Part shown: in pieces, positions 1-64,000 of the stretch
Layout of the letters: each line of letters opens with the position of its first letter
Position numbering within the stretch: position 1 is the stretch's first letter
NCBI RefSeq assembly: GCF_009758415.1
Contig: NZ_WQRF01000004.1
Location: 62,001 to 126,000, forward strand
Source: Devosia marina
Lineage (GTDB): Bacteria > Pseudomonadota > Alphaproteobacteria > Rhizobiales > Devosiaceae
Reading direction: 5' to 3'
Length of the DNA stretch: 64,000 nucleotides
Translations under genes and position numbers: made by a program
Notes under the pieces: model-generated
Database searches by the model: none
What the model was told of the DNA's origin: nothing
What the model saw: only the letters and a program-made list of their open reading frames with translations

Positions 1-1
1 C

Positions 2-652
2 CAGATCCCGCCCGCGGAGCAGATCGCCGAACTGATCGGAAGCCTGGGCATCGATGGCGACGACCATGTGGTGATCGTGCCCTGGGGCACCGACAGTTCC
101 GAATTCGGGGGCGCAACCCGCGTCTACTGGACCTTCAAATATCTCGGCCATGACGAGGTTTCCATCCTCGATGGCGGCTGGCGCCAATATGACGCCCAGG
201 GCGGCGAGCGCGTGGCCGAGGCCGCTGTGCCCGAAGCCACCGAGTTCCCCTATGAGGTGCGCGAAGAGCTGCGGGCGACCACTGCGGATGTGGAAGCGGC
301 ACTGGCAGCGGGCACAAAATTGGTCGATGGCCGTCCCAACGCGCAGTTCCTTGGCGAAGCCAAGAGCCCGGTTGCTCGCGTGGCCGGCACCATCCCCGGG
401 GCCGTGAACCTTGAAAACTCGGCTGTCTATAGCGCTGAATATGCCAGCTTTGCCCGGCCAGAGACCATTGCCGCCTTGGCCGAGGGCATTGGCCTGGGTG
501 CCGATGAAGACAACATCGTGTTCTGCAACACCGGTCACTGGGCTTCGGTGGTGTGGTTTGCGCTGCATGAAGTTGGCGGCAACAAGAACACCGCCATGTA
601 TGATGGTTCGATGGCCGAGTGGACGGCCGATCCGGCCCGTCCGATCCAGTAA
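2..652 (+). CDS. Sulfurtransferase (tandem rhodanese, SseA-like), 5' end outside window
   Basis: Open from the first in-frame codon at base 2, so the true start lies upstream. The visible part holds the second half of an N-terminal rhodanese domain (the HVVIV...SILDGGW stretch) and a complete C-terminal rhodanese domain. The C-terminal domain carries the active-site loop CNTGHWAS, whose Cys would form the persulfide, and ends in the typical YDGSMAEW stretch. Tandem rhodaneses of this kind move sulfane sulfur from thiosulfate or 3-mercaptopyruvate to an acceptor. The next gene is a YeeE/YedE sulfur-compound transporter on the same strand 129 bp downstream, which supports a role in thiosulfate handling. 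The exact donor cannot be told from sequence. Confidence 0.88.
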   Translation, partial: QIPPAEQIAELIGSLGIDGDDHVVIVPWGTDSSEFGGATRVYWTFKYLGHDEVSILDGGWRQYDAQGGERVAEAAVPEATEFPYEVREELRATTADVEAALAAGTKLVDGRPNAQFLGEAKSPVARVAGTIPGAVNLENSAVYSAEYASFARPETIAALAEGIGLGADEDNIVFCNTGHWASVVWFALHEVGGNKNTAMYDGSMAEWTADPARPIQ

Positions 653-781
653 TCACCGGAGACGAGCCCTGTCGCCTCGCCGACATGGCGGCGACCGAAT
701 GGATGGCCTGAGAATTGGATGTTGCGCCCGACCGGCGCAGCATCCAAAACGTCTTGACCGCACGAGTTTTTGCAAAGCACC

Positions 782-1996
782 ATGAGCGACATTTCCGCAT
801 CCACGCCCAAATTTCTGCCTCCGGTCAGGTCTGACCGCTGGCCCCTTATTGTTGCCGCGACCGCGCTGGTTCTGGGTTTCTTGCTCATCACCAGCCTGGT
901 TGATCTGCGTCAGGGCGCCTTGTTCCTGATCGGCGGCGCACTGGGCGCCGCCCTGTTCCATGGCAGCTTCGGCTTTACCGGCGGCTGGCGCCGCATGGTG
1001 GTGGAAAAGCGCGGCCGCTCGATGCGGGCGCAGATGCTGATGATCGGGGTTGCCGCCATCGCCATGATCCCGCTGGTTGCGGCCGGATCAATTGGCGGGC
1101 AGGCCATTGTCGGGGCTGCCGCGCCGGTGGGTATCTCGGTGCTGCTGGGTGCGGCCCTGTTCGGCCTGGGCATGCAATTGGGCGGTGGCTGCGGCTCAGG
1201 CACGCTGTTCACCGTCGGGGGCGGTTCAGCCCGCATGCTGGTGACGCTGGCGTTTTTCATCATCGGCGCGCTGATCGGCACCGCGCACCTGCCCTTCTGG
1301 CTCGAGCAGCCCGCGCTGGGCACGTTCAGCCTGGGGGCGGAGATCGGCATAGCCGGCGCGCTGGCCGTGACCATTGCCGCCCTGGCGCTGGTGGCCCTTG
1401 TTACCGCGCTGATCGAGCGACGCGCGCATGGCAATCTTGAAGCCGAGCCCCTACCGGCCCGACCGGGCTGGAGCTGGCTGTGGCTGGGGCCGTGGCCGCT
1501 GGTCGGCGCAGGGCTGGCGCTGGCGCTGCTCAATATTGCAACCCTGCTGACCGCGGGCCATCCCTGGTCAATCACCTATGGCTTTGGCCTGTGGGGCGCG
1601 AAAATCGCGCAAGGAATCGGTATCGATGTGGCGAGCTGGGAATTCTGGACCTGGCCGGCGCAGGCCCAGGCGCTGCAATCCTCGGTACTGGCCGATACCG
1701 TCTCGGTGATGGATTTCGGCCTGGTGCTGGGCGCGGCCATCGCCGCCTCGATTGCGGGCAAGTTCGCCCCAAAGGCCAAGCTGCCGCTGGGGTCGCTGCT
1801 GGCGGCCATTGTCGGCGGGCTGTTGATGGGCTACGGCGCACGCCTCTCCTTTGGCTGCAATATCGGCGCCCTGTTTTCAGGCATTGCCACGGGGAGCCTG
1901 CATGGCTGGCTGTGGTTCGCTGCGGCCTTTGCCGGCTCCTATGCCGGGGTCTGGGCACGCCCGCTGTTTGGTCTTGATGGATTGAGCCGCAAATGA
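782..1996 (+). CDS. YeeE/YedE family sulfur-compound (thiosulfate-type) transporter
   Basis: 404-residue polytopic membrane protein with the two-fold YeeE/YedE (DUF395) architecture. Conserved Cys-containing motifs appear in each half: GGGCGSGTLFTVGGG and SFGCNIGALFSGIATGS. In the family, TsuA-type proteins pass thiosulfate through the inner membrane along paired cysteines. The start is taken at ATG 782 (MSDISAST), not the in-frame TTG 12 bases upstream. The stop overlaps the next start by ATGA at 1993-1996, so translation of the next gene is probably coupled. The rhodanese just upstream makes uptake plus sulfur transfer the natural reading. The substrate is inferred from family. Confidence 0.88.
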   Translation: MSDISASTPKFLPPVRSDRWPLIVAATALVLGFLLITSLVDLRQGALFLIGGALGAALFHGSFGFTGGWRRMVVEKRGRSMRAQMLMIGVAAIAMIPLVAAGSIGGQAIVGAAAPVGISVLLGAALFGLGMQLGGGCGSGTLFTVGGGSARMLVTLAFFIIGALIGTAHLPFWLEQPALGTFSLGAEIGIAGALAVTIAALALVALVTALIERRAHGNLEAEPLPARPGWSWLWLGPWPLVGAGLALALLNIATLLTAGHPWSITYGFGLWGAKIAQGIGIDVASWEFWTWPAQAQALQSSVLADTVSVMDFGLVLGAAIAASIAGKFAPKAKLPLGSLLAAIVGGLLMGYGARLSFGCNIGALFSGIATGSLHGWLWFAAAFAGSYAGVWARPLFGLDGLSRK

Positions 1997-2421
1997 GTTC
2001 GCGCAACACAGTTCTGTTTGGTGCCGCGCTCGCCGTGTCGACCGCGGCCATCGCCTATGACCATGTGACGAATCCGATTCCGCCGCGTCCGACAGCGGAA
2101 ACCCGTGTCAGCGCAGGTGCATCACCCTGCTCTGCCGGGGCCGCCCCATGTGCGGCCGGCGCACCTTGTGCCGCGGGCGCGCCCAGCAAGGCAGCACCGC
2201 CGCCACCCCCGGCAGCCGCGCCCTGCGCAGCGGGGGCGCCGGCCAAGGCCGCGCCGCCACCGCCTCCGGCCATACCGCCAGCCACGACACAGAAGGCCCC
2301 TCCGCCCCCGCCACCAGCCACGCCGCCCGCTGCAACGGCGCCGCAATTGGCGCCGCCCCCGGCCCCGAAGCCGCTTCCGGACGGGGCAGAGGAAGCGCCG
2401 GACCTGGTGGTTTCTGATTGA
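1993..2421 (+). CDS. Small Cys/Pro/Ala-repeat membrane-anchored protein, unknown function
   Basis: 142 residues. The N-terminus (about residues 5-22) is a hydrophobic segment that could be a signal anchor. The rest is low complexity: repeats of PC(A/S)AGA followed by KAAPPPPPA, present twice in near-identical form, then a Pro/Ala tail ending in an acidic segment. It has several Cys in a regular spacing but no CxxCH haem motif. It is coupled by ATGA to the sulfur transporter upstream and by a one-base overlap to the next gene, so it belongs to the same transcript. A periplasmic thiol or linker role is conceivable but is only inference; no known family was recognised. Confidence 0.7.
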   Translation: MSSRNTVLFGAALAVSTAAIAYDHVTNPIPPRPTAETRVSAGASPCSAGAAPCAAGAPCAAGAPSKAAPPPPPAAAPCAAGAPAKAAPPPPPAIPPATTQKAPPPPPPATPPAATAPQLAPPPAPKPLPDGAEEAPDLVVSD

Positions 2422-3002
2422 TGAGCGCCGCGCGGGAACAGGCCCACGCGGAAATCGCCTTTTGCGAGGCTGTCCTCGCCAAGGGCGGTCTTACCGTGCT
2501 GAGCGAAACCTTTGCCGGCATCACCGACATTGCCGCCTGGGAGCACTATCCTGCGGGCGATGTGTTCGATCCGGCCAGCAATGCGCAGTGGTTCTATCAC
2601 TGTCATCCAGCCGAGGACGGTGCGACAGAGCATGGGCATTTCCATTGCTTCGTGCGCCCCGATGGACCGGCGGGCCCGATCCATCACCTCTGCGCGGTGG
2701 GCGTTGACGCCCAGGGGCGGCTGTTGCGGCTGTTCACCGTCAATCAATGGGTGGTTGGGGATGACTGGGCGGATGCGGAGACGACCATTCCCCTCCTCGC
2801 CCGCTTCGACATGCAGATGCCGCGCCCATCCTACCTCGTCAATCGCTGGCTGACGGCGGTGTTGGTGGCCCATGAGGACGAGATTGCCGCGCTTGTCCGC
2901 CAGCGCGATGCGGTGCTCGCGGGCCATCAGCCACCGGAGGGCATTGCAGCCCGTGATGACCGCGCGCTGGAAGTGACTTCCGAACTTCTAGTGGACCACT
3001 AA
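2421..3002 (+). CDS. Conserved-looking His-rich hypothetical protein (possibly DUF6969-like)
   Basis: 193 residues, soluble, no signal peptide or membrane segment. The central part is unusually rich in His and Cys (WFYHCHPAEDG, EHGHFHCF, GPIHHLCAV), which would suit metal binding. The ATG at 2421 overlaps the stop of the previous gene by one base; an in-frame TTG lies just upstream. The resemblance to DUF6969 is from memory and weak. Its 3' end overlaps the convergent cutC-like gene by 15 bases through a palindrome. Position at the end of a sulfur-transport operon is the only functional clue. Confidence 0.7.
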   Translation: MSAAREQAHAEIAFCEAVLAKGGLTVLSETFAGITDIAAWEHYPAGDVFDPASNAQWFYHCHPAEDGATEHGHFHCFVRPDGPAGPIHHLCAVGVDAQGRLLRLFTVNQWVVGDDWADAETTIPLLARFDMQMPRPSYLVNRWLTAVLVAHEDEIAALVRQRDAVLAGHQPPEGIAARDDRALEVTSELLVDH

Positions 3003-3707
3003 AGTGGCCTTGAGGGCGGCAACCTTGTCGGGGCTGGTGGCGCGGCGCTTCGGGCTGACGAAGCCAAGGCGCTGTGCGACATCGCTATCGGGCGGCACCG
3101 TCGCGGAGCAGGAGCCATGAACGGCCGCCAAAGGGACGCGGCCAAGAATATGCGGCGCGGTGGCCGCATTGACGCCTGCCCCGGCCATGATGGTGATGCG
3201 CCCGTCGGCGATATTATGGGCCAGCTCAAGATCGGCAATGCCCTCAAGCGCGCTGGGCGCGCGGCCCGAGGTCAAAATGGTATCGAAACCCAGGGCAATG
3301 GCCTGTTCGACCGCTTCGGCAATGTCCGGCACCAGGTCAATGGCGCGGTGCAGGGTCTTCTGCATTTCGCCGGCTTCATCCACCAGGCGCTCCAGTTTTT
3401 CGATATCGAGCCGCCCGTTGGGCAGGCTGGCGCCCAGCACCACGCCGGAGAGCCCGGCCTGACGCGCGGCCTCGATATCGCCCAGCATGGCTTCGAGGTC
3501 GCCGGCGGTGAAAACAAAATCGCCGGCGCGCGGGCGGATCATCGCGCGCACCGGCACCGGGGCCCTGCCCGCCAGCGCCATCAGGCCAGCATAGGGTGTC
3601 AGCCCCCCAAGTTCGAGCACCGAACAGAGTTCCACCCGGTCGGCACCGCCGACAATCGCGGCGGCCAGGCCTTCGGCAGTGTCAACGCAGACTTCGAGCA
3701 GAGTCAT
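2988..3707 (-). CDS. cutC: CutC family protein (copper homeostasis/PF03932 TIM barrel)
   Basis: 239 residues matching the CutC TIM-barrel family. Visible hallmarks are the start LLEVCVDT, GADRVELC, a VRAMIRPR segment, the GVVLGAS strand and the C-terminal IMAGAGVN strand. CutC was first linked to copper tolerance in E. coli, but its biochemical activity is not settled. Its ATG (3705-3707) overlaps the stop of the upstream ROK kinase by ATGA. It is therefore last in a TRAP-ROK-CutC transcription unit, which fits a sugar-metabolism link better than copper. Confidence 0.85.
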   Translation of the reverse strand: MTLLEVCVDTAEGLAAAIVGGADRVELCSVLELGGLTPYAGLMALAGRAPVPVRAMIRPRAGDFVFTAGDLEAMLGDIEAARQAGLSGVVLGASLPNGRLDIEKLERLVDEAGEMQKTLHRAIDLVPDIAEAVEQAIALGFDTILTSGRAPSALEGIADLELAHNIADGRITIMAGAGVNAATAPHILGRVPLAAVHGSCSATVPPDSDVAQRLGFVSPKRRATSPDKVAALKATLVVH

Positions 3708-4618
3708 GCCACTCCCTCCGAGAATGCCAGGCTCGCCGCGCCGGTCAATCCAGCATCGACGGTCAATTGCGCGGGGACGACCAACGGGCGGTCAATCTTG
3801 CGCAGGATACGCCCGCGCACCGCCACATCCAACCGGGCAACCAGGCCATGTGCATTGCCCAGCCCGCCGCCAACCGGGATGATGTCGGGCCCGACGATAT
3901 TGACGGTCAGCGCCAGGGGAAGGGAGACCAGCTCGACATAGAGATCAAGCGTCTGGGTGGCCTGCACGTCACCGCTTTGCCATTGCGTCACAATGTCCGT
4001 GCTTGGCAGATCGGCGCCATGCAGGTGCTTGTGCAGCTTCTCGATGCCGCGGGCGCCACCGACTGTATCGACGCAGCCCTCAAGGCCGCAGCCGCAGGGC
4101 AGATGCGGCATGTCGAAGGGCGGAACACTGACCCGAGTGGCCACCGCCGTGCCATGTCCCCATTCGCCGGACAGGCCGCCGCCGCCCCGGAACAGGCGAC
4201 CAGCGGCGACAATGCCGCCGCCGACCCCAGTGCCCAGAATGGCGCCAAAGACGACGCGATGATCGCGCCCGGCGCCGGCAAAAGCCTCGGCCAGGGCAAA
4301 GCAATCGGCATCATTAGCGACCAGAACCTGACAGCCCAGCCGCGCACCAAGGTCGCCGGCCAGATTGCGACCATCGATGCAGGGGATATTGGCCACTGTG
4401 GTCAATCCGGATTCCGGATCGACGACGCCGGTGACGGAAATGGAGACCGGGCGGCCCGCAGGGGCACCGCCCTGTTCGATGAGGCCGGCAATCGCGGCGG
4501 CAAAGGCCTCGAAATCATCGCGCGGGGTCGGCACGCGACCCAACGGCACCAAAGCGTCGGGGCCAGTGGCAGTGGCCGCCTTGATGGTGGTGCCGCCAAT
4601 ATCGAAACAGGTAATCAT
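3704..4618 (-). CDS. ROK family sugar kinase
   Basis: 304 residues. The N-terminal phosphate-binding motif is CFDIGGTTIKAA. A catalytic-type Asp lies in VLVANDADCFALAEA, GTGVGGGIV follows, and the zinc-binding ROK motif reads HLPCGCGLEGCVDTV with its Cys ligands intact. The usual Glu after the last Cys region is replaced (CVD). Family members phosphorylate glucose, N-acetylglucosamine, N-acetylmannosamine or similar. It lies 73 bp downstream of a TRAP transporter and is coupled to cutC, so it probably phosphorylates a product of what the TRAP system imports. The exact sugar cannot be read from sequence. Confidence 0.85.
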   Translation of the reverse strand: MITCFDIGGTTIKAATATGPDALVPLGRVPTPRDDFEAFAAAIAGLIEQGGAPAGRPVSISVTGVVDPESGLTTVANIPCIDGRNLAGDLGARLGCQVLVANDADCFALAEAFAGAGRDHRVVFGAILGTGVGGGIVAAGRLFRGGGGLSGEWGHGTAVATRVSVPPFDMPHLPCGCGLEGCVDTVGGARGIEKLHKHLHGADLPSTDIVTQWQSGDVQATQTLDLYVELVSLPLALTVNIVGPDIIPVGGGLGNAHGLVARLDVAVRGRILRKIDRPLVVPAQLTVDAGLTGAASLAFSEGVA

Positions 4619-4691
4619 GTGCCGGGGCCTTTTTGTCCGGCATTTAGTCTGGTTGCGCCCGCGCGATCAAGGTGCGGGCACAGGCAAAGAA

Positions 4692-5993
4692 TCAGTTCAG
4701 CAGGCCTGCCGCGCGCGGCAGCCAGAGGACGGTTTCAGGCACATAGGTAATGAGTATCAGAACCCCGATCAGGATGGCGATAAGTGCCCAGATTTCGCGG
4801 ATCATCTCGCCCAGCGGAATGCCGTTGAGCGCCTTGATGATATAGAGCAGGATGCCATAGGGGGGCGTGATCAGGCCGATCATCATGTTGAACACGACCA
4901 CCACGCCGAAATGGTGCAGGTCGATGCCCAGTGCTGCCGCCGTGGGGATGAACAGCGGGGTGATCACCAGCATGATGGTTGAGACGTCGAGGAAACAGCC
5001 AAGCAGCAAATACAGGATGTTCACGAAGAGTAGAAACGTCCACTGGTTCATGTCGAAGCCCACGAGGAACTCGTAGAGCATTTGCGGCACGCGCTCGATC
5101 GCGATGGCGTAGTTGAAAATGAAGGCGCCACCCAGGACAAGCGTCACGACGGCGGTGGTCTTTACGGTCTCGCGCACGACCTTGTAGAAGTCCGCAAAGC
5201 CCATGGATCGGTAGGCAATGACTGCCAGGACCAGCGCGTAGAAGGCGGATACGGCGGCCGCTTCGGTCGGCGTGAAGGCGCCAGAATAGATGCCGCCGAG
5301 CAGGATCACCGGCATCATTAAAGGCGGCACAGCCCTTAGAATGATAACGGGATAGAGTCCCCAGGGAATTGTGTCTTCGACAGGAAATTTGCGTCTGATG
5401 GCGACGATCTGGACATAGATACAGAGCGCCAGCACCACGATCAGCGCCGGCACCACGCCAGCGAGGAACAGCACCCCGACCGAGGTCGAGGAGATCAGCG
5501 CATAAAACACCAAAGGAATGGAGGGCGGAAAGATCGGCCCGACAACAGCGGTCGCCGCGGTCAGAGCACCAGCAAAGCCACGCGGGTACCGATTCTTGTC
5601 GATCATCATGCCGGTGACCACCTTGCCGACGCCTGCAGCATCGGAAATGGCTGAGCCGCTCATACCCGAGAAGATCAGCGAGGTGACGACATTGACCTGG
5701 GCCAGACCGCCCGGCAGACGTCCGACCATGGCCAGAGAAAATTTGAGCAGGCGCTCGGTGATCTTGCCTGATTCCATGATGTTGGCGGCAAAGATGAAGA
5801 GCGGCACGGCCAGGGCGACAAAGTTGCCGAAGACGCCATTGAGCACGTTTTCAGCGGCCAGACCCACATCTCGGCCCGAGACCAAGAGGTAGAAAATCGA
5901 AGCCACAATCATCGAGATCGAGAAGGGCAGGCCCGATGCCGTGATGACGATCAGCAGGACAACAAGGATGGGAAGGGCGTAATCCGCCAGCAT
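4692..5993 (-). CDS. TRAP transporter large permease (DctM family)
   Basis: 433 residues and about a dozen hydrophobic segments, the standard size and shape of DctM, the ion-coupled channel subunit of tripartite ATP-independent periplasmic transporters. Recognisable family stretches are SGMSGSAISDAAGVG near residues 130-145, FPPSIPLVFYALISS, AFTPTEAAAVSAFYAL and LITPPYGILLY. It is preceded on the same strand by the small permease and the binding protein in dctP-dctQ-dctM order, all running leftwards. Confidence 0.93.
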   Translation of the reverse strand: MLADYALPILVVLLIVITASGLPFSISMIVASIFYLLVSGRDVGLAAENVLNGVFGNFVALAVPLFIFAANIMESGKITERLLKFSLAMVGRLPGGLAQVNVVTSLIFSGMSGSAISDAAGVGKVVTGMMIDKNRYPRGFAGALTAATAVVGPIFPPSIPLVFYALISSTSVGVLFLAGVVPALIVVLALCIYVQIVAIRRKFPVEDTIPWGLYPVIILRAVPPLMMPVILLGGIYSGAFTPTEAAAVSAFYALVLAVIAYRSMGFADFYKVVRETVKTTAVVTLVLGGAFIFNYAIAIERVPQMLYEFLVGFDMNQWTFLLFVNILYLLLGCFLDVSTIMLVITPLFIPTAAALGIDLHHFGVVVVFNMMIGLITPPYGILLYIIKALNGIPLGEMIREIWALIAILIGVLILITYVPETVLWLPRAAGLLN

Positions 5994-6015
5994 GACAAAA
6001 CTCCTCGCGGACGGA

Positions 6016-6507
6016 TCAGATGTGGTGGCGCCAGTTCCGGCCCATCAGGCCGAACAGACGGTGAAGGCCCTGCGCCGAAAAGGACACGAGAAACACCAGA
6101 TAGCAGCCATAGATCCATTCCATGGGCAGGCGCATCACCGGCGAATTCTTGCGCGTCAGAAAGGCGAGATAATCCCAGGTGTGGGGGATCAACAGACCAA
6201 AGGCGATCAACAGCACCACCATGGCGAAGATGGCAAAGGCGCGCCGGCCATTGTCGGACAGCACGTCATAGAGCACGTCGAAAGAGACATGCTCCTTGAT
6301 GCGCACCATGAAGGCCGCCGCCCAGAAGACCGCCCAGATAAAGGCGATCATGACGAATTCTTCGGTCCAGGCGAGCGGCCGGTTCATGACATAGCGCATG
6401 AAGACCTGGGCGATGAAACCACCAAAAGCAACCACGAAGAAAAGGACGCCGAGGAGATCGGCAAACTTTCGCAATGTGGAAAACAGGGACTTCAGGTTCG
6501 CATTCAT
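6016..6507 (-). CDS. TRAP transporter small permease (DctQ family)
   Basis: 163 residues with four predicted membrane spans, the hallmark of DctQ. The central stretch MRYVMNRPLAWTEEF is typical of the family (RxxxxxxxxWxEE). It lies between the binding protein and the large permease of the same system, with 22 bp to dctM and 32 bp to dctP. Confidence 0.9.
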   Translation of the reverse strand: MNANLKSLFSTLRKFADLLGVLFFVVAFGGFIAQVFMRYVMNRPLAWTEEFVMIAFIWAVFWAAAFMVRIKEHVSFDVLYDVLSDNGRRAFAIFAMVVLLIAFGLLIPHTWDYLAFLTRKNSPVMRLPMEWIYGCYLVFLVSFSAQGLHRLFGLMGRNWRHHI

Positions 6508-6539
6508 TTCGTCGTCCAGGTCAGGCGTGGTTCAGGCGA

Positions 6540-7544
6540 TCAGGGCGCCAGTTCGTTGATGCGGTCAACCCAGCCTTCGGGCCAGGAGGCGGCGCGATCG
6601 GAGGTGAGGTAGAAGTTCTGCACATGGGTGCGGAACGCCTCAACGTCAGGCGTGGTCACCGTCAGGCCCTCTTCCTCGAAGAAGGACACAAGGCGATCTT
6701 CGTTGGCAATGCGTTCGGCATTGTTCCAGTCGCAGGCGGCAACGGCGGCCTCGGTCATCTTGGCCTTCTCGTCGTCGGTGAGCTGTTCCCAGGTCTGATT
6801 GTTGACCGCCATGGGCAGGCCATCGACCAGGTGGCTGGTCAGCGTAATCTGCTCGGTGACCTCGTAGAACTTGGCCGCTTCAACGGTAGGCAGGGGATTG
6901 TCCTGCGCGTCGATCGTGCCGGTCTGCAGGCCCAGATAGACCTCGCCGAACGGAAGCGGGGTCGGATTGGCGCCCAGAGCCTCGCCAAGGAACAGCCAGC
7001 TATCGGAACCGGGCATGCGCAGCTTGACGCCGGCCAGATCCTCGGGGGTCTGGATGTCGCGTGCGGTGCGCAGGTTGAGCTGGCGCGTGCCGAGATAGCA
7101 GGCATCGAGAAGCTGAATGCCCATTTCGTCGGAAACGCGCTGCTTGAATTCTTCGCCGATATCGCTTTCCAGCACGGCCCGGTAGTGCTCGGGATTCTGG
7201 AACAGATAGCCGGCGGTGAACAGGCCGAATTCGGGGATGGCATCGGCAATCAGCTGGAAGGCGACATAGGCCATTTCGGCATTGCCGCGCTGCAGCGCAT
7301 CGAGATCGGCGTTCTGACCGAACAGGGCGCCCGAATCGTAGAGCTGGATGTCGAAGCGGCCCGGCAGCAGCTCTTCGAGCTTGTATGCAAAAACCTGCAT
7401 GGCCTGGGTATGCAGATCGGTCGGAACCGAAACGGTGGTGAATTTGAGTTCGATCTGGTCCTGAGCCAGAGCCGGCGTGGCCACAAGGGCGGTGGCCAGC
7501 GCAGTCGCAGTCATGGCGACCAGGGCGGTGTGCTTAAGGGTCAT
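6540..7544 (-). CDS. TRAP transporter substrate-binding protein (DctP/SiaP-like)
   Basis: 334 residues. A signal peptide covers about residues 1-23 (hydrophobic run ending ATPALAQ). Conserved features are GTRQLNLRTA, LRMPGS (the Arg that normally grips a substrate carboxylate), GANPTPLPFGEVYLGLQTG and AQDNPLP, all close to the SiaP/DctP pattern. The start is ATG 7544, which has a strong GGGAGGA ribosome site; an in-frame extension further upstream is not supported. With DctQ and DctM it imports an organic acid or sugar acid. The SiaP-like look, with a DapA-family aldolase divergent and a ROK kinase downstream, suggests an acidic sugar, but this is inference. Confidence 0.92.
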   Translation of the reverse strand: MTLKHTALVAMTATALATALVATPALAQDQIELKFTTVSVPTDLHTQAMQVFAYKLEELLPGRFDIQLYDSGALFGQNADLDALQRGNAEMAYVAFQLIADAIPEFGLFTAGYLFQNPEHYRAVLESDIGEEFKQRVSDEMGIQLLDACYLGTRQLNLRTARDIQTPEDLAGVKLRMPGSDSWLFLGEALGANPTPLPFGEVYLGLQTGTIDAQDNPLPTVEAAKFYEVTEQITLTSHLVDGLPMAVNNQTWEQLTDDEKAKMTEAAVAACDWNNAERIANEDRLVSFFEEEGLTVTTPDVEAFRTHVQNFYLTSDRAASWPEGWVDRINELAP

Positions 7545-7682
7545 TACGATCCTCCCTCTCGAGCGATGATGATGACGGTTCGCTTCCTCCCCTCCGGCGT
7601 CCTTTTGCCGGTGAAAGCGTCCGCTTGTTTTGACGGGCGGACTTTGCAACAGGAAACGACTGATGTAAACAGTGATGTGACA

Positions 7683-7697
7683 ACTGATTGTATCAGT
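7683..7697. promoter_or_regulatory. Candidate GntR operator in divergent TRAP/aldolase promoter region
   Basis: Perfect inverted repeat ACTGAT-TGT-ATCAGT between the divergent dctP (start 7544) and aldolase (start 7731) genes, with related half-sites just upstream (ACTGATG at 7669, AGTGATG at 7681). A FCD-type GntR regulator is encoded two genes downstream, and such proteins bind short palindromes of this size. The assignment to that regulator is inference. Confidence 0.5.
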
Positions 7698-7730
7698 GTA
7701 TGGACAAGCCCATTGCGGAGGACCTTTACC

Positions 7731-8645
7731 GTGGCGAACTCAGACCTTTCCGGCATCATTTGCGCGTCGGTGACCCCGGTGACCGCGCAATATGGAATCG
7801 ACGCCGGGCGCCTCGCCATGCATTGCGCGCGCCTGCTGGAGAACGGTTGCAGCTTCGTCTCGACCTTTGGCACGACGGGAGAAGGCGCCTCATTCTCGAC
7901 CAATGAGAAAATCGCCGCCCTTCGCGCCCTGCGTGATGCCGGGGCCGACATGAGCAAGCAAATTCCCTCGGTGATGACCCCAAGCAGCGATGAGGCCGGA
8001 CGCCTGATCGCCGAGATCGCGGCGCTGGGTTGCCGCGGCGCGCTTGTGCTGCCGCCCTTCTATTATGGCAGTGCGACCGAGGGAGGCATTGTCGCCTTTT
8101 TTGATGCCGCACTTGCCAAGGCTGGCAATCCCGACCTCGACATATTGCTCTACAATATTCCGCAATTCTCTCGCATCACGTTCACGCCAACCCTTGTCGC
8201 CAAGCTGGTCGACCGATTTGGGCAGCAGATCGTGGGCGTCAAGGATTCCACCGGCAGGCTGGAAAGCGGGATTGAGCTGGCACAAGGCTTCCCGCAGCTT
8301 TCCGTGTTCACCGGCGACGATCGCGTATTGCCGCATTTGCTCGCAAAGGGCGGGGCCGGAATGATCGGCGGCATGCCGAACCTGTTTGCCTCGGATCTGC
8401 GCCGGCTCTACGAGGCGCCTGACGCCGCGAGCTCAGAGGCTTTGAAGGCCAATGCTGCGACCCGCATTGAAGCGGTGGATGGCAATGGGGCGCTGCTTGC
8501 GCTCAAGGCCACGCTGGCGGCACTTTATGGTGACGCCGAATGGGCGCGCGCCATGCCGCCGCTTGTAGCCATTTCGTCAGAACGGGCAGAGCTCGTATTC
8601 AAGGCAATTGAGGGCACCGGCTTTGCGGTGCGCCCCGCCGCCTGA
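7731..8645 (+). CDS. DapA/NAL superfamily class I aldolase (dihydrodipicolinate synthase-like)
   Basis: 304-residue TIM barrel of the dihydrodipicolinate synthase/N-acetylneuraminate lyase superfamily. It shows the GTTGEG phosphate/carboxylate loop, the catalytic Tyr in LLYNIP (about Y141) and the Schiff-base Lys in VGVKDSTG (about K171). The start is GTG 7731 with a GGAGG site 8-12 bases upstream; the frame stays open further upstream, antisense to dctP, but that is a shadow. Because it sits with a TRAP transporter and a GntR gene rather than with lysine genes, it is probably a catabolic 2-keto-3-deoxy sugar-acid aldolase or dehydratase. The precise substrate is unknown. Confidence 0.88.
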   Translation: MANSDLSGIICASVTPVTAQYGIDAGRLAMHCARLLENGCSFVSTFGTTGEGASFSTNEKIAALRALRDAGADMSKQIPSVMTPSSDEAGRLIAEIAALGCRGALVLPPFYYGSATEGGIVAFFDAALAKAGNPDLDILLYNIPQFSRITFTPTLVAKLVDRFGQQIVGVKDSTGRLESGIELAQGFPQLSVFTGDDRVLPHLLAKGGAGMIGGMPNLFASDLRRLYEAPDAASSEALKANAATRIEAVDGNGALLALKATLAALYGDAEWARAMPPLVAISSERAELVFKAIEGTGFAVRPAA

Positions 8646-8671
8646 TAGAGCCAGTGCCAGGGAGGGGAGCC

Positions 8672-9352
8672 ATGGCAAGACACAGCAATGCGGCAACCAT
8701 CGGGGCCGGACCGGCCTCGGTCAAGAAGACGGCTTATGAGCGGTTCCAGCAGGAACTGCTCGCCGGTCGTCTGCGCCCCGGCCAGGTGGTGTCACAGCGC
8801 GATCTGGTGCAGACGCTGGGGCTCTCCATCGGCGCCCTGCGCGAGCTCCTGCCGCGGCTCGAAGCCGAGGGCCTGCTCAATGTAATGCCGCAGCGGGGCA
8901 TCCAGATCACCACCATCGATCTGCCGATGATCCGCGACGCCTATCAGATGCGCATGGCCTTCGAGCGCGAGGCGGCCCTGTTCGCCGTGGACCGGATGCC
9001 CGATGCCTTGGTCGAGGAGCAAAAGCGGCTGCATCTGGAAAGTCTGGAACGGCTCAAGACCGACCGCACCCCGGCCTTTTTCGAGGAGAGCCAGGATGTC
9101 GACAGCCGCTTTCATGAGTTGCTGGTGGACTTCACGCAGAACGAGCTGCTGATCCAGGCCTATGATCTCAATTCCATCCGGGTGCGCCTGATCAAGCTGG
9201 ACCGGATTACCCTCTCGGCCACCACCCTGCCCGCGGCCTTTGGCGATCACCTGGCTATTATCGATGCCATTCTTGAGCGTGATCGCTGGAAAGCGGCCGC
9301 GGCCATGGAAACCCATATCCGCAATGCACGCGAGCGCGCCCTGGCAATCTAG
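8672..9352 (+). CDS. GntR family transcriptional regulator (FCD/FadR subfamily)
   Basis: 226 residues. An N-terminal winged helix (about residues 18-85: AYERFQQELLAGRLRPGQVVSQRDL...) is followed by an all-helical FCD ligand domain with conserved Asp/His positions (DSRFHELLV, FGDHLAIIDAI, METHIRNA) that usually hold a metal and a sugar acid or organic acid. The start is ATG 8672, preceded by GGAGGGG; a GTG 18 bases upstream is less likely. It lies 26 bp after the aldolase gene and probably controls the divergent TRAP/aldolase promoters through the palindrome at 7683. Confidence 0.9.
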   Translation: MARHSNAATIGAGPASVKKTAYERFQQELLAGRLRPGQVVSQRDLVQTLGLSIGALRELLPRLEAEGLLNVMPQRGIQITTIDLPMIRDAYQMRMAFEREAALFAVDRMPDALVEEQKRLHLESLERLKTDRTPAFFEESQDVDSRFHELLVDFTQNELLIQAYDLNSIRVRLIKLDRITLSATTLPAAFGDHLAIIDAILERDRWKAAAAMETHIRNARERALAI

Positions 9353-9385
9353 CCGCGCGCCGCACTTCAGTACCTGATCGAGACC

Positions 9386-12052
9386 GTGACCAAACTGCGT
9401 CCCATCGCGCTCCGCTGCGAGCATCATGCTGCCCCCATGGGCCTCAATCGCCCGGCACCCCGGTTCGACTGGGCATTGGAGGGAGGTGGCCACAATCGCT
9501 GCCAGAGCGCCTTTCGATTGGTGGTTGGGGCGGGCGAGACAGTGCTGTGGGATAGCGGCAAGGTTCGGTCCTCCCGGACCCGGCAGATCGAATATGCCGG
9601 CGACGTGCTGGCGTCGGACATGCAGTGCGCCTGGACCGTCATGGTCTGGAATGAGGAGGATGCCGCATCGGACTGGGCGGACGCGCAGCATTTCCGCACC
9701 GGGCTGATGCAGCCGGAGGACTGGCAGGCGCAGTGGATCGCCCGCTATTTCGTGCTTCCGGCAGGGCGAGAAGCGCCCGCCGATAACACCTATGACAATC
9801 GCTGGCAGGCGCGGCCGGCCGATCATCTGCGGCGGGATTTTGCGACCGCGGAAAGACCGGTGCGCGCCACCGCCTATGTCTCTGCACTGGGTCTTTATGA
9901 ACTCTATCTCAACGGTGAGCGGGTCGACGATGCGGTGATGGCGCCGGGCTGGACCGACTATCACCAGCGGGTGGAATATCAATCCTACGACGTGACCGAT
10001 ATGGTGGTGGCTGGCGCCAACACCATTGGCGCCCTTGTCGGCGAGGGGTGGTATTCGGGCCGTGTCGGGCACAACCAACGTCGCGCTGGCAATCATTATG
10101 GCGGCCGGCCTGCCCTACTTTGCCAGCTTCATCTAGAGTACGCCGATGGACGGATCGAAACCATCGTTTCCGACAAGCAGTGGACCACCAGCCAGGGACC
10201 GGTCTGCTACAGCGATTTCCTGATGGGCGAGCAATATGATGCACGCCTTGAGATGCCGGGCTGGACCGAGCCAGGATTTGATGCCTCGCGCTGGCAGCCG
10301 GTGGAGGTGTTCGCCCCCGATCCGCGCCCGCCGCATCTCGAAGCGAGCCGCGCACCGCAGGTGCGCGAGACCGTGCGATTTGAGGGGCGCTATCTGCGAC
10401 AGGCTAAGACCGGCGGACACATCTATGATTTCGGGCAGAATATTGCCGGCTATGTCGCGCTGGAGCTGAGCGGAAAGGCCGGTGACCGGTTCACCCTGCG
10501 CCATGGCGAAGTCCTTGATGGCGAGGGCGAACTATATGTCGCCAATCTGCGCCATGCCGTAGCGACCGATCACTACATCGCCAAGGGGGAAGGCCGCGAG
10601 CATTTCAAGCCGCGTTTCACCTTCCATGGTTTCCGCTATGCCGAACTGACCCTGCCAGATGGTTCGTCTCCTGATGATGTGACCCTGACCGGCATTGCCA
10701 TACATAATGACCTGCCTCGCACCGCGTCGATGCGCACCGGCTTGGATATGGTCAACCAGCTGCTGTCCAATATCGAGTGGAGTCAGCGCGACAATTTCAT
10801 CTCGGTGCCTACCGACTGTCCGCAGCGCGACGAACGCTATGGATGGAGCGCGGACGCGCAGGTGTTCTGGAAGACGGCCGGCTATGTGATGGATGTCTCG
10901 GCTTTTCTCGAAAAGTGGTTCGAGGACATTGCCGAGGCGCAACTGCCCGATGGCGCCTTCACCGACGTGGCGCCTTCCAAGCCGCTCAACCCCTATAGGA
11001 TTACCGCGCAACCGGGCGCGCCTGGCTGGGGCGACGCGCCGGTCATTCTCGCCTGGCAGCATTGGCTGCGCTATGGCGACAGGGCGCTGGTGGAAAAGCA
11101 CTATGACCGCCTGGTCGCCTGGCTGAAACACATTGCCGATGCCAATCCGGACCATTTGCGCATCAATGCCGTCTACAACAATTATGGCGACTGGCTGAGT
11201 GTCGGCCCCGCCTCGGACCGCACCATGGTGGCAACGGCCTATTGGGTGCTGGTGGCCGACCTGATGGCAAAACTCTCCGGCGTAGCCGGGCGTGCCGATA
11301 TGGTCGCGCATTACAAGGCGCAGGCCAAAGCCGTGCGCGCTGCGTTCATTGCGGCCTTTGTCGATGATGATGGCCGTATCACGGGCGATACGCAGACCGC
11401 GTATCTGCTGGCGCTCGATTTTGCGATCCTGCCCGCAGACCTGCACAGGAAAGCCGCCGCGCATTTGCTGCGCAAACTCGATGAAGCCGAAGGGCACTTG
11501 CAGACCGGGTTCCTGGGGGTGAAGCATCTTTGCCCAGTGCTGAGCGATATCGGGTCGCCGCAACGCGCCTATGACCTGCTTCTGAACGAGACCTATCCCA
11601 GTTGGGGCTTTTCCATTGCCCAGGGCGCCACCACGATCTGGGAGCGCTGGGATGGCTGGACGCGAGAAAACGGCTTTCAGAGCGCCAATATGAATTCGTT
11701 CAACCACTATGCCTATGGCGCGGTGGGTGAATGGCTCTATGCCCGCGTGGCCGGGATCGACTGGGATGAGGATGCCCCTGGCTTTTCTTCCATCCGCATG
11801 CGCCCGCTATTCGACAAGCGGCTGGGCTGGATAGAGGCGCATTACGATGCCCCCACCGGCCGGATCGAAAGCGCCTGGCGGATCGCTGGGGAGATCGTCA
11901 CCTGGGACATCCGCATTCCGCCCAATTGCGCCGCGCGGATCGAATTGCCCCGAGCACCGCTCTCAATCCATGCGGGCGAGGCTGCCCTGCCCTTGACCGG
12001 CGCGACAACCACGCTCGGCTCGGGCCGCTATACACTGACAATCCCAATTTAG
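9386..12052 (+). CDS. Alpha-L-rhamnosidase, GH78
   Basis: 888 residues with the bacterial rhamnosidase layout: N-terminal beta domain, Bac_rhamnosid_N-type region (about 140-310, including YELYLNG and APGWTDY), a middle beta domain and the (alpha/alpha)6 catalytic barrel. The catalytic motif PTDCPQRDERYGW is intact, with Asp/Glu at about 482-483. It removes terminal alpha-L-rhamnose from glycans or glycosides. No signal peptide is visible, so it acts inside the cell on imported oligosaccharides. The GTG start at 9386 lacks a clear ribosome site. It sits 12 bp before a GH38 gene. Confidence 0.92.
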   Translation: MTKLRPIALRCEHHAAPMGLNRPAPRFDWALEGGGHNRCQSAFRLVVGAGETVLWDSGKVRSSRTRQIEYAGDVLASDMQCAWTVMVWNEEDAASDWADAQHFRTGLMQPEDWQAQWIARYFVLPAGREAPADNTYDNRWQARPADHLRRDFATAERPVRATAYVSALGLYELYLNGERVDDAVMAPGWTDYHQRVEYQSYDVTDMVVAGANTIGALVGEGWYSGRVGHNQRRAGNHYGGRPALLCQLHLEYADGRIETIVSDKQWTTSQGPVCYSDFLMGEQYDARLEMPGWTEPGFDASRWQPVEVFAPDPRPPHLEASRAPQVRETVRFEGRYLRQAKTGGHIYDFGQNIAGYVALELSGKAGDRFTLRHGEVLDGEGELYVANLRHAVATDHYIAKGEGREHFKPRFTFHGFRYAELTLPDGSSPDDVTLTGIAIHNDLPRTASMRTGLDMVNQLLSNIEWSQRDNFISVPTDCPQRDERYGWSADAQVFWKTAGYVMDVSAFLEKWFEDIAEAQLPDGAFTDVAPSKPLNPYRITAQPGAPGWGDAPVILAWQHWLRYGDRALVEKHYDRLVAWLKHIADANPDHLRINAVYNNYGDWLSVGPASDRTMVATAYWVLVADLMAKLSGVAGRADMVAHYKAQAKAVRAAFIAAFVDDDGRITGDTQTAYLLALDFAILPADLHRKAAAHLLRKLDEAEGHLQTGFLGVKHLCPVLSDIGSPQRAYDLLLNETYPSWGFSIAQGATTIWERWDGWTRENGFQSANMNSFNHYAYGAVGEWLYARVAGIDWDEDAPGFSSIRMRPLFDKRLGWIEAHYDAPTGRIESAWRIAGEIVTWDIRIPPNCAARIELPRAPLSIHAGEAALPLTGATTTLGSGRYTLTIPI

Positions 12053-12064
12053 ATCGAGAGTTTC

Positions 12065-14467
12065 ATGACCGAAGCGAAGCGTCCGCTGCTGCACATGATC
12101 GGCAACGCCCATCTGGACCCCGTCTGGCTCTGGCGCTGGCAGGAGGGATGCGCTGAAGCCATCGGCACCTGCTGGGCAGCGATCGACCGCCTGCGCGAGG
12201 GTGAGGGGTTTATCTTCACCAAGGGCGAAGCGCATATCTATCGATGGATCGAAGAGCTGGAGCCGGCGCTTTTTGCCGAGATCAAGCGCTATGTCGATGA
12301 AGGCCGTTGGATCATCGTCAATGGCTGGTGGATCCAGCCCGATTGCAATGTTCCCAATGGGGAAAGCGTGATCCGACAGGCGCTCTATGGCAAAGCGTAC
12401 TTCTTGGAGAAATTCGGGATCGAGCCGACGACCGGCTACAATGTCGACAGTTTCGGGCATCCCGGCACCTTTCCGATGCTGCTGCGTCATACCGGCTTTG
12501 CCAGCTACACCTTCATGCGGCCCGGCCCGCATGAAATGGACCTGCCCGGCGAACTGTTCACCTGGCAGTCACCGGATGGGTCTTCGCTGCCGGCCTTCCG
12601 CATCCAGGACGCCTACAACACCTCCAAGCGCTCGACGCCGCTATCGCCCAAGATCGATCAGCACTATGGCCATATGGACAAGCACGGACATGCGTTCATG
12701 TGCTTTTATGGCGTCGGCAATCACGGCGGAGCGCCGACCATCGACAATATCGAGGAGATCGAAAAGCGGATCGGGCGCGGGGAGGCCCTTGCCTACTCCG
12801 ATCCTGAACGGTTCTTCCACGAAGTTGATACAAGCGGTTTGCCGGTGGTGGAAAGCGCCCTGCAATTCCACGCCATTGGCTGCTATTCGGTAGCTTCGTC
12901 TCTCAAAGCGCTCAATCGCAAAGCGGAAAGCCTACTGGAACAGGCAGAGGCGGCTTCAGCACTGGCCCACAGGGCCACGGGCATTTCCTATCCGGCCGAG
13001 CAGTTTGCGTCGCTCTGGCAGATCGTGCTGTTCAACCAGTTCCACGACACGCTGGGCGGCACCAGCATCGAGTCGGCCTGTCTGGACAGCGAACGCGAAC
13101 TGGCGGGCGTCATTGCCGGTGCCGAAGCGCTGCTGAACGCTGCGGTGCGTCGTCTTGATGGCACCATTGCCCCGCCAATCGAACCGACCGACGCCACCTT
13201 CGTCGTGATGAATTTTGCGGGGACACCGTCGAACGGGCTGGTCGAGGCCGAGCCCTGGGTCGACAAGGACACGGAAACTCCCCGCTTGCTGCTCGATGAG
13301 GCGGGCATTTCCATTCCGTTCCAATATGTCGATCCGGCCGGCAAGACGACCGGCCTGCAGCGCCTCGCTTTTCCGCTCACTGTGCCGGCCTATGGATATC
13401 GCGTGCTGCGATTTGCGGCTGCCGATAAGGGCGTAAGCGCCCCCGGGGTCAGTTTCGGACAGCCCCACGCCGGGCCGCTGAAATTTGAAACCGATGGCTA
13501 TCTGCTCGAACTGTGCCGCGAGACCGGCGCCATCACGCGGTTGGTCAATCTTAGCAATGGCGTTGAGCTCTTTTCTGGTCGCGGTCACCGCGGGGTGATT
13601 GTCGACGACCCAAGCGACACCTGGACCCATGGCACGGACCGCTTCGGTTTCGAGGGGCGGGACATGACCTTGGAAGGCGTGAAGCTGGTGGAGAGCGGCC
13701 TTGTGCGGACCACCATAGAAGTGACCGCCAGCCACGGCGCGTCCCGTCTCGTCACCACCATAATATTGCCGATGGACGGATCGTTACCCGTCGAACTACG
13801 GGTGGCGCTGGACTGGCGCGAACAGCGGAAACTGTTGCGCCTCGCCTATCCGCTGGGTGGGAAGGAATTCGAGTATGAGGTGGCAGGCGGCTGGGATAGC
13901 ACCCCTGGCACGGGCCGCGAAGTGCCCGGACAGCGTTGGGTGCGTGTCAGCGCCGCAGCGCACGATGTCGCTTTGGTCAACGACGCCAAATATTCCTATG
14001 CGGCGCTGGACGGCACCCTCTACCTGACGGCTGTTCGTTCCCCGATCTTCGCCCATCACGACCCGATCCCGGCAGAGGATGGTGCGCGCTATCGCTATAT
14101 GGACCAGGGAGAGCAAATGTTCTCGATCCTGCTGCAGGCCGCGCCGAAGCTCGACCGGCAAGAGGCTGCCACATTGGCAGAGCGCCTCAACAAGCCGCTG
14201 GTGACCACCCCGCATGTGAGCCGCGGCGGAACTGGCGATCATGCTGGACAATGGCAGCCTGTCGCAAGCGAAGGCGGCATGGTCACCGCGCTCAAGGGCG
14301 CAGAGGATGGAAATGCGCTGATTGCACGGGTTTTGGACTTGTCGGGCGATGGGGCAACTGTGGCGCTCGGCGCTGAGGCGGCGCGTGTGGCTCCACGCGG
14401 CATTGCCACCCTTCGACTGAGCGAGGACCAACTGGTTCAATGCGATGGAATGGAGCGGCCGGTCTAG
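12065..14467 (+). CDS. Alpha-mannosidase, GH38
   Basis: 800 residues. The zinc-site and catalytic motifs of GH38 are present: NAHLDPVWLW near residues 14-23 (His16 and Asp18 as metal ligands) and GYNVDSFGHPG with the nucleophile at about D128; the FNQFHDTLGG stretch follows in the middle domain. It hydrolyses alpha-mannosides with retention. There is no signal peptide, so it is cytoplasmic. It starts 12 bp after the rhamnosidase stop, so the pair is probably co-transcribed to dismantle mannose- and rhamnose-containing oligosaccharides. Confidence 0.92.
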   Translation: MTEAKRPLLHMIGNAHLDPVWLWRWQEGCAEAIGTCWAAIDRLREGEGFIFTKGEAHIYRWIEELEPALFAEIKRYVDEGRWIIVNGWWIQPDCNVPNGESVIRQALYGKAYFLEKFGIEPTTGYNVDSFGHPGTFPMLLRHTGFASYTFMRPGPHEMDLPGELFTWQSPDGSSLPAFRIQDAYNTSKRSTPLSPKIDQHYGHMDKHGHAFMCFYGVGNHGGAPTIDNIEEIEKRIGRGEALAYSDPERFFHEVDTSGLPVVESALQFHAIGCYSVASSLKALNRKAESLLEQAEAASALAHRATGISYPAEQFASLWQIVLFNQFHDTLGGTSIESACLDSERELAGVIAGAEALLNAAVRRLDGTIAPPIEPTDATFVVMNFAGTPSNGLVEAEPWVDKDTETPRLLLDEAGISIPFQYVDPAGKTTGLQRLAFPLTVPAYGYRVLRFAAADKGVSAPGVSFGQPHAGPLKFETDGYLLELCRETGAITRLVNLSNGVELFSGRGHRGVIVDDPSDTWTHGTDRFGFEGRDMTLEGVKLVESGLVRTTIEVTASHGASRLVTTIILPMDGSLPVELRVALDWREQRKLLRLAYPLGGKEFEYEVAGGWDSTPGTGREVPGQRWVRVSAAAHDVALVNDAKYSYAALDGTLYLTAVRSPIFAHHDPIPAEDGARYRYMDQGEQMFSILLQAAPKLDRQEAATLAERLNKPLVTTPHVSRGGTGDHAGQWQPVASEGGMVTALKGAEDGNALIARVLDLSGDGATVALGAEAARVAPRGIATLRLSEDQLVQCDGMERPV

Positions 14468-14498
14468 GCCATTGCGGATGTTGCTGGAGCACCAGCTT

Positions 14499-14538
14499 CT
14501 GCGCCCCAAATCTTTCATGGGAGTGGGCTGGGGCGCAG
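14499..14538. terminator. Candidate hairpin between convergent GH38 and pcaF genes
   Basis: Inverted repeat CTGCGCCCC ... GGGGCGCAG (9-bp arms, 22-base loop) in the 108-bp gap between two convergent genes. There is no clear T-tract, so termination at this site is plausible but not certain. Confidence 0.4.
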
Positions 14539-14575
14539 GACCAAAACGCCGGATTTCACCGTCTATCCCAGGCTT

Positions 14576-15778
14576 CTAGGCACGTTCGAGGCCGATGGCG
14601 ATGCCCTGCCCCACACCGATGCACATGGTTGCCAGCCCCCGCCGCTTGCCGGAAAGGCTGAGTTCGAGCGCCGCCGTGCCGGTGATGCGGGCGCCGCTCA
14701 TGCCGAGCGGATGCCCGAGGGCTATGGCGCCGCCATTGGGGTTCACGCGGGGATCGTCCTCGGCAATGCCCAGATCGCGCAAGACGGCGATGCCCTGGCT
14801 GGCAAAGGCCTCGTTGAGTTCGATCACATCGAAATCGGCCTGGGTTAGTCCCAGGCGCGCGAACAGTTTCTTGCTGGCGGGCGCCGGGCCCATGCCCATG
14901 ATGCGCGGCGGTACGCCGGCGGTGGCGCCGCCCAGAATGCGGGCAATGGGCGTCAGGCCATGCTTTTTTGCGGCCGCTTCCGAAGCGATGATCAGCGCAG
15001 CCGCGCCGTCATTGACGCCCGAAGCATTGCCGGCGGTGACGGTGCCATTGGGGAACAGCGCCTTGAGCTTGGCCAGGGTCCCGACAGTGGTGCCGGCGCG
15101 CGGATGCTCGTCGGTATCGACCACGACCGGGTCGCCCTTGCGCTGCGGGATGGTGACAGGAGTAATTTCCTGCGCCAGCCGTCCGGTCTGCTGTGCGGCC
15201 ACGGCGCGCTCCTGGCTGCGAACCGCAAATTCGTCCTGTGCCTCGCGGCTGACGCCGAATTCCTGCGCCACATTCTCGCCGGTCTCGGGCATGGAATCTG
15301 TGCCATGCAGCTTGTCCATCAGCGGGTTGACGAAGCGCCAGCCAATGGTGGTGTCGTAGATTTCGGCATTGCGCGAAAATGCGGTAGTCGCCTTGGGCAT
15401 GACGAAGGGAGCCCGGCTCATGGACTCGGTGCCGCCGGCGATGATGAGGTCCGCTTCACCCGACTTGATCGCGCGCGCCGCGGTGATCACCGCATCCATG
15501 CCCGAGCCGCAGAGCCGGTTGATGGTGGTACCGGTGACGCCGACCGGCAGGCCCGCCAGCAGCGCACTCATGCGGGCGACATTGCGGTTTTCTTCGCCAG
15601 CGCCATTGGCATTGCCGAAGATGACGTCGTCGACGGCTTCCCAGTCCACCGATGCGTGCTCGGCCATCAGCGCCTTGAGGGGGATGGCGCCGAGGTCATC
15701 GGGACGAACAGCGGAGAGTGAACCGCCAAAGCGGCCGATGGGGGTGCGCTTATAGGCGCAAATAAAAGCTTCGGTCAT
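14576..15778 (-). CDS. pcaF: 3-oxoadipyl-CoA thiolase
   Basis: 400-residue thiolase with the acylated Cys in NRLCGSGMDA (C90), the His in GGAIALGHPLG and the second Cys in MCIGVGQG. It cleaves 3-oxoadipyl-CoA with CoA to succinyl-CoA and acetyl-CoA, the last step of the beta-ketoadipate pathway. It follows pcaJ with a one-base gap, giving the operon order pcaI-pcaJ-pcaF, which together with the nearby pcaDCHGB genes separates it from generic acetyl-CoA acetyltransferases. Confidence 0.92.
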   Translation of the reverse strand: MTEAFICAYKRTPIGRFGGSLSAVRPDDLGAIPLKALMAEHASVDWEAVDDVIFGNANGAGEENRNVARMSALLAGLPVGVTGTTINRLCGSGMDAVITAARAIKSGEADLIIAGGTESMSRAPFVMPKATTAFSRNAEIYDTTIGWRFVNPLMDKLHGTDSMPETGENVAQEFGVSREAQDEFAVRSQERAVAAQQTGRLAQEITPVTIPQRKGDPVVVDTDEHPRAGTTVGTLAKLKALFPNGTVTAGNASGVNDGAAALIIASEAAAKKHGLTPIARILGGATAGVPPRIMGMGPAPASKKLFARLGLTQADFDVIELNEAFASQGIAVLRDLGIAEDDPRVNPNGGAIALGHPLGMSGARITGTAALELSLSGKRRGLATMCIGVGQGIAIGLERA

Positions 15779-15779
15779 C

Positions 15780-16451
15780 TCACAGCTCCGGGGCGACGAG
15801 GTCGCCGATCTGGTCGGGCAGCACCAGTTCGGCGCCGGTCACGGCCTGCAGTTCCGCAACGCTCATCGTGGGCAGCTTTTCGCGCAGCACGAAGCGTTCA
15901 TCTTCAATGTCCAGGACCGCCAGGCTGGTATAGACGCGGGTGACGCAACCCACCCCGGTCAGCGGCAGGGCGCAGCGCTTGACCAGCTTGGGCCGTCCAT
16001 CCTTGGTGACATGGTCCGTGATGACGGCCACGCGCTTGGCGCCATGCACCAGATCCATCGCCCCGCCCACCGCCGGCACACCCTTGGGGCCGGTCGACCA
16101 GTTGGCGAGGTCGCCATTTTCGGCCACTTCATAGGTCCCCAGGATCGCCACATCGAGATGCCCGCCGCGCACCATGCCGAAGCTGTCGGCGTGATGGAAG
16201 AAGGCGGCGCCGGGCCGAAGCGTGATCGCTTTCTTGCCGGCATTGATGAGGTCCCAGTCCTCCTCGCCGGGCGCGGGGGCTTCACCGAAATTGAGCACGC
16301 CATTTTCGGTATGGAAGATGGCCTGCTTGCCGGGCGGCTGGAACTTGGCGACCATTTCGGGGAAGCCGATGCCTAGGTTCACATAGGCACCGTCCTCGAT
16401 GTCCTGCGCGGCGCGCCAGGCGATCTGGGCGTTGGAAAGCTTGCTGGTCAT
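15780..16451 (-). CDS. pcaJ: 3-oxoadipate CoA-transferase subunit B
   Basis: 223 residues, the beta subunit of a class I CoA-transferase. It carries the family stretch with the catalytic Glu in FHTENGVL and the glycine-rich VNLGIGFPEMV segment. With PcaI it transfers CoA from succinyl-CoA to 3-oxoadipate. Its ATG overlaps the stop of pcaI by ATGA (16448-16451). Confidence 0.92.
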   Translation of the reverse strand: MTSKLSNAQIAWRAAQDIEDGAYVNLGIGFPEMVAKFQPPGKQAIFHTENGVLNFGEAPAPGEEDWDLINAGKKAITLRPGAAFFHHADSFGMVRGGHLDVAILGTYEVAENGDLANWSTGPKGVPAVGGAMDLVHGAKRVAVITDHVTKDGRPKLVKRCALPLTGVGCVTRVYTSLAVLDIEDERFVLREKLPTMSVAELQAVTGAELVLPDQIGDLVAPEL

Positions 16452-17170
16452 GCGTAGGCCACTCCCTCGCGCATCAGCGCTTCTTCCTGTTTCGGATCGC
16501 TGACCTGAACAATGGCATCGACAAAAATACCGGGGGTCACGACATGCTCGGGATCGATGTCACCGGGCTGGACGATCTTGGTCGCCTGCACGATGGTTTT
16601 GGCGGCAGCGGCGGCCATCAGTGGCGAGAAATTGCGGGCCGCCTTGCGGTAAGTCAGATTGCCCAGTGTATCGGCCAGTTCGGCCTTGAGGATGGCGACG
16701 TCGGCTTTGAGCCAGCGTTCCTGCACATAGTGCTTACCATCGAACTCGGCCACCGGCTTGCCCTTGGCCACATCGGTGCCATAGCTGGCCGGCGTGTAAA
16801 AGGCCGGAATACCAGCGCCGGCGGCGCGGATGCGCTCGGCCAAGGTGCCCTGCGGCACCAGTTCGAGTCCGATTTCGCCGGCGAGATATTTCTCTGTGAA
16901 CGCGCGCGGATCGGCGGAACGGGGGAATGAGCAGATCATCTTTCCCACCATGCCCGCGTCGATCATGGCGGCAATACCGATGCGGCCATTGCCGGCATTG
17001 TTGTTGACGATCGTGAGGTTCTTAGGGCTGCCGTTGGCCTTGAAGCGGTCGATCAGCGCATGAATCAACTCGATCGGCGCGCCGGAACCGCCGAAGCCGC
17101 CCACCATAACCACCATGCCATCCTCAATACCGGCAATCGCCGCTTCGAGGTCCGGGACTGTCTTGTCCAT
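16448..17170 (-). CDS. pcaI: 3-oxoadipate CoA-transferase subunit A
   Basis: 240 residues, the alpha subunit of the CoA-transferase, with the GGFGGSGAPIELI glycine-rich segment near residue 22 and the NNNAGNGRIGIA stretch. It is first in the leftward pcaIJF operon. The 162-bp region upstream, towards pcaB, contains an inverted repeat that may be its operator. Confidence 0.92.
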   Translation of the reverse strand: MDKTVPDLEAAIAGIEDGMVVMVGGFGGSGAPIELIHALIDRFKANGSPKNLTIVNNNAGNGRIGIAAMIDAGMVGKMICSFPRSADPRAFTEKYLAGEIGLELVPQGTLAERIRAAGAGIPAFYTPASYGTDVAKGKPVAEFDGKHYVQERWLKADVAILKAELADTLGNLTYRKAARNFSPLMAAAAAKTIVQATKIVQPGDIDPEHVVTPGIFVDAIVQVSDPKQEEALMREGVAYA

Positions 17171-17268
17171 AGATCAACCATCCTTTCCGGTCTGGGGCGC
17201 AAGCCTGTTTTGACAGCATGGGCGTCACAACGGAAATGAAATGCGCGACACGATTTATAGTCCAGGAG

Positions 17269-17285
17269 TTATCGCTTGACGATAA
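17269..17285. promoter_or_regulatory. Candidate operator upstream of pcaIJF
   Basis: Perfect inverted repeat TTATCG-CTTGA-CGATAA in the 162-bp gap between pcaI and the end of pcaB. The element CGATAAC recurs at about 17325 and in the pcaD-pcaQ gap (20991). The repeat could be bound by PcaQ or an IclR/LysR-type regulator; which one is unknown. Confidence 0.45.
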
Positions 17286-17332
17286 ATTGCCGCGGATCTG
17301 CCAGAAACACGCTGTTTCGATAACCTGAACGA

Positions 17333-18361
17333 TCAGGCGAGGCGCAGTTGCTGCAGCAGATTTTCGGCCAGCCGCAGACTTGCACCGGTATTGACCAGCA
17401 TGGGAGGAAGGGTCAGCCATTCCAGCGTCCAGGCGGTACCGGAACGTTCGTTCTCATGCAGTTGGGCCTGCGCCAGCGTGCCGGACAGACCGGCATTGAA
17501 GCGACCCAAAGCGACCAGCACCTCGGCATTGACCGGGTTGGATTTGTGCGCCATGGCCGAGGAGCCACCGCCGCCCTCCAGCCGCACTGCGGCGATTTCG
17601 TTCTGCGCCAGCAGCGTCACATCGACACCCAGCTTGCCAAGGGCACCGGTGATCTGTGTGAGCAGGCCACCCAAGGCGATGATCGGGTCGCGTGTTGCCT
17701 GCCAGGGTGTAGCGAGTCCCAGGTCGAGGCGTTTCGCCATTCTGGCCGCGATGGCATTGCCATGCTCACCAAAGCTGGCCCTGTCGCCCACCGGGCCGCC
17801 GAGCTGAATGACCAGCAGGCTCCGCCGCAGGCTGGCGATGACCTGCAATTGGCGCTTGAGGGGTTCGGACCAACTGGCCAGCTTGGCGCCCCAGGTGGTG
17901 GGCAGCGCCACCTGCATGCGGGTGTGTGCCATCAACTCACGCGACCCATGCGCTTTGCCCAACGCGTCAAGCTGGTCGAGCAATCCGGTCAAGCGCGCTT
18001 CATAGACGTCGAAGATACGCGCCAGTTGCAGCATCAAGGCGGTGTCGACGACATCCTGGCTGGTGGCACCCTTGTGCAAGGCAGCCCGATGAGGCTCGGG
18101 CAATTGCGCTTTCAATTGCTTCACCAGAGCGGGAACGACTACGCCGTCCTGCGCCATTCCGGCTTCAAGACCGGGCCAATCCGGCTCGTACCCCTCAATC
18201 GCCTGGCCAATTGCGGTGGCGGCCGCTTCTCCGATCCAGCCGGTCTCAGCGCTTGCCTCGGCCAGGGCGCGCTCGAACGCCAGCATGGCGTCAAGCTGGG
18301 CAGCGTCGGAGAGCAGGGCTTCGACTTCAGGATCGCCAGCAAGCGTGGAGAGAAGGGTCAT
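17333..18361 (-). CDS. pcaB: 3-carboxy-cis,cis-muconate cycloisomerase
   Basis: 342 residues of the fumarase/aspartase superfamily. It shows the HKGATSQDVVDTAL segment and the signature loop GGSSAMAHKSNPVNAE with the catalytic Ser. It lactonises beta-carboxymuconate from protocatechuate cleavage to gamma-carboxymuconolactone. The start is ATG 18361 (MTLLSTLAG); an in-frame TTG 30 bases upstream is less likely. It is the last gene of pcaDCHGB, and its start lies 33 bp after what would be the normal end of pcaG. Confidence 0.9.
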   Translation of the reverse strand: MTLLSTLAGDPEVEALLSDAAQLDAMLAFERALAEASAETGWIGEAAATAIGQAIEGYEPDWPGLEAGMAQDGVVVPALVKQLKAQLPEPHRAALHKGATSQDVVDTALMLQLARIFDVYEARLTGLLDQLDALGKAHGSRELMAHTRMQVALPTTWGAKLASWSEPLKRQLQVIASLRRSLLVIQLGGPVGDRASFGEHGNAIAARMAKRLDLGLATPWQATRDPIIALGGLLTQITGALGKLGVDVTLLAQNEIAAVRLEGGGGSSAMAHKSNPVNAEVLVALGRFNAGLSGTLAQAQLHENERSGTAWTLEWLTLPPMLVNTGASLRLAENLLQQLRLA

Positions 18362-18394
18362 CGCTTTTCCGTTGTTGTGGAGCGCCAACACCCC

Positions 18395-18505
18395 TCACAT
18401 ATCGAAGAACACGGTTTCCTTGTCGCCCTGCAAGTGAATGTCGAGGGTGTAGGTGGCGCCGTCGCGTTTGGCGATCAGGGTTTCGCGGCGGCGCTTGTCC
18501 ATGAT
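18395..18505 (-). pseudogene. pcaG: Detached in-frame 3' end of pcaG (36 codons) behind a TAG stop
   Basis: Immediately after the TAG stop of pcaG (18506-18508) the same reading frame continues for 36 codons to a TGA at 18395-18397. The translation (IMDKRRRETLIAKRDG... ending QGDKETVFFDM) is the conserved C-terminal segment of PcaG proteins, which normally end in a TYxxDIxLQGxxETVFFD-type strand. Spacing, frame and codon use are undisturbed, so the stop looks like a recent single-base change (for instance CAG to TAG) or a sequencing error. Restoring it gives a 203-residue protein, the usual family length. Confidence 0.85.
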
Positions 18506-19006
18506 CTAGTTCAGCACGAAATCGGTCTCATTGGCTTCGGCCTCGTCCTCGAAATAGAGCCGGGTCTGCAGGCCAATATTGATGCCGCGCGCCACGATCC
18601 AGAGAGCGATATGGGGCGCCATCAGCTTGCCATCGGGACCGGGAACGCGGCCAGGCTTGATGGTTTCGAACGTGGCAACACCCGCTTCACTCAGCGGCTG
18701 GCGGCCCCAGCCGGTAAAGGCCGGCGCGGCATTGGAATTGGGGGCGGTGGGCCCAACGAAATTGCCGCTGGCATCGGCTTGCCAGATCTCCACCACGCCA
18801 TCGAACAGCGGCACGCCGACGCCATCGAAGACGCGGACCGCCAAATTGATGCGCTCGCCCTCGACAGCGCCATTGATCATGGTCTTGCCGAGGTCCTGAG
18901 GAATGACCCCGGTGATGTCGCAGAAATTCGGCGTCATGCCGATATGGACATAAGGGCCGGCAGTCTGGGACGGGGTTTCTTTCAGGGTCGGGGTGGGGTG
19001 CAGCAT
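18506..19006 (-). CDS. pcaG: Protocatechuate 3,4-dioxygenase alpha subunit, truncated by in-frame TAG
   Basis: 166 residues as read. Intradiol dioxygenase alpha subunit with ETPSQTAGPYVHIG at the N-terminus, the IEIWQADASG-type strand (here VVEIWQADASG), WGRQP and FETIKPGRVPGPDG. With PcaH it forms the ferric enzyme that opens protocatechuate; the iron site is on PcaH. The start is ATG 19006 with GGAGGGG upstream, just after the pcaH stop. The reading stops after ETDFVLN, where relatives continue for about 36 residues, and that sequence is still present downstream in frame. Loss of the C-terminal strand could impair assembly; readthrough or a sequencing error are the alternatives. Confidence 0.88.
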   Translation of the reverse strand: MLHPTPTLKETPSQTAGPYVHIGMTPNFCDITGVIPQDLGKTMINGAVEGERINLAVRVFDGVGVPLFDGVVEIWQADASGNFVGPTAPNSNAAPAFTGWGRQPLSEAGVATFETIKPGRVPGPDGKLMAPHIALWIVARGINIGLQTRLYFEDEAEANETDFVLN

Positions 19007-19007
19007 G

Positions 19008-19754
19008 TCAGTTCCCCTCCAGCTTGTTTTCAAACATGGTCGAACGGCGGCCGCGCAACACGATATCGAAACGATAGCACAGGGCATCCATGGGCGTGGT
19101 GTTGAGGCGGTCGAGCCGGGCGGTCAACTGGTCGATCGCCGCCTTATCGTTGATGGTGGCAACGATCGGGCATTGCCAGATCATCGGGTCGCCCTCGAAA
19201 TACATCTGGGTGATCAGGCGCTGGGCGAAGGCATGGCCGAAGACCGAGAAGTGGATATGGGCGGGGCGCCAGTCATTGCCGGTATTGGGCCAGGGATAGG
19301 CGCCGGGCTTGATGGTGCGGAAGTGATAAAAGCCGTTGTCGTCGGTGATCGAGCGGCCGAAACCGCCGAAATTGGGATCGAGCGCGGCAATGTAGCCTTC
19401 CTTTTTGTGGCGGTAGCGGCCACCGGCATTGGCCTGCCAATATTCGACCAGCGTATTGGGCACGGGCCGCGCATTTTCGTCGAGCACCTGGCCATAAACG
19501 ACCATGCGCTGGCCGATGGCGTCGGTGCCGTCCTGGCTGAAATTGCGGATCAGGTCGTTGTCGAGCGCGCCAAGCTTTTCGTGACCGAAGGTCGGGCCGG
19601 TCATTTCCGATTGGGTGGGGCCAAGCGAGAGCAGGCTGTGTCTTGGGGCGCGGAACGTCGTCGACTTGTAGCCCGGTGTATCGGCCTTGGGGTGCCAGTC
19701 GCGATCGCGCTGGAACAGCTGGCCGTCAGCCCCGGGTAGAATGATGCCGCTCAT
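19008..19754 (-). CDS. pcaH: Protocatechuate 3,4-dioxygenase beta subunit
   Basis: 248 residues. Carries the iron-binding Tyr and His elements of the intradiol family: VEYWQANAGGRYRHK (first Tyr), WRPAHIHFSVFG (two His ligands), and the RTIKPGAYPW stretch. It cleaves the aromatic ring of protocatechuate between the hydroxyls. Its ATG overlaps the end of pcaC by ATGA (19751-19754), and pcaG follows after one base. Confidence 0.94.
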   Translation of the reverse strand: MSGIILPGADGQLFQRDRDWHPKADTPGYKSTTFRAPRHSLLSLGPTQSEMTGPTFGHEKLGALDNDLIRNFSQDGTDAIGQRMVVYGQVLDENARPVPNTLVEYWQANAGGRYRHKKEGYIAALDPNFGGFGRSITDDNGFYHFRTIKPGAYPWPNTGNDWRPAHIHFSVFGHAFAQRLITQMYFEGDPMIWQCPIVATINDKAAIDQLTARLDRLNTTPMDALCYRFDIVLRGRRSTMFENKLEGN

Positions 19755-20140
19755 GGGGCCGTCTCCTCACGTTTTGCCAATTCGTGCTTGGCGATCTTGT
19801 AGGCACTATTGGCGGCAGGCACGCCCGCATAGACGGCAACGTGCAACAGCAATTCCTTGATATCATCCTCGGTGGCGCCGGTATTGACCGTGGCGCGCAC
19901 ATGCATGGCGAATTCTTCCTCATGGCCCAGCCCGGCCAGCAGGGCCAGGGTCACGATGGAGCGTTCGCGCTTGGAAAGGCCCGGACGCGACCAGACCGAG
20001 CCCCAGGCCCCCTCGGTGATAAAGGTCTGAAAGGCGTCATCGAGTTCTGTGGTCTTTGCGGCGGCCTTGTCGACATGACCGTCGCCCAGAACTGCGCGGC
20101 GGGTCGCCATGCCGCGATCGAACAATGACGTATCAGCCAT
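19751..20140 (-). CDS. pcaC: 4-carboxymuconolactone decarboxylase
   Basis: 129 residues of the CMD/AhpD-like fold with the family stretch GAWGSVWSRPGLSKRERSIVTLALLAGLGHEEEF and HVAVYAGVPAANSA. It decarboxylates gamma-carboxymuconolactone to 3-oxoadipate enol-lactone. It overlaps pcaD by 8 bases upstream and pcaH by 4 bases downstream, showing a tightly packed operon. Confidence 0.93.
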   Translation of the reverse strand: MADTSLFDRGMATRRAVLGDGHVDKAAAKTTELDDAFQTFITEGAWGSVWSRPGLSKRERSIVTLALLAGLGHEEEFAMHVRATVNTGATEDDIKELLLHVAVYAGVPAANSAYKIAKHELAKREETAP

Positions 20141-20924
20141 GGTCGGCCTCCTTGAGAAAGTCCTGGATCAGATCAGCCAGGCGGGCCGGCTGCTCGATGG
20201 ATGGAATATGGCCGATCCCGTCGAGCACTTCGAAACGCGAACCGGGTATGGCCGTGCAGTTGCGCACCAGTTCGACCGGGGCCGCCAGATCGGCGTCGCC
20301 CGCCACGATCAGCGTTGGCGCCCGGATCTGCGCAATGTCTGCGCCCAGATCGGTGTCGCGCAGCGTGGCGCAGGTATTGGCGTAGCCAAGGGGATTGGTG
20401 CGCAGGAAGAGATTTCGCCAGCCGGCCAGCTCATCGGGGCGGTGCCGGCGAAAATCGGGGCTGAACCAGCGCTCCATGACCGGATCGGCCATGGATTCCA
20501 GGCCCTTGGAGCGGGCCGTCTCAATACGGGCCGCCCACATGGCCGCATCGCCCATGCGCGGGGCTGTGCAGCACAGGACGAGTGCCGCAACGCGGTGCGG
20601 CGCGCGCAGCGCCAGGCCCTGCGCGATCAGCCCGCCAATGGATACGCCGATCACCGTACCTTCATCGAGGCGCAGCTCGTCGAGCAGGCCTTCAAGATCA
20701 TTGAGGTGATCGTCCAGGGTATAATCACCTTCGGGCGCGTCGCTCAGGCCATGGCCGCGCTTGTCGTAGGAGAGACAACGAAAGCGATCGGAAAATGTGG
20801 CGATCAGGGCATCCCAGATGCGCGCATCGGTGCCCAGCGAATTGACAAAGACCAGCGGCGGGGCACCCTCGGGGCCCGTCAGGCGGTAATGCAGCAAAGT
20901 GCCGCTGATACGGACAAATGGCAT
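20133..20924 (-). CDS. pcaD: 3-oxoadipate enol-lactonase
   Basis: 263-residue alpha/beta hydrolase. The nucleophile elbow is GVSIGGLIA, the acid Asp lies in the GDADLAAP region and the His in LDGIGHIPSIEQP near the C-terminus. It hydrolyses the enol-lactone to 3-oxoadipate. It is the first gene of the leftward pcaDCHGB operon and is divergent from pcaQ. Confidence 0.92.
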   Translation of the reverse strand: MPFVRISGTLLHYRLTGPEGAPPLVFVNSLGTDARIWDALIATFSDRFRCLSYDKRGHGLSDAPEGDYTLDDHLNDLEGLLDELRLDEGTVIGVSIGGLIAQGLALRAPHRVAALVLCCTAPRMGDAAMWAARIETARSKGLESMADPVMERWFSPDFRRHRPDELAGWRNLFLRTNPLGYANTCATLRDTDLGADIAQIRAPTLIVAGDADLAAPVELVRNCTAIPGSRFEVLDGIGHIPSIEQPARLADLIQDFLKEADHG

Positions 20925-20992
20925 GGCTTCCTCTTGCCCTTGATTTAAGGGACAGCCAGCGCCGGTGTAAAATGATATGTCCGACCTATACG

Positions 20993-21008
20993 ATAACTCC
21001 GAGATTAT
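20993..21008. promoter_or_regulatory. Candidate PcaQ-binding site between pcaD and pcaQ
   Basis: ATAA-CTCCGAGA-TTAT dyad in the 147-bp gap between divergent pcaD and pcaQ. PcaQ of rhizobia is known to bind ATAACC-N4-GGTTAA-like sites upstream of pcaD, and this dyad resembles that only in its outer bases. The location fits autoregulation plus activation of pcaDCHGB. Confidence 0.4.
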
Positions 21009-21071
21009 TGAATTTGCGCTTGTTGCGCAATTTTTGCTATCAAATTGGTATATGGCATAACCGGAAACGCA

Positions 21072-22007
21072 ATGTCACCGCGCATTATCGATCCTCGTAT
21101 TCGCCTTCGGCACATCGCCTGCTTCCTTGAGGTGGCGCGGTTGCGCTCCATGGCCGGGGCCGCCGAGGCGCTCAATATCAGCCAGCCTGCTGCCACCAAG
21201 ACGATTCAGGAGCTCGAAGCCCTGTTGGGCGGGCAATTGTTCGATCGCAGCCGGCGCCGATTATCCCTGACAGCCTTTGGCGAAGTGTTTTTCCGCTATG
21301 CCTCGACCAGCATCGCGGCCTTGCGCCAGGGGATCGATGCGGCGCGGGGGACGCATGACACGGCCATGGTGCGGGTTGGCGCCCTGCCCACAGTATCGGC
21401 GCGCATGCTGCCCGATGCCGTGCGCGCCTTTACCGAGGACAATGGCGGGGTGAAAACTCGCATCATTACCGGCCCCAATGGTTATTTGCTCTCGCTATTG
21501 CGCACCGGCGATGTCGATCTGGTGATCGGCCGCATGGCCGAACCCAATGCCATGGTGGGCCTCAGCTTCGAGCATCTTTATTCGGAGCGCGTGGTGCTGG
21601 CAGTGCGGCCCGGACACCCAGTGCTCGACGAACCCGAGTTCAATCTCAGGCTGATTGAGCACTACCAGACACTGATGCCCACACCGGATTCGGTGATCCG
21701 CCCGGTGGTGGAGCGCATCCTGCTGGCCCATGGTGTGACGCAATTGCGCGATGAGATCGAGACCGTGTCCAATGCCTTTGGCCGCTCTTATGTCCGCCAG
21801 ACCGAGGCCATCTGGATCATTTCCGAGGGGGTGGTGGCCGACGATGTCGCCGAGGGCCGGCTGGCGCTGCTGCCAGTGGATACCAGCGAAACACTGGGAC
21901 CGGTGGGCTTTACCACCCGCACCGACACCCCGACATCGCTGTCTACAGCGAGCCTCATGCAGTCCGTGCGGGCCGTTGCCGAACGCTTGCGGAAAGACGG
22001 CAATTGA
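21072..22007 (+). CDS. pcaQ: LysR family regulator PcaQ
   Basis: 311 residues. The N-terminal winged helix (about residues 8-66) contains RLRHIACFLEVARLRSMAGAAEALNISQPAATKTI, followed by a periplasmic-binding-protein-like effector domain. In agrobacteria and rhizobia PcaQ activates pcaDCHGB in response to beta-carboxymuconate or related lactone. The start is ATG 21072 (MSPRIIDPRI); an upstream TTG gives an unlikely extension. Divergence from pcaD supports the name. Confidence 0.9.
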   Translation: MSPRIIDPRIRLRHIACFLEVARLRSMAGAAEALNISQPAATKTIQELEALLGGQLFDRSRRRLSLTAFGEVFFRYASTSIAALRQGIDAARGTHDTAMVRVGALPTVSARMLPDAVRAFTEDNGGVKTRIITGPNGYLLSLLRTGDVDLVIGRMAEPNAMVGLSFEHLYSERVVLAVRPGHPVLDEPEFNLRLIEHYQTLMPTPDSVIRPVVERILLAHGVTQLRDEIETVSNAFGRSYVRQTEAIWIISEGVVADDVAEGRLALLPVDTSETLGPVGFTTRTDTPTSLSTASLMQSVRAVAERLRKDGN

Positions 22008-22025
22008 GGCGTCTCGGCATGCGCC

Positions 22026-24107
<2,082 letters not shown>

Positions 24108-24145
24108 CGGACACGTGCCGGTCTGCTGAGCGAGGAAAGGGGACA

Positions 24146-24183
24146 AAAAATGGCCCGGTCGATTTCCCGACCGGGCCATTTTT
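24146..24183. terminator. Bidirectional rho-independent terminator between pobA and dctP
   Basis: 16-bp perfect inverted repeat AAAAATGGCCCGGTCG - ATTTCC - CGACCGGGCCATTTTT. It has an A-tract on one side and a T-tract on the other, so it can stop transcription from both convergent genes, pobA (+) and the TRAP binding protein (-). Confidence 0.93.
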
Positions 24184-24201
24184 CTTGCTTGAAAAGGCCG
24201 A

Positions 24202-25221
24202 TTACATCTCGGCGGCGACGGCGGCGCGGGCCGCATCGAGCAGAGACTGACCGTCGATCCCCTGGCCGTCCATGTCGGCAAGCCAGCGATCCACAACCGG
24301 CCCGGCCGCTTCGATCCAGCGGGCGGTTTCGGCTTCGTCGAGCTGAACGACATTATTGCCGGCATTGACGGCAATCGAGAGGCCGGTGGCGTCGCCATTA
24401 TCCATGACGCGGCCGAACATGCGCGAGGTCTCGAGGCCGGAATTGGCGTCGATCACGGCCTTCAGATCGTCGGGCAGGTTGTTGTAGCTGTCCATGTTCA
24501 TCACGAAGCCGAAGGTCTGGGTGTAAAGACCGTACTGGCTAGTGAAGCCGGTGTGGTTCTGCACCAGCTCGGCGACGCGCAGGGACGGCGTCACTTCCCA
24601 GGGAATGGTGGTGGCGTCGATCACGCCCTTGGACAGGGCCTCGGTCACCTGCGGCACCGGCATGCCGATCGGCTCAGCGCCGAGTTCAGCCAACATGTCG
24701 GAAATGATGCGCGAACCGCCACGCACCTTCATGCCATTGAGATCTTCCAGGCTCGTGACCGGCTCCTTGGAGTGGAACAGACCCGGGCCGTGGGTGTGCA
24801 GGGCGATGACATGCACGCCGGCGAATTCGTCAGCCGAGTTTTCCTGCACATAGTTGTAGAAGGCCGCCGAGCCCACTTCACCGTTGGGGATCATGAAGGG
24901 CAGCTCGAACACTTCCGACTTGGGGAAGCGGCCGGGCGTGTAGCCGAGCACGGTCCAGATGATGTCGACAACGCCGTCCTTGGCCTGGTCGAACAGCTCC
25001 GGGGGAGCGCCACCGAGCTGCATGGCCGGGTAGAGCTCGAACTTGATGCGGCCGTCCGATTCATCGGAAACCTTGGCGGCCCAGGGCTCGATGGCCTGTG
25101 CCGGAATGGTTGCCTGGGCAGGCAGCATCTGGTGAATGCGCAGGGTGACTTCCTGGGCAAAGGCAGTGGTGGACATGGCGAGCGCAGCCAGCGCCCCCAT
25201 TACCAGGCTCTTGGTCTTCAT
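24202..25221 (-). CDS. TRAP transporter substrate-binding protein (DctP family)
   Basis: 339 residues with a signal peptide (hydrophobic core ending TAFAQ at about residue 23). DctP-fold stretches include the GGAPPELFDQAKDGVVDIIW segment and LNGMKVRGGSRI with the substrate-carboxylate Arg. The start is ATG 25221 with a GAGGGAGG ribosome site; the longer frame upstream is not supported. Placed between pobA and a hydroxycinnamate gene set, it likely imports an aromatic acid such as 4-hydroxybenzoate, protocatechuate or a hydroxycinnamate; this is inferred from context only. Confidence 0.9.
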   Translation of the reverse strand: MKTKSLVMGALAALAMSTTAFAQEVTLRIHQMLPAQATIPAQAIEPWAAKVSDESDGRIKFELYPAMQLGGAPPELFDQAKDGVVDIIWTVLGYTPGRFPKSEVFELPFMIPNGEVGSAAFYNYVQENSADEFAGVHVIALHTHGPGLFHSKEPVTSLEDLNGMKVRGGSRIISDMLAELGAEPIGMPVPQVTEALSKGVIDATTIPWEVTPSLRVAELVQNHTGFTSQYGLYTQTFGFVMNMDSYNNLPDDLKAVIDANSGLETSRMFGRVMDNGDATGLSIAVNAGNNVVQLDEAETARWIEAAGPVVDRWLADMDGQGIDGQSLLDAARAAVAAEM

Positions 25222-25309
25222 CGGGTATCCCTCCCTCGTCATGGCCATGTTTGGCCGGTTGAGTGTCCCAGCCTGGCTCCAGCGGAACCAGGCCGGAACA
25301 GGTTCTTAC

Positions 25310-26632
25310 CTAGTAGAGCATCCAGACCAGCCACAAAGTAACGGGCGGGAAGGCTACCAGGATTGCGGTGCGGACCATGTCGCTGGCCACGAAGGGCAAC
25401 ACGCCGCGATAGGTGTCGGACAGGCGCGTTCCGGGCGCCATGGAATTGATGATGAACAGGTTCATGCCCACTGGTGGGGTAATCAGGCCGACTTCCACCA
25501 CGATCAGCACGATGATGCCGAACCAGATGCCGAATTCATCGGGCGTCAGGCCGAAATCGAGCACGGACATCATCGGGAAGATGATCGGCACGGTCAGCAG
25601 AATCATGGAGAGCGAGTCCATTACGCACCCCATGACCAGATAGAAGATCAGCACCAGGATCATCACGATCCAGGGATTGAACCCCTGTTCGCCAACCCAG
25701 GCCGCCAGGACCTGGGGCACCTGGGACAGCGCCAGGAAACTGTTGAGGGCCGCGGCGCCGAGCACGATGAGGAAAATCATGGCGGTGGCGCTGGCCGTGG
25801 CCAGGCACGCCTGCACGATCGATTTGCGATCCAGGCTGCGAGCCGCCAGGGCGATCAGGAAGGTGCCAGCGGCGCCCACGGCCGCAGCCTCGGTCGGTGT
25901 GAAGATGCCGGCATAGATGCCGCCGATCACCGCCACGAACACCGCCAGGACCGGCCAGGTCTTGGCCAGTTCGCGGAACCGCCGGCCATAGGGCAGCCTT
26001 TCGCGCACGCCGCCGGATCCGGGCACCATGCGGACATAGAGCATGATGACGATGATGTAGCCGATGGCGGCCAGTATCCCCGGCACGAAGGCGCCCATGA
26101 AGAGCTTGGCGATGTTCTGCTCGGTCAGTACCGCGAAGATCACCAGGATGATCGAGGGCGGAATGAGAATGCCCAGCGTGCCGCCTGCAGCAACCGTGCC
26201 GGTCGAAAGTGCGCCCGAATAGCCGTATTTCTTGAGTTCGGGCAGGGCCACCTGCCCCATGGTGGCGGCCGTGGCCAGGGAGGAGCCACAAATGGCGCCG
26301 AAGCCGGCGCTGGCCCCGATTGCCGCCATGGCCACGCCGCCCCGCTTATGACCAAGCCAGGCCGCAGCCGCATTGAACAGGCCGGAGGACAGGCCGCCCA
26401 GCGTGGCGAACTGGCCCATGAGCAGGAATAGCGGTACGACGGAGAGCGAATAGGAGGCGTAGGTGGAATAGGTCAGATTCTTGAACTGGGCCGAGACAGG
26501 GTTGAAGCTGCCGGTGATCAACCAGCTGCCGAACACACCAACGCCCAGCATGGCCAGGCCAATGGGCACGCGCAGAAAGATCAGGACAAGAACGAGCGGC
26601 AGGCCGAGAAAGCCAAGCATCAAGGGGGTCAT
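25310..26632 (-). CDS. TRAP transporter large permease (DctM family)
   Basis: 440 residues, highly hydrophobic, with DctM signatures: FGAICGSSLATAATMGQVALPE, LIPPSIILVIFAVL, FTPTEAAAVGAAGTF and LITPPVGMNLF. Its ATG overlaps the small-permease stop by ATGA (26629-26632). It belongs to the second TRAP system of the window, in dctQ-dctM-dctP order rather than the dctP-dctQ-dctM order of the first. Confidence 0.92.
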   Translation of the reverse strand: MTPLMLGFLGLPLVLVLIFLRVPIGLAMLGVGVFGSWLITGSFNPVSAQFKNLTYSTYASYSLSVVPLFLLMGQFATLGGLSSGLFNAAAAWLGHKRGGVAMAAIGASAGFGAICGSSLATAATMGQVALPELKKYGYSGALSTGTVAAGGTLGILIPPSIILVIFAVLTEQNIAKLFMGAFVPGILAAIGYIIVIMLYVRMVPGSGGVRERLPYGRRFRELAKTWPVLAVFVAVIGGIYAGIFTPTEAAAVGAAGTFLIALAARSLDRKSIVQACLATASATAMIFLIVLGAAALNSFLALSQVPQVLAAWVGEQGFNPWIVMILVLIFYLVMGCVMDSLSMILLTVPIIFPMMSVLDFGLTPDEFGIWFGIIVLIVVEVGLITPPVGMNLFIINSMAPGTRLSDTYRGVLPFVASDMVRTAILVAFPPVTLWLVWMLY

Positions 26633-27171
26633 ACTTCGGCTCCCGCCTGCTTGGGTTCGGCTTCACCCTTAATGGCATAGCTGAGCGAGCGGCCCAGCAC
26701 ATAGACAGCTACTACCGCCATCACGACGGCGCCGACAAAGGCCATCGCATAGGCCCAGCTCAGCGGGAAGCGCAGCAATAGCGTGGTCTCGCGATAGGCG
26801 AACTTGTCCATCATGCCAAAGTAGAGGCGCCAGGCGATGAACCAGGACGCCGCCAGCATCATGATGTCGGTGATCACCAGGATCCAGCTATTGACGCGCA
26901 GGCCGAAGCTGTCGGTGACCAGCGCAACCAAAGCGTGGCTGCGCGTGAGATGGGCCCAGGGCATGAAAGCAAAGATCGCAAAGCCCATGCCGATGGAGAC
27001 CAGCTCATAGTCGCCGGTGATTGGCTTAAGACCGACAAACAGAAGGGCGCGGCCGATGATGCTGACCACAATCATGCCGACCATGGCCAGCAAGACCAAG
27101 CCGCCGGCGATCGCCATCAACCGCGCCATTCCCACTATGAATCGCCCCAACAGGGACTCGTCTCTAAACAC
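26629..27171 (-). CDS. TRAP transporter small permease (DctQ family)
   Basis: 180 residues with four hydrophobic spans typical of DctQ. The probable start is GTG 27171 (MFRDESLLG), preceded by a GGGGGAGA purine run. It is the first gene of this TRAP unit and lies divergent from the MarR gene across a 268-bp gap, so the MarR protein may control it. Confidence 0.85.
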   Translation of the reverse strand: MFRDESLLGRFIVGMARLMAIAGGLVLLAMVGMIVVSIIGRALLFVGLKPITGDYELVSIGMGFAIFAFMPWAHLTRSHALVALVTDSFGLRVNSWILVITDIMMLAASWFIAWRLYFGMMDKFAYRETTLLLRFPLSWAYAMAFVGAVVMAVVAVYVLGRSLSYAIKGEAEPKQAGAEV

Positions 27172-27439
27172 GCAGGTCTCCCCCCTTGTATCATACCGGT
27201 TTTAGGACTTCGAGCGCGGTCAAGTAAAATGACAAATGCCAGCCATCTCATAACAGCCAGATTATACATTTTTGCGATTATAGCGATCAAACACCGAAGC
27301 TTTCCGTATGTTCGATAACCGAATGGCATGGAACTGTCCGCACGATCCGTTTCGTTCGGCTGAGTTTTCCCATGCATTCACGCGCTATGCCCGCATGTCT
27401 GCTTGCCTTCCTGAACCGCCTCGCTACGGTCGCATAACC

Positions 27440-27910
27440 ATGCGTCGAAACAAGACCAATCCACCTGCGCCCACCGAGGGCGACACCGCGTTGCGAACGG
27501 ATGCGACAACCTCACTTGTCGGTTACCGGCTGCGCCGCGCCCAGCTCAGCGTGTTCCAGAAATTTCTTGCCGTCTTCGATGAACTGAAATTGCGGCCGGC
27601 GGAATTTTCGGTGCTGGTGCTGATCGACGATAACCCGGGCCGCAAGCAAACGGAAATTGCCGAGGTCCTGGGTATCAAGCGGGCCAATTTCGTGACGCTG
27701 GTGCACGGGCTGGAAGAGCGCGGCCTGGTGGAACGCGTTCCATCGCTGGAGGACAAGCGCGCCAATGCGCTGCATCTAACAGCAGAAGGAAAGGCGTTCC
27801 TGACCCAGGCCCAGGCCCGGCATGCCCAGCTCGAAGAGGAAACCGTGGCCCAGCTCGGCGGGCCGGCTGCGCGGGCGCAATTGCTGGCGCTGCTGGATCG
27901 CCTGATCTGA
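27440..27910 (+). CDS. MarR family transcriptional regulator
   Basis: 156 residues. A winged-helix core (about residues 45-115) includes the stretches AEFSVLVLIDDNPGRKQTEIAEVLGIKRANFVTLVHGLEERGLVERVPS and a wing DKRANALHLTAEG. MarR proteins (HcaR, CouR, FerR) are the usual repressors of hydroxycinnamate catabolism and respond to the CoA thioester. It ends 12 bp from the convergent enoyl-CoA hydratase gene and is divergent from a TRAP gene. The start ATG 27440 is the best guess; earlier in-frame ATGs exist. Confidence 0.85.
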   Translation: MRRNKTNPPAPTEGDTALRTDATTSLVGYRLRRAQLSVFQKFLAVFDELKLRPAEFSVLVLIDDNPGRKQTEIAEVLGIKRANFVTLVHGLEERGLVERVPSLEDKRANALHLTAEGKAFLTQAQARHAQLEEETVAQLGGPAARAQLLALLDRLI

Positions 27911-27922
27911 CCCGCAGCGCGC

Positions 27923-28717
27923 TCAGCCAAAGTTGGGTGGCCGCTTCTCCAGAAATGCCTTCAGACCCTCCTCGGCATCCGGCCCGGTCTGGCTGAGGGC
28001 CGCCGTCAGACTTTCAGCATATAGGCCTGCCTCGGGCGGCATCGAGCCGATCTGCGCGATGGCCTGGATGATGAAGCCATTGATGGTCCGGGAATTCCTG
28101 GCGATGCGCCCGGCCAGTTCAACCGCTTTTTCCACCGCCTGTCCTTCGGGCACCAGATGATGAGCCAAGCCCAGCCGCTCGCCCTCGACACCGGAATAGG
28201 TGCGGCCAGTCAGCATCATTTCGGTCAGCCGATCCGTGCCGATCAGGCGGGAGATGCGCACCGAACCGCCACCGCCCACGAAGATTCCGCGCAGGCCTTC
28301 GGGCATCTGGAACCGCACGGTCTCCTCAGCCACACGCACATGGCAAGCGGCCGCAAACTCGAGACCGCCCCCCATTACTGCGCCGCTCATGGCCGCAACG
28401 ACGGGCACCGGAGAATGGGCGATGCGGGCCATGACGCGATGCCAGTTGCGCGAATGGGCCATGACATCGAGCGGCTGTCTGGCGACATGCTGGGAGAGGT
28501 CGAGCCCGGACGAGAAATGTCCACCGGTGCCGGAAATCACAATTGCCCGGGTCTGTTCGGGCACATCGGCAAAAAAGGCATCGAGCGCGGCGACGAGATC
28601 GTCGTTGAGCGCGTTGCGCTTTTCCGGCCGGTTGAGCATGAGGTGGCTGATATTGCCCTGCTGTTCGAGGATCAGCACCTGGTCCTTGGTCATCGATGTG
28701 TCCTTCACGGTACTCAT
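27923..28717 (-). CDS. Enoyl-CoA hydratase/isomerase family protein
   Basis: 264 residues of the crotonase superfamily, with the oxyanion-hole elements ISGTGGHFSSGLDLS and SGAVMGGGLEFAAACH and the PEGLRGIFVGGG stretch. Within this operon it probably hydrates feruloyl- or p-coumaroyl-CoA to the beta-hydroxy thioester. Its ATG overlaps the thioesterase stop by ATGA (28714-28717), which fixes the start. It could instead be a hydratase-aldolase, but the thiolase and dehydrogenase alongside favour the beta-oxidative route. Confidence 0.87.
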   Translation of the reverse strand: MSTVKDTSMTKDQVLILEQQGNISHLMLNRPEKRNALNDDLVAALDAFFADVPEQTRAIVISGTGGHFSSGLDLSQHVARQPLDVMAHSRNWHRVMARIAHSPVPVVAAMSGAVMGGGLEFAAACHVRVAEETVRFQMPEGLRGIFVGGGGSVRISRLIGTDRLTEMMLTGRTYSGVEGERLGLAHHLVPEGQAVEKAVELAGRIARNSRTINGFIIQAIAQIGSMPPEAGLYAESLTAALSQTGPDAEEGLKAFLEKRPPNFG

Positions 28718-29133
28718 TTGGTCTGGCTCAGCAGGTCACGAACCTGATCCGGCAGGGGCGCGGAGCGGATGGCACCATCCTCGGCACGCACCACCCAGAC
28801 GCGCTTCTCACGGGCTTCGATGGCCAGTTCGCCATCCTTGAACAGGCTGTGTTTCACCCCGAAGCTGGAGCGGCCCAAATCGGTGATCTCGCTTCTGATC
28901 TCGATCACGTCGCCGAAGCTGGAGGGGCGTATGAAGCGCGCGCCGGTATCAACCATGGGGATGCCGGCAATGCCGAAATGATCGAGCCAGTTGCGCTTGT
29001 GCATGGCAAAGGCCGCCGAGAGCATGGCCGCGGTGGCATTGTCGAAAAAGCGGAAGTAATTGGGGTAATAGACAATGCCGGCCGGGTCGCAATCGCCGAA
29101 CTGAATTTCTACCCTGGTGTTGTTGGAAAACAT
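28714..29133 (-). CDS. Acyl-CoA thioesterase, 4-hydroxybenzoyl-CoA thioesterase-like
   Basis: 139-residue hot-dog fold enzyme with the family motif FGDCDPAGIVYYPNYF, where the second Asp (about D16) is the catalytic residue of the Pseudomonas-type 4-hydroxybenzoyl-CoA thioesterase. In this operon it would release free 4-hydroxybenzoate or vanillate from the thiolase product, the former then going to PobA. It is coupled by ATGA to the hydratase gene. Confidence 0.88.
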   Translation of the reverse strand: MFSNNTRVEIQFGDCDPAGIVYYPNYFRFFDNATAAMLSAAFAMHKRNWLDHFGIAGIPMVDTGARFIRPSSFGDVIEIRSEITDLGRSSFGVKHSLFKDGELAIEAREKRVWVVRAEDGAIRSAPLPDQVRDLLSQTK

Positions 29134-29141
29134 GGCGGATC

Positions 29142-29903
29142 CTATTTGGCCTGCATGCGCAGGGCGCCGTCGAGCCGCACCACTTCGCCATTGAGATAGT
29201 CATTGCCCACCATGGCCATGACCAGATCGGCAAACTCGCGTGGCTTGCCCAGGCGCGGCGGATTGGGGATAGCCGCGGCCAAACCGTCCTGCGTTTCTTG
29301 CGGCAGGCCTTCGAGAAGCGGCGTCAGGAACAGACCCGGCGCGATGGCCAGCACGCGAATGCCGAAACGGGCAAACTCGCGCGCCGCCGGCAGGGTCAGC
29401 GAGACGATGCCGCCCTTGGACGCGGCATAGGCCGCCTGACCGATTTGCCCTTCATAGGCGGCTACCGAGGCGGTGGAAATGACCACGCCGCGCTGACCAT
29501 TCTCGTCCGGCTCGGCCAGCGACATGGCATGGGCGCAAAGCCGCATCATATTGAAGCTGCCGATCAGATTGACATTGATGACGCGGGAAAACGCATCGAG
29601 CGGCATCGGACCCTCGCGGCCGACAATCCGGGCCGCGGTACCGATGCCCGCGCAATTGACCAGCACGGTAGGCGTGCCGAGTGCAGCAACGGCTGCATCG
29701 ACCGCTGTTTCGGCGCTGGCGGCGTCGGCAACGTCCACCGCAAAGAACTGCCCACCCAATTCATCGGCGATGACCCGGCCCTTGTCCGCGTCACGATCGA
29801 AAATGCCGACGGAGGCACCAGCCGCGGCCAGCGCACGCGCGGTGGCGGCCCCGAGTCCCGATGCGCCGCCAGTGACGAAGGCTTTTCTGCCCGCAATATC
29901 CAT
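29142..29903 (-). CDS. SDR family 3-hydroxyacyl-CoA dehydrogenase
   Basis: 253-residue short-chain dehydrogenase with the cofactor motif GGASGLG, an NCAG motif, the catalytic Ser in VISTASVAAYEG and YAASKGG. The overall pattern resembles HSD10-type 3-hydroxyacyl-CoA dehydrogenases (for example PNPPRLGKPREFA near the end). It probably oxidises the beta-hydroxy aryl-propionyl-CoA to the keto thioester. Its start overlaps the thiolase stop by one base. Confidence 0.87.
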   Translation of the reverse strand: MDIAGRKAFVTGGASGLGAATARALAAAGASVGIFDRDADKGRVIADELGGQFFAVDVADAASAETAVDAAVAALGTPTVLVNCAGIGTAARIVGREGPMPLDAFSRVINVNLIGSFNMMRLCAHAMSLAEPDENGQRGVVISTASVAAYEGQIGQAAYAASKGGIVSLTLPAAREFARFGIRVLAIAPGLFLTPLLEGLPQETQDGLAAAIPNPPRLGKPREFADLVMAMVGNDYLNGEVVRLDGALRMQAK

Positions 29904-31144
29904 TACGCCGCCTCCGGGTTCTCGATAAGCAGCGCAATGCCCTGCCCGCCGCCAATACAGGCCGAAGCGATGCCATAGCGGGTGCCCGAACGCCTGAGTT
30001 CATTGGCGAGGGTCAATCCAAGGCGAATGCCGGTGACGCCGAGCGGATGGCCGATGGCAATGGCGCCGCCATTGACGTTGAGCTTGTCTTCGTCGAGCCC
30101 GAGTTCATCGACACAGGCCAGGATCTGGGCGCCGAAGGCTTCGTTGATTTCCACCCGGTCGATCTGGTCGAGTGTCATGCCCGCCACTTCGAGAACGGCG
30201 CGAATGGCCGGGGCGGGGCCGATGCCCATGATCTGGGGCGGCACGCCCACTGCAGCGCTGGCGAGAATGCGGGCGAGAGGGGTATGCCCATTGGCTTTTG
30301 CATAGGCACCCGAGGCCACCAGCACGGCCCCTGCCCCATCGACAATGGCAGAGGAATTGCCACCGGTCTGCACGCCGCCAAAGGCGGGGCGGAGCCTGGA
30401 CAGCACCTCGTAGGGCGAGGGGCGGATGTGGCTATCGGTATCGACGCTTTCCACTCCACGCGGCAGCTGGATGCCGCGCTTGTCGAGGGTCTCGATCTCG
30501 AAGACTTCGTTGGTCACCGCCACGATTTCTTCGGCCAGAATGCCGGCGTCACGTGCGGCGATGGCGCGGTTGAAACTGCGCTCGGCAAAGCGGTCCACCC
30601 GTTCTCGGGGAATATTGTACTGCTTGGCAAGATTCTCGGCTGTGTCGCCCATATTGACGCAACCGGCGGGGTCATAGAGCGCCTCCCAGAGGAAGTCTTT
30701 GAACTCTACCTGTCCCATGGCAAAACCATTGCGGTGCGTATAGGCGGCGATGGGATTGCGGCTCATGCTTTCGCAGCCCGCGGCCAGCGCCAGGTCGACC
30801 CGACCCAGAGAGACCGAATCCGCGGCCTGGGCGATGACCTCGATTCCCGTGCCGCAGATGCGCTGCACCAGATGGGCCGGCGCCTCGACGGGGGCACCGG
30901 CATAAAGCCCGATATGGCGGGGGGTGACATAGGCATCAAAGGAGGCCTGGGCCATCGAGCCGGCGATGGTGTGGCCGATATCACCTGGTTTCACGCCGGT
31001 CTTTTCAATGGCCGCCCGCGCGGCCTTGATGCCCAGATCAATCGGAGAAATCGCGCTGAGGGCGCCGCGATAGTCGACAAATGGGGTGCGGGCGCCACCG
31101 AGCAGGTAAGCGTTGTCGAAGGTGAGGCGGAGGCCTTTGCTCAT
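29903..31144 (-). CDS. Thiolase family protein (acetyl-CoA acyltransferase)
   Basis: 413 residues. Acyl-carrying Cys in QRICGTGIEV (C97), His in GGAIAIGHPLGVTG and the C-terminal Cys in ACIGGGQG. In this operon it would cut the aryl-beta-ketopropionyl-CoA to aroyl-CoA and acetyl-CoA. It is distinct from PcaF in the same window and sits between the CoA ligase (4-bp gap) and the SDR gene. Confidence 0.88.
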   Translation of the reverse strand: MSKGLRLTFDNAYLLGGARTPFVDYRGALSAISPIDLGIKAARAAIEKTGVKPGDIGHTIAGSMAQASFDAYVTPRHIGLYAGAPVEAPAHLVQRICGTGIEVIAQAADSVSLGRVDLALAAGCESMSRNPIAAYTHRNGFAMGQVEFKDFLWEALYDPAGCVNMGDTAENLAKQYNIPRERVDRFAERSFNRAIAARDAGILAEEIVAVTNEVFEIETLDKRGIQLPRGVESVDTDSHIRPSPYEVLSRLRPAFGGVQTGGNSSAIVDGAGAVLVASGAYAKANGHTPLARILASAAVGVPPQIMGIGPAPAIRAVLEVAGMTLDQIDRVEINEAFGAQILACVDELGLDEDKLNVNGGAIAIGHPLGVTGIRLGLTLANELRRSGTRYGIASACIGGGQGIALLIENPEAA

Positions 31145-31147
31145 ATC

Positions 31148-33007
31148 TCAGGCGCCTTTCCGGGAAAAAACGAAAATATCGGGACCAGGGGTGTCGGCAT
31201 ATAGGCTTTCAACCAGCGCGGCACGATGGGTGCGCACCGCCCGCTGATTGATCGACCCCTTGTCGGTCACCTCGCCCTTGTCGATGTCGGGCGCATCTGC
31301 CATCAGCAAGGCACGCGCGACATGGTTGGAACTGCCGGTGGAGCGTTGAGCCAAGGCAGCCAGGCTATCGGCAAACTTCTCGCGCACTGCTGGATGGGCA
31401 AGAATGGCAGGCGCGCTGGTCTCGGCGGGCAGGCCCGCATGGCGGGCGCAAGCGGCAAGATCGGGAAAGATCATGGCGCCGATGAAATTGCGATCGAGCC
31501 CGGTGATCACTACGTCGCGGATCAGCGGTGCGCAGGCCGCAATCACCGCACCGCGCACAGCCGCGAAATTGACCCAGGTGCCGGTCGATAGCTTGAAATC
31601 CTCGGTGACACGCCCATCGAACACAAAGCCCTTGGCGAGGTCTTCGGGATCGGCAAAGCGCACGGCGTCGCCAATCTTGTAGAAACCTTCTTCATCAAAA
31701 GCTTCGGCGGTCTTTTCCTCGTCGCGCCAATAGCCGGGCGTGACGTTGGGGCCCTTGAGACGCAGTTCGGTCTTGTCGCCGTTGGGCACGAGCTTGATGG
31801 TCATGCCAGCAGCGGGCAGGCCAATATGGCCGGCTTGCTCGACGGGCCAGGTGGTGGTGAAGGCAAAGGGCGCCGTTTCGGTCGAACCATAGCCGGTGAT
31901 GATCAGCACCCGCTCGCCGGTCTCAGCGCGGGCGGCGCGGTCCAGCCCGTCAAAGACGTGCTGGCTGAGGCCTGCGCCGGCATACTGCAGCAGCTTCAGC
32001 CGCGCGAAGAGGTTGCGGCGCGCTTCTGGATGCTCGTCAAATGCGGCGACCAGGAATTCATAGGCCTTGGGCACATTGGTGAACAGGGTCGGCTGAACAG
32101 TCTTCAAATTTTCCAGCGTGCGGCCGAAACGCGCCGGGGTGGGCTGACCATCATCGATATAGAAGGTGCCGCCATTATAGATGGCGATGCCGGTATTGTG
32201 GCTGCCGCCGGCAACATGGTTCCAGGGCATCCAGTCAAGCAAGACCGGCGGCTCATCCTGAACAAAAGCCAGCGCCTGGCGGATCATCTGCTGGTTGCAG
32301 GCCATCATCTGATTGGTGGTGATGACGCCCTTTGGCAGGCCGGTCGAGCCCGAGGTGAACAGCACCTTGGCAATCGTCTCGGGCGTAATGGCGTCATGCG
32401 CCTGCTGCACGGCCGGGGTGACCGCGGTTTGCAGCAGATCGGCAAAGATGCTGACCGCGCGATTGGCGATGGGATTCGAGCGCACGATCAGCGGCACATC
32501 GGCACCGAAGACCGCATCAATGGCAGGAGCGAATTTCGCACCATCGCTCGCGTAGATCATGCCGGGGGTAAGAAGGCCGGCAATGTGGCGCAGCTTGCCG
32601 AAATCGGTGGAGATCAGCGAGTAGGCCGGCGAGATGGGCGCATAGGGAATGCCGACCCAGATGGCGGCCATGCCGAGCAGGAAATGCTCGATTTCATTAC
32701 CCGAGAGGATCATAAGGGGACGTTCGGGCGAGAGTCCCGCATCGAGCAGCGCCTGTGCAATCGGTGGGATACTCTCCAGCACTTGGGCAAAGCTCAGCTT
32801 GCGCCAACCCTCGCCGTCGCGGTCGGCGATCAGGGTGGCATCGGGCGTGCGGGCACCCCAGTCTTCCAGCGCGTCCACAATCGCGCGCGGATAGGGACCC
32901 AGCTCTTCGACCGAGCTGATAATGCTTGTGCCGTCGGCGCGACGCTCTTCACGCGCTGCCATATTGCCCAGCCGCACGGGGCGGATCGGGGTTGTCCTAA
33001 GGTCCAT
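31148..33007 (-). CDS. Feruloyl-CoA synthase-like acyl-CoA ligase
   Basis: 619 residues of the ANL superfamily. AMP-binding P-loop LFTSGSTGLPKGV, the YGSTETAP motif, and the C-terminal VTDKGSINQRAV stretch with the catalytic Lys, which is characteristic of FerA/Fcs-type feruloyl-CoA synthases. It activates ferulate, p-coumarate or caffeate with ATP and CoA. The start is ATG 33007 with a GAGGAGG site; it heads the leftward five-gene operon. A perfect palindrome lies 23 bp upstream of the start. Confidence 0.88.
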   Translation of the reverse strand: MDLRTTPIRPVRLGNMAAREERRADGTSIISSVEELGPYPRAIVDALEDWGARTPDATLIADRDGEGWRKLSFAQVLESIPPIAQALLDAGLSPERPLMILSGNEIEHFLLGMAAIWVGIPYAPISPAYSLISTDFGKLRHIAGLLTPGMIYASDGAKFAPAIDAVFGADVPLIVRSNPIANRAVSIFADLLQTAVTPAVQQAHDAITPETIAKVLFTSGSTGLPKGVITTNQMMACNQQMIRQALAFVQDEPPVLLDWMPWNHVAGGSHNTGIAIYNGGTFYIDDGQPTPARFGRTLENLKTVQPTLFTNVPKAYEFLVAAFDEHPEARRNLFARLKLLQYAGAGLSQHVFDGLDRAARAETGERVLIITGYGSTETAPFAFTTTWPVEQAGHIGLPAAGMTIKLVPNGDKTELRLKGPNVTPGYWRDEEKTAEAFDEEGFYKIGDAVRFADPEDLAKGFVFDGRVTEDFKLSTGTWVNFAAVRGAVIAACAPLIRDVVITGLDRNFIGAMIFPDLAACARHAGLPAETSAPAILAHPAVREKFADSLAALAQRSTGSSNHVARALLMADAPDIDKGEVTDKGSINQRAVRTHRAALVESLYADTPGPDIFVFSRKGA

Positions 33008-33029
33008 GAGTATCCTCCTCACGAATATT

Positions 33030-33044
33030 GTTATGACACATAAC
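33030..33044. promoter_or_regulatory. Candidate MarR operator upstream of the feruloyl-CoA synthase operon
   Basis: Perfect inverted repeat GTTATG-ACA-CATAAC, flanked by AT-rich sequence, just upstream of the operon's first gene. Single CATAAC half-sites occur at 27249 and 27433 around the MarR gene. MarR dimers bind palindromes of this size, so it is a likely repressor site. Confidence 0.5.
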
Positions 33045-33075
33045 TAATATACGTGCAAGGGCGAGTATGCCGCGC

Positions 33076-33618
33076 TCACCCCACTGCCCGCCCATGCAAC
33101 GGCAGAGCTGCTATCTCGGTGACCTTGCGCAGGCGTTCCAGCCCCTCGTCGAACGCTTCTGGATCAATACGGAGGTCGGCCCGAATATGAAGATGCCTGC
33201 AAACTCTTGCCGCCGCGGGTCAGGACCGACACGGCCATGGCCGAGATGCCGTCCGTTCAGCCAGATCAAAGGCATAGCCGCCCTGGCGCACGACATCGAG
33301 CTCGGTCTCAAGGTTTCGCCCGCAGCTGATGGTGTGTTCTGTGACGCCGTCAAGCCGGACCGTTTCGAGATAACGGGCCCGCTCGCGCGGACCAAGATGG
33401 GCCGGCAAGAGACTGCCATGGACCCTGCAATAGGCCTCAAGCCGGCCCCCGACACGAATATCGACCGAGAGGGAGCGGGGCGGCGTGGCACGGGCGATGC
33501 TCACCACCAAGCCCGCCTGACAGATCGTGGCTATGCTCGCCTCGCGCGTCTCTATCGTGAAGACATCGAGTGCCGTCCTCCCTGCACCACGCACCATGGT
33601 GAGCAATTTTCTGACCAT
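33076..33618 (-). pseudogene. IclR family regulator remnant, frameshifted and 5'-truncated
   Basis: Read on the minus strand, the region encodes pieces of an IclR effector domain in successive frames. The first piece (33618-33220) contains RVGGRLEAYCRVHGSLLPAHL and LETELDVVRQGGYAFDLAE. A frame change gives GISAMAVSVLTRGGKSLQ (about 33255-33200). Another gives AGIFIFGPTS and then DPEAFDEGLERLRKVTEIA with a stop at 33076-33078. The order and spacing match an IclR C-terminal domain, but at least two frameshifts are needed and the N-terminal HTH is missing. It may be the relic of a regulator of the aromatic genes (PcaR is IclR-type); that is inference. Confidence 0.7.
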
Positions 33619-33621
33619 GGT
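33593..33621. repeat. Two copies of palindromic ACCATGGT at the IclR/AraC remnant junction
   Basis: ACCATGGT occurs at 33593-33600 and again at 33614-33621, a 21-base period, exactly where the minus-strand IclR remnant meets the plus-strand AraC remnant. It may mark the recombination point that joined two broken genes. Confidence 0.5.
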
Positions 33622-33949
33622 GGACCAGCAGATGCGCTCGCACTGGACGGTTGCTCACTATGCCCGGTATCTCGGCCTCAGCGTCGACCGGTTGACCAGC
33701 GCCGTGCAGCGCGCAACCGGACAAATGCCGTTGGCCCTCATCCACGCAAGGATAATTGCCGAGGCGCGGCAGATGATCGAAAACTCGGGGCTGCAGATCG
33801 CGGAAATCTCTGCCCATCTCGGCTTTGACGACCCGGCCTATTTCTCGCGCTTCTTCAAGCGGCTGGGCGGCAAGTCACCCCGGCAGTACCGGCAGGAGGC
33901 GGCGATGGGCCAGGTGCGCGACGATGGCTCCTATGCCGCCTGGCCCTAG
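33596..33949 (+). pseudogene. AraC family DNA-binding domain fragment
   Basis: About 117 residues comprising only the two C-terminal helix-turn-helix units of an AraC protein: WTVAHYARYLGLSVDRLTSAVQRATG and IAEISAHLGFDDPAYFSRFFKRLGG. Full AraC regulators with an effector domain run to about 270-300 residues. The upstream sequence in this frame is unrelated and is the antisense of the IclR remnant. It is probably a truncated leftover, though expression of a stand-alone AraC domain from ATG 33596 cannot be excluded. Confidence 0.68.
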
Positions 33950-33964
33950 GCTTGCCGCGCCCGG

Positions 33965-35299
33965 CTACTGCTCGTGGAAGGCACGTGCCATGGAGTCAGT
34001 GACCGGCTTGATCAGGTAATCGAGGAAGGTCCGCTCGCGCGTCCGCACCAGCACTTCGGCCGGCATGCCCGGTGTGGGGGAGAAGCCGGGAATGCGTCCG
34101 ATCTGGTCAGGTGAAATGGTGATGCGCGCCAGATAGACGTCCCGCTGAGTGCCCTCGACACCGGCGATCGTATCGGCGGAAATGTATTGCACCTCGCCTT
34201 CGAGCACTGGCGTGGTGCGCTGATTGAGAGCCGTCAGCCGGATATTGGCTGCCTGCCCCTCTTTGACCTCGTCAATCTGCATGCGCGGAATCTGGACCTC
34301 GACAATTAGCGGGACGCCCGCCGGAAGGATCTCGAAAATCGGCAGGCCACTTTCCACCACGCCGCCGGTGGTATGGTAGTACATGCGGACGATGGTGCCC
34401 GCGACCGGGGAAGAAATCGTTGTCCGGTTGAGGACGTTCTGCGCCTGCAGGGTCTGTTCGCGCAGCGCTTCGAGCTCGGCTTCCACCGTCTGCATTTCAT
34501 CGAGCGCGGCCTGGCGCACAGCGTCACGCGCCTGGACCATCTCACCGGTGTATTTTTCGATCTGGGTTTGGGTTTCCTGAACTTCAGACTCGAGGCGGGA
34601 GATATCGCCCTCCGCATCGAGAATGGCGCGCTCCGCAACGCGCACGCGGGACTGGGCGACCACGCCCTTGTCAAACAGCTCACGCATGGCCGCGCGATCC
34701 TCGCGCAACAGGGCCAATTGGCTTTGCATGGATTCGATCTGAGCCTGGCGGCCCGAAATGCGGAAGCGCAATGCGGCCAGGTTCTGCTCGATCAACTGCA
34801 ACTCGTTGCTGAGCTTTTCACGCCCCGCCTTGAAATTGGTGCGCTGGCTTTCAACCACCGCAGCAATGTCGGGATTGCCCATATGGTCCTTCACTGAATC
34901 TGGGGGCACATACTCATCCAGTTCCAGGGCTTCGGCATTGAGCCGGGCGCGAATGGCCTCAAGTCGAATGACACGCAATTGCAATTGCTTGGTTGTCGCG
35001 TTTGCCGACGTCTCGTCGAGCAACAGCAAGCTTTGCCCGGCGATCACCTTGTCGCCTTCGCGCACCAGCAGGTCCTTGATGATGCCGCCTTCGAGGTGCT
35101 GGACGATCTTGTTTTCGCCGGTCGCCACAAAACTGCCTTGGGCGATGACAGCAGCCGAGAGCGGCGCGGTCGCCGACCACGTCCCAAAGCCCCCGAAGGC
35201 CAGAGCCACCAGCAGCGCCCCTATCCAGACGGGTGTGCGGATGGAGCGAGGTACACCACTATACCATTCCAGGTTCTGCAATTCGCCAACGGCCGACAT
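33965..35299 (-). CDS. Type I secretion membrane fusion protein (HlyD family)
   Basis: 444 residues. A short cytoplasmic N-terminus and one membrane anchor (about residues 22-45) precede a split lipoyl domain (SFVATGENKIVQHLEGGIIKDLLVREGDKV), a long coiled-coil hairpin (about 100-290) and the C-terminal beta-barrel of HlyD/PrtE-type adaptors. It links the ABC exporter to an outer-membrane channel. It follows the ABC gene with a 3-bp gap. No TolC-like gene is in the window. Confidence 0.93.
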   Translation of the reverse strand: MSAVGELQNLEWYSGVPRSIRTPVWIGALLVALAFGGFGTWSATAPLSAAVIAQGSFVATGENKIVQHLEGGIIKDLLVREGDKVIAGQSLLLLDETSANATTKQLQLRVIRLEAIRARLNAEALELDEYVPPDSVKDHMGNPDIAAVVESQRTNFKAGREKLSNELQLIEQNLAALRFRISGRQAQIESMQSQLALLREDRAAMRELFDKGVVAQSRVRVAERAILDAEGDISRLESEVQETQTQIEKYTGEMVQARDAVRQAALDEMQTVEAELEALREQTLQAQNVLNRTTISSPVAGTIVRMYYHTTGGVVESGLPIFEILPAGVPLIVEVQIPRMQIDEVKEGQAANIRLTALNQRTTPVLEGEVQYISADTIAGVEGTQRDVYLARITISPDQIGRIPGFSPTPGMPAEVLVRTRERTFLDYLIKPVTDSMARAFHEQ

Positions 35300-35302
35300 G
35301 GT

Positions 35303-37714
35303 CTAGTTCTCCCCCCGGGGCCTGGTCGCGTTGATGGCCGTGGGATTGTTCCCCGATTTCCCGGTCAAAGCCGCCATGACCTCGGACCGCGTGCCGAACA
35401 TGGAGACCGAGCCGTTGTTGAGCACCAAAATCTTGTCCACCACGTTGAGAAGGGCCGGACGCTGCGTGATGGTCACGACGGTAATCTTCTGCTTGCGGGC
35501 ATGTTCGAGCGCCTTGGCGAGCGCCGCCTCGCCCTGCGAGTCCAGATTGGAGTTCGGTTCGTCCAGGACCACCAGCTTGGGATTGCCGAAGAAAGCACGC
35601 GCCAGGGCGATGCGCTGCTTCTGGCCACCCGACAATGGCGCGCCATCCGCCGCGACAAATGTCTCGTAACCTTGCGAAAGACCTGCAATCAACTCATGTA
35701 CATCAGCCAGGACAGCGGCATCGAAGATATCCCTGTCGCTGACATCTTCACGCATGCGGGCGATATTGGCCTTGATGGTGCCGGGGAAAAGCTGCACGTC
35801 CTGCGGCAAATAACCGATATTCTCGCCGAACTGGCGCTGGTCCCAGTTGCGCAGATCCATCAGGTCGAGCCGCACAGAGCCTGAAGTCGGCAGGATGGAG
35901 CCCACCAGCATCTTGCCCAGCGTCGTCTTGCCGGATCCCGAATTGCCGATCACGGCCAGGGATTCTCCGGGCATGAGGGAAAACGTTATGCCGTTGAGCA
36001 GAACCTTCTTGTTGGGTGGCGGCACGAATAGCAAGCGCTCAACATCGAGCCGCCCTTTGGGCTCGGGCAGCAGCAGGCGCTCAAAATTGAACGGACTGGA
36101 ATGGAGCAGGCCTTTGATGCGGCCGAAGGACGCGCGGAACTGAGAAAAGCCGTTCCAACCTTCAATGGTGCCTTCAATGGGGGTGAGGGCGCGCGCGGCA
36201 ATGATGGAGCCGGCAATGACCATGCCACCGGTAATTTCGCCCTGGATGGCCAAAAAGGCACCCCAGCCGAGCATGGCCACCTGGGTGAGCAAACGCACCC
36301 CCTTGGAAATACTCGACATGATGATGTTGCGATCCTGGGCGCGCACCTGGGCCCGCAGCGACGCGGCCGTGTCGCGGCCCCAGATGCGCACGACTTCGGG
36401 AATCATCGCCAGCGCGTTGATGATCTGGGAATTGCGCGACATGGAATCGAGGTGCAGGGCGGCTCGGCTCAGCAGATTGTTGGCATCGGTAAAAGGTTGC
36501 GCGGTCATGCGCTGGTTGATCATGGCGATGATCAGCAGGCAGATCGAGGCACCCACCACAATCAGTCCAAGCTGAGGATGGATCAGAAACACCGCCAGCA
36601 CGAAGAGCGGCGCCATCGGCGCATCAAGGAAGGACAGCAGGGTTCCTGAAACGATGAAGCTGCGCAATTGCTGGAGATCGCCCAGGACCTGATAGTCGCG
36701 TCCATTGCTGTGCAGAGAGGCGCGCGCCGCAGCGCTGAGAATGGGAGACCCCAATTGCACTGCGATCTCGACGGCAGTGCGCATGAGGATAAAGCGGCGG
36801 ACGGCGTCAAGAATGGCTTGCAACACCACGGCGCCGACCACCGCGGCGGTCAGCATGACCAGCGTGTCCGTCGAGCGGCTGGTCAGCACGCGATCCGAGA
36901 TCTGGAACAGGTAGATCGGGATCGCCAGCACCAGAATATTGATGAAGACCGTAAACCCCATGACGATGCCCAGATTGGTCCGCACCGCAGCCATGCCGTT
37001 GGCCAGACTCTGGGTGAAATTGGGCTGGGCGGCGCGTTTATGAAAGCCCGCGCCGCCGCCGCCCCTGCCCCCTCCATTGCCCGAGCCGTTCGAGCCCTTG
37101 CCACCGCCATCGCCAGAGGAGGTCTTGCTGGTCGATTTGAGTGGCCCGCGGTCACCCTCCACGATGGGTGGAATGCGGGTTTCAGGCTTGTCTGGTTCCG
37201 GGGTTCGGAAGTCGCGTTGTGGCCATTCCGCGCGGGCTTCGTCTGCCTGTGCGGGTTGAGGTTCATCCGTTTTCGGCGGCGGCGCGGATTCTTCAAGGTT
37301 GGGCGCAGTTTGCCGCGCTTGCGGGGCGGGCTTGCTGGCAGGCTCCGCCTGTTCCTCAGCCTGCGCTGCCGCCTGTGCGGGCGCCGGCGTCACATTGTCG
37401 TCCTGGGCTGGACGATCCGTGTTCTCGGTGGGCGCGGTCTGGCTCTCGGAAGGCCGTGGACGCAAGACTGACCGCGGCGGCGGGGCGCCATTGGAGCCCT
37501 TGGCGGAGGGCGATTCCACCGCGCGTTGTGCCTTGTTGTCCGCACCGGTCTGGGAGGGCGATGCATAGCCCCGAGCCAGCTCGTCCAACTCGGCAGCCGC
37601 CAGGTGGATATCGTCCATGATCTGATCCATCCGATCGGACCGGGCCCGGTTGGCGTGGCGCAATTGACGGCCCAGCGCCTGTTGGTCGGTGCGGCTCAGG
37701 TGCTCAAATGTCAT
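35303..37714 (-). CDS. Type I secretion ABC exporter (permease/ATPase) with long disordered N-terminus
   Basis: 803 residues, about 220 longer than usual PrtD-type exporters. Residues 1-50 are helical and charged, 50-195 rich in Pro, Ala, Glu and Gln, and 195-222 a Gly/Ser/Asn run; the membrane domain starts near 240. ABC motifs follow: Walker A GNSGSGKTT (Lys at about 596), signature LSGGQKQR and Walker B KLVVLDEP. The exporter probably secretes the two downstream-facing unusual proteins encoded directly upstream on the same strand. The N-terminal extension replaces the peptidase or C39-like domain seen in other exporters and could recruit cargo; this is inference. Confidence 0.92.
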   Translation of the reverse strand: MTFEHLSRTDQQALGRQLRHANRARSDRMDQIMDDIHLAAAELDELARGYASPSQTGADNKAQRAVESPSAKGSNGAPPPRSVLRPRPSESQTAPTENTDRPAQDDNVTPAPAQAAAQAEEQAEPASKPAPQARQTAPNLEESAPPPKTDEPQPAQADEARAEWPQRDFRTPEPDKPETRIPPIVEGDRGPLKSTSKTSSGDGGGKGSNGSGNGGGRGGGGAGFHKRAAQPNFTQSLANGMAAVRTNLGIVMGFTVFINILVLAIPIYLFQISDRVLTSRSTDTLVMLTAAVVGAVVLQAILDAVRRFILMRTAVEIAVQLGSPILSAAARASLHSNGRDYQVLGDLQQLRSFIVSGTLLSFLDAPMAPLFVLAVFLIHPQLGLIVVGASICLLIIAMINQRMTAQPFTDANNLLSRAALHLDSMSRNSQIINALAMIPEVVRIWGRDTAASLRAQVRAQDRNIIMSSISKGVRLLTQVAMLGWGAFLAIQGEITGGMVIAGSIIAARALTPIEGTIEGWNGFSQFRASFGRIKGLLHSSPFNFERLLLPEPKGRLDVERLLFVPPPNKKVLLNGITFSLMPGESLAVIGNSGSGKTTLGKMLVGSILPTSGSVRLDLMDLRNWDQRQFGENIGYLPQDVQLFPGTIKANIARMREDVSDRDIFDAAVLADVHELIAGLSQGYETFVAADGAPLSGGQKQRIALARAFFGNPKLVVLDEPNSNLDSQGEAALAKALEHARKQKITVVTITQRPALLNVVDKILVLNNGSVSMFGTRSEVMAALTGKSGNNPTAINATRPRGEN

Positions 37715-37735
37715 GTGCTCTATCCGGAAACTGAA

Positions 37736-39742
37736 TTACGCGAGAACGGATTGCATGAGGTCGACCGGGGCCGCGTCATGAGTCGTGTCGCCAAGGGCGG
37801 AATAGTCGGGGTTGTCGGCGAGCGTTTCGGTGTGATCGAGGAAGGCAACGACTTCGCTCACCAGAGCGTTGTCATCCTCCCCGTCGCCCTGAGCTTCGAG
37901 GATATTGGCCTGGATCAGGATGGAGTCGGAGTAGTGGTTGCCGCCCACTTCGATGCTGTCACCAAAGGTGTCGAAGTCTTTTATGGCAGCTATATTGACC
38001 AGGGCATTGGAGCCGGTATCGATGTTCCACTCGGTGACGGGCTGCCCATCGAGGAAGGCCTTTTTCTGCAAGGCGACAAAGTCGCTGTCTCCGAGAATAT
38101 TGGTTTGCTCGATATAGCGCAGATCATAGAGGCTACCCGAAATGTAGAGCACGCGCGGAATCGCGATGCCCTCAAAATCCTCGGCAGAATAGAAGCTGGC
38201 CGGCATGGATTTATTGCCACCGGCAAGGCCGTCCATCGCGTCCTTGTAGTGATCGGAAATCCCGGACTTTACCTCGGTGGCTCCGACATTGTGGATGACG
38301 GCCTGGTTCCAGAGCAGGTTGCCGCTGGTGTTGAGCTCTCCGGACGCAGGATAGTCCCCATCCTCACCAGCACCGAGCATGGTGACAGTGTCATTGTCGT
38401 AGAGGATATTGTTCTGCACGATGACATTGGCATCAAACACATTGCCACCGACCAGAATGAGATCGAACAGCAATCCGATATTGGCGAAGTTCACCCCGTT
38501 GAAACCAATGTTCTCGCCACTGGTGACAACGGCATCGCTGCCTGAGGCAGTAAGCACGCCCATATCCGCGTCGGACATGAAGGTGAGCTGCTTCATCCAT
38601 TCGAGGAAGATGACGTCGCCCGAAACGCAGGTGACCTGCCAGGTCTGCGGCATGACACCCGGATTGGCCTCGGCATTGTCGCCGGCGGTATCGAACGTTT
38701 CCTGCACGAAGCTGGCGACATTGACCGCGTTGGTTCCCCCGCCTGCCTTGGCGGACAGCGGCAGGTCATCGTTAACATAGTCGATATCACTGAAGGCGTT
38801 TGTCTGGATGATGGCATCGAGTTGGTGGAAATTCCCGCCGACGACGAAGTGCGTCCCGACCAGGCCGCCATTGAGTACGGTGGCTTCGTTGAGCAAGAAG
38901 TTGCCGCCACTGTTATAGGTAACGGAGCCTTGCGAGTTGTCGCTCTCGATCTGGATGTGCGCCTCGTGCTCGCCCGTGACTTCGATGGAGTGGGACTCGG
39001 GCGCATCCTCGATCTCATCCTGCAGATGCTTTGGCAGCGCATCGGCCAGTTCGGGTACTTCCTCTTCGATCTTGCCGTTGACATAGGTCCCGGTCAAAGA
39101 CTCGACTTGTTCGAACTGGGTGCCAGGATTGGATTGGTGGGCTTTGGCGGTCGCGCCCACCACGTCCATGACCAAGGGCACATCGTCATAGCGCGAAATG
39201 CCTGGGCCGTTGCCGATGGGGCCGAGCACATCATTGCTTGCGGCCTGCAGGCCAAGCAGTCCGGTGTCGGCGCCTGAGCGGAAAGTCAGTGGCTCGTCCA
39301 GTGTGCCCATGATGAAAACATCATCATCGGAAAGGTGAATGGTCTGGGAGATCACCGCGATGACCGAGCCAGGCTCGATGCCGATTAGCGGGATCACAAG
39401 GTCCCCCGGACCCGCAGGCCATTGCGACAGCGGCGAGTCCAGTTCGGACGCAGTGAAATCGGGGGTATTGGCGAGCCCGATATTGGTCGGGCCAAACATG
39501 ACCTCGCCGCGGATCAGGAACTCGGGAGGGGCATAGAACACGCCGGGAACGTAATTGCCCAGGGCATACACCTGGAGCATATCGACGGCAACCTGCTGCA
39601 TTTCCGGAGCTTCGGGCGCGGCTTCTGCCTCATGCTCGGCCAGGGCCATTTCCAGCCGGACCTTCATGTCCTCGGCAGCGATCTGGAAGTAGCCGAGAAA
39701 GTGGGCAACAATTTCTGAAAATGGATCACTTGGAAAAAACAC
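37736..39742 (-). CDS. Large repeat protein of a type I secretion locus, probable secreted cargo or adhesin
   Basis: 668 residues, acidic, no Sec signal peptide. A helical N-terminus (FFPSDPFSEIVAHFLGYFQ...) is followed by beta-rich sequence with a recurring motif of the form GGN-(5-8)-I-x-Q-x-N-(2-4)-D-x-D, seen at VGGNFHQLDAIIQTNAFSD, VGGNVFDANVIVQNNILYD, SGSLYDLRYIEQTNILGD and VGGNHYSDSILIQANILEA. It lacks classical RTX GGxGxD nonapeptides. The C-terminus (DLMQSVLA) ends in hydrophobic residues like many type I signals. The start is GTG 39742 with AGGAGGT upstream. It lies 21 bp before the exporter gene. Function unknown. Confidence 0.82.
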   Translation of the reverse strand: MFFPSDPFSEIVAHFLGYFQIAAEDMKVRLEMALAEHEAEAAPEAPEMQQVAVDMLQVYALGNYVPGVFYAPPEFLIRGEVMFGPTNIGLANTPDFTASELDSPLSQWPAGPGDLVIPLIGIEPGSVIAVISQTIHLSDDDVFIMGTLDEPLTFRSGADTGLLGLQAASNDVLGPIGNGPGISRYDDVPLVMDVVGATAKAHQSNPGTQFEQVESLTGTYVNGKIEEEVPELADALPKHLQDEIEDAPESHSIEVTGEHEAHIQIESDNSQGSVTYNSGGNFLLNEATVLNGGLVGTHFVVGGNFHQLDAIIQTNAFSDIDYVNDDLPLSAKAGGGTNAVNVASFVQETFDTAGDNAEANPGVMPQTWQVTCVSGDVIFLEWMKQLTFMSDADMGVLTASGSDAVVTSGENIGFNGVNFANIGLLFDLILVGGNVFDANVIVQNNILYDNDTVTMLGAGEDGDYPASGELNTSGNLLWNQAVIHNVGATEVKSGISDHYKDAMDGLAGGNKSMPASFYSAEDFEGIAIPRVLYISGSLYDLRYIEQTNILGDSDFVALQKKAFLDGQPVTEWNIDTGSNALVNIAAIKDFDTFGDSIEVGGNHYSDSILIQANILEAQGDGEDDNALVSEVVAFLDHTETLADNPDYSALGDTTHDAAPVDLMQSVLA

Positions 39743-39854
39743 GGGACACCTCCTACTCGCCAATTCGTTTCCCGGCGGACTGGCGGAAGTAAGATGATCT
39801 GCGCGGTGGGGGCGCTACCGCGCAGATCCTTGGCAAGCGTTGGGGGCGCTCGCT

Positions 39855-41192
39855 TTATGCGTCGTCGTTGCCGGCGTCGTTGTACATGTGGTTGTTGCCA
39901 CCCACCACGGTTGCATCGACAGCGTTCTGCTGCAGATTGGCACCGAGCACGACTTCCATGTTGAAGGCGCTGCCGTACACATATGCGCTGGCGTCCGCAC
40001 CGGCGCTGGTCGAGGCATCGTCACCGCCGCTTGAACTCTGGGCGTTGCCAGAAGCGTCAGCGTGAGCGCCGAATGCCTGGGCGTTGAACGAGCCGTTGGC
40101 ATTGTTCTGAACGTTGCTCAAGGTGTCGTTGTCGACGATGTCGGCCACCTGGCTGATTGCAAAGCCAGTGTCACCTCCGCCACCCGAGAAGGCGCCATTG
40201 AAGACGTTCTCGAAGTTAACGTCATCGCCCGGATCGAATTCGAGCGAGCCGCTATTGATGAACAGATTGTCCAACGTGGCGGTGCCGATATCGAGATCGG
40301 CGAAGTCATCATCGGAATTGTGCGAACCATCATCATCCGAGCTGTTGAAGGCGTCGGCGATGGCGACGTCGATGTCGGCATCGAGGTGAGTGGACGCATC
40401 ATTGTTGGAATTGTTCGTTGAATTATTCGAATTGTCGTTATTCGAATCATTCATGGACTTGTTATTTCCAACGTCCGTGTTGTTTCCCACATCTGTGTTA
40501 TTTCCGACGTCTTGATTGCTCGTCGAATTATCGTTGTGGGAATTGTTGGTCGACTTGTTGTTGGCAACGTCATCAACATCGACGTCCAGGTTCAGGTCGT
40601 TGTCCTGGGAGTTGTCGTTGTTGGAGTCGTTCATCGAGTTGTTATTTTGCGAGTCGGCCATAGCAAAATGCGACGACTGATCGCGGTTGTCGTTGTTGGA
40701 ATCCTTGGTCGAGCTGTCATTGTTAGAGTTGTTCGTCGACTTGTTGTTCGCAACATCATCAACATCAACAGCCAGATCGTTGTCCTGAGAGTTGTCGTTG
40801 TTCGAGTTGTTCATCGACTTGTTGTTTCCGACATCCTGATTGTCGGTCGAGTTGTCGTTATTGGAATTGTTTGTCGACTTGTTGTTCGCAACATCGTCAA
40901 TGTCAGCATCGAGATGGATTGAATTGTCGTCGTTCGAGCTGTTGTCATCATTCGAACTATTGTCGTCGTTCGAGCTGTTGTCATTGTTCGAATTATTTGT
41001 CGACTTGTTGTTCCCGTTGTCCTGCAACGTGGCATTCAAGTCATTGTCTTGGGAATTGTCATTGTTGGAGTTATTTTGTGACTTGTTATTCCCATTGTCC
41101 TGGATGGTGGCGTTCAGATCGTTGTCCTGAGAATTGTCATTCTGTTGGGAGTTGTCGGTGAACGCGCCGTTGTTTTGGAAGTTGTCAGCCAT
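39855..41192 (-). CDS. Asn/Asp-rich repeat protein, probable type I secreted matrix protein
   Basis: 445 residues with two parts. Residues 1 to about 290 are a low-complexity array of roughly eleven units, each beginning NDNS and ending in NNKS(T/M/Q)NNSN, with inserts such as QDNDLNATLQDNG or LDADIDDVA; over a third of the residues are Asn, and no Cys or Trp was seen. The C-terminal part is a Gly/Ala/Ser/Asp-rich segment ending VVLGANLQQNAVDATVVGGNNHMY, which echoes the GGN...QxN motif of the next gene. ATG 41192 has GAGGAG upstream. No Sec signal is present, so export by the adjacent type I system is likely. Amyloid, Ca-binding or matrix roles are possibilities, not evidence. Confidence 0.85.
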   Translation of the reverse strand: MADNFQNNGAFTDNSQQNDNSQDNDLNATIQDNGNNKSQNNSNNDNSQDNDLNATLQDNGNNKSTNNSNNDNSSNDDNSSNDDNSSNDDNSIHLDADIDDVANNKSTNNSNNDNSTDNQDVGNNKSMNNSNNDNSQDNDLAVDVDDVANNKSTNNSNNDSSTKDSNNDNRDQSSHFAMADSQNNNSMNDSNNDNSQDNDLNLDVDVDDVANNKSTNNSHNDNSTSNQDVGNNTDVGNNTDVGNNKSMNDSNNDNSNNSTNNSNNDASTHLDADIDVAIADAFNSSDDDGSHNSDDDFADLDIGTATLDNLFINSGSLEFDPGDDVNFENVFNGAFSGGGGDTGFAISQVADIVDNDTLSNVQNNANGSFNAQAFGAHADASGNAQSSSGGDDASTSAGADASAYVYGSAFNMEVVLGANLQQNAVDATVVGGNNHMYNDAGNDDA

Positions 41193-41737
41193 TGGTACTC
41201 TCCTCGGTGATGGCTATGGCTGAGCGACCAAGACCTCCTGTCATCTCTATTGGAGGCATTTCGGTTGCTCATTTACTTGAAGGGCATACGCGGGAGACAC
41301 GGATTGTTGGCGCTGTACGCATTATCTGATCAGCACCTTGGCACCCAGAACCCCATTACCCAGCGCAACGCACGAAATTGTGTGCTGCGAAACCAAGTAT
41401 TGACTACTGGAAAGCAAAGTATAGGCGCCACTTCAGGCTAAGCCGAAGGACCCAATGCTAATCTTATGGATTTAGAACATATGTCAGGTGCGCCAGGGAG
41501 CTAGATCGTTTTCAATCCCCTGTACGGGGGAGAAAATGCGCCGGACCTCAATCGAAAGGTTGATTTGCGCCGACCCGAAAGGGCTAGAGATCAATCTCTT
41601 GAATTAATCTCGCCAGGGAACGAATCACGCCAGAGTCACGCCCCTGGTGTTAACGTTTTGTCAACCTTGGACGCGATGGTGCCAGACACAACCGTGGACG
41701 CCAGTTCACAGTAATCGCAAGGTGAGGGAGTGGTAAA
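41193..41737. other. 545-bp intergenic region between the Asn-rich gene and the LuxR gene
   Basis: Long non-coding, relatively AT-rich stretch between divergent genes. It contains the dyad CCCC-TGTAC-GGGG (41517-41529) and a GTTAAC...GTCAAC element near 41649-41666. A 63-codon frame at 41250-41441 has no supporting ribosome site or recognisable content. The size suggests extensive regulation of the secretion locus and possibly a long 5' leader. Confidence 0.6.
41517..41529. promoter_or_regulatory. Inverted repeat CCCC-TGTAC-GGGG in the divergent promoter region
   Basis: Perfect 4-bp GC arms around a TGTAC centre, midway between the Asn-rich protein gene and the luxR-type gene. It is a possible operator for the adjacent LuxR or BTAD regulator. 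No direct evidence. Confidence 0.35.
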
Positions 41738-42592
41738 TTGCGTGAAAACCTCTATGACGGCCTGCGTAGACCGCGTCAGACCGAAGATCGGTCAACAAAA
41801 TCCGACACACTTCGGCTCGTGTTTGTTGCACCACAACAAGCCATATACCAATGCCTTAGCAGTGCATTACAGGATCATTTTCGCGATACGGAAGTTTTTC
41901 TAGTCGACCGGATCGACGACAAAGGCGAGCCAGATCATGATGTCGGGCTGGTGCTGCTTGGCGCTGGTGCCCGCCTGATCGGTTTAGATGTCGTCGAGCA
42001 ATGCAGGCGGCGCTTCCCCGATGCGGCCATTGCGATCGCCATCGATAATGGGCTGCCAGTCGTGGACCCGCAATTGACGGAACGGCGGCTTATCCAGGGC
42101 ATTCTGCCCACAACCCTGCCGCTCGATGTGTGGTTTGCGCTGATGCGGCTGGTCATGGCGGGCGGAGAATATCTGCCGCAGGACGAGGGTGCGAGATACA
42201 ATCATCTCGAGCCTGTCCATCGGAGCTCGCCGGGCGCGCTGCCGCTAGCGTCGGCGAATCCGGCTCCGGTCAACCGGCAAAGACCGGCAGTCGAGATTCC
42301 GGTGCAGCAGAGCCAGCAGGCCAACGGCGACGCGGAAAACGGGCTGGACACATTGACAGCGCGGGAGCGGGAGATTCTCTCCCTGGTTTCGGAGGGGTAC
42401 CAGAACAAGCTGATTGCCGATCGGATGGCCTTGTCGGAGCATACTGTCAAAGCCCATGTGCACAATCTGATCGCCAAGCTTCGGGTGACCAACCGGACCC
42501 AGGCGGCCGCCTATCTGCACGAGCACAGGCTCGACAAGAACGCCCTCAGCTCTGGACATGGTGACCACCGCCGGGCCACCGCCCTGGGGTGA
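41738..42592 (+). CDS. LuxR/NarL-type regulator with degenerate receiver domain
   Basis: 284 residues. The N-terminal 150 residues have the length and alternation of a response-regulator receiver, but the phosphoacceptor strand reads VGLVLLGAGARL with no Asp, and the acidic pocket (FVAPQQ) is also lost, so phosphorylation is unlikely. A Pro/Gln linker leads to a canonical LuxR helix-turn-helix: LTAREREILSLVSEGYQNKLIADRMALSEHTVKAHVHNLIAKL. The start is TTG 41738, preceded by GGTGAGGGAG. It probably controls the divergent secretion genes or the downstream operon. The stop overlaps the next start by GTGA. Confidence 0.85.
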   Translation: MRENLYDGLRRPRQTEDRSTKSDTLRLVFVAPQQAIYQCLSSALQDHFRDTEVFLVDRIDDKGEPDHDVGLVLLGAGARLIGLDVVEQCRRRFPDAAIAIAIDNGLPVVDPQLTERRLIQGILPTTLPLDVWFALMRLVMAGGEYLPQDEGARYNHLEPVHRSSPGALPLASANPAPVNRQRPAVEIPVQQSQQANGDAENGLDTLTAREREILSLVSEGYQNKLIADRMALSEHTVKAHVHNLIAKLRVTNRTQAAAYLHEHRLDKNALSSGHGDHRRATALG

Positions 42593-43080
42593 ACGCCATG
42601 CCCAGCCTGGATAAGGTGCTCCAGCAGGTCGGCCAGCTGAACTATGTGTGGACCAATACGGAAAGCCTGTTCATCTATCTGATCGCCCATCTGGCCGGAA
42701 CGTCCAAGGACGCTGCGGTCATCATTTTCCTGACGCTGAATACCACGCGGGCGCGGCTGGACCTGCTCGACAGGCTGGCCAAGCTACCGGCAACCCCACC
42801 AGAGACCAGGGCGGCGGTGCTGGATCTGACCGAGCGCCTCAAGAAAGAGGCCAAAGTCAGGAACAAATATAATCATTGCATCTACTCATTCGACTCCAAT
42901 GGCGAATTGAGCGGCACGCAATTGATGCGCATTGTCGAGTTTGACGATGCACTGAAATACGGAAAGGCCGAAGCACTGGACGATACTGAGTTTGAAAGGG
43001 TTCAGGCCGCCATCCGAGCCATCACATCGGTCAATCGGGATTTGTGGGCGTTCTTTGCTGCCAGCGGCATCAAGCCGTGA
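42589..43080 (+). CDS. Hypothetical protein, mostly helical, unknown function
   Basis: 163 residues starting at GTG 42589, which overlaps the LuxR stop by four bases (ATG 42598 is the alternative). It is predicted to be largely helical, with a possible membrane-associated stretch (ESLFIYLIAHLAGTSKDAAVIIFLTLN), an Arg/Leu-rich middle and KYNHCIYSFDSNGELSG. No family was recognised. Tight coupling to the regulator gene implies a joint role, perhaps as modulator. Confidence 0.65.
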   Translation: MNAMPSLDKVLQQVGQLNYVWTNTESLFIYLIAHLAGTSKDAAVIIFLTLNTTRARLDLLDRLAKLPATPPETRAAVLDLTERLKKEAKVRNKYNHCIYSFDSNGELSGTQLMRIVEFDDALKYGKAEALDDTEFERVQAAIRAITSVNRDLWAFFAASGIKP

Positions 43081-43225
43081 GTTAGCCAACGACCTGCAAG
43101 GATTGCGCTTGGTGATGAGATCCGGACAGGATCAAAGTAAATTATACGTTGTAATACATAGTTGGGGTAAGATCGGCAGTCCGCGTACGGAGCATGACTG
43201 CGCAAAAAAGGGTTGGAGGGCGCAG

Positions 43226-43975
43226 ATGAGTACTCAAGCGCCGCATCACACGACTGTAAGGCTGCTTGGTCCGTGTTGTCTGCTCGTAGGCAACAATCTG
43301 GCCCAGGGTGTCCCTGCGAGTTTTTTCCGGATCGCGGCGTATTTGATCCTCTCCCCGCCTGAACAGGTTCAAGCACGCGGTAGGCTGGCCGCCCTGTTCT
43401 GGCCGAATGCAGATGACGGCAAGGCCGCCGCCAATCTGCGTCAGGCGGTGGCCCGCATCCGGCATGTTCAGGAGGAAAACGGCTTTACCTTGATTCAAGC
43501 CAACAACTCGACGCTGCACCTGGCCCCTAGCGATGACGTGTATTGCGACCTGATCGAGCTGTCCCGGCACATCGAGGGTGACGTTGTGCTGAACCCGCTC
43601 CAACTTTCACGCATCTACGGTGGGGAGTTGCTCGCCAACCAGGATTCCGGCGGTCAGGAATTTGAAGACTGGCTGTCCTCAAAACGCAATGAACTGCTGC
43701 TGCATGCTGTCGACGGGATCGCCTTGGGGATGCGCCCGGGCACGCGCTTCAGCCAGGCCGAGCGCAGCATTTGTGCGCGCCGACTGCTCGAACTCGATCC
43801 CTATCGGGAAGATGCGGTTTGCGTCCTAATGGAAGAGGCGGCCGAGCGCCGGCATTATGCCCGTGTCAAAGAGCTCTACACCTCCATGCGCAGCGTGTTG
43901 TCCAATGAACTGGGCGTTGAACCGAGCCCGGAGACGCGGGCCCTTTACACCAATTTGATGGAAATGGTGCGCTGA
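43226..43975 (+). CDS. SARP/BTAD-like transcriptional regulator
   Basis: 249 residues. The N-terminal part (VRLLGPCCLLVGNNLAQGVPASFFRIAAYLILSP...RGRLAALFWPNADDGKAAANLRQAVARIR) has the winged-helix pattern of OmpR/SARP-type DNA-binding domains. The C-terminal part is a bacterial transcriptional activator domain (ERSICARRLLELDPYREDAVCVLMEEAAERRHYARVKELYTSMRSVLSNELGVEPSPETR). The start is ATG 43226 with GGAGGG upstream. SARP-like proteins regulate secondary metabolism in actinobacteria and are also found in alphaproteobacterial surface loci. It ends 16 bp from the convergent xylanase gene. Confidence 0.83.
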   Translation: MSTQAPHHTTVRLLGPCCLLVGNNLAQGVPASFFRIAAYLILSPPEQVQARGRLAALFWPNADDGKAAANLRQAVARIRHVQEENGFTLIQANNSTLHLAPSDDVYCDLIELSRHIEGDVVLNPLQLSRIYGGELLANQDSGGQEFEDWLSSKRNELLLHAVDGIALGMRPGTRFSQAERSICARRLLELDPYREDAVCVLMEEAAERRHYARVKELYTSMRSVLSNELGVEPSPETRALYTNLMEMVR

Positions 43976-43991
43976 GCGCGCCCTTTCTGCC

Positions 43992-45122
43992 TTATGCAAA
44001 GGCGGTCAGGATGGCGCTGTGCATGGGCTTGGCCTGCCATTCGCGATCATAGGGCAGGCCGCGATTGGACGCGCTGCGCTGGGTGCGCAACCAGGAATGG
44101 CTATCGCTCAACCCCCAGGTACTGACACCCAGAACATTGTTGAACTGCAAGACAATGTCGAGATAGCGACGGGTTTCGTCGGCCACCAGCGCGTCGCGCC
44201 GTTCGATGGAAAGGCCAGTATTGGCCTCAGCGACATCGAGCTCGGTGATCGCCACCTTGAGCCCCATGCCACGAATATCGCGCATCATGCCATAAATGCC
44301 ATCGGCATAGACATTGCCCTTGCGCAGATCCAGATGGGCCTGCAGGCCGACCGTGTCGACCGGTGCGCCGCGTGAGCGCAGACGCTCGAGCAGGCGGAGC
44401 AGCGAGAGGCGGCGCTGGCCTTCATAGCCGCTATTATATTCGAGCCCGTATTCATTGATGACCATGCGCGCGCGCGGCGCACGGGCCTTGGCCGCTTCCA
44501 GGGCACGTTCGATATAGGCCTCCCCAAAGGCCTTGTAGAACTGGTTCTGTCGCAAGCCATTTCCGCCATGATTGGGTTCGATCGGTTCGTTGACCACGTC
44601 CCATTCGCGCACCTGATTGCCATAGCGGCCAATGATCTTGGAAAAGTGATCATCGATCACCGCCCAGTCGCGGTTGGACGCAAGAGCCGAAGCGGCCCAG
44701 CGGGGCAGGCTCTTGTGCCAGAGCAGTGTATGCCCGCGCATGGCCAGGCCATTGCGGGAGGCAAAGCTGGCGAGCTGGTCCATCTCGCCATAATTGTAAT
44801 TCCGGCTGGGTGCGATGGAGTCCCATTTCATGGCCCATTCCGGCGTGATGATGGAGCAGTCGCGCACCACACTGGAACGGAACCGGCTGTCGCTCAGGGT
44901 CGCGCTCTGAATGGCGGCACCGAAATAAAGGCCGCGCGAGGAAGCGGCCGAACGCAGTGCGCGCACCGGCGGCGGCGTCGCCGGGCGAGGCTGGCGGGCC
45001 TGCGCCTGGTCCGGCGTCGCGGTGACCGATCCGGTCTGGGTGGTGTCGACACGGGCGCAGCCAATCAACTGCCCTACAGACAGCGCAGCGGCTGCCCCAA
45101 TAATTAAATCTCGACGCTTCAC
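43992..45122 (-). CDS. Endo-beta-1,4-xylanase-like GH10 lipoprotein
   Basis: 376 residues. The N-terminus MKRRDLIIGAAAALSVGQLIGC combines a twin-arginine-like start with a lipobox (Cys22), so it is probably a lipoprotein. A Pro/Ala linker leads to a GH10 barrel with HTLLWHKSLPRW, the acid/base Glu in WDVVNEP (E179) and the nucleophile in ITELDV (E294), both intact. The start is GTG 45122 with GGAGGC upstream; a longer frame exists but would add an implausible leader. GH10 enzymes cleave beta-1,4-xylan internally. The next genes make UDP-xylose, so this may trim a self-made glycan as BcsZ does for cellulose. Confidence 0.9.
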   Translation of the reverse strand: MKRRDLIIGAAAALSVGQLIGCARVDTTQTGSVTATPDQAQARQPRPATPPPVRALRSAASSRGLYFGAAIQSATLSDSRFRSSVVRDCSIITPEWAMKWDSIAPSRNYNYGEMDQLASFASRNGLAMRGHTLLWHKSLPRWAASALASNRDWAVIDDHFSKIIGRYGNQVREWDVVNEPIEPNHGGNGLRQNQFYKAFGEAYIERALEAAKARAPRARMVINEYGLEYNSGYEGQRRLSLLRLLERLRSRGAPVDTVGLQAHLDLRKGNVYADGIYGMMRDIRGMGLKVAITELDVAEANTGLSIERRDALVADETRRYLDIVLQFNNVLGVSTWGLSDSHSWLRTQRSASNRGLPYDREWQAKPMHSAILTAFA

Positions 45123-45336
45123 TGCTGCCTCCCCGAATCGTCCACCGACCAACCCTGCCAATAGAAAAATGAAGCAAGGACCGGAGCGCGGCAATTAGAC
45201 AGAACTATCTAGATCGTTGTATTAATGGCACCATTTTAAATCAATAGCTAGACTATCCCCTAACAGAGTCATTCGGTGCGGGAGACGTTCTGCATACAGC
45301 TTTGTGGTACGGCAACTTTGTTAGTGGTGAGTCAAG

Positions 45337-45975
45337 ATGTGCAAGATATCACAAGTAGTAAATGCGAAAGTTTTGGGCATCTCTACCGCCCTGACATTGA
45401 TAGCGGCATTGCCCGCCATGGCCGATTCGCTGGTCATTATTTCTATCGCCGGGGAGGCCTATGATGGCCCGCCAAGCTTTGATCTTTTGATTGATGACAA
45501 CGTGGTGGGCAGCGGCACGCTGCGCATGGCGATCAAGACCGAGGCCGACGGGCGCCTGTTCACGAAACCGCGCCCCAGCTCGTTTCTGGAACAATTTTCC
45601 TTCACGGTCCCGGATGACCTGCTGACACCGGATGCTGAAATCAGCCTGGTGCTGACCAATGACAAGTTCACCCGCATGGATGGCGCCGGTGAGGATGGGG
45701 TGCTCGACCGCAACCTGTTTATCGACTTCGTGCGAGTCAACGACATCGAGGTAACCTCGGCTGATATGGTACTGATTTATGACGGCGATGTCGTAGAATA
45801 TAGCTATCAGGCGGGATTGCTGCCGATCTATGAAGCCGGGTTTCGCGCGGTGGCGCGTCCGCCAGAGGGTGGCTGGCTGACCGGTGCCGTTGCCAAGGTC
45901 GGCATGCTCGATATTCCCATGCCCTTGCCGCGACCGAAGGATCTGACGCTCAGCGCCGGCCTGGTGCAACAATGA
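45337..45975 (+). CDS. Exported CBM60-like xylan-binding domain protein
   Basis: 212 residues. A signal peptide ends at about residue 30 (ALPAMADS). The following 110 residues match the pattern of the Ca-dependent xylan-binding domain (CBM60/CBM35-like, PF16841): [39 protein letters not shown] and a [13 protein letters not shown] segment. The C-terminal 70 residues are not recognised. It is divergent from the GH10 gene across 214 bp and overlaps the next gene by ATGA, so it belongs to the UDP-xylose operon. It may hold or guide the nascent polysaccharide in the periplasm. Confidence 0.78.
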
Positions 45976-47054
45976 GCCCGCAGCATAAAGCGACAAGGCT
46001 GGTGCGTCAGACGCGCACCGGCCGTCGGACAGACATGCCCAAATCCATCTGCGTGACAGGTGGAGCGGGGTTCCTCGGCTCGCATCTGTGTGCCCGCCTG
46101 ATTGGCGAGGGGCACCGGGTGACCTGCATCGACAATTTTCACACGGGCCGTCCGGCCAATGTCGCGGCCCTGGCACGCAGCAACCGGTTCGAGCTGGTGG
46201 AACATGACGTCATGGACGCCCTGCCTGAGCACTTGCCCGCCTTTGACGAAATCTACAATCTCGCCTGCCCGGCTTCGCCGGTGCATTATCAGAGCGATCC
46301 GGTCCGCACCGCGCTGATCTGTGCGGAAGGCGCCGCCAATGTGCTCTACCGCGCCCAGCGGGACGGTGCCCGGGTCATGCAGGCCTCGACCTCGGAAATC
46401 TATGGCGACCCCGAGATTCACCCGCAGCGCGAGGACTATTGCGGCAATGTCAACACGGTAGGACCTCGCTCCTGCTATGACGAAGGCAAGCGCTTTGCCG
46501 AGACGCTGTTCACCGATTTCGCCCGCCAGAGCGGCGTGGTGGTCAAGATCGTGCGCATCTTCAATACCTATGGCCCGCGAATGCAGCCCGATGACGGCCG
46601 GGTGGTCTCCAACTTCATTCTGCAGGCTTTGCGCGGCGAGGACATCACGATCTATGGCGAGGGCCAACAAACCCGCTCGTTCTGCTATGTCGATGATCTG
46701 ATCGAGGGTTTTGTGCGCCTGATGGCGTCCGGGCCGGAGGTCGATGGTCCGGTCAATATCGGCAATCCCACCGAAATCACCGTGGGCGAGTTGGCACAAA
46801 TCATCATCGAGATGACAGGCGCGTCCTCAAAAATCGTCCACCGCCCCCTGCCGGTTGACGATCCGCGCCGCCGGCGCCCCGACATCACCCGCGCCAGCAC
46901 GCTGCTTGGCTGGGCGCCACGCGTGCCCCTGGCCGAAGGGCTGGACAAAACCATCCGCTACTTTGCCAGCCTCAACCAGACGCTGGCGCCGGCCCAGCGC
47001 CATGAGCCGGTCTTCGCCGCGGCGGCCCGGAGCGAGCCCATCGTACGATTCTAG
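45972..47054 (+). CDS. UDP-glucuronate decarboxylase (UDP-xylose synthase)
   Basis: 360 residues; extended SDR fold. [11 protein letters not shown] binds NAD, the [12 protein letters not shown] stretch and YGDPEIHPQ are characteristic of UXS enzymes, and the catalytic Tyr/Lys lie at Y169/K173 (YDEGK). It decarboxylates UDP-glucuronate to UDP-xylose. The ATG at 45972 overlaps the previous stop; ATG 46035 is an alternative start that begins at the Rossmann fold. The next gene supplies its substrate. Confidence 0.9.
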
Positions 47055-47080
47055 TTTGCGTAGCAGAGCGAGTAAGAACC

Positions 47081-48505
47081 ATGCGCCTCATGATTATCGG
47101 TTCGGGATATGTCGGTCTTGTTTCGGGCGCATGCCTGGCGGAACTTGGACACCACGTGATGTGCGTGGACAATGATACAAGCAAGGTCGAGCGGCTGCAG
47201 GCTGGCCAGATTCCCATCTACGAGCCGCAACTCTCCGAGATGATCACCCGAAATGTAGCGCGGGGGCGCTTGGGTTTTAGCAGCCAGCTGCCGAGACTGG
47301 GCAAGGAAATACACGCGGTGATGATCGCGGTGGGCACGCCGCCCCAGACCAATGGCAGCGCCAATCTCGATGCCATCTTCGCTGTGGCCAAGGAAATTGC
47401 CGCCAAGGCGATCCATCCGCAAATGGTAATCATCAAGTCCACGGTGCCGGTCGGCACCGGCGACAGCGTGCAGGCGCTGATGCACAAGGCACGACCCGAA
47501 ATGCATTTCTCGGTGATCTCCAATCCCGAGTTCCTGCGCGAAGGCTCGGCCATTGATGACTTCATGGCACCGGACAGGATCGTTGTGGGCGCCGGGGACG
47601 AAACGGCCCGCAATACGCTGCGAGCGCTGTATGCGCCGCTGGAGCAGACCGGAACACAAGTGGTCTGCATGGGCCGGCGGGAGGCGGAATTGGTCAAATG
47701 CGCTGCCAATGCGTTCCTGGCCACCAAGATCGCATTTATCAATGAAATGGCGGACCTATGCGAAGCGGTTGGCGCCGATGTCGAGCAGGTCGCCCATGGC
47801 GTCGGGCTGGACGAGCGCATCGGCGAAGCTTTTCTGCAGGCCGGCCCCGGCTATGGCGGGTCGTGCTTCCCCAAGGACACGACCGCGCTACAGGCGATTG
47901 CCCAGGAATATGGCATCAATCTGCGGCTAGTCGAAACCGTCATCGCATCCAATGACGCCCGCAAGCGCGGCATGGGTCGCCGCGTCTCGAGAGCGCTGCC
48001 GGGCGGTTTGTCGGGGCGGGTCGTGGCGGTGTTGGGCCTGACGTTCAAACCCAATACCGACGACATGCGCGATTCCCCGTCCCTGGCCCTGATCGACGCC
48101 GTGCAGCGGGCCGGTGCGAAGGTGCAAGTGTTTGATCCACAAGGGATGAATCGGGCCCGGTTGCATCTGCATGATGTCCACTTCGCGGACAATGCCTATC
48201 TCTGTGCCGAAGGGGCGGATTGCATTGTGCTGGCGACGCATTGGCCCGAATTTGCCACGCTCGACGCCGAGCGGCTGGGGCGGGGGGTCCGCAACAAGGT
48301 CTTGGTGGACCTGCGCAATTTCCTTGATCCACAAGCCTTTCTCAATGCCGGTTTTGCGGTCCACGCCATAGGGCGGCCGCCGCAGCATCCCCGGCGGCAC
48401 AACGTGCTCGCGGTGCACCAGGACAGTGCCCGGAACCACTCCAGGAGGGGCTACATGAACGGGGCAACGCAGCGTTCCGCCCTGCAAGATGGGATGAGCG
48501 GCTAG
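47081..48505 (+). CDS. ugd: UDP-glucose 6-dehydrogenase
   Basis: 474 residues with the GSGYVGLVSGACLAELGH NAD motif, AVGTPP, FLREGSA and the catalytic Cys in GYGGSCFPKD (about C262), then the C-terminal UDP-binding domain (GLTFKPNTDDMRDSP). It oxidises UDP-glucose to UDP-glucuronate, the substrate of the decarboxylase encoded just upstream. About 45 residues at the C-terminus, rich in His/Arg, extend beyond the usual fold. Confidence 0.93.
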   Translation: MRLMIIGSGYVGLVSGACLAELGHHVMCVDNDTSKVERLQAGQIPIYEPQLSEMITRNVARGRLGFSSQLPRLGKEIHAVMIAVGTPPQTNGSANLDAIFAVAKEIAAKAIHPQMVIIKSTVPVGTGDSVQALMHKARPEMHFSVISNPEFLREGSAIDDFMAPDRIVVGAGDETARNTLRALYAPLEQTGTQVVCMGRREAELVKCAANAFLATKIAFINEMADLCEAVGADVEQVAHGVGLDERIGEAFLQAGPGYGGSCFPKDTTALQAIAQEYGINLRLVETVIASNDARKRGMGRRVSRALPGGLSGRVVAVLGLTFKPNTDDMRDSPSLALIDAVQRAGAKVQVFDPQGMNRARLHLHDVHFADNAYLCAEGADCIVLATHWPEFATLDAERLGRGVRNKVLVDLRNFLDPQAFLNAGFAVHAIGRPPQHPRRHNVLAVHQDSARNHSRRGYMNGATQRSALQDGMSG

Positions 48506-48530
48506 ACGCAGTGTCGCGAGAGGTCAGGCC

Positions 48531-50027
48531 ATGGAAACCAACGAGACAATGAGCCTATTGCTTGTCGGTGCCTTCTGCGCGGTCCAGATCGCCTACGCCC
48601 TCTCGCAATCGCTCGATCTCTATTTCTTCACCCGCCCGGTCAACTGGGTGGATCCCAATACGGCGCGCGACAAGCCAGCGGACGAATACCCTTACATCGT
48701 TCTGTTCTATCCGGTGCTGCGCGAACTTGAATCCACCATGCGCACGACCTTTCTGAGCCTGGCCCAGCTCGAATATCCCAAGGACAAGTTCAGCGTCGTG
48801 GCCATTCCCAATGCGGACGACGCCTTCACCGTGCGCTCGCTGCGTCGGCTGCAGAAGGAGTTTCCGTTCCTCCAGATCATTGAGGTGCCGGCCACGTCAC
48901 ACAAATCGTGGCTGGTGGTGTGGAAGGCCTGGGACCGCTGCAAGAAGGCCTATTGGTGGCATGAGGGCAAGTTCGCGCAGAACCGCAATCTGCCCCCGAA
49001 AAAAACCAGGCAATTGATCTATGCCTTCTATCAGATTGCCGAACGCGTCATGGACACCCAGGACTTCCTGGTCAATTACATCGACGCGGACAGTTGTCCG
49101 CCCAGCGACCATTTCCTGGCTGCGGCCGCCGGCATGGGGCAATATGATGTGCTGCAGGCCCAGAATATTGCCGGCAATCTCAATGCGAGCTGGGCGGCAA
49201 GTTGGCACGCCTTTGACCACATGGCCTGGGACGGTTCGAAATATCCGCATCTCTCGGCCAATGGAAAGCACCCTTATTGGGTGCTGGGCAAAGGGCTGTT
49301 TTTCCGCGCCTCGGACCTGATCGCGCTGGGCGGCTTCCACCCCTGGCTGACGATCGAGGATCCGGAGGTGGGCATGCGCTTCTGGACCAATGGCAAGCGG
49401 CTGGGGGTGATCGAGAACCCCTTGATTGAGGAAGTACCGCTGACTTTCGCGCATGGTATTACCCAGCGCAAACGCTGGGTGGCAGGATTCTTCCAGAGCC
49501 TGACCCACCCGCTCAAGGCCATGGGCATGCCCTGGCCGGCCCGTTTCAAGGCCTGGCTGAACTTTCTGCCATGCCTGTCGCTCTCGCTGAACTCCATCGG
49601 CCTTCCACTGGGAATCTGGGCCACCTGGTCGGCCTGGACTGGCCAGAACATCTTGCCTGATTGGGCCATCGTACTGTCCCTGGCCAATCTGGTGGTCTTC
49701 ACTCTGTCGATGAGCGCGCTTTATGTGCGGACCTGGCGCCGCGCGGCGCTGGTGCTGCCCGCGCGCAAGGACCGCATCCGCTATCTGTTGCGAGTCAATC
49801 CGGTCTTTATCCTGGCGTGGTGGCTGGTCTGGCTCATCCCGCTCTGGATCGGTTTCCGCATGTTTCTGCGCAATGAGGGGCTGGTGTGGGAACGCACCGA
49901 AAAGACCGATGCCAATCACGATCTGGTCCGCGTCGCCCGGACCAAGAAGTCGAGCGCAACGGCACGCTCCACTGCCCAATCCAAATTGCCCACCGCCATT
50001 CGAGCGGGGGCGGAAAAAACCTCATGA
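48531..50027 (+). CDS. Membrane glycosyltransferase family 2, processive synthase-like
   Basis: 498 residues. One N-terminal membrane segment (about 7-27), a cytoplasmic GT-A domain and three or more C-terminal spans (about 340-450). It keeps the processive-synthase signatures: DxD at D185/D187 (YIDADS), the acceptor/base motif IEDPE at 276-277 and QxxRW as QRKRW (312-316). This is the arrangement of cellulose- and mannan-synthase-like enzymes. Next to UDP-xylose genes and a GH10 protein, it is a candidate polymerase for a xylose-containing chain; a PilZ domain is absent. Confidence 0.88.
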   Translation: METNETMSLLLVGAFCAVQIAYALSQSLDLYFFTRPVNWVDPNTARDKPADEYPYIVLFYPVLRELESTMRTTFLSLAQLEYPKDKFSVVAIPNADDAFTVRSLRRLQKEFPFLQIIEVPATSHKSWLVVWKAWDRCKKAYWWHEGKFAQNRNLPPKKTRQLIYAFYQIAERVMDTQDFLVNYIDADSCPPSDHFLAAAAGMGQYDVLQAQNIAGNLNASWAASWHAFDHMAWDGSKYPHLSANGKHPYWVLGKGLFFRASDLIALGGFHPWLTIEDPEVGMRFWTNGKRLGVIENPLIEEVPLTFAHGITQRKRWVAGFFQSLTHPLKAMGMPWPARFKAWLNFLPCLSLSLNSIGLPLGIWATWSAWTGQNILPDWAIVLSLANLVVFTLSMSALYVRTWRRAALVLPARKDRIRYLLRVNPVFILAWWLVWLIPLWIGFRMFLRNEGLVWERTEKTDANHDLVRVARTKKSSATARSTAQSKLPTAIRAGAEKTS

Positions 50028-50054
50028 GACGCGACGCGCGTAAGGAGTAACACA

Positions 50055-51194
50055 ATGACGAAAGGACACGTTCTGGTCACTGGGGGTGCCGGCTTTATCG
50101 GCTCGCATCTGGTGGACTTGTTACTGGCCCGCGGGTTTGAGGTCACCGTTCTCGATTGCCTGCTGGAACAGGTGCATGGCGATGCCGACCGCGATGCCGA
50201 AGGCTGGCCGGTCTATCTCAATCCCGCCGCCCGCCGCATCAAGGGCAATATTCTCGATGACGGCGTGTTCGAGAGCGCCCTGTCCGGCATTACCCATCTG
50301 GCCCATCTCGCCGCCTCTGTCGGGGTCGGGCAGAGCATGACCAATATTGTCGATTATACCCGCAACAACACCATGGCCGCGGCCATCATGCTCGAAGTGC
50401 TGTCGCGCACCGAGCACACGGTCAGGCGCATGGCGGTTGCCTCGTCCATGTCGATCTATGGCGAGGGCCAGTATGTCGAGGCGGAGAGCGGCCGCCCGGT
50501 CATGCCGGAAATGCGCGACCACGAACAACTACAGGCCCATCACTGGGAGCTGAACAAGAACGGCGCGAACCTGTCGCCCGTGCCCACCGATGAAAACAAG
50601 CTGCTCCAGCCCGCCTCGATCTATGCCGTCAACAAGCGTGATCATGAGGAGATGTTCCTCTCGGTCGGCCGGGCCCTCAAGATTCCCACCGTGGCGCTCA
50701 GGCTGTTCAATGCCTATGGCTCGCGCCAGGCGCTGAGCAATCCCTATACCGGGGTAGCGGCCATCTTCATCTCACGCCTGCTCAACGACCAGCCGCCCAT
50801 CATCTTCGAGGATGGCGAGCAGAAGCGCGATTTTGTGCATGTGCTCGACGTGGCCAATGCCTTTGCCACCGTGCTCGAAAGCGACCTGGCGGTGTGGGAA
50901 GCGTGCAATGTGGGCAGCGGGCAGGCGCGGACCGTCAACGAGATCGCGACCACACTGGCGCGGCTGTTGCGCAAGAATATCGCGCCCACCATTCTCAATC
51001 AGTACCGGGTGGGGGATATCCGCCATTGCTTCGCCGATATCAGCAAGCTCGAAAAGCTGTTCGGCATCCGGCCGACGCAGGAGTTTGAGACGGGAATGGC
51101 GCAGTTGATCGAATGGGTGCAGACGGTGAACCGCCCGCAAGACCGCTCCCAGCAATCGCTGGCGGAGCTGACCCGGAGCAGGCTGGTCGTCTGA
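50055..51194 (+). CDS. NAD-dependent sugar epimerase (dTDP-L-rhamnose 4-epimerase-like)
   Basis: 379 residues, extended SDR with VTGGAGFIGSHLVDLLLARG, an SSMSIYGEGQY segment and catalytic YAVNK. The start segment VLDCLLEQVHGD and the insertion before YAVNK resemble dTDP-L-rhamnose 4-epimerases (dTDP-6-deoxy-L-talose formation); a UDP-sugar 4-epimerase is also possible. It follows the glycosyltransferase by 27 bp and ends 5 bp from a convergent kinase, so it closes the polysaccharide operon. Confidence 0.8.
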   Translation: MTKGHVLVTGGAGFIGSHLVDLLLARGFEVTVLDCLLEQVHGDADRDAEGWPVYLNPAARRIKGNILDDGVFESALSGITHLAHLAASVGVGQSMTNIVDYTRNNTMAAAIMLEVLSRTEHTVRRMAVASSMSIYGEGQYVEAESGRPVMPEMRDHEQLQAHHWELNKNGANLSPVPTDENKLLQPASIYAVNKRDHEEMFLSVGRALKIPTVALRLFNAYGSRQALSNPYTGVAAIFISRLLNDQPPIIFEDGEQKRDFVHVLDVANAFATVLESDLAVWEACNVGSGQARTVNEIATTLARLLRKNIAPTILNQYRVGDIRHCFADISKLEKLFGIRPTQEFETGMAQLIEWVQTVNRPQDRSQQSLAELTRSRLVV

Positions 51195-51199
51195 CTGGG

Positions 51200-52144
51200 T
51201 CAGCCCAGCCGCGGCCCTTCGGCCAGCAGTGTCCGCCAATCTGCGCCGTCACGGCTTGTCTGCAGTCGGGCGGCCGCCAGGGCGCTATCGATGATCGGCT
51301 GGGAAACCGCTACACCGGGCAATTGCGCGGTCAGCGCTTCGAAAATAGCCGGGTGGAGCGTCAGCACGCCGCCGATGACGGCAATGGGCAGGTTCCCGGC
51401 CCGGGCCCGCATGGCTTGGGCAAGCAAGGCCAGTTCAACCCCAGCCTGACGCAGGATTTCGAGCGCCGTCCCATCGCTCATCTCGGCCGCCCTGGCGACA
51501 GCGATCGCCAGGGCGCCGATGCGGCCCCGGTCGCCGGCATAGACATATTGGCGGACATCGTGCCAATCCGACCCGCCCACCAGGGCGAAGATCTGATCGG
51601 CCAGGACTTGCAGTCCGGCAAAGGAACCGGTGTGGTCGAGGGTGCGATAGAGCCGGTCGAGCGCCTGGAGCGCAATCCAGCTTCCCGAGCCGGCATCGTC
51701 GATGAGAATGCCCCTGCCCCCGACCCTTACGACATCGCCGGTCGCGCCGACGTGAATGCCGATGGAGCCGGTGCCGGCGGACACCAGATGTCCGGCGCCG
51801 GGCTGGAAATGGGCCGCGTAGGCGAGAATGATGTCGTCCATCAGAAGGATGGCATCGCGCGGAAGGCCGAGCGCCTGTTGGGCGAGGCCGGCAATCTCAT
51901 CGGCGGCGGCAGCGCCGAAGCCGGTCAGGCCGCCGGACAGGGCGACCGGTTTGAGACCATGTTCGGCAATCGCGGCGGCTAGTTGGGTGAACACCGCGGC
52001 AAGCCGGGTGTGTTCGGCAGGGTTGAACACATGGGCAGTGGCGCCGCCGACCTGGCCGCGCGCCAGCACCGCGCCCGCCGGATCGCAGGCCACCCAGCGG
52101 CTGGCCGTGCCGCCCACGTCAAGCCCAAGATGAACCTGGCTCAC
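51200..52144 (-). CDS. BadF/BadG family N-acetyl-sugar kinase
   Basis: 314 residues of the ASKHA ATPase fold (BadF/BadG/BcrA/BcrD, PF01869): LGLDVGGTASRW phosphate motif, VALSGGLTGFG, the conserved DDIILAYAAHF and GTGSIGIHVG. Family members include glucosamine and N-acetylglucosamine kinases and the GlcNAc/MurNAc kinase MurK of Clostridium. It is the last gene of the leftward importer-nanE operon, overlapping nanE by 4 bases. Given MurQ nearby, phosphorylation of MurNAc or GlcNAc is the best reading. Confidence 0.82.
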   Translation of the reverse strand: MSQVHLGLDVGGTASRWVACDPAGAVLARGQVGGATAHVFNPAEHTRLAAVFTQLAAAIAEHGLKPVALSGGLTGFGAAAADEIAGLAQQALGLPRDAILLMDDIILAYAAHFQPGAGHLVSAGTGSIGIHVGATGDVVRVGGRGILIDDAGSGSWIALQALDRLYRTLDHTGSFAGLQVLADQIFALVGGSDWHDVRQYVYAGDRGRIGALAIAVARAAEMSDGTALEILRQAGVELALLAQAMRARAGNLPIAVIGGVLTLHPAIFEALTAQLPGVAVSQPIIDSALAAARLQTSRDGADWRTLLAEGPRLG

Positions 52145-52806
52145 CGGGGCACGCCCTGTTTGACGAACATGGCGGTGATTTCGCGCGGATTGGTAATCAT
52201 GGTGCCCACAACAACGGCATGCGCGCCCGCATTGAAGGCCTGGGCGACAAGCTCGGGGCGATTGTAGCGCCCTTCGGCCACCACCGGAACATCAAGCCGG
52301 GCGGCCAGGGCATCGAGCAGGGCCAGATCCGGCTCTTCCGGCTTGGGCTGGGTATCTTCAGTATAGCCCGAAAGGGTGGTGGCGACGTAGTCGGCGCCCC
52401 AATCGGCAGCCTTCAGCCCCTCTTCCAGCGTGGAAATATCGGCAAACACCTCGGCGCCGATCTCTTCCTGAATGCGCCGGATGAGAATACTGGGGTGTTC
52501 GCCATGGCGCGGGCGCTCGGTGCAATCGAGCGCAACAATCCCGGCGCCTGACGCAGAAATTGCGGCGGCGGCCTCGAAACTGGGAGTGATATAGACCGGG
52601 TGCTTGTCGGAAAACACCTTGTGAATGCCGATGACCGGCAGGCCCGCTGCCTGCACCGCCGCGACATCGGCGGGGCCATTGGCGCGAATGCCCGCGGCGC
52701 CGCCATCGCGCGCCGCCAGCGCCATGGCGCCCATGAAGTGGGGACCATGCAATGGGTTATCGGCCCGCGCCTGGCAGGAGACGACAAGGCCCCTGGGCAG
52801 CTTCAT
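52141..52806 (-). CDS. nanE: N-acylmannosamine-6-phosphate 2-epimerase
   Basis: 221 residues, (beta/alpha)8 barrel with NanE signatures VVSCQARADNPLHG near the N-terminus, GIRANGPADV, DCTERPRHGE, TLSGYTED and AEGRYN. It interconverts ManNAc-6-phosphate and GlcNAc-6-phosphate. The start is ATG 52806, overlapping the permease stop by ATGA; the frame upstream is shadow. It lets sugars entering by the importer join GlcNAc-6-phosphate metabolism. Confidence 0.9.
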   Translation of the reverse strand: MKLPRGLVVSCQARADNPLHGPHFMGAMALAARDGGAAGIRANGPADVAAVQAAGLPVIGIHKVFSDKHPVYITPSFEAAAAISASGAGIVALDCTERPRHGEHPSILIRRIQEEIGAEVFADISTLEEGLKAADWGADYVATTLSGYTEDTQPKPEEPDLALLDALAARLDVPVVAEGRYNRPELVAQAFNAGAHAVVVGTMITNPREITAMFVKQGVPR

Positions 52807-53675
52807 TTGACGGCACCGGAGGTCATGCCGGCGATGAACTGCCGCGAGAGGACAATATAGATCAGGATGATCGGCGCAGCAGACAGGGTCAGGCCGGAGA
52901 ACAGCACACCCCAATCGGTGGTATATTCGCCCATAAACGTCGTCAGGCCCTGCGGCAGGGTTTTCAGATCATCGTTCTGGATGAAGACCAGCGGGAAAAA
53001 GAAGTCGTTCCAGATCGGCACGACGTTCTGGATGCCGGCAATGACCATGGCGGGCCGCACCAAAGGCAGCATGATCGACCACATAATACGCGCTTCGGAG
53101 GCGCCATCCATGCGCGCGGCGTCCTCAAGTTCATTGGGCAGGGTGCGGATGAAGCCGGTCATGATGAAGACCGTCGTGGGCAGGCCCATGGCGGTATAGA
53201 CGAAGATCAGCGAGAGCTGATTGTTGAGGATGGAGAGGTCGCGCATCAGCATGAAGAGCGGGATGATGGCGAGTTTGAGCGGCAGGGTCAGCCCGGCCAA
53301 GAAGAACATCAGGATGAAGTTCGAGCCGGTGAAGGCATAGCGGCCAATGGCATAGGCCGCCATGGTGCCCAGGGTCAGGATCAGGACCATTGAGGCGCCG
53401 GTGACCACGAAGGAATTGAGCAGGTAGCGCAGGAAATTGGTCTGGGTCCAGATTTTCACGAAGTTGCCCACTTGCGTGAAATCGGGAATGCCGAAAGGCG
53501 AGGCGAATATCTGCGGCGTGGTCTTGAAGGCCGAAAACACCATGATGACGATGGGCGCCAGCATAATGATGGTGTTGGCGATCAGGATGATCTGCAACAG
53601 CCCGTCGCGGCCCAGCGTTCCCAGAATGCCCCTGCGGTCCTGATAGGCCATGGCAGTGGTGGTCGCGGTGCTCAT
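52803..53675 (-). CDS. Carbohydrate ABC transporter permease (MalG-type)
   Basis: 290 residues with six membrane spans and the EAA-type loop ELEDAARMDGASEARIMWSIMLPLVRPA, which contacts the ATPase. MalG/UgpE family. It overlaps both neighbours by 4 bases (MalF-type gene upstream, nanE downstream). Confidence 0.93.
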   Translation of the reverse strand: MSTATTTAMAYQDRRGILGTLGRDGLLQIILIANTIIMLAPIVIMVFSAFKTTPQIFASPFGIPDFTQVGNFVKIWTQTNFLRYLLNSFVVTGASMVLILTLGTMAAYAIGRYAFTGSNFILMFFLAGLTLPLKLAIIPLFMLMRDLSILNNQLSLIFVYTAMGLPTTVFIMTGFIRTLPNELEDAARMDGASEARIMWSIMLPLVRPAMVIAGIQNVVPIWNDFFFPLVFIQNDDLKTLPQGLTTFMGEYTTDWGVLFSGLTLSAAPIILIYIVLSRQFIAGMTSGAVK

Positions 53676-54592
53676 ATCTGGATCTCCCTGGCGCGCAGGC
53701 GCACGGTGATGACCGTGGCGATGGCGGCGATGAAGAGGAAAATCAGCACGGCCAAGGCCGAACCGAGGCCGAAATCCTGCTGGCCGGCAGACACATTGCC
53801 AAAGGCCGTGCGGTAGAAATAGAGCCCCAGCACATCGGTCGAGCCAAAGGGTGACCCATCCAGCCCGCCCATGATGTAGGGCAGCTCAAACCAGTTGAAG
53901 GCACCCACGAAGAGCAGGGTGAACACGATGGTGGCGCTGGGCGCGACGAGCGGCCAGACGATCTGGGTGATCTTGACCCATTCGCTTTCGGTCTCCATGC
54001 GCACGGCATCGAGAATCTCGCCCGGAATGCGCTGCATGCCGGCGAGGAACACCAGGGTCGGGAAGCCCACCATATGCCAGGCCTGGGCGGCAATGATGCT
54101 CCAGAGCGCGGTGCCGCTCTGGCCCAGCCACGGCTGCGCCAGCCCATCAAGCCCCAGACCGCGCAGGCTGATGTTCACCACCCCGAATAGCGGGTGATAG
54201 AACAGCTTGAACAGATAGGCGACGATGATGGTGGAGAGCACCACGGGCAGGAACACTGCAATGCGGTGGAAACGGGCGCCGGGCAATTCGCGCCAGAGCG
54301 CATAGGCCAGGATGAAACCCAGCCCGTTCTGCAGAACCATCAGCGCGAAAAAGACAATGATGTTGTTCTTGAAGGCGTTGAGCGTCCAGCTCCGATAGGG
54401 CTCGACAAACAGCACTGTGTGGAAGTTCTCAAGGCCCACGAAATCGAGGCGCTTGAGGCCCTGCCAGTCAAAGAAGGCATAGGCGAAGGCCGAAATGATC
54501 GGATAGACGATGAACAGCGCCACAAAGGCCAGCGGCGGCACGATGAGGAAGGTGATCCAGAGGCCACGGCCTGTCATCCGAAGTTTGGGCAT
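53672..54592 (-). CDS. Carbohydrate ABC transporter permease (MalF-type)
   Basis: 306 residues with six membrane spans and the EAA loop IPGEILDAVRMETESEWVKITQIVWPLVAPS. UgpA/MalF family. The start is ATG 54592 (MPKLRMTG); the frame reads further upstream into a repeat and is not used. It pairs with the MalG-type permease in one importer. Confidence 0.92.
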   Translation of the reverse strand: MPKLRMTGRGLWITFLIVPPLAFVALFIVYPIISAFAYAFFDWQGLKRLDFVGLENFHTVLFVEPYRSWTLNAFKNNIIVFFALMVLQNGLGFILAYALWRELPGARFHRIAVFLPVVLSTIIVAYLFKLFYHPLFGVVNISLRGLGLDGLAQPWLGQSGTALWSIIAAQAWHMVGFPTLVFLAGMQRIPGEILDAVRMETESEWVKITQIVWPLVAPSATIVFTLLFVGAFNWFELPYIMGGLDGSPFGSTDVLGLYFYRTAFGNVSAGQQDFGLGSALAVLIFLFIAAIATVITVRLRAREIQI

Positions 54593-54621
54593 TTGGGCTC
54601 GCTTTGAATTTCTGTGAGGGT

Positions 54622-54739
54622 ACACCCCCACCCAGCCTCCCCCCGCAGAAGGGGGAGGAGCCGCATCGAGTATTTGAGTGATCTCCTCACACCCACCAGC
54701 CGGTCCCTCCCCCTGTCAGGGGGAGGTCAGGTGGGGGTG
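54622..54739. repeat. Nested inverted-repeat intergenic element (REP-like)
   Basis: Between the binding-protein and permease genes. Outer arms CACCCCCAC (54623-54631) and GTGGGGGTG (54731-54739); inside are two hairpins, CCTCCCCC...GGGGGAGG (54636-54658) and CCTCCCCCTG-T-CAGGGGGAGG (54706-54726). It is of the kind dispersed between genes in many alphaproteobacteria, and could stabilise mRNA for the abundant binding protein. Confidence 0.75.
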
Positions 54740-54768
54740 CGAGGAGATACAGGCGAAGGGAGGCCGCC

Positions 54769-56010
54769 TTAGTTCTGGAAGGGCTCGTACCAGGCAGCAA
54801 GGCCGGTGGTGAGCACTTCGCCAATGGCTTCGGGCGTGGTTTCGCCGGCGAACAGCTTCTGCATCTCGCCCTGGATCAGCACCGAGCCGGAGGGCTCGCC
54901 ATAGCGGAAGTGGGCCAGCATCAGATAGGGGATCGAGGACTGGTTCAGCTCAGCCACTTCGCCCAGCAGCGGGTTGTCGAAAGTGACGCCCGGCACGGTC
55001 GAGATGTTGTTGAGCGTATTGGCGAAAGCCTGGCCGAATTCCTGGCTGGCCAGGTAGTTGACGAAGGTAATCGCGGCGTCCTTGTTCGGGGTGGCGGCGT
55101 TCACCGCATAGCCACCGTCGAAATAGACCGCCACCAGCTTTTCGTCCTCGGCAGTCTCGCCGGGCGCGGCGAACATGCCCAGCTCGATGTCGGGGTTCTG
55201 GTTCTTGAAGTTGGACAGCTCATAGGAGCCGCCGATGAACATGCCCGCCATACCCGAGGCGAAGAGCTGCTGGGCGGACGGATAGTCGAGACCGATAAAG
55301 CCATCGGGGAAATAGTCGGCGGCAATCGCGGCGACTTCGCCGAGAGCCGAGGTGAAGCGCTCATCGGTGAAATCGGTCTCACCGGCGATCAGGTCTTCGT
55401 AGAAATCCTTGCCCATCAACGAGGAGCCGAGACCGAAGGTGACGGTTTCGTTCTGCCAGGCGGTTGCCGTGCCATTGGCGAAGGGAATGACGCCAGCATC
55501 CTTGAGCGACTGGCCCAGGGCTTCCAGGTCAGCCCAGCTCTGCGGCTCTTCGAGGCCATTGGCGTCGAAAATCGCCTTGTTGTAGATGACGAACTGGGTC
55601 TGGCTGGCGAAGGGCACGGCATAGATCTGGCCGTCCGAGCGCATGCTTTCGGCCGCCAGCGACGCGGCGGAGAAATCGGCCAGGGCCGGCACGGTTTCGG
55701 TGCTCAGAGGTTCTAGATAACCGGCCGAAGCGACGTTTTCGAGGCCGCCATAAGCGCGCACCATGGCCAGGTCCGGACCGGTGCCACCGGCCAGGGCGGT
55801 GGACAGGATGGTGTTGTAATTGGTGGCTTCGAAGGTTTCGAACTTCACGGTGATGCCCGGATTGGCCGCCTCGAACGTCTCGATGAACTGTTCATAGGCC
55901 GCGCGGTCTTCCTGGCGCCAGCTCCACAGGGTCAGATCCTGGGCCAGCGTAGGGGCGGCGACGAGCACGGCTCCCAGGGCCGCGCCGATGCGTATCAGAT
56001 TGGTCTTCAT
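54769..56010 (-). CDS. Sugar ABC transporter substrate-binding protein (family 1)
   Basis: 413 residues. Signal peptide to about residue 23 (AAPTLAQ), then a MalE/UgpB-type fold: LTLWSWRQEDRAAYEQFIETFEAANPGITV, AFANGTATAWQNE and a C-terminal lobe. ATG 56010 has an AAGGAGAGGG site. With the two permeases and the UgpC-like ATPase it imports an oligosaccharide or amino sugar. Context with murQ and nanE suggests N-acetylmuramic acid or related sugars, unproven. Confidence 0.92.
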   Translation of the reverse strand: MKTNLIRIGAALGAVLVAAPTLAQDLTLWSWRQEDRAAYEQFIETFEAANPGITVKFETFEATNYNTILSTALAGGTGPDLAMVRAYGGLENVASAGYLEPLSTETVPALADFSAASLAAESMRSDGQIYAVPFASQTQFVIYNKAIFDANGLEEPQSWADLEALGQSLKDAGVIPFANGTATAWQNETVTFGLGSSLMGKDFYEDLIAGETDFTDERFTSALGEVAAIAADYFPDGFIGLDYPSAQQLFASGMAGMFIGGSYELSNFKNQNPDIELGMFAAPGETAEDEKLVAVYFDGGYAVNAATPNKDAAITFVNYLASQEFGQAFANTLNNISTVPGVTFDNPLLGEVAELNQSSIPYLMLAHFRYGEPSGSVLIQGEMQKLFAGETTPEAIGEVLTTGLAAWYEPFQN

Positions 56011-56063
56011 GGAGTTCCCTCTCCTTGCGAGTTCTCTTTGGTGGTCTTGTCCCGGCGCCCGGT

Positions 56064-57125
56064 TCAGGGCGACAGCCGCCGGCCATCCTCGGCGGAAAAG
56101 AAATGCGCGGCGCCCGGCGCGACCGTCACGGTCACCGTTTCGTCCGGCGCAAATAGATCGTTGGGGGTGGTGCGGGCCGAGAGCAGCGTGCCGTCGGCCA
56201 GCCGGGCATAGACATAAGCATTGTCGCCCAGATATTCGGTATAGACGACCTGGGCGGCAAAGCCCTCGGCCGCGCCGCGGGTCAGATGCACCGCATCGGG
56301 CCGCAAGCCCAGCTTGAGCGCCTTTGCATCCGGCACGGCGCCGACAGCCACGGCTCCCCCATTGGCGACACCAAGGCGGTCCCCGTCGCGGGTCACATCG
56401 ACCAGCGTCATGCGCGGCGAGCCGATGAAGCTGGCAACGAATGTGTTGGCCGGCGTCTCATAGAGCTCGCGCGGCGAGCCGACCTGTTCGATGCGGCCAT
56501 TGTTCATCACCACGATCTTGTCGGCCAGGGTCATGGCTTCGACCTGATCATGGGTCACGTAGATCATGGTGCCGCCGATCTCGCGATGCAGGCGGGCGAT
56601 TTCGAGGCGGACTTCGGAGCGCAGGGCCGCGTCGAGATTGGACAGCGGCTCATCGAGCAGGAATACATCGGGCTTGCGCACCAAGGCCCGGCCGATGGCA
56701 ACGCGCTGGCGCTGGCCACCCGAGAGTTCGCGCGGTCGGCGCTTGAGCAGTTCGCCCAGCCGCAGCATGCGCGCGGCGTCGGCAATGCGTTGTTCGACCT
56801 CGGCCTTGTCGAGCCCCATCAGGCGGGCCCCGAAGGCCATGTTTTCATAGACATCCATATGCGGGTAAAGCGCATAAGACTGGAACACCATGGCGATGCC
56901 GCGGCGCGAGGGCGCCACATCGTTCATGCGGCTACCATTGAGCACGAATTCGCCATCGGTGATCGGGTCGAGTCCGGCGATCAGGCGCAGCAGGGTCGAC
57001 TTGCCGCAGCCCGAGGGGCCGACAAAGACGACGAATTCGCGGTCGCCGATTTCCAGATCGATGCCATGCAAGACTTCAGTCTCGCGAAAGCGCTTCTTGA
57101 TGCCGCGAAGCGATAGCTGAGCCAA
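56064..57125 (-). CDS. Sugar ABC transporter ATP-binding protein (UgpC/MalK type)
   Basis: 353 residues. Walker [11 protein letters not shown]-loop [10 protein letters not shown], signature LSGGQRQR, Walker [13 protein letters not shown] and switch His in VTHDQ, then the C-terminal OB/TOBE regulatory domain. It is the first gene of the leftward importer operon, and the palindrome at 57191-57207 lies 65 bp upstream of its start. Confidence 0.94.
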
Positions 57126-57190
57126 TTGCTCTCTCCGTCCATCCTGCCCGTGGCAGGTCCCCTGGGCAGGTCACCCTCATGCCTGCATGT

Positions 57191-57207
57191 TGGAATAGTA
57201 AATTCCA
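57191..57207. promoter_or_regulatory. RpiR-type operator upstream of the sugar importer operon
   Basis: Perfect palindrome TGGAAT-AGTAA-ATTCCA. The same 6-5-6 palindrome, with another spacer, lies before murQ at 58285. It sits in the gap between the importer operon and the RpiR gene and probably carries the RpiR dimer. Confidence 0.75.
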
Positions 57208-57298
57208 GCAATTGATGGTGTCAAGAATATTAAATTACTTCTCGCGCGCAGCGAGATGAGCGGCAGCCGCCTGGGTCGAGGCGCCAATTGTGCAGCGG

Positions 57299-58150
57299 CT
57301 AGCGGGCCTTGAGCACCGTCACGGCGGTTTCGGAATTGTGGATAAAGTCGTGCGCGTCCGGTTGCATGCGGATCATCAGAATGAACAGCATGTCCATCAG
57401 CATCAATTGCGCATCGCGCGAGGTGATGGCCGAGGAGCGCACCCGCTCCTCATCGGCGACGGTAAAGAGGTGAATATCGGCCAGCTCGAGCAAGGGGTTG
57501 GGCTGCAATCCGGTCATCGAAATCACCGTGGCGCCACGCTGCCGGGCAATCTCGGCAATACGCAGGGTTTCCACGCTGCGACCGGAATGGGACAGGGCAA
57601 AGAGCACATCAGCCGCGTTGAGCGCCGAGGCATTGGAGATCTGGATATGGCTGTCGCTGTCGATCAGCGCCATGCGGCCCAGCTTGAGCAGCTTATAGGA
57701 GAAGTCCTTGGCCACCAGCGAGGAGGCCCCAACGCCCGCGAGCTGGATTTTCCGGGCATTGACCAGGGATTGCAGCGCCAGATCAATGGTCTGCTCATTA
57801 TTGGCGGCCAGGGTTTCGCGCATCGAGAGCAGCTTGGAGCCGATCAGCTTTTGCAGGATGGTGACGTAGCTGTCGCTGGCATCGATCGAACCATGAATGA
57901 CCCCGCCGGGGGCATGCCATTCGAGCGCCTTGGCCTTGTTCACAGCCAGCTTGAGTTGCTGGTAGCCGGCATAGCCCAGCTTCTGGCTGAACTTGACGAC
58001 GCTGGACTGGCTGCGCCCGGTTGCTTCTGCCAGGGCGGCCGATGACAGGGTCAGCATCTGCTCGGGATGATCGATGATGAACTGGGCGATCTGGCGATCG
58101 GCCTGGGTCATGGTGTCCAGCTTGGCGCTAAGGACCTTGAGTATCGACAT
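57299..58150 (-). CDS. RpiR/MurR family transcriptional regulator
   Basis: 283 residues. N-terminal HTH_6 domain (MTQADRQIAQFIIDHPEQMLTLSSAALAEATGRSQSSVVKFSQKLGYAGYQQLKLAV) and a C-terminal SIS sugar-phosphate domain (AGVGASSLVAKDFSYKLLKLG, ALSHSGRSVET). RpiR proteins sense phosphosugars; MurR senses MurNAc-6-phosphate. It lies between the importer operon and murQ, each with an identical operator arm pair, so it very likely controls both. Confidence 0.9.
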   Translation of the reverse strand: MSILKVLSAKLDTMTQADRQIAQFIIDHPEQMLTLSSAALAEATGRSQSSVVKFSQKLGYAGYQQLKLAVNKAKALEWHAPGGVIHGSIDASDSYVTILQKLIGSKLLSMRETLAANNEQTIDLALQSLVNARKIQLAGVGASSLVAKDFSYKLLKLGRMALIDSDSHIQISNASALNAADVLFALSHSGRSVETLRIAEIARQRGATVISMTGLQPNPLLELADIHLFTVADEERVRSSAITSRDAQLMLMDMLFILMIRMQPDAHDFIHNSETAVTVLKAR

Positions 58151-58284
58151 TTGCGTTCCCGTGCCGCCGGCCCAGCCGCCTCGTCTTTCGAGGACTAAAG
58201 CCGACCTCCCTCAAATTGCAACCTGCTTGTGTCCCTGTGCACCGCATGTCTTGCCAGAGACATATCCCCAGGACATCATCAATT

Positions 58285-58301
58285 TGGAATACAATATTCC
58301 A
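58285..58301. promoter_or_regulatory. RpiR-type operator upstream of murQ
   Basis: Perfect palindrome TGGAAT-ACAAT-ATTCCA, matching the operator at 57191 in arms and spacing. A further GGAATATTC element lies at about 58317. It lies between the divergent RpiR gene and murQ, so it could serve both. Confidence 0.75.
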
Positions 58302-58363
58302 TGTCTCGTTGACACCCGGAATATTCACTTCTAGCATCGCTGCGGAATTTGAGCATAGGCACA

Positions 58364-59299
58364 ATGGCAAAAACGACCCTGATGGCTGAGCTGGAACAGC
58401 TCGTTTCCGAAGCCCGCAACCCGAACACGCTACAGATCGACCTGATGTCGTCGGGCGAGATCGTGGCGGCGATGAATGCCGAGGATGCAAAGGTCGCCGA
58501 GGCTGTGCGCCAGGTGCTTCCGCAGGTTGCTGCCACTGTCGACTGCATTGTCGAAGCGTTCAAGGCCGGTGGTCGATTGATCTATATGGGTGCCGGCACT
58601 AGCGGACGGCTGGGCGTGCTGGACGCCTCGGAGTGTCCGCCAACCTTCGGCGTGCCCGAAGGCATGGTGGTGGGGCTGATTGCCGGGGGCGACCGCGCCC
58701 TGCGCCATCCGATCGAGGGCGCCGAAGATTCCCGCGAAGAGGGCCGCAACGACCTCCAGCGGGTTGATGTTTCGGCCAGGGACGTGGTGGTGGGCATCGC
58801 GGTCAGCGGCCGGACGCCCTATGTCATTGGGGGGCTCGACTATGCCAAGAGCGTTGGCGCCGTGACCGCAGCATTGTCCTGCAATCCGGATTCCGCCATC
58901 GCCAGTATGGCCGATATTGCCATTTCGCCGCTGGTCGGCCCCGAAGCGCTGACCGGCTCGACCCGCCTCAAATCGGGCACGGCGCAGAAACTGGTGCTCA
59001 ACATGCTCACCACCGCCAGCATGATCCGCATCGGCAAGTCCTATGAAAACCTTATGGTGGATCTTTCCGTCAGCAATGAAAAGCTGGCGGCTCGCGCCAC
59101 CCGCATTCTGATCGAGGTGGCCGATTGCACGGCCGAAGAGGCCGAGGCGTTTCTGCTGGCCAGCAAGAACAATGTGAAGCTGGCGATCCTGATGGCGTTG
59201 ACCGGCATGAGTGCGGCGGAAGGAGCGCTTGCCCTTGAAGAGGCCGGTGGTTTCCTGCGCCGCGCCGCTGCCCAGCCCCAGCCGCGTGCAGCCGGATAA
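58364..59299 (+). CDS. murQ: N-acetylmuramic acid 6-phosphate etherase
   Basis: 311 residues with a SIS fold: [24 protein letters not shown] and AEDSREEG carry the two Glu (about E90 and E121) that act in E. coli MurQ. It removes D-lactate from MurNAc-6-phosphate to leave GlcNAc-6-phosphate. The start is ATG 58364; a TTG 15 bases upstream is possible. It is divergent from the RpiR gene and preceded by its operator. Confidence 0.93.
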
Positions 59300-59486
59300 A
59301 TGAGCGGCAAGGTGGCCCTGCTTGTTGATCTGACTACGATAGCCGAAAAGCCGCAGAACTGCAGGCGCACGCCTGGGCATACGCTGAACACTGCCGCCCG
59401 GAGGCTCAATCCGTCCTGCCGAAGGCCGATGGCAGCGCGGTCGTGGACCGCCAATGCTCAACGGCCCCTGGCCGCCTGAGCCGACC
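59300..59486. other. 187-bp gap between murQ and the dipeptide epimerase
   Basis: No convincing gene. A 59-codon frame opens at ATG 59300, overlapping the murQ stop by one base, but its Arg/Pro-rich translation is unlike a real protein. Another frame (about 59350-59489) has normal alphaproteobacterial codon use and could be the decayed end of a lost gene. Confidence 0.5.
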
Positions 59487-60473
59487 ATGACCATACATCT
59501 CAGCGCCGCCATCGAGCGCTTTCCGATTGCCGGGAATTTCACCATTGCGCGTGGCAGCAAGAGCGAGGCCGTGGTGGTGACGGTCCGGCTGGAACAGGAC
59601 GGACATGTCGGGCACGGCGAATGCGTGCCCTATGCCCGCTATGGCGAAACCCCTCAGAGCACGCTGGCCGCTATTGAAACACTGGCACCCGCATTTGCGG
59701 CAGGTATGAGCCGGTCCGAGTTGCAGCAGGTGCTGCCGCCGGGCGCCGCACGCAATGCGCTGGACTGTGCCCTGTGGGATCTGGAAGCGAAACGCGCCGG
59801 TGCGTCGGTGGCGGTGCTGGCCGGAACGACACTGCCGCAGCATATCGAAACGACCTTCACCATCAGCCTCGGGACGCCCGACGGCATGGCCGAAGCCGCC
59901 GCAAAAGCTGCGCATCTGCCGCTGCTCAAGATCAAGCTGGGCGCCCCGGGGGACGCCGAGCGCCTTGGGGCTGTGCGAGCGGCGGCGCCAGGCACGCGCC
60001 TTGTTGTCGATGCCAATGAAGGCTGGCACCCCGACGACCTGCCGGTGCTGCTCGACATCTGTGCTCATTGCCGGGTCGAACTGGTGGAGCAACCGCTGCC
60101 TGCTAATGCAGACCAGGCTCTGACAGAGATTGATCACCCGGTCCCGATCTGTGCCGATGAAAGCGGGCATGCCCTTGCCGGGCTTGAAGCGCTGGTTGGG
60201 CGCTATGACGCGATCAATATCAAGCTCGACAAGACAGGTGGGTTGACCGAGGCCCTGGCGGTGGCCGCCCGCGCCGAGGCGCTGGGCCTGTCGATCATGG
60301 TTGGCTGCATGGTCAGCACTTCGCTTTCCATGCTGCCGGCGCGGCTGCTGGCGGCACGGGCACGCTGGATCGACCTTGATGGTCCGCTCCTGCTGGAGCA
60401 GGACCGGCCGGACGGACTGGCCTATGAGGGCGGAATGATTTCCGGTGCAGCCTCACCGCTCTGGGGCGGCTGA
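59487..60473 (+). CDS. Dipeptide (L-Ala-D/L-Glu) epimerase, enolase superfamily
   Basis: 328 residues. The KxK base pair is LLKIKLG (K148/K150), followed by metal ligands in VVDANEGW (D175), VELVEQP and PICADES and the second base Lys in INIKLDKTGG. This is the pattern of L-Ala-D/L-Glu epimerases of the muconate-lactonising group, which convert murein-derived L-Ala-D-Glu. ATG 59487 is chosen over an upstream frame extension. Following murQ, it fits cell-wall recycling. Confidence 0.88.
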   Translation: MTIHLSAAIERFPIAGNFTIARGSKSEAVVVTVRLEQDGHVGHGECVPYARYGETPQSTLAAIETLAPAFAAGMSRSELQQVLPPGAARNALDCALWDLEAKRAGASVAVLAGTTLPQHIETTFTISLGTPDGMAEAAAKAAHLPLLKIKLGAPGDAERLGAVRAAAPGTRLVVDANEGWHPDDLPVLLDICAHCRVELVEQPLPANADQALTEIDHPVPICADESGHALAGLEALVGRYDAINIKLDKTGGLTEALAVAARAEALGLSIMVGCMVSTSLSMLPARLLAARARWIDLDGPLLLEQDRPDGLAYEGGMISGAASPLWGG

Positions 60474-60487
60474 GCGTCAGGCGCGGA

Positions 60488-61345
60488 TCACTTCGGATGC
60501 GTCACATCCCGCGTCCGCTTGAGCGCATCCACGGTCTGTTCATAGCGCTGGCTGGCAACGCCTAGAAACAGGCAATCGACAATGGCCAGTTGGGCAATAC
60601 GGCTGACCATGGCTCCGGCGCGCAGCCGACTTTCGCGGGCCCGGGCCACCAGGCATTCGTCGGCTGCGCCGGCCAGGGGCGAATCCGGCGCGCCGGTGAG
60701 GGCCACGGTCAGGGCCCCCGCATCGCGGGCGATTTCGAGAAAGCGGACCGTATCGGCGGTGGCGCCGGAATGGGAAAAGCCCAGGGCGACAGTTCCCGCC
60801 GGCGACAACAAGGCCGCGGTCCAAGCCTCGTGCGGATCTGCCAGCAGGAAGGCATTGCGGCCAATGCGGAACAGCTTGTGGTGCAGGTCCTGGGCGACGA
60901 ACTGGCTGGCCCCGATGCCAAAAAGCAGGATGCGCTCGGCCTGGTCGACCGCTGCCACGACGCGTTCGAGCACGCCATAATCGAGGCCCGAGACGGTTTC
61001 GTCGATGGCCAGGATTTCCAGCGACGCCACTTTCGAGGCCATTTCCTGCAGGGTGTCGGACTGGGCGATCTCGGCCCCCAGCATCAGATCGGTGCCGAAC
61101 TGGGCGGCTTCCTTGCCCAGCTCGGTGGCCAGGCTCATGCGCAATTGCGCATAGCCCGACAGGCCCAGCGTGCGACAGAAGCGGACCACCGAGGCGACCG
61201 AGGTGCCGCAGCTTTCGGCCAGTTCGGAAATGGTCTGGTCGAGCACGATGCGGGGCTGGTCGCGGATCACCGTTGCCACGCGCTGCATGGCCGGCGTGAA
61301 CTTGTCCACAGACGCTTCGATCGTCGACTGGATACCCAATTCCAT
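60488..61345 (-). CDS. RpiR family transcriptional regulator
   Basis: 285 residues. HTH_6 (TPAMQRVATVIRDQPRIVLDQTISELAESCGTSVASVVRFCRTLGLSGYAQLR) and SIS domain (LLFGIGASQFVAQDLHHKLFRIG, LGFSHSGATADT). The start is ATG 61345 with AAGGGG upstream; the longer frame is shadow. It is divergent from the peptide ABC importer and the second RpiR gene of the window; it probably acts on the importer promoter via the repeat at 61441-61457. Confidence 0.88.
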   Translation of the reverse strand: MELGIQSTIEASVDKFTPAMQRVATVIRDQPRIVLDQTISELAESCGTSVASVVRFCRTLGLSGYAQLRMSLATELGKEAAQFGTDLMLGAEIAQSDTLQEMASKVASLEILAIDETVSGLDYGVLERVVAAVDQAERILLFGIGASQFVAQDLHHKLFRIGRNAFLLADPHEAWTAALLSPAGTVALGFSHSGATADTVRFLEIARDAGALTVALTGAPDSPLAGAADECLVARARESRLRAGAMVSRIAQLAIVDCLFLGVASQRYEQTVDALKRTRDVTHPK

Positions 61346-61440
61346 TCCCCTTCGGCCCGCCCTCCTTGGTCCGGGGCGGCCACGCGGCGCGACCCTAGCC
61401 GAACCTTGCTGCTCCGCCCATTGAAACAAAAGTTCAGTAC

Positions 61441-61490
61441 TTTCATCAAGCGTGAAAATTATTGACAGCCCGGACCGGGACTTCATAGGT
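61441..61490 (+). promoter_or_regulatory. Probable promoter and operator of the peptide importer
   Basis: Inverted repeat TTTCA-N7-TGAAA (61441-61457) directly abuts a sigma-70-like promoter, TTGACA (61462-61467), 17 bases, ATAGGT (61485-61490). The repeat would let a bound RpiR dimer block or position RNA polymerase. The arms differ from the TGGAAT operator, consistent with a different RpiR protein. Confidence 0.6.
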
Positions 61491-61603
61491 TTGTCAAAGA
61501 GGTTGGTGCGACTGGCCCGGCCCTCGCGTTCGCTTGGCCAGGCACCTGACGACCTTGGCACGGCTCCCAGAAGCGGGGCCGGCTCAACAGTGAGGGAATA
61601 TCG

Positions 61604-63121
61604 ATGAACCAGTTTTCACCCAAGACGCTACTGGCCGGCCTCGCCGTTGCCACGGCTCTGACTTCGGTTTCGGCCGCGCTGCCGGCACAGGCCGCCGAAT
61701 TGCGCATGGCCTGGTCGCAGGATGCCACCGGCCTTGATCCGCACAAGCAGACAGCCTTTTCTTCGCTCCGCCTGCTCGAATTGATCTATGAGCCGCTGGT
61801 GCGGCTGGATGCCGATCTCAATGTTGTGCCGGCCATCGCCTCGAGCTGGGAGTTTGCCGAGGACGCAAGGACGCTGACCTTCACCATCGATTCCAATGCG
61901 AAGTTCTCCGACGGCGCTGCCGTGACCTCGGCGGACGTCAAGGCCTCGTTCGAGCGCCTGCTCGATGAAGCCACGTCCGCAGCGGCCCGCTCGAATTTTC
62001 TCTCGATCGAAAGCATCGACACGCCGGACGATGCCACGGTCGTCTTCAACCTCTCGATTCCCGATGTGCCGATCCTGGTCGCCATGGCCACGATCAACGC
62101 GGCGGTCATGCCGGCTGCCGAGATCGAAGCGGGCACCGTGGGCACCGAGGCGATTGGCTCGGGCCCCTTCGTGCTGGAAAGCTGGGAGCCCAATGCGCGT
62201 GAAGTGCTGAGCGCCAATGAGAACTGGGGCGGCGGCGAACTCGCCATTGACGGCATCACCATCTCGGTGCTGCCCGACGAAATGGCGATCCTGGCCTCGC
62301 TGCGCGCCGGGCAGACCGATTTCGCGCTGCTCAACGACCCGCTGGTCGCAACGCTCGTGCCGATGGAAGCCGGTCTCGAACTGAACCGTGTCGGTGTGCT
62401 GAACTACAATGTGCTCCAGCTCAACCCCTCGCGCCCGCCGATGGACAATCTTCTGGTCCGCCAGGCCATGAGCTGCGCCATCGACCGTCAGGAGATCATC
62501 GACGCGGCGCTGGCTGGTGAGGGCAAGGTGACCGGGCCGCTCACCATGCCGGCTTTCGCGCAGGATCCGGCCAACCTGTTCTGCTATGAGCAGGATCTGG
62601 ATCGAGCCAAAGAACTGATGGCTGAATCGGGCGTGGACGGCTTCTCGGCTACGGTCATTGCTGCCACCGGCGAACCGCCGGTCGCTGCATCCGAAGCACA
62701 GGTGCTGCAGGCCCAGCTCGCCGAGATCGGTATCGATCTCGAAATCGAGATGATGGAACTCAATGTCTATGTCGATGCCTGGCTGGCCGGGGATTTCGAC
62801 ATGGCGGTGGCCCAGAATGGCGGCCGTCCTGACCCCTATCCGATGTACAACCGCTACTTCACCAAAGAAGGCAATCTGGCCCACGTCTCCAACTTCCCGG
62901 ATGACGAGCTGGACAGCCTGATGAAGCAGGGACAGGCGGAAACCGATCCGGCCAAGCGGGTGGAAATCTTCCAGGCTTTTGAAAGCCGACTGGCCGAGCA
63001 GTCGCCCTGGCTGTGGCTCTCAACCGGCTATAGCTACACCGCCCAGCGCGAAAGTGTTTCGGGCTTTACGCCTTCGCCGACCGGCACGCTGTTCGGCCTG
63101 GTCAATGTTTCGGTAGAGTAG
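61604..63121 (+). CDS. Peptide ABC transporter substrate-binding protein (family 5, DppA-like)
   Basis: 505 residues. Signal peptide to about residue 28 (ALPAQA), then the family 5 fold: LRMAWSQDATGLDPHKQTAFSSLRLLELIYEPLVRLD, TFTIDSNAKFSDGAAVTSADVKASFERL and DMAVAQNGGRPDPYPMY. It binds di- or oligopeptides (or glutathione or nickel in some members). Beside a dipeptide epimerase and murQ, muropeptide-derived peptides are likely ligands. A hairpin and the permease gene follow. Confidence 0.92.
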   Translation: MNQFSPKTLLAGLAVATALTSVSAALPAQAAELRMAWSQDATGLDPHKQTAFSSLRLLELIYEPLVRLDADLNVVPAIASSWEFAEDARTLTFTIDSNAKFSDGAAVTSADVKASFERLLDEATSAAARSNFLSIESIDTPDDATVVFNLSIPDVPILVAMATINAAVMPAAEIEAGTVGTEAIGSGPFVLESWEPNAREVLSANENWGGGELAIDGITISVLPDEMAILASLRAGQTDFALLNDPLVATLVPMEAGLELNRVGVLNYNVLQLNPSRPPMDNLLVRQAMSCAIDRQEIIDAALAGEGKVTGPLTMPAFAQDPANLFCYEQDLDRAKELMAESGVDGFSATVIAATGEPPVAASEAQVLQAQLAEIGIDLEIEMMELNVYVDAWLAGDFDMAVAQNGGRPDPYPMYNRYFTKEGNLAHVSNFPDDELDSLMKQGQAETDPAKRVEIFQAFESRLAEQSPWLWLSTGYSYTAQRESVSGFTPSPTGTLFGLVNVSVE

Positions 63122-63132
63122 TCAAGCCAAAC

Positions 63133-63154
63133 GGGCCGGCCTTCGGGCCGGTCC
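63133..63154 (+). other. mRNA hairpin between binding protein and permease genes
   Basis: GGGCCGGCC-TTCG-GGCCGGTCC, a 9-bp stem with one G-T pair and a TTCG loop, with no T-tract. Such hairpins after binding-protein genes often protect the upstream mRNA or reduce downstream expression, giving more binding protein than permease. Confidence 0.7.
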
Positions 63155-63171
63155 AACCCGGATTCTGTCCC

Positions 63172-64000
63172 ATGAGTTATGTGGTTCAGCGCCTGCTGAC
63201 CTTCCCGCTGATCCTTCTCGGGGTTTCCATTCTGGTCTTTGTCGCCATCCGGCTGGTGCCGGGCGATGCCATCACCGCCATGCTGGGCACCGAGGCCGGC
63301 CTTTTGACGCCGGTTCAGCGCGAGACGCTGGCGGCCTATTTCGGCATCGACCAACCCATCTGGGCGCAATATCTGCGCTGGCTGACCGGCCTGTTCCAGG
63401 GGGATCTGGGCATTTCCTCGATCTATGGCAAGCCGGTGCTGACCGTGATCCTCGAGCGCTTCCCGCTCACCCTGCAACTTTCGCTGATGTCGATGGTGAT
63501 TGCGCTCAGCGTCGGGGTGCCGCTGGGCGTGCTGGCCGCTTCGCGCAATGAGCGTCCCAGCGATCTCGTCGTGCGGGTTCTGGCCATGCTGGGCCAGTCG
63601 ACACCCAATTTCGTTGTCGGCATTCTCATCATTTACGTGCTCTCGGTGTTCTTCGGCTTCGTGCCGGCCATGGGCACCTTCACGCCGCTGTTCACCGATC
63701 CGCTGGCCAGCATCGCCCAGCTGATCTTCCCGGCCATTACACTCGGCTTTGCCTTTGCTGCCTCGGTAACCCGGATTTCGCGTTCAGCCATGCTCGATGT
63801 GCTGAGCGATGATTATGTGCGCACCGCCCGCTCCAAGGGTGCCTCGCCGATGAGCGTGATCTGGCACCATGCCCTGCCCAATGCGCTTATTCCCGTGGTG
63901 ACGCTATCGGGCGTCGAGTTTGGCTATCTGCTGGGTGGCGCCGTCATCGTTGAGCAGATTTTCGCCCTGCCCGGTCTGGGCCGGCTGGTGCTCGATGCCA
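63172..64000 (+). CDS. Peptide ABC transporter permease (DppB-type), 3' end outside window
   Basis: 276 codons visible from ATG 63172. Starts MSYVVQRLLTFPLILLGVSILVF and carries GDAITAMLG, GDLGISSIY and the EAA loop DDYVRTARSKGASPMSVIWHHALPNALIPVVTL, as in DppB/OppB. The frame runs off the window end. It pairs with the family 5 binding protein upstream; further permease and ATPase genes are expected beyond. Confidence 0.92.
   Translation, partial: MSYVVQRLLTFPLILLGVSILVFVAIRLVPGDAITAMLGTEAGLLTPVQRETLAAYFGIDQPIWAQYLRWLTGLFQGDLGISSIYGKPVLTVILERFPLTLQLSLMSMVIALSVGVPLGVLAASRNERPSDLVVRVLAMLGQSTPNFVVGILIIYVLSVFFGFVPAMGTFTPLFTDPLASIAQLIFPAITLGFAFAASVTRISRSAMLDVLSDDYVRTARSKGASPMSVIWHHALPNALIPVVTLSGVEFGYLLGGAVIVEQIFALPGLGRLVLDA

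Follow-up and report, generated by a model that had tools for sequence, protein, structure and literature searches.

The locus described here, which lies in a 64,000-nucleotide stretch of the Devosia marina genome (hereafter the window), probably encodes a synthase-dependent exopolysaccharide (EPS) system; we put the probability of this reading at roughly 0.6. A matrix polymer would be made from a pentose derived from UDP-xylose, and an exported protein of the GH10 endo-xylanase family would take the part of BcsZ. In the proposed scheme, UGD would convert UDP-glucose to UDP-glucuronate, and UXS would decarboxylate the latter to UDP-xylose, both steps being predicted from strong homology. The epimerase may act on one of these nucleotide sugars, most simply turning UDP-xylose into UDP-L-arabinose, or else supply a second donor. 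Judging by its motifs and its similarity to BcsA, the membrane GT2 would polymerize the chain and move it across the inner membrane. Much as BcsZ acts on cellulose, GH10 is predicted to cleave the growing chain, either in the periplasm or at the outer membrane, and in Devosia the CBM60-like protein may bind it.

Organization of the Locus

Gene calls and domain profiles confirmed the places of all six genes that the preliminary description had seen together, each with domain or homology support (Table 1). Five of them (CBM60-like, UXS, UGD, GT2, and epimerase) form a tight operon, and the GH10 gene is divergent; the intergenic region between them is likely regulatory. Homologues of the nearby secretion and repeat-protein genes accompany GT2 loci of other families as well, and their products are candidate matrix proteins.

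Table 1. Features of the locus and its surroundings (window coordinates).
Feature	Position	Strand	Basis or remark
Type I secretion ABC and HlyD proteins, 675-aa repeat protein, Asn-rich 445-aa protein	33965..41192	-	
LuxR-type regulator	41738–42592	+	Linked in Devosia-type loci
163-aa protein	42589–43080	+	Linked in Devosia-type loci
BTAD/SARP-type regulator	42992–43975	+	Linked in Devosia-type loci
GH10 endo-xylanase-family protein	43992..45194	-	PF00331, 257 bits; catalytic Glu pair; member of the locus-specific clade
Probable GH10 start (GTG)	near 45122	-	
Divergent intergenic region, GH10/operon (about 214 bp)	45123..45336		Gene coordinates, with a presumed choice of start
CBM60-like exported protein, first operon gene	45337..45975	+	PF16841, 25.4 bits
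UXS (UDP-glucuronate decarboxylase = UDP-xylose synthase)	45972..47054	+	Homology to UDP-glucuronate decarboxylase 1
UGD (UDP-glucose 6-dehydrogenase)	47081..48505	+	TIGR03026, 439 bits (cut-off 189.8)
Membrane GT2, candidate polysaccharide synthase	48531..50027	+	PF13632; DxD, ED, QxxRW; nearest solved relative BcsA
Extended-SDR sugar-nucleotide epimerase with insertion	50055..51194	+	PF01370

The best solved match of UXS (probable start 46035) was UDP-glucuronate decarboxylase 1 (E 4.4e-107), and the gap between UXS1 (E 4e-107) and the next enzyme type (3e-40) places it nearer to UXS than to other SDR dehydratases or epimerases. For UGD, a TuaD-like match remained below cut-off. The alignment of the epimerase revealed the insertion in the SDR of the window. 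The CBM60-like protein scored under the PF16841 cut-off of 28.2, and all eight members of its family matched this profile at E <= 0.01 (best 7.4e-10).

The DxD, ED, and QxxRW motifs reported earlier for the GT2 were recovered as YIDAD (183–187), TIED (274–277), and QRKRW (312–316) and are invariant or nearly so across 20 aligned relatives. Hydrophobic segments were seen once near the N terminus and two or three times toward the C terminus, so that the protein has the features expected in a synthase-dependent EPS system, namely those of a membrane GT2 with these three motifs. The match to BcsA spans only about 85 residues, and domain searches found neither BcsB nor PilZ in the window operon. 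This short match, the small size of the protein, and the absence of a visible PilZ domain would also suit a non-processive enzyme whose acceptor is a lipid or protein, or one that builds a short glycan; GH10 would then act on that glycan. We regard such an enzyme as unlikely in view of QxxRW and the membrane segments, and of the outer-membrane-type proteins and an endo-acting hydrolase family encoded at other loci. The domain search found no outer-membrane export channel among the operon genes of the window, which counts against a synthase-dependent EPS system.

The GH10 Clade and Its Active Site

A tree of GH10 sequences (80 rows) united 38 locus GH10s, including those of the window and of a Rhizobium plasmid, in a single clade (survey GH10s inside it: 0/38). 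L101, a duplicate of L014, was omitted; the GH10s of L048, L049, and L055 were kept in the tree and counted apart from the clade, and six weak matches among relatives (<= 24.1 bits) were not counted as GH10. The AU test rejected the monophyly of a 40-row set to which the divergent L049 and a row of L055 had been wrongly assigned (p 4e-48); that set differs from the 38-row clade, whose support is an SH-aLRT of 100. Among 24 further GH10s of the order, two fitted the clade profile, and these were the two from GT2-bearing genomes. As judged by the survey GH10s whose sequences were checked, clade members come only from GT2-bearing genomes.

The closest solved relative of the window GH10 is Cex of C. 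fimi. Glu203 and Glu318 align with the glutamates of the Cex motifs WDVVNE and ITELD, which we take to be its catalytic residues. Both are kept in 38/38 clade members, and the other tested residues of the -1 subsite are nearly unchanged. At the -2 subsite, the window protein has Trp where Asn is expected. This Asn is missing from all 41 scored locus GH10s and the neighboring Lys from 8 of the 38 clade members; because of these losses, by which the -2 subsite departs from that of standard xylanases, the enzyme may act on something other than plain xylan. The use of the Asn loss as a hallmark of the locus is weakened, since 19 of 22 other GH10s of the order Hyphomicrobiales also lack it.

An RR motif and the lipobox LIGC make plausible the earlier suggestion that the window GH10 is a lipoprotein, and a twin-arginine pattern occurs in 32/38 clade members. 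This copy was the sole GH10 found in the genome. With its clade tied to the GT2, it has the traits of a dedicated hydrolase, predicted to be exported.

Distribution and Conservation

A scan of the genome_contigs collection with the window GT2 as query yielded 53 named GT2 loci (55 with the window and Rhizobium BG4), ranging from Alphaproteobacteria to Eremiobacterota. Devosia subaequoris DSM 23447 is among the carriers (L006). Lack of conservation of the neighborhood, which the preliminary description had named as a point against its reading, was not observed: the 53 loci contain the epimerase in 51 cases, UXS in 43, and a GH10 of the locus clade in 31, a count that rises to 34 when L048, L049, and L055, whose GH10 domains are divergent, are added. 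GH10, UXS, and GT2, which had been proposed to act as one unit, are thus linked across families and phyla, with GH10 as a dedicated clade. CBM60, proposed as a further common component, did not generally recur with them: it is present in 8 of the 55 loci and, among the loci examined, was found only in Devosia, Pelagibacterium, and one Hyphomicrobiales MAG. It is confined to Devosiaceae-type loci.

GH10 occurs in three arrangements (upstream divergent, downstream convergent, and downstream codirectional) and in two copies in L011, L015, L018, L029, and L079. It was not seen in 19/53 loci, five of them on short or cut contigs, which is a point against the EPS reading; in Legionella L031 a GH5 and in Arthrobacter L045 a beta-helix protein stand in its place. 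UXS was found elsewhere in the genome for 7 of 10 genomes with a UXS-free locus. Reyranella massiliensis (L014), with GT2, epimerase, and GH10 but nothing in its genome nearer to UXS than 37% identity, also speaks against a UDP-xylose-fed system.

Within the order, any GH10 was detected in 102 of 397 genomes, yet all five GT2-positive genomes of the sample (four from one genus) have one about 3.5 kb from the GT2, so the pairing is more than chance. The survey samples included 14 GT2 genomes: a clade GH10 was present in eight and a divergent one in two, and none was seen in four, two of which are cut by a contig end. The GT2 and GH10 distances were correlated (Spearman 0.32; 0/1000 permutations as high), but less strongly than those of GT2 and epimerase (0.56), which is a further point against the EPS reading.

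Other neighbors resemble parts of EPS systems. In Brevundimonas L034, which was scanned as one member of a cluster of 11 loci, BcsS passed the cut-off. Below cut-off were a PgaA-like TPR protein with a GH10 domain in L049, a TPR protein accompanying the GH5 of Legionella L031, and FapF-like and FapD-like genes in L022 (from clusters of four loci).

These data bear on the alternative, already raised in the preliminary description, that GH10 digests plant xylan and adjoins unrelated EPS genes by accident. GH10 and CBM60 are classic modules of plant-xylan degradation, and the genome contains GH43 (five matches, three above cut-off). However, these GH43s are on other contigs, GH43 was found in 7/7 Devosia tested whether or not they have the locus, and GH67 in 0/8 genomes; the genome G647 (L023, taken as Pelagibacterium lacus) has the entire locus and neither GH43 nor GH67. 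The Tat/lipoprotein-type signal would fit retention of GH10 at the cell. Because this GH10 is clade-specific, its linkage to the GT2 is conserved over families and phyla, and EPS-type neighbors occur at some loci, we consider accidental adjacency very improbable and reject plant-xylan digestion as the main role.

Possible Nature of the Proposed Polymer

Under the EPS reading, the nearly universal epimerase, to which the preliminary description gave no explanation, suggests arabinose as readily as xylose. An arabinose-containing polymer resembling the APS of Sinorhizobium meliloti is possible and tentatively entertained: UXS and a 4-epimerase would provide UDP-L-arabinose to the GT2, and GH10 would have been retuned. 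The altered -2 subsite and the epimerase as the most constant partner of the GT2 agree with this, as does the logic of UXS, epimerase, and GT2 in the APS operon (PMC7902896). On the other side, the window epimerase, with its insertion, is only 25% identical to the S. meliloti UXE, the GT2 and ApsS give no convincing alignment, and the hydrolase-like protein of APS is of the GH26 type.

A genuine D-xylan with beta-1,4 linkages, or such a backbone with side groups, is nearly as plausible, though likewise less likely than not. In that case the GT2 would be a xylan synthase, GH10 would trim and CBM60 bind its product, and the epimerase would provide some second or less abundant sugar. The operon's UXS and UGD genes, the QxxRW motif, the annotation of the CBM60 family as xylan-binding, and the intact catalytic pair and nearly unchanged -1 subsite of GH10 are consistent with xylan. 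An epimerase would be superfluous for a pure xylan, however, and the losses in the -2 subsite, the lack of a clear UXS in R. massiliensis, and the replacement of GH10 by GH5 or a beta-helix protein argue against it. The broader proposal of a widespread, probably horizontally spread xylan-type matrix polysaccharide of bacteria, with a GT2 xylan synthase unrelated to those of plants and a private GH10 clade, annotated as plant-degrading endo-xylanase, as its remodeler, is likewise less likely than not.

If the EPS reading is true, some annotations as "endo-1,4-beta-xylanase" denote parts of a self-made pentose polysaccharide rather than use of plant biomass. The locus would also offer a defined set of genes in which to look for a bacterial matrix polymer resembling xylan or arabinoxylan. 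Its GT2 would be a candidate for a pentosan synthase encoded by a single gene, and APS would no longer be the sole case of a synthase system fed by UXS.

Comparison With Known Systems

The layout of a synthase with its own hydrolase, which the preliminary description had likened to cellulose systems, is that of synthase-dependent EPS loci. The Bcs system shares the BcsA-like GT2 core, the dedicated exported endo-hydrolase, and, in a related locus, BcsS. BcsZ belongs to family GH8. The window has GH10 instead and differs further in its lack of BcsB and PilZ matches and in its precursor genes UXS and UGD.

The claim that such a glycan would be new for bacteria has to be tempered, as there are precedents for parts of this gene set in the APS operon and in Sfz4 of Mariprofundus; our partial literature search on bacterial xylan synthesis returned nothing on this locus, and the available portions of PMC9495663 and PMC7112194 contained no mention of xylan. 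The APS operon joins UXS, epimerase, and GT2 with a GH26-like gene and makes an EPS (PMC7902896). The likeness lies in the presence, within one operon, of UXS, of an epimerase for nucleotide sugars, and of a GT2 of the cellulose-synthase type (PF13632), but ApsS, the epimerase, and the hydrolase (the GH26-like gene, apsE by gene order) belong to other subfamilies than those of the window. No GH10 was found in the 20 kb of the S. meliloti APS region examined, and none of the six genes of the window locus gave a match to the DUF995 protein that APS includes. The window GT2 had no phmmer match to ApsS at E 1e-3, and profile comparison gave a probability of 0.3%. Since these proteins cannot be convincingly aligned and the epimerases are so distant, membership in the APS family proper was rejected.

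The stalk cluster sfz of Mariprofundus, as described in the available text, similarly combines a QxxRW GT2 (Sfz2) and a GH10 (Sfz4) in a presumed EPS cluster, but Sfz2 has an EpsE-like N-terminal domain and a BcsB-like partner, Sfz1 (PMC8250860). A search of the main text gave no match to UDP-xylose, epimerase, or dehydrogenase (PMC8250860). The Pga/PNAG system differs in its GT2 and in a TPR protein that is absent from the window operon; its likeness is to L049 and Legionella L031, where a PgaA-resembling TPR protein (below cut-offs) accompanies a GT2 and a hydrolase.

Organization of the locus and the predicted pathway

The window lies in a 3.86 Mb, Devosia-like genome, and the closest named GT2 loci (93%) come from Devosia subaequoris and D. 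indica. Each of the six genes that the preliminary description assigned to a possible xylan-like exopolysaccharide pathway, with its own xylanase and xylan-binding protein, was recovered at its reported position. The genes for the CBM60-like protein, UDP-glucuronate decarboxylase (UXS), UDP-glucose 6-dehydrogenase (UGD), GT2 and the epimerase form one same-strand operon, with gaps of approximately 25–60 bases if UXS starts at 46035, and the GH10 gene is divergent from it. The GT2 motifs YIDAD, TIED and QRKRW are kept across 20 relatives, and among solved structures GT2 comes nearest to BcsA, the cellulose synthase, with a match of approximately 85 residues around ED and QxxRW. The epimerase retains a YxxxK motif, and GH10 carries a twin-arginine motif and a lipobox. 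No outer-membrane channel was evident among the operon genes.

Based on strong homology, UGD and UXS are predicted to supply UDP-xylose. Since GT2 is the only glycosyltransferase of the operon, the simplest reading is that this one synthase would make one polymer. BcsZ trims or releases the polysaccharide chain, and by analogy GH10 may trim or free the chain here. In this putative pathway we infer the sugar donor, linkage and processivity of GT2, the substrate of GH10 and the ligand of CBM60. Use of xylo-oligosaccharides by the organism is also possible, because its genome carries GH43 genes, although these are located on other contigs and GH43 was found in all seven Devosia tested.

Features of the window and of related loci
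Locus	Source	Feature	Position	Strand
Window	Devosia marina	T1SS ABC/HlyD genes, 675-aa repeat protein, Asn/Ser/Asp-rich 445-aa protein	33965–41192	
Window	Devosia marina	GH10	43992–45194	−
Window	Devosia marina	Epimerase	50055–51194	+
Window	Devosia marina	Putative amino-sugar catabolism region	51200–58150	
L048	Rhodospirillaceae genome	Divergent GH10 domain next to GT2; the protein also bears a carboxypeptidase-regulatory-like domain		
L049	Deltaproteobacteria MAG	Divergent GH10 domain next to GT2		
L055	Dehalococcoidia MAG	Divergent GH10 domain next to GT2		
L172	Genome from the order of G136	Divergent GH10 domain next to GT2		
L080	GT2-less Devosia G011	GH10	5470–6516	
L080	GT2-less Devosia G011	Match to CBM60-like protein	11608 onward	

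Conservation of the GT2 locus

The gene content, its conservation and the GH10 clade are direct observations. Scanning genome_contigs with the GT2 profile yielded 53 loci, in which the epimerase is the most constant partner (51/53; matches are weaker or cut in the other two, L041 and L055). UXS is present in 43/53 and GH10 of the locus-specific clade in 31/53, and CBM60 is limited to 8/55 loci. Carriers of the clade GH10 include Devosia, Pelagibacterium, Aureimonas, Mesorhizobium, Reyranella, Brevundimonas, Phenylobacterium, Novosphingobium, Allosphingosinicella and Eremiobacterota MAGs. It is also carried by a Bordetella MAG (L036), which may represent a mis-binned contig, since its GH10 is placed inside Brevundimonas. 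The gene is upstream and divergent in Devosia, downstream and convergent in Aureimonas and Reyranella, and downstream in the same direction in Brevundimonas; on a Rhizobium sp. BG4 plasmid (L079) GH10 flanks the operon on both sides.

No clade GH10 was found in 22/53 loci (Legionella, Actinobacteria, Chloroflexota, two Devosia MAGs, L010 and L012, Aurantimonas L024, and others), five of them short or truncated (L010, L024, L032, L041 and L044). Three loci, L048, L049 and L055, bear divergent GH10-family domains. Against the UDP-xylose reading count R. massiliensis, with GT2, epimerase and GH10 but without a clear UXS (best genome match, 37% identity), and a pair of MAGs (1.6 and 1.4 Mb) that likewise yielded no UXS at 1e-50. 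Also on the negative side are the narrow range of CBM60 and the lack of an evident outer-membrane channel in the window operon. Distances of GT2 and GH10 across 33 loci correlated at 0.32, a value reached in 0/1000 permutations; for GT2 and the epimerase the correlation was 0.56.

Among relatives, GT2 was present in 4/61 genomes, all four with an adjoining GH10, and GH10 at E < 1e-50 in 13/61 (19/61 counting six weak matches). The order sample contained GT2 in 5/397 genomes and GH10 in 102/397; all five GT2 genomes, four of them from one genus, have GH10 approximately 3.5 kb away. In the class sample, GT2 occurred in 3/385 genomes, including that of the window, and GH10 in 27/385; of the other two, one (G098) carries a divergent GH10 domain, and in the other (G136) no GH10 lies within approximately 9 kb. 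The order of G136 has GT2 in 7/76 genomes: two with clade GH10, one with divergent GH10 and four in which GH10 was not seen, two of these being cut shortly past the epimerase. Pooled, the 14 GT2 genomes comprise eight with clade GH10, two with divergent GH10 and four with none seen; this survey is not independent of the 53-locus set, because many genomes are common to both.

The GH10 clade and its −2 subsite

The GH10 tree comprised 80 rows (42 from loci, 9 from relatives and 29 from the class sample). One clade (SH-aLRT 100) unites 38/42 locus rows and none of the 38 other GH10s; L048, L049 and two L055 rows fall outside. Among 24 further GH10s checked in the order sample, which holds 102 GH10-bearing genomes, two fit the clade profile better, both from GT2-bearing genomes. 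Divergent domains beside the same GT2 extend to L172.

Both catalytic glutamates are retained in all 38 clade members. At the position of Asn44 of Cex, which contacts the −2 xylose, Asn occurs in 0/41 scored locus GH10s (divergent rows among them), 15/28 scored class GH10s, 1/9 relatives and 3/22 other order GH10s; the subsite Lys47 is substituted in 8/38 clade members. Judged from these residue counts, the −2 subsite of locus GH10s is unusual, though not uniquely so.

Neighboring genes and relation to known systems

Genes flanking the GT2 loci point to a biofilm matrix. BcsS is the only scanned member of a protein cluster common to 11 loci of Brevundimonas, Phenylobacterium and Eremiobacterota (L036 included). 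Shared clusters also flank the GT2/GH10 locus in L021, L022, L027 and L030, and the members scanned, those of L022, are similar to FapF and FapD of amyloid export, with scores under the curated cut-offs. Homologues of the 675-aa repeat protein, several with T1SS genes, occur in 15 loci, the window included (Devosia, Aureimonas, Aurantimonas, Reyranella and Pelagibacterium). The 675-aa protein had no match in NCBIfam or Pfam, nor the 445-aa protein in NCBIfam; both are possible matrix or amyloid-like proteins. The Legionella loci L031, L035 and L039 combine GT2, epimerase and UXS; L031 also encodes a TPR protein of outer-membrane type and has GH5 in place of GH10. A beta-helix protein is present in Arthrobacter L045.

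The nearest system in logic is the S. meliloti APS operon (PMC7902896). However, its synthase, epimerase and hydrolase belong to other subfamilies, and the window epimerase shares 25% identity with S. meliloti UXE. In the Mariprofundus stalk cluster, the GH10 Sfz4 adjoins a GT2 (PMC8250860). Searches of the open-access literature turned up no paper recognised as dealing with this locus or with any bacterial xylan synthase. We regard the locus as a real, conserved variant among synthase-dependent EPS systems, marked by its supply of UDP-xylose and by a GH10 of its own, and as far as these searches show it is undescribed; that its polymer is a xylan is a testable hypothesis.

Beyond the operon, the window contains a NagK-like kinase and, by reading of the sequence alone, an epimerase, an ABC sugar importer and a regulator; this looks like amino-sugar catabolism outside the EPS locus. 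In GT2-less Devosia G011, a protein approximately 5 kb from GH10 matches the CBM60-like protein (51.6 bits). Devosia L081–L083 also lack GT2 and have a different GH10. In L081, the only one scanned, it sits within a Wzx/Wzy exopolysaccharide-type locus, so not every GH10 of a Devosia without GT2 serves plant degradation; UbiA-HAD and FAD-binding genes at this locus resemble those of decaprenyl-phospho-arabinose synthesis.
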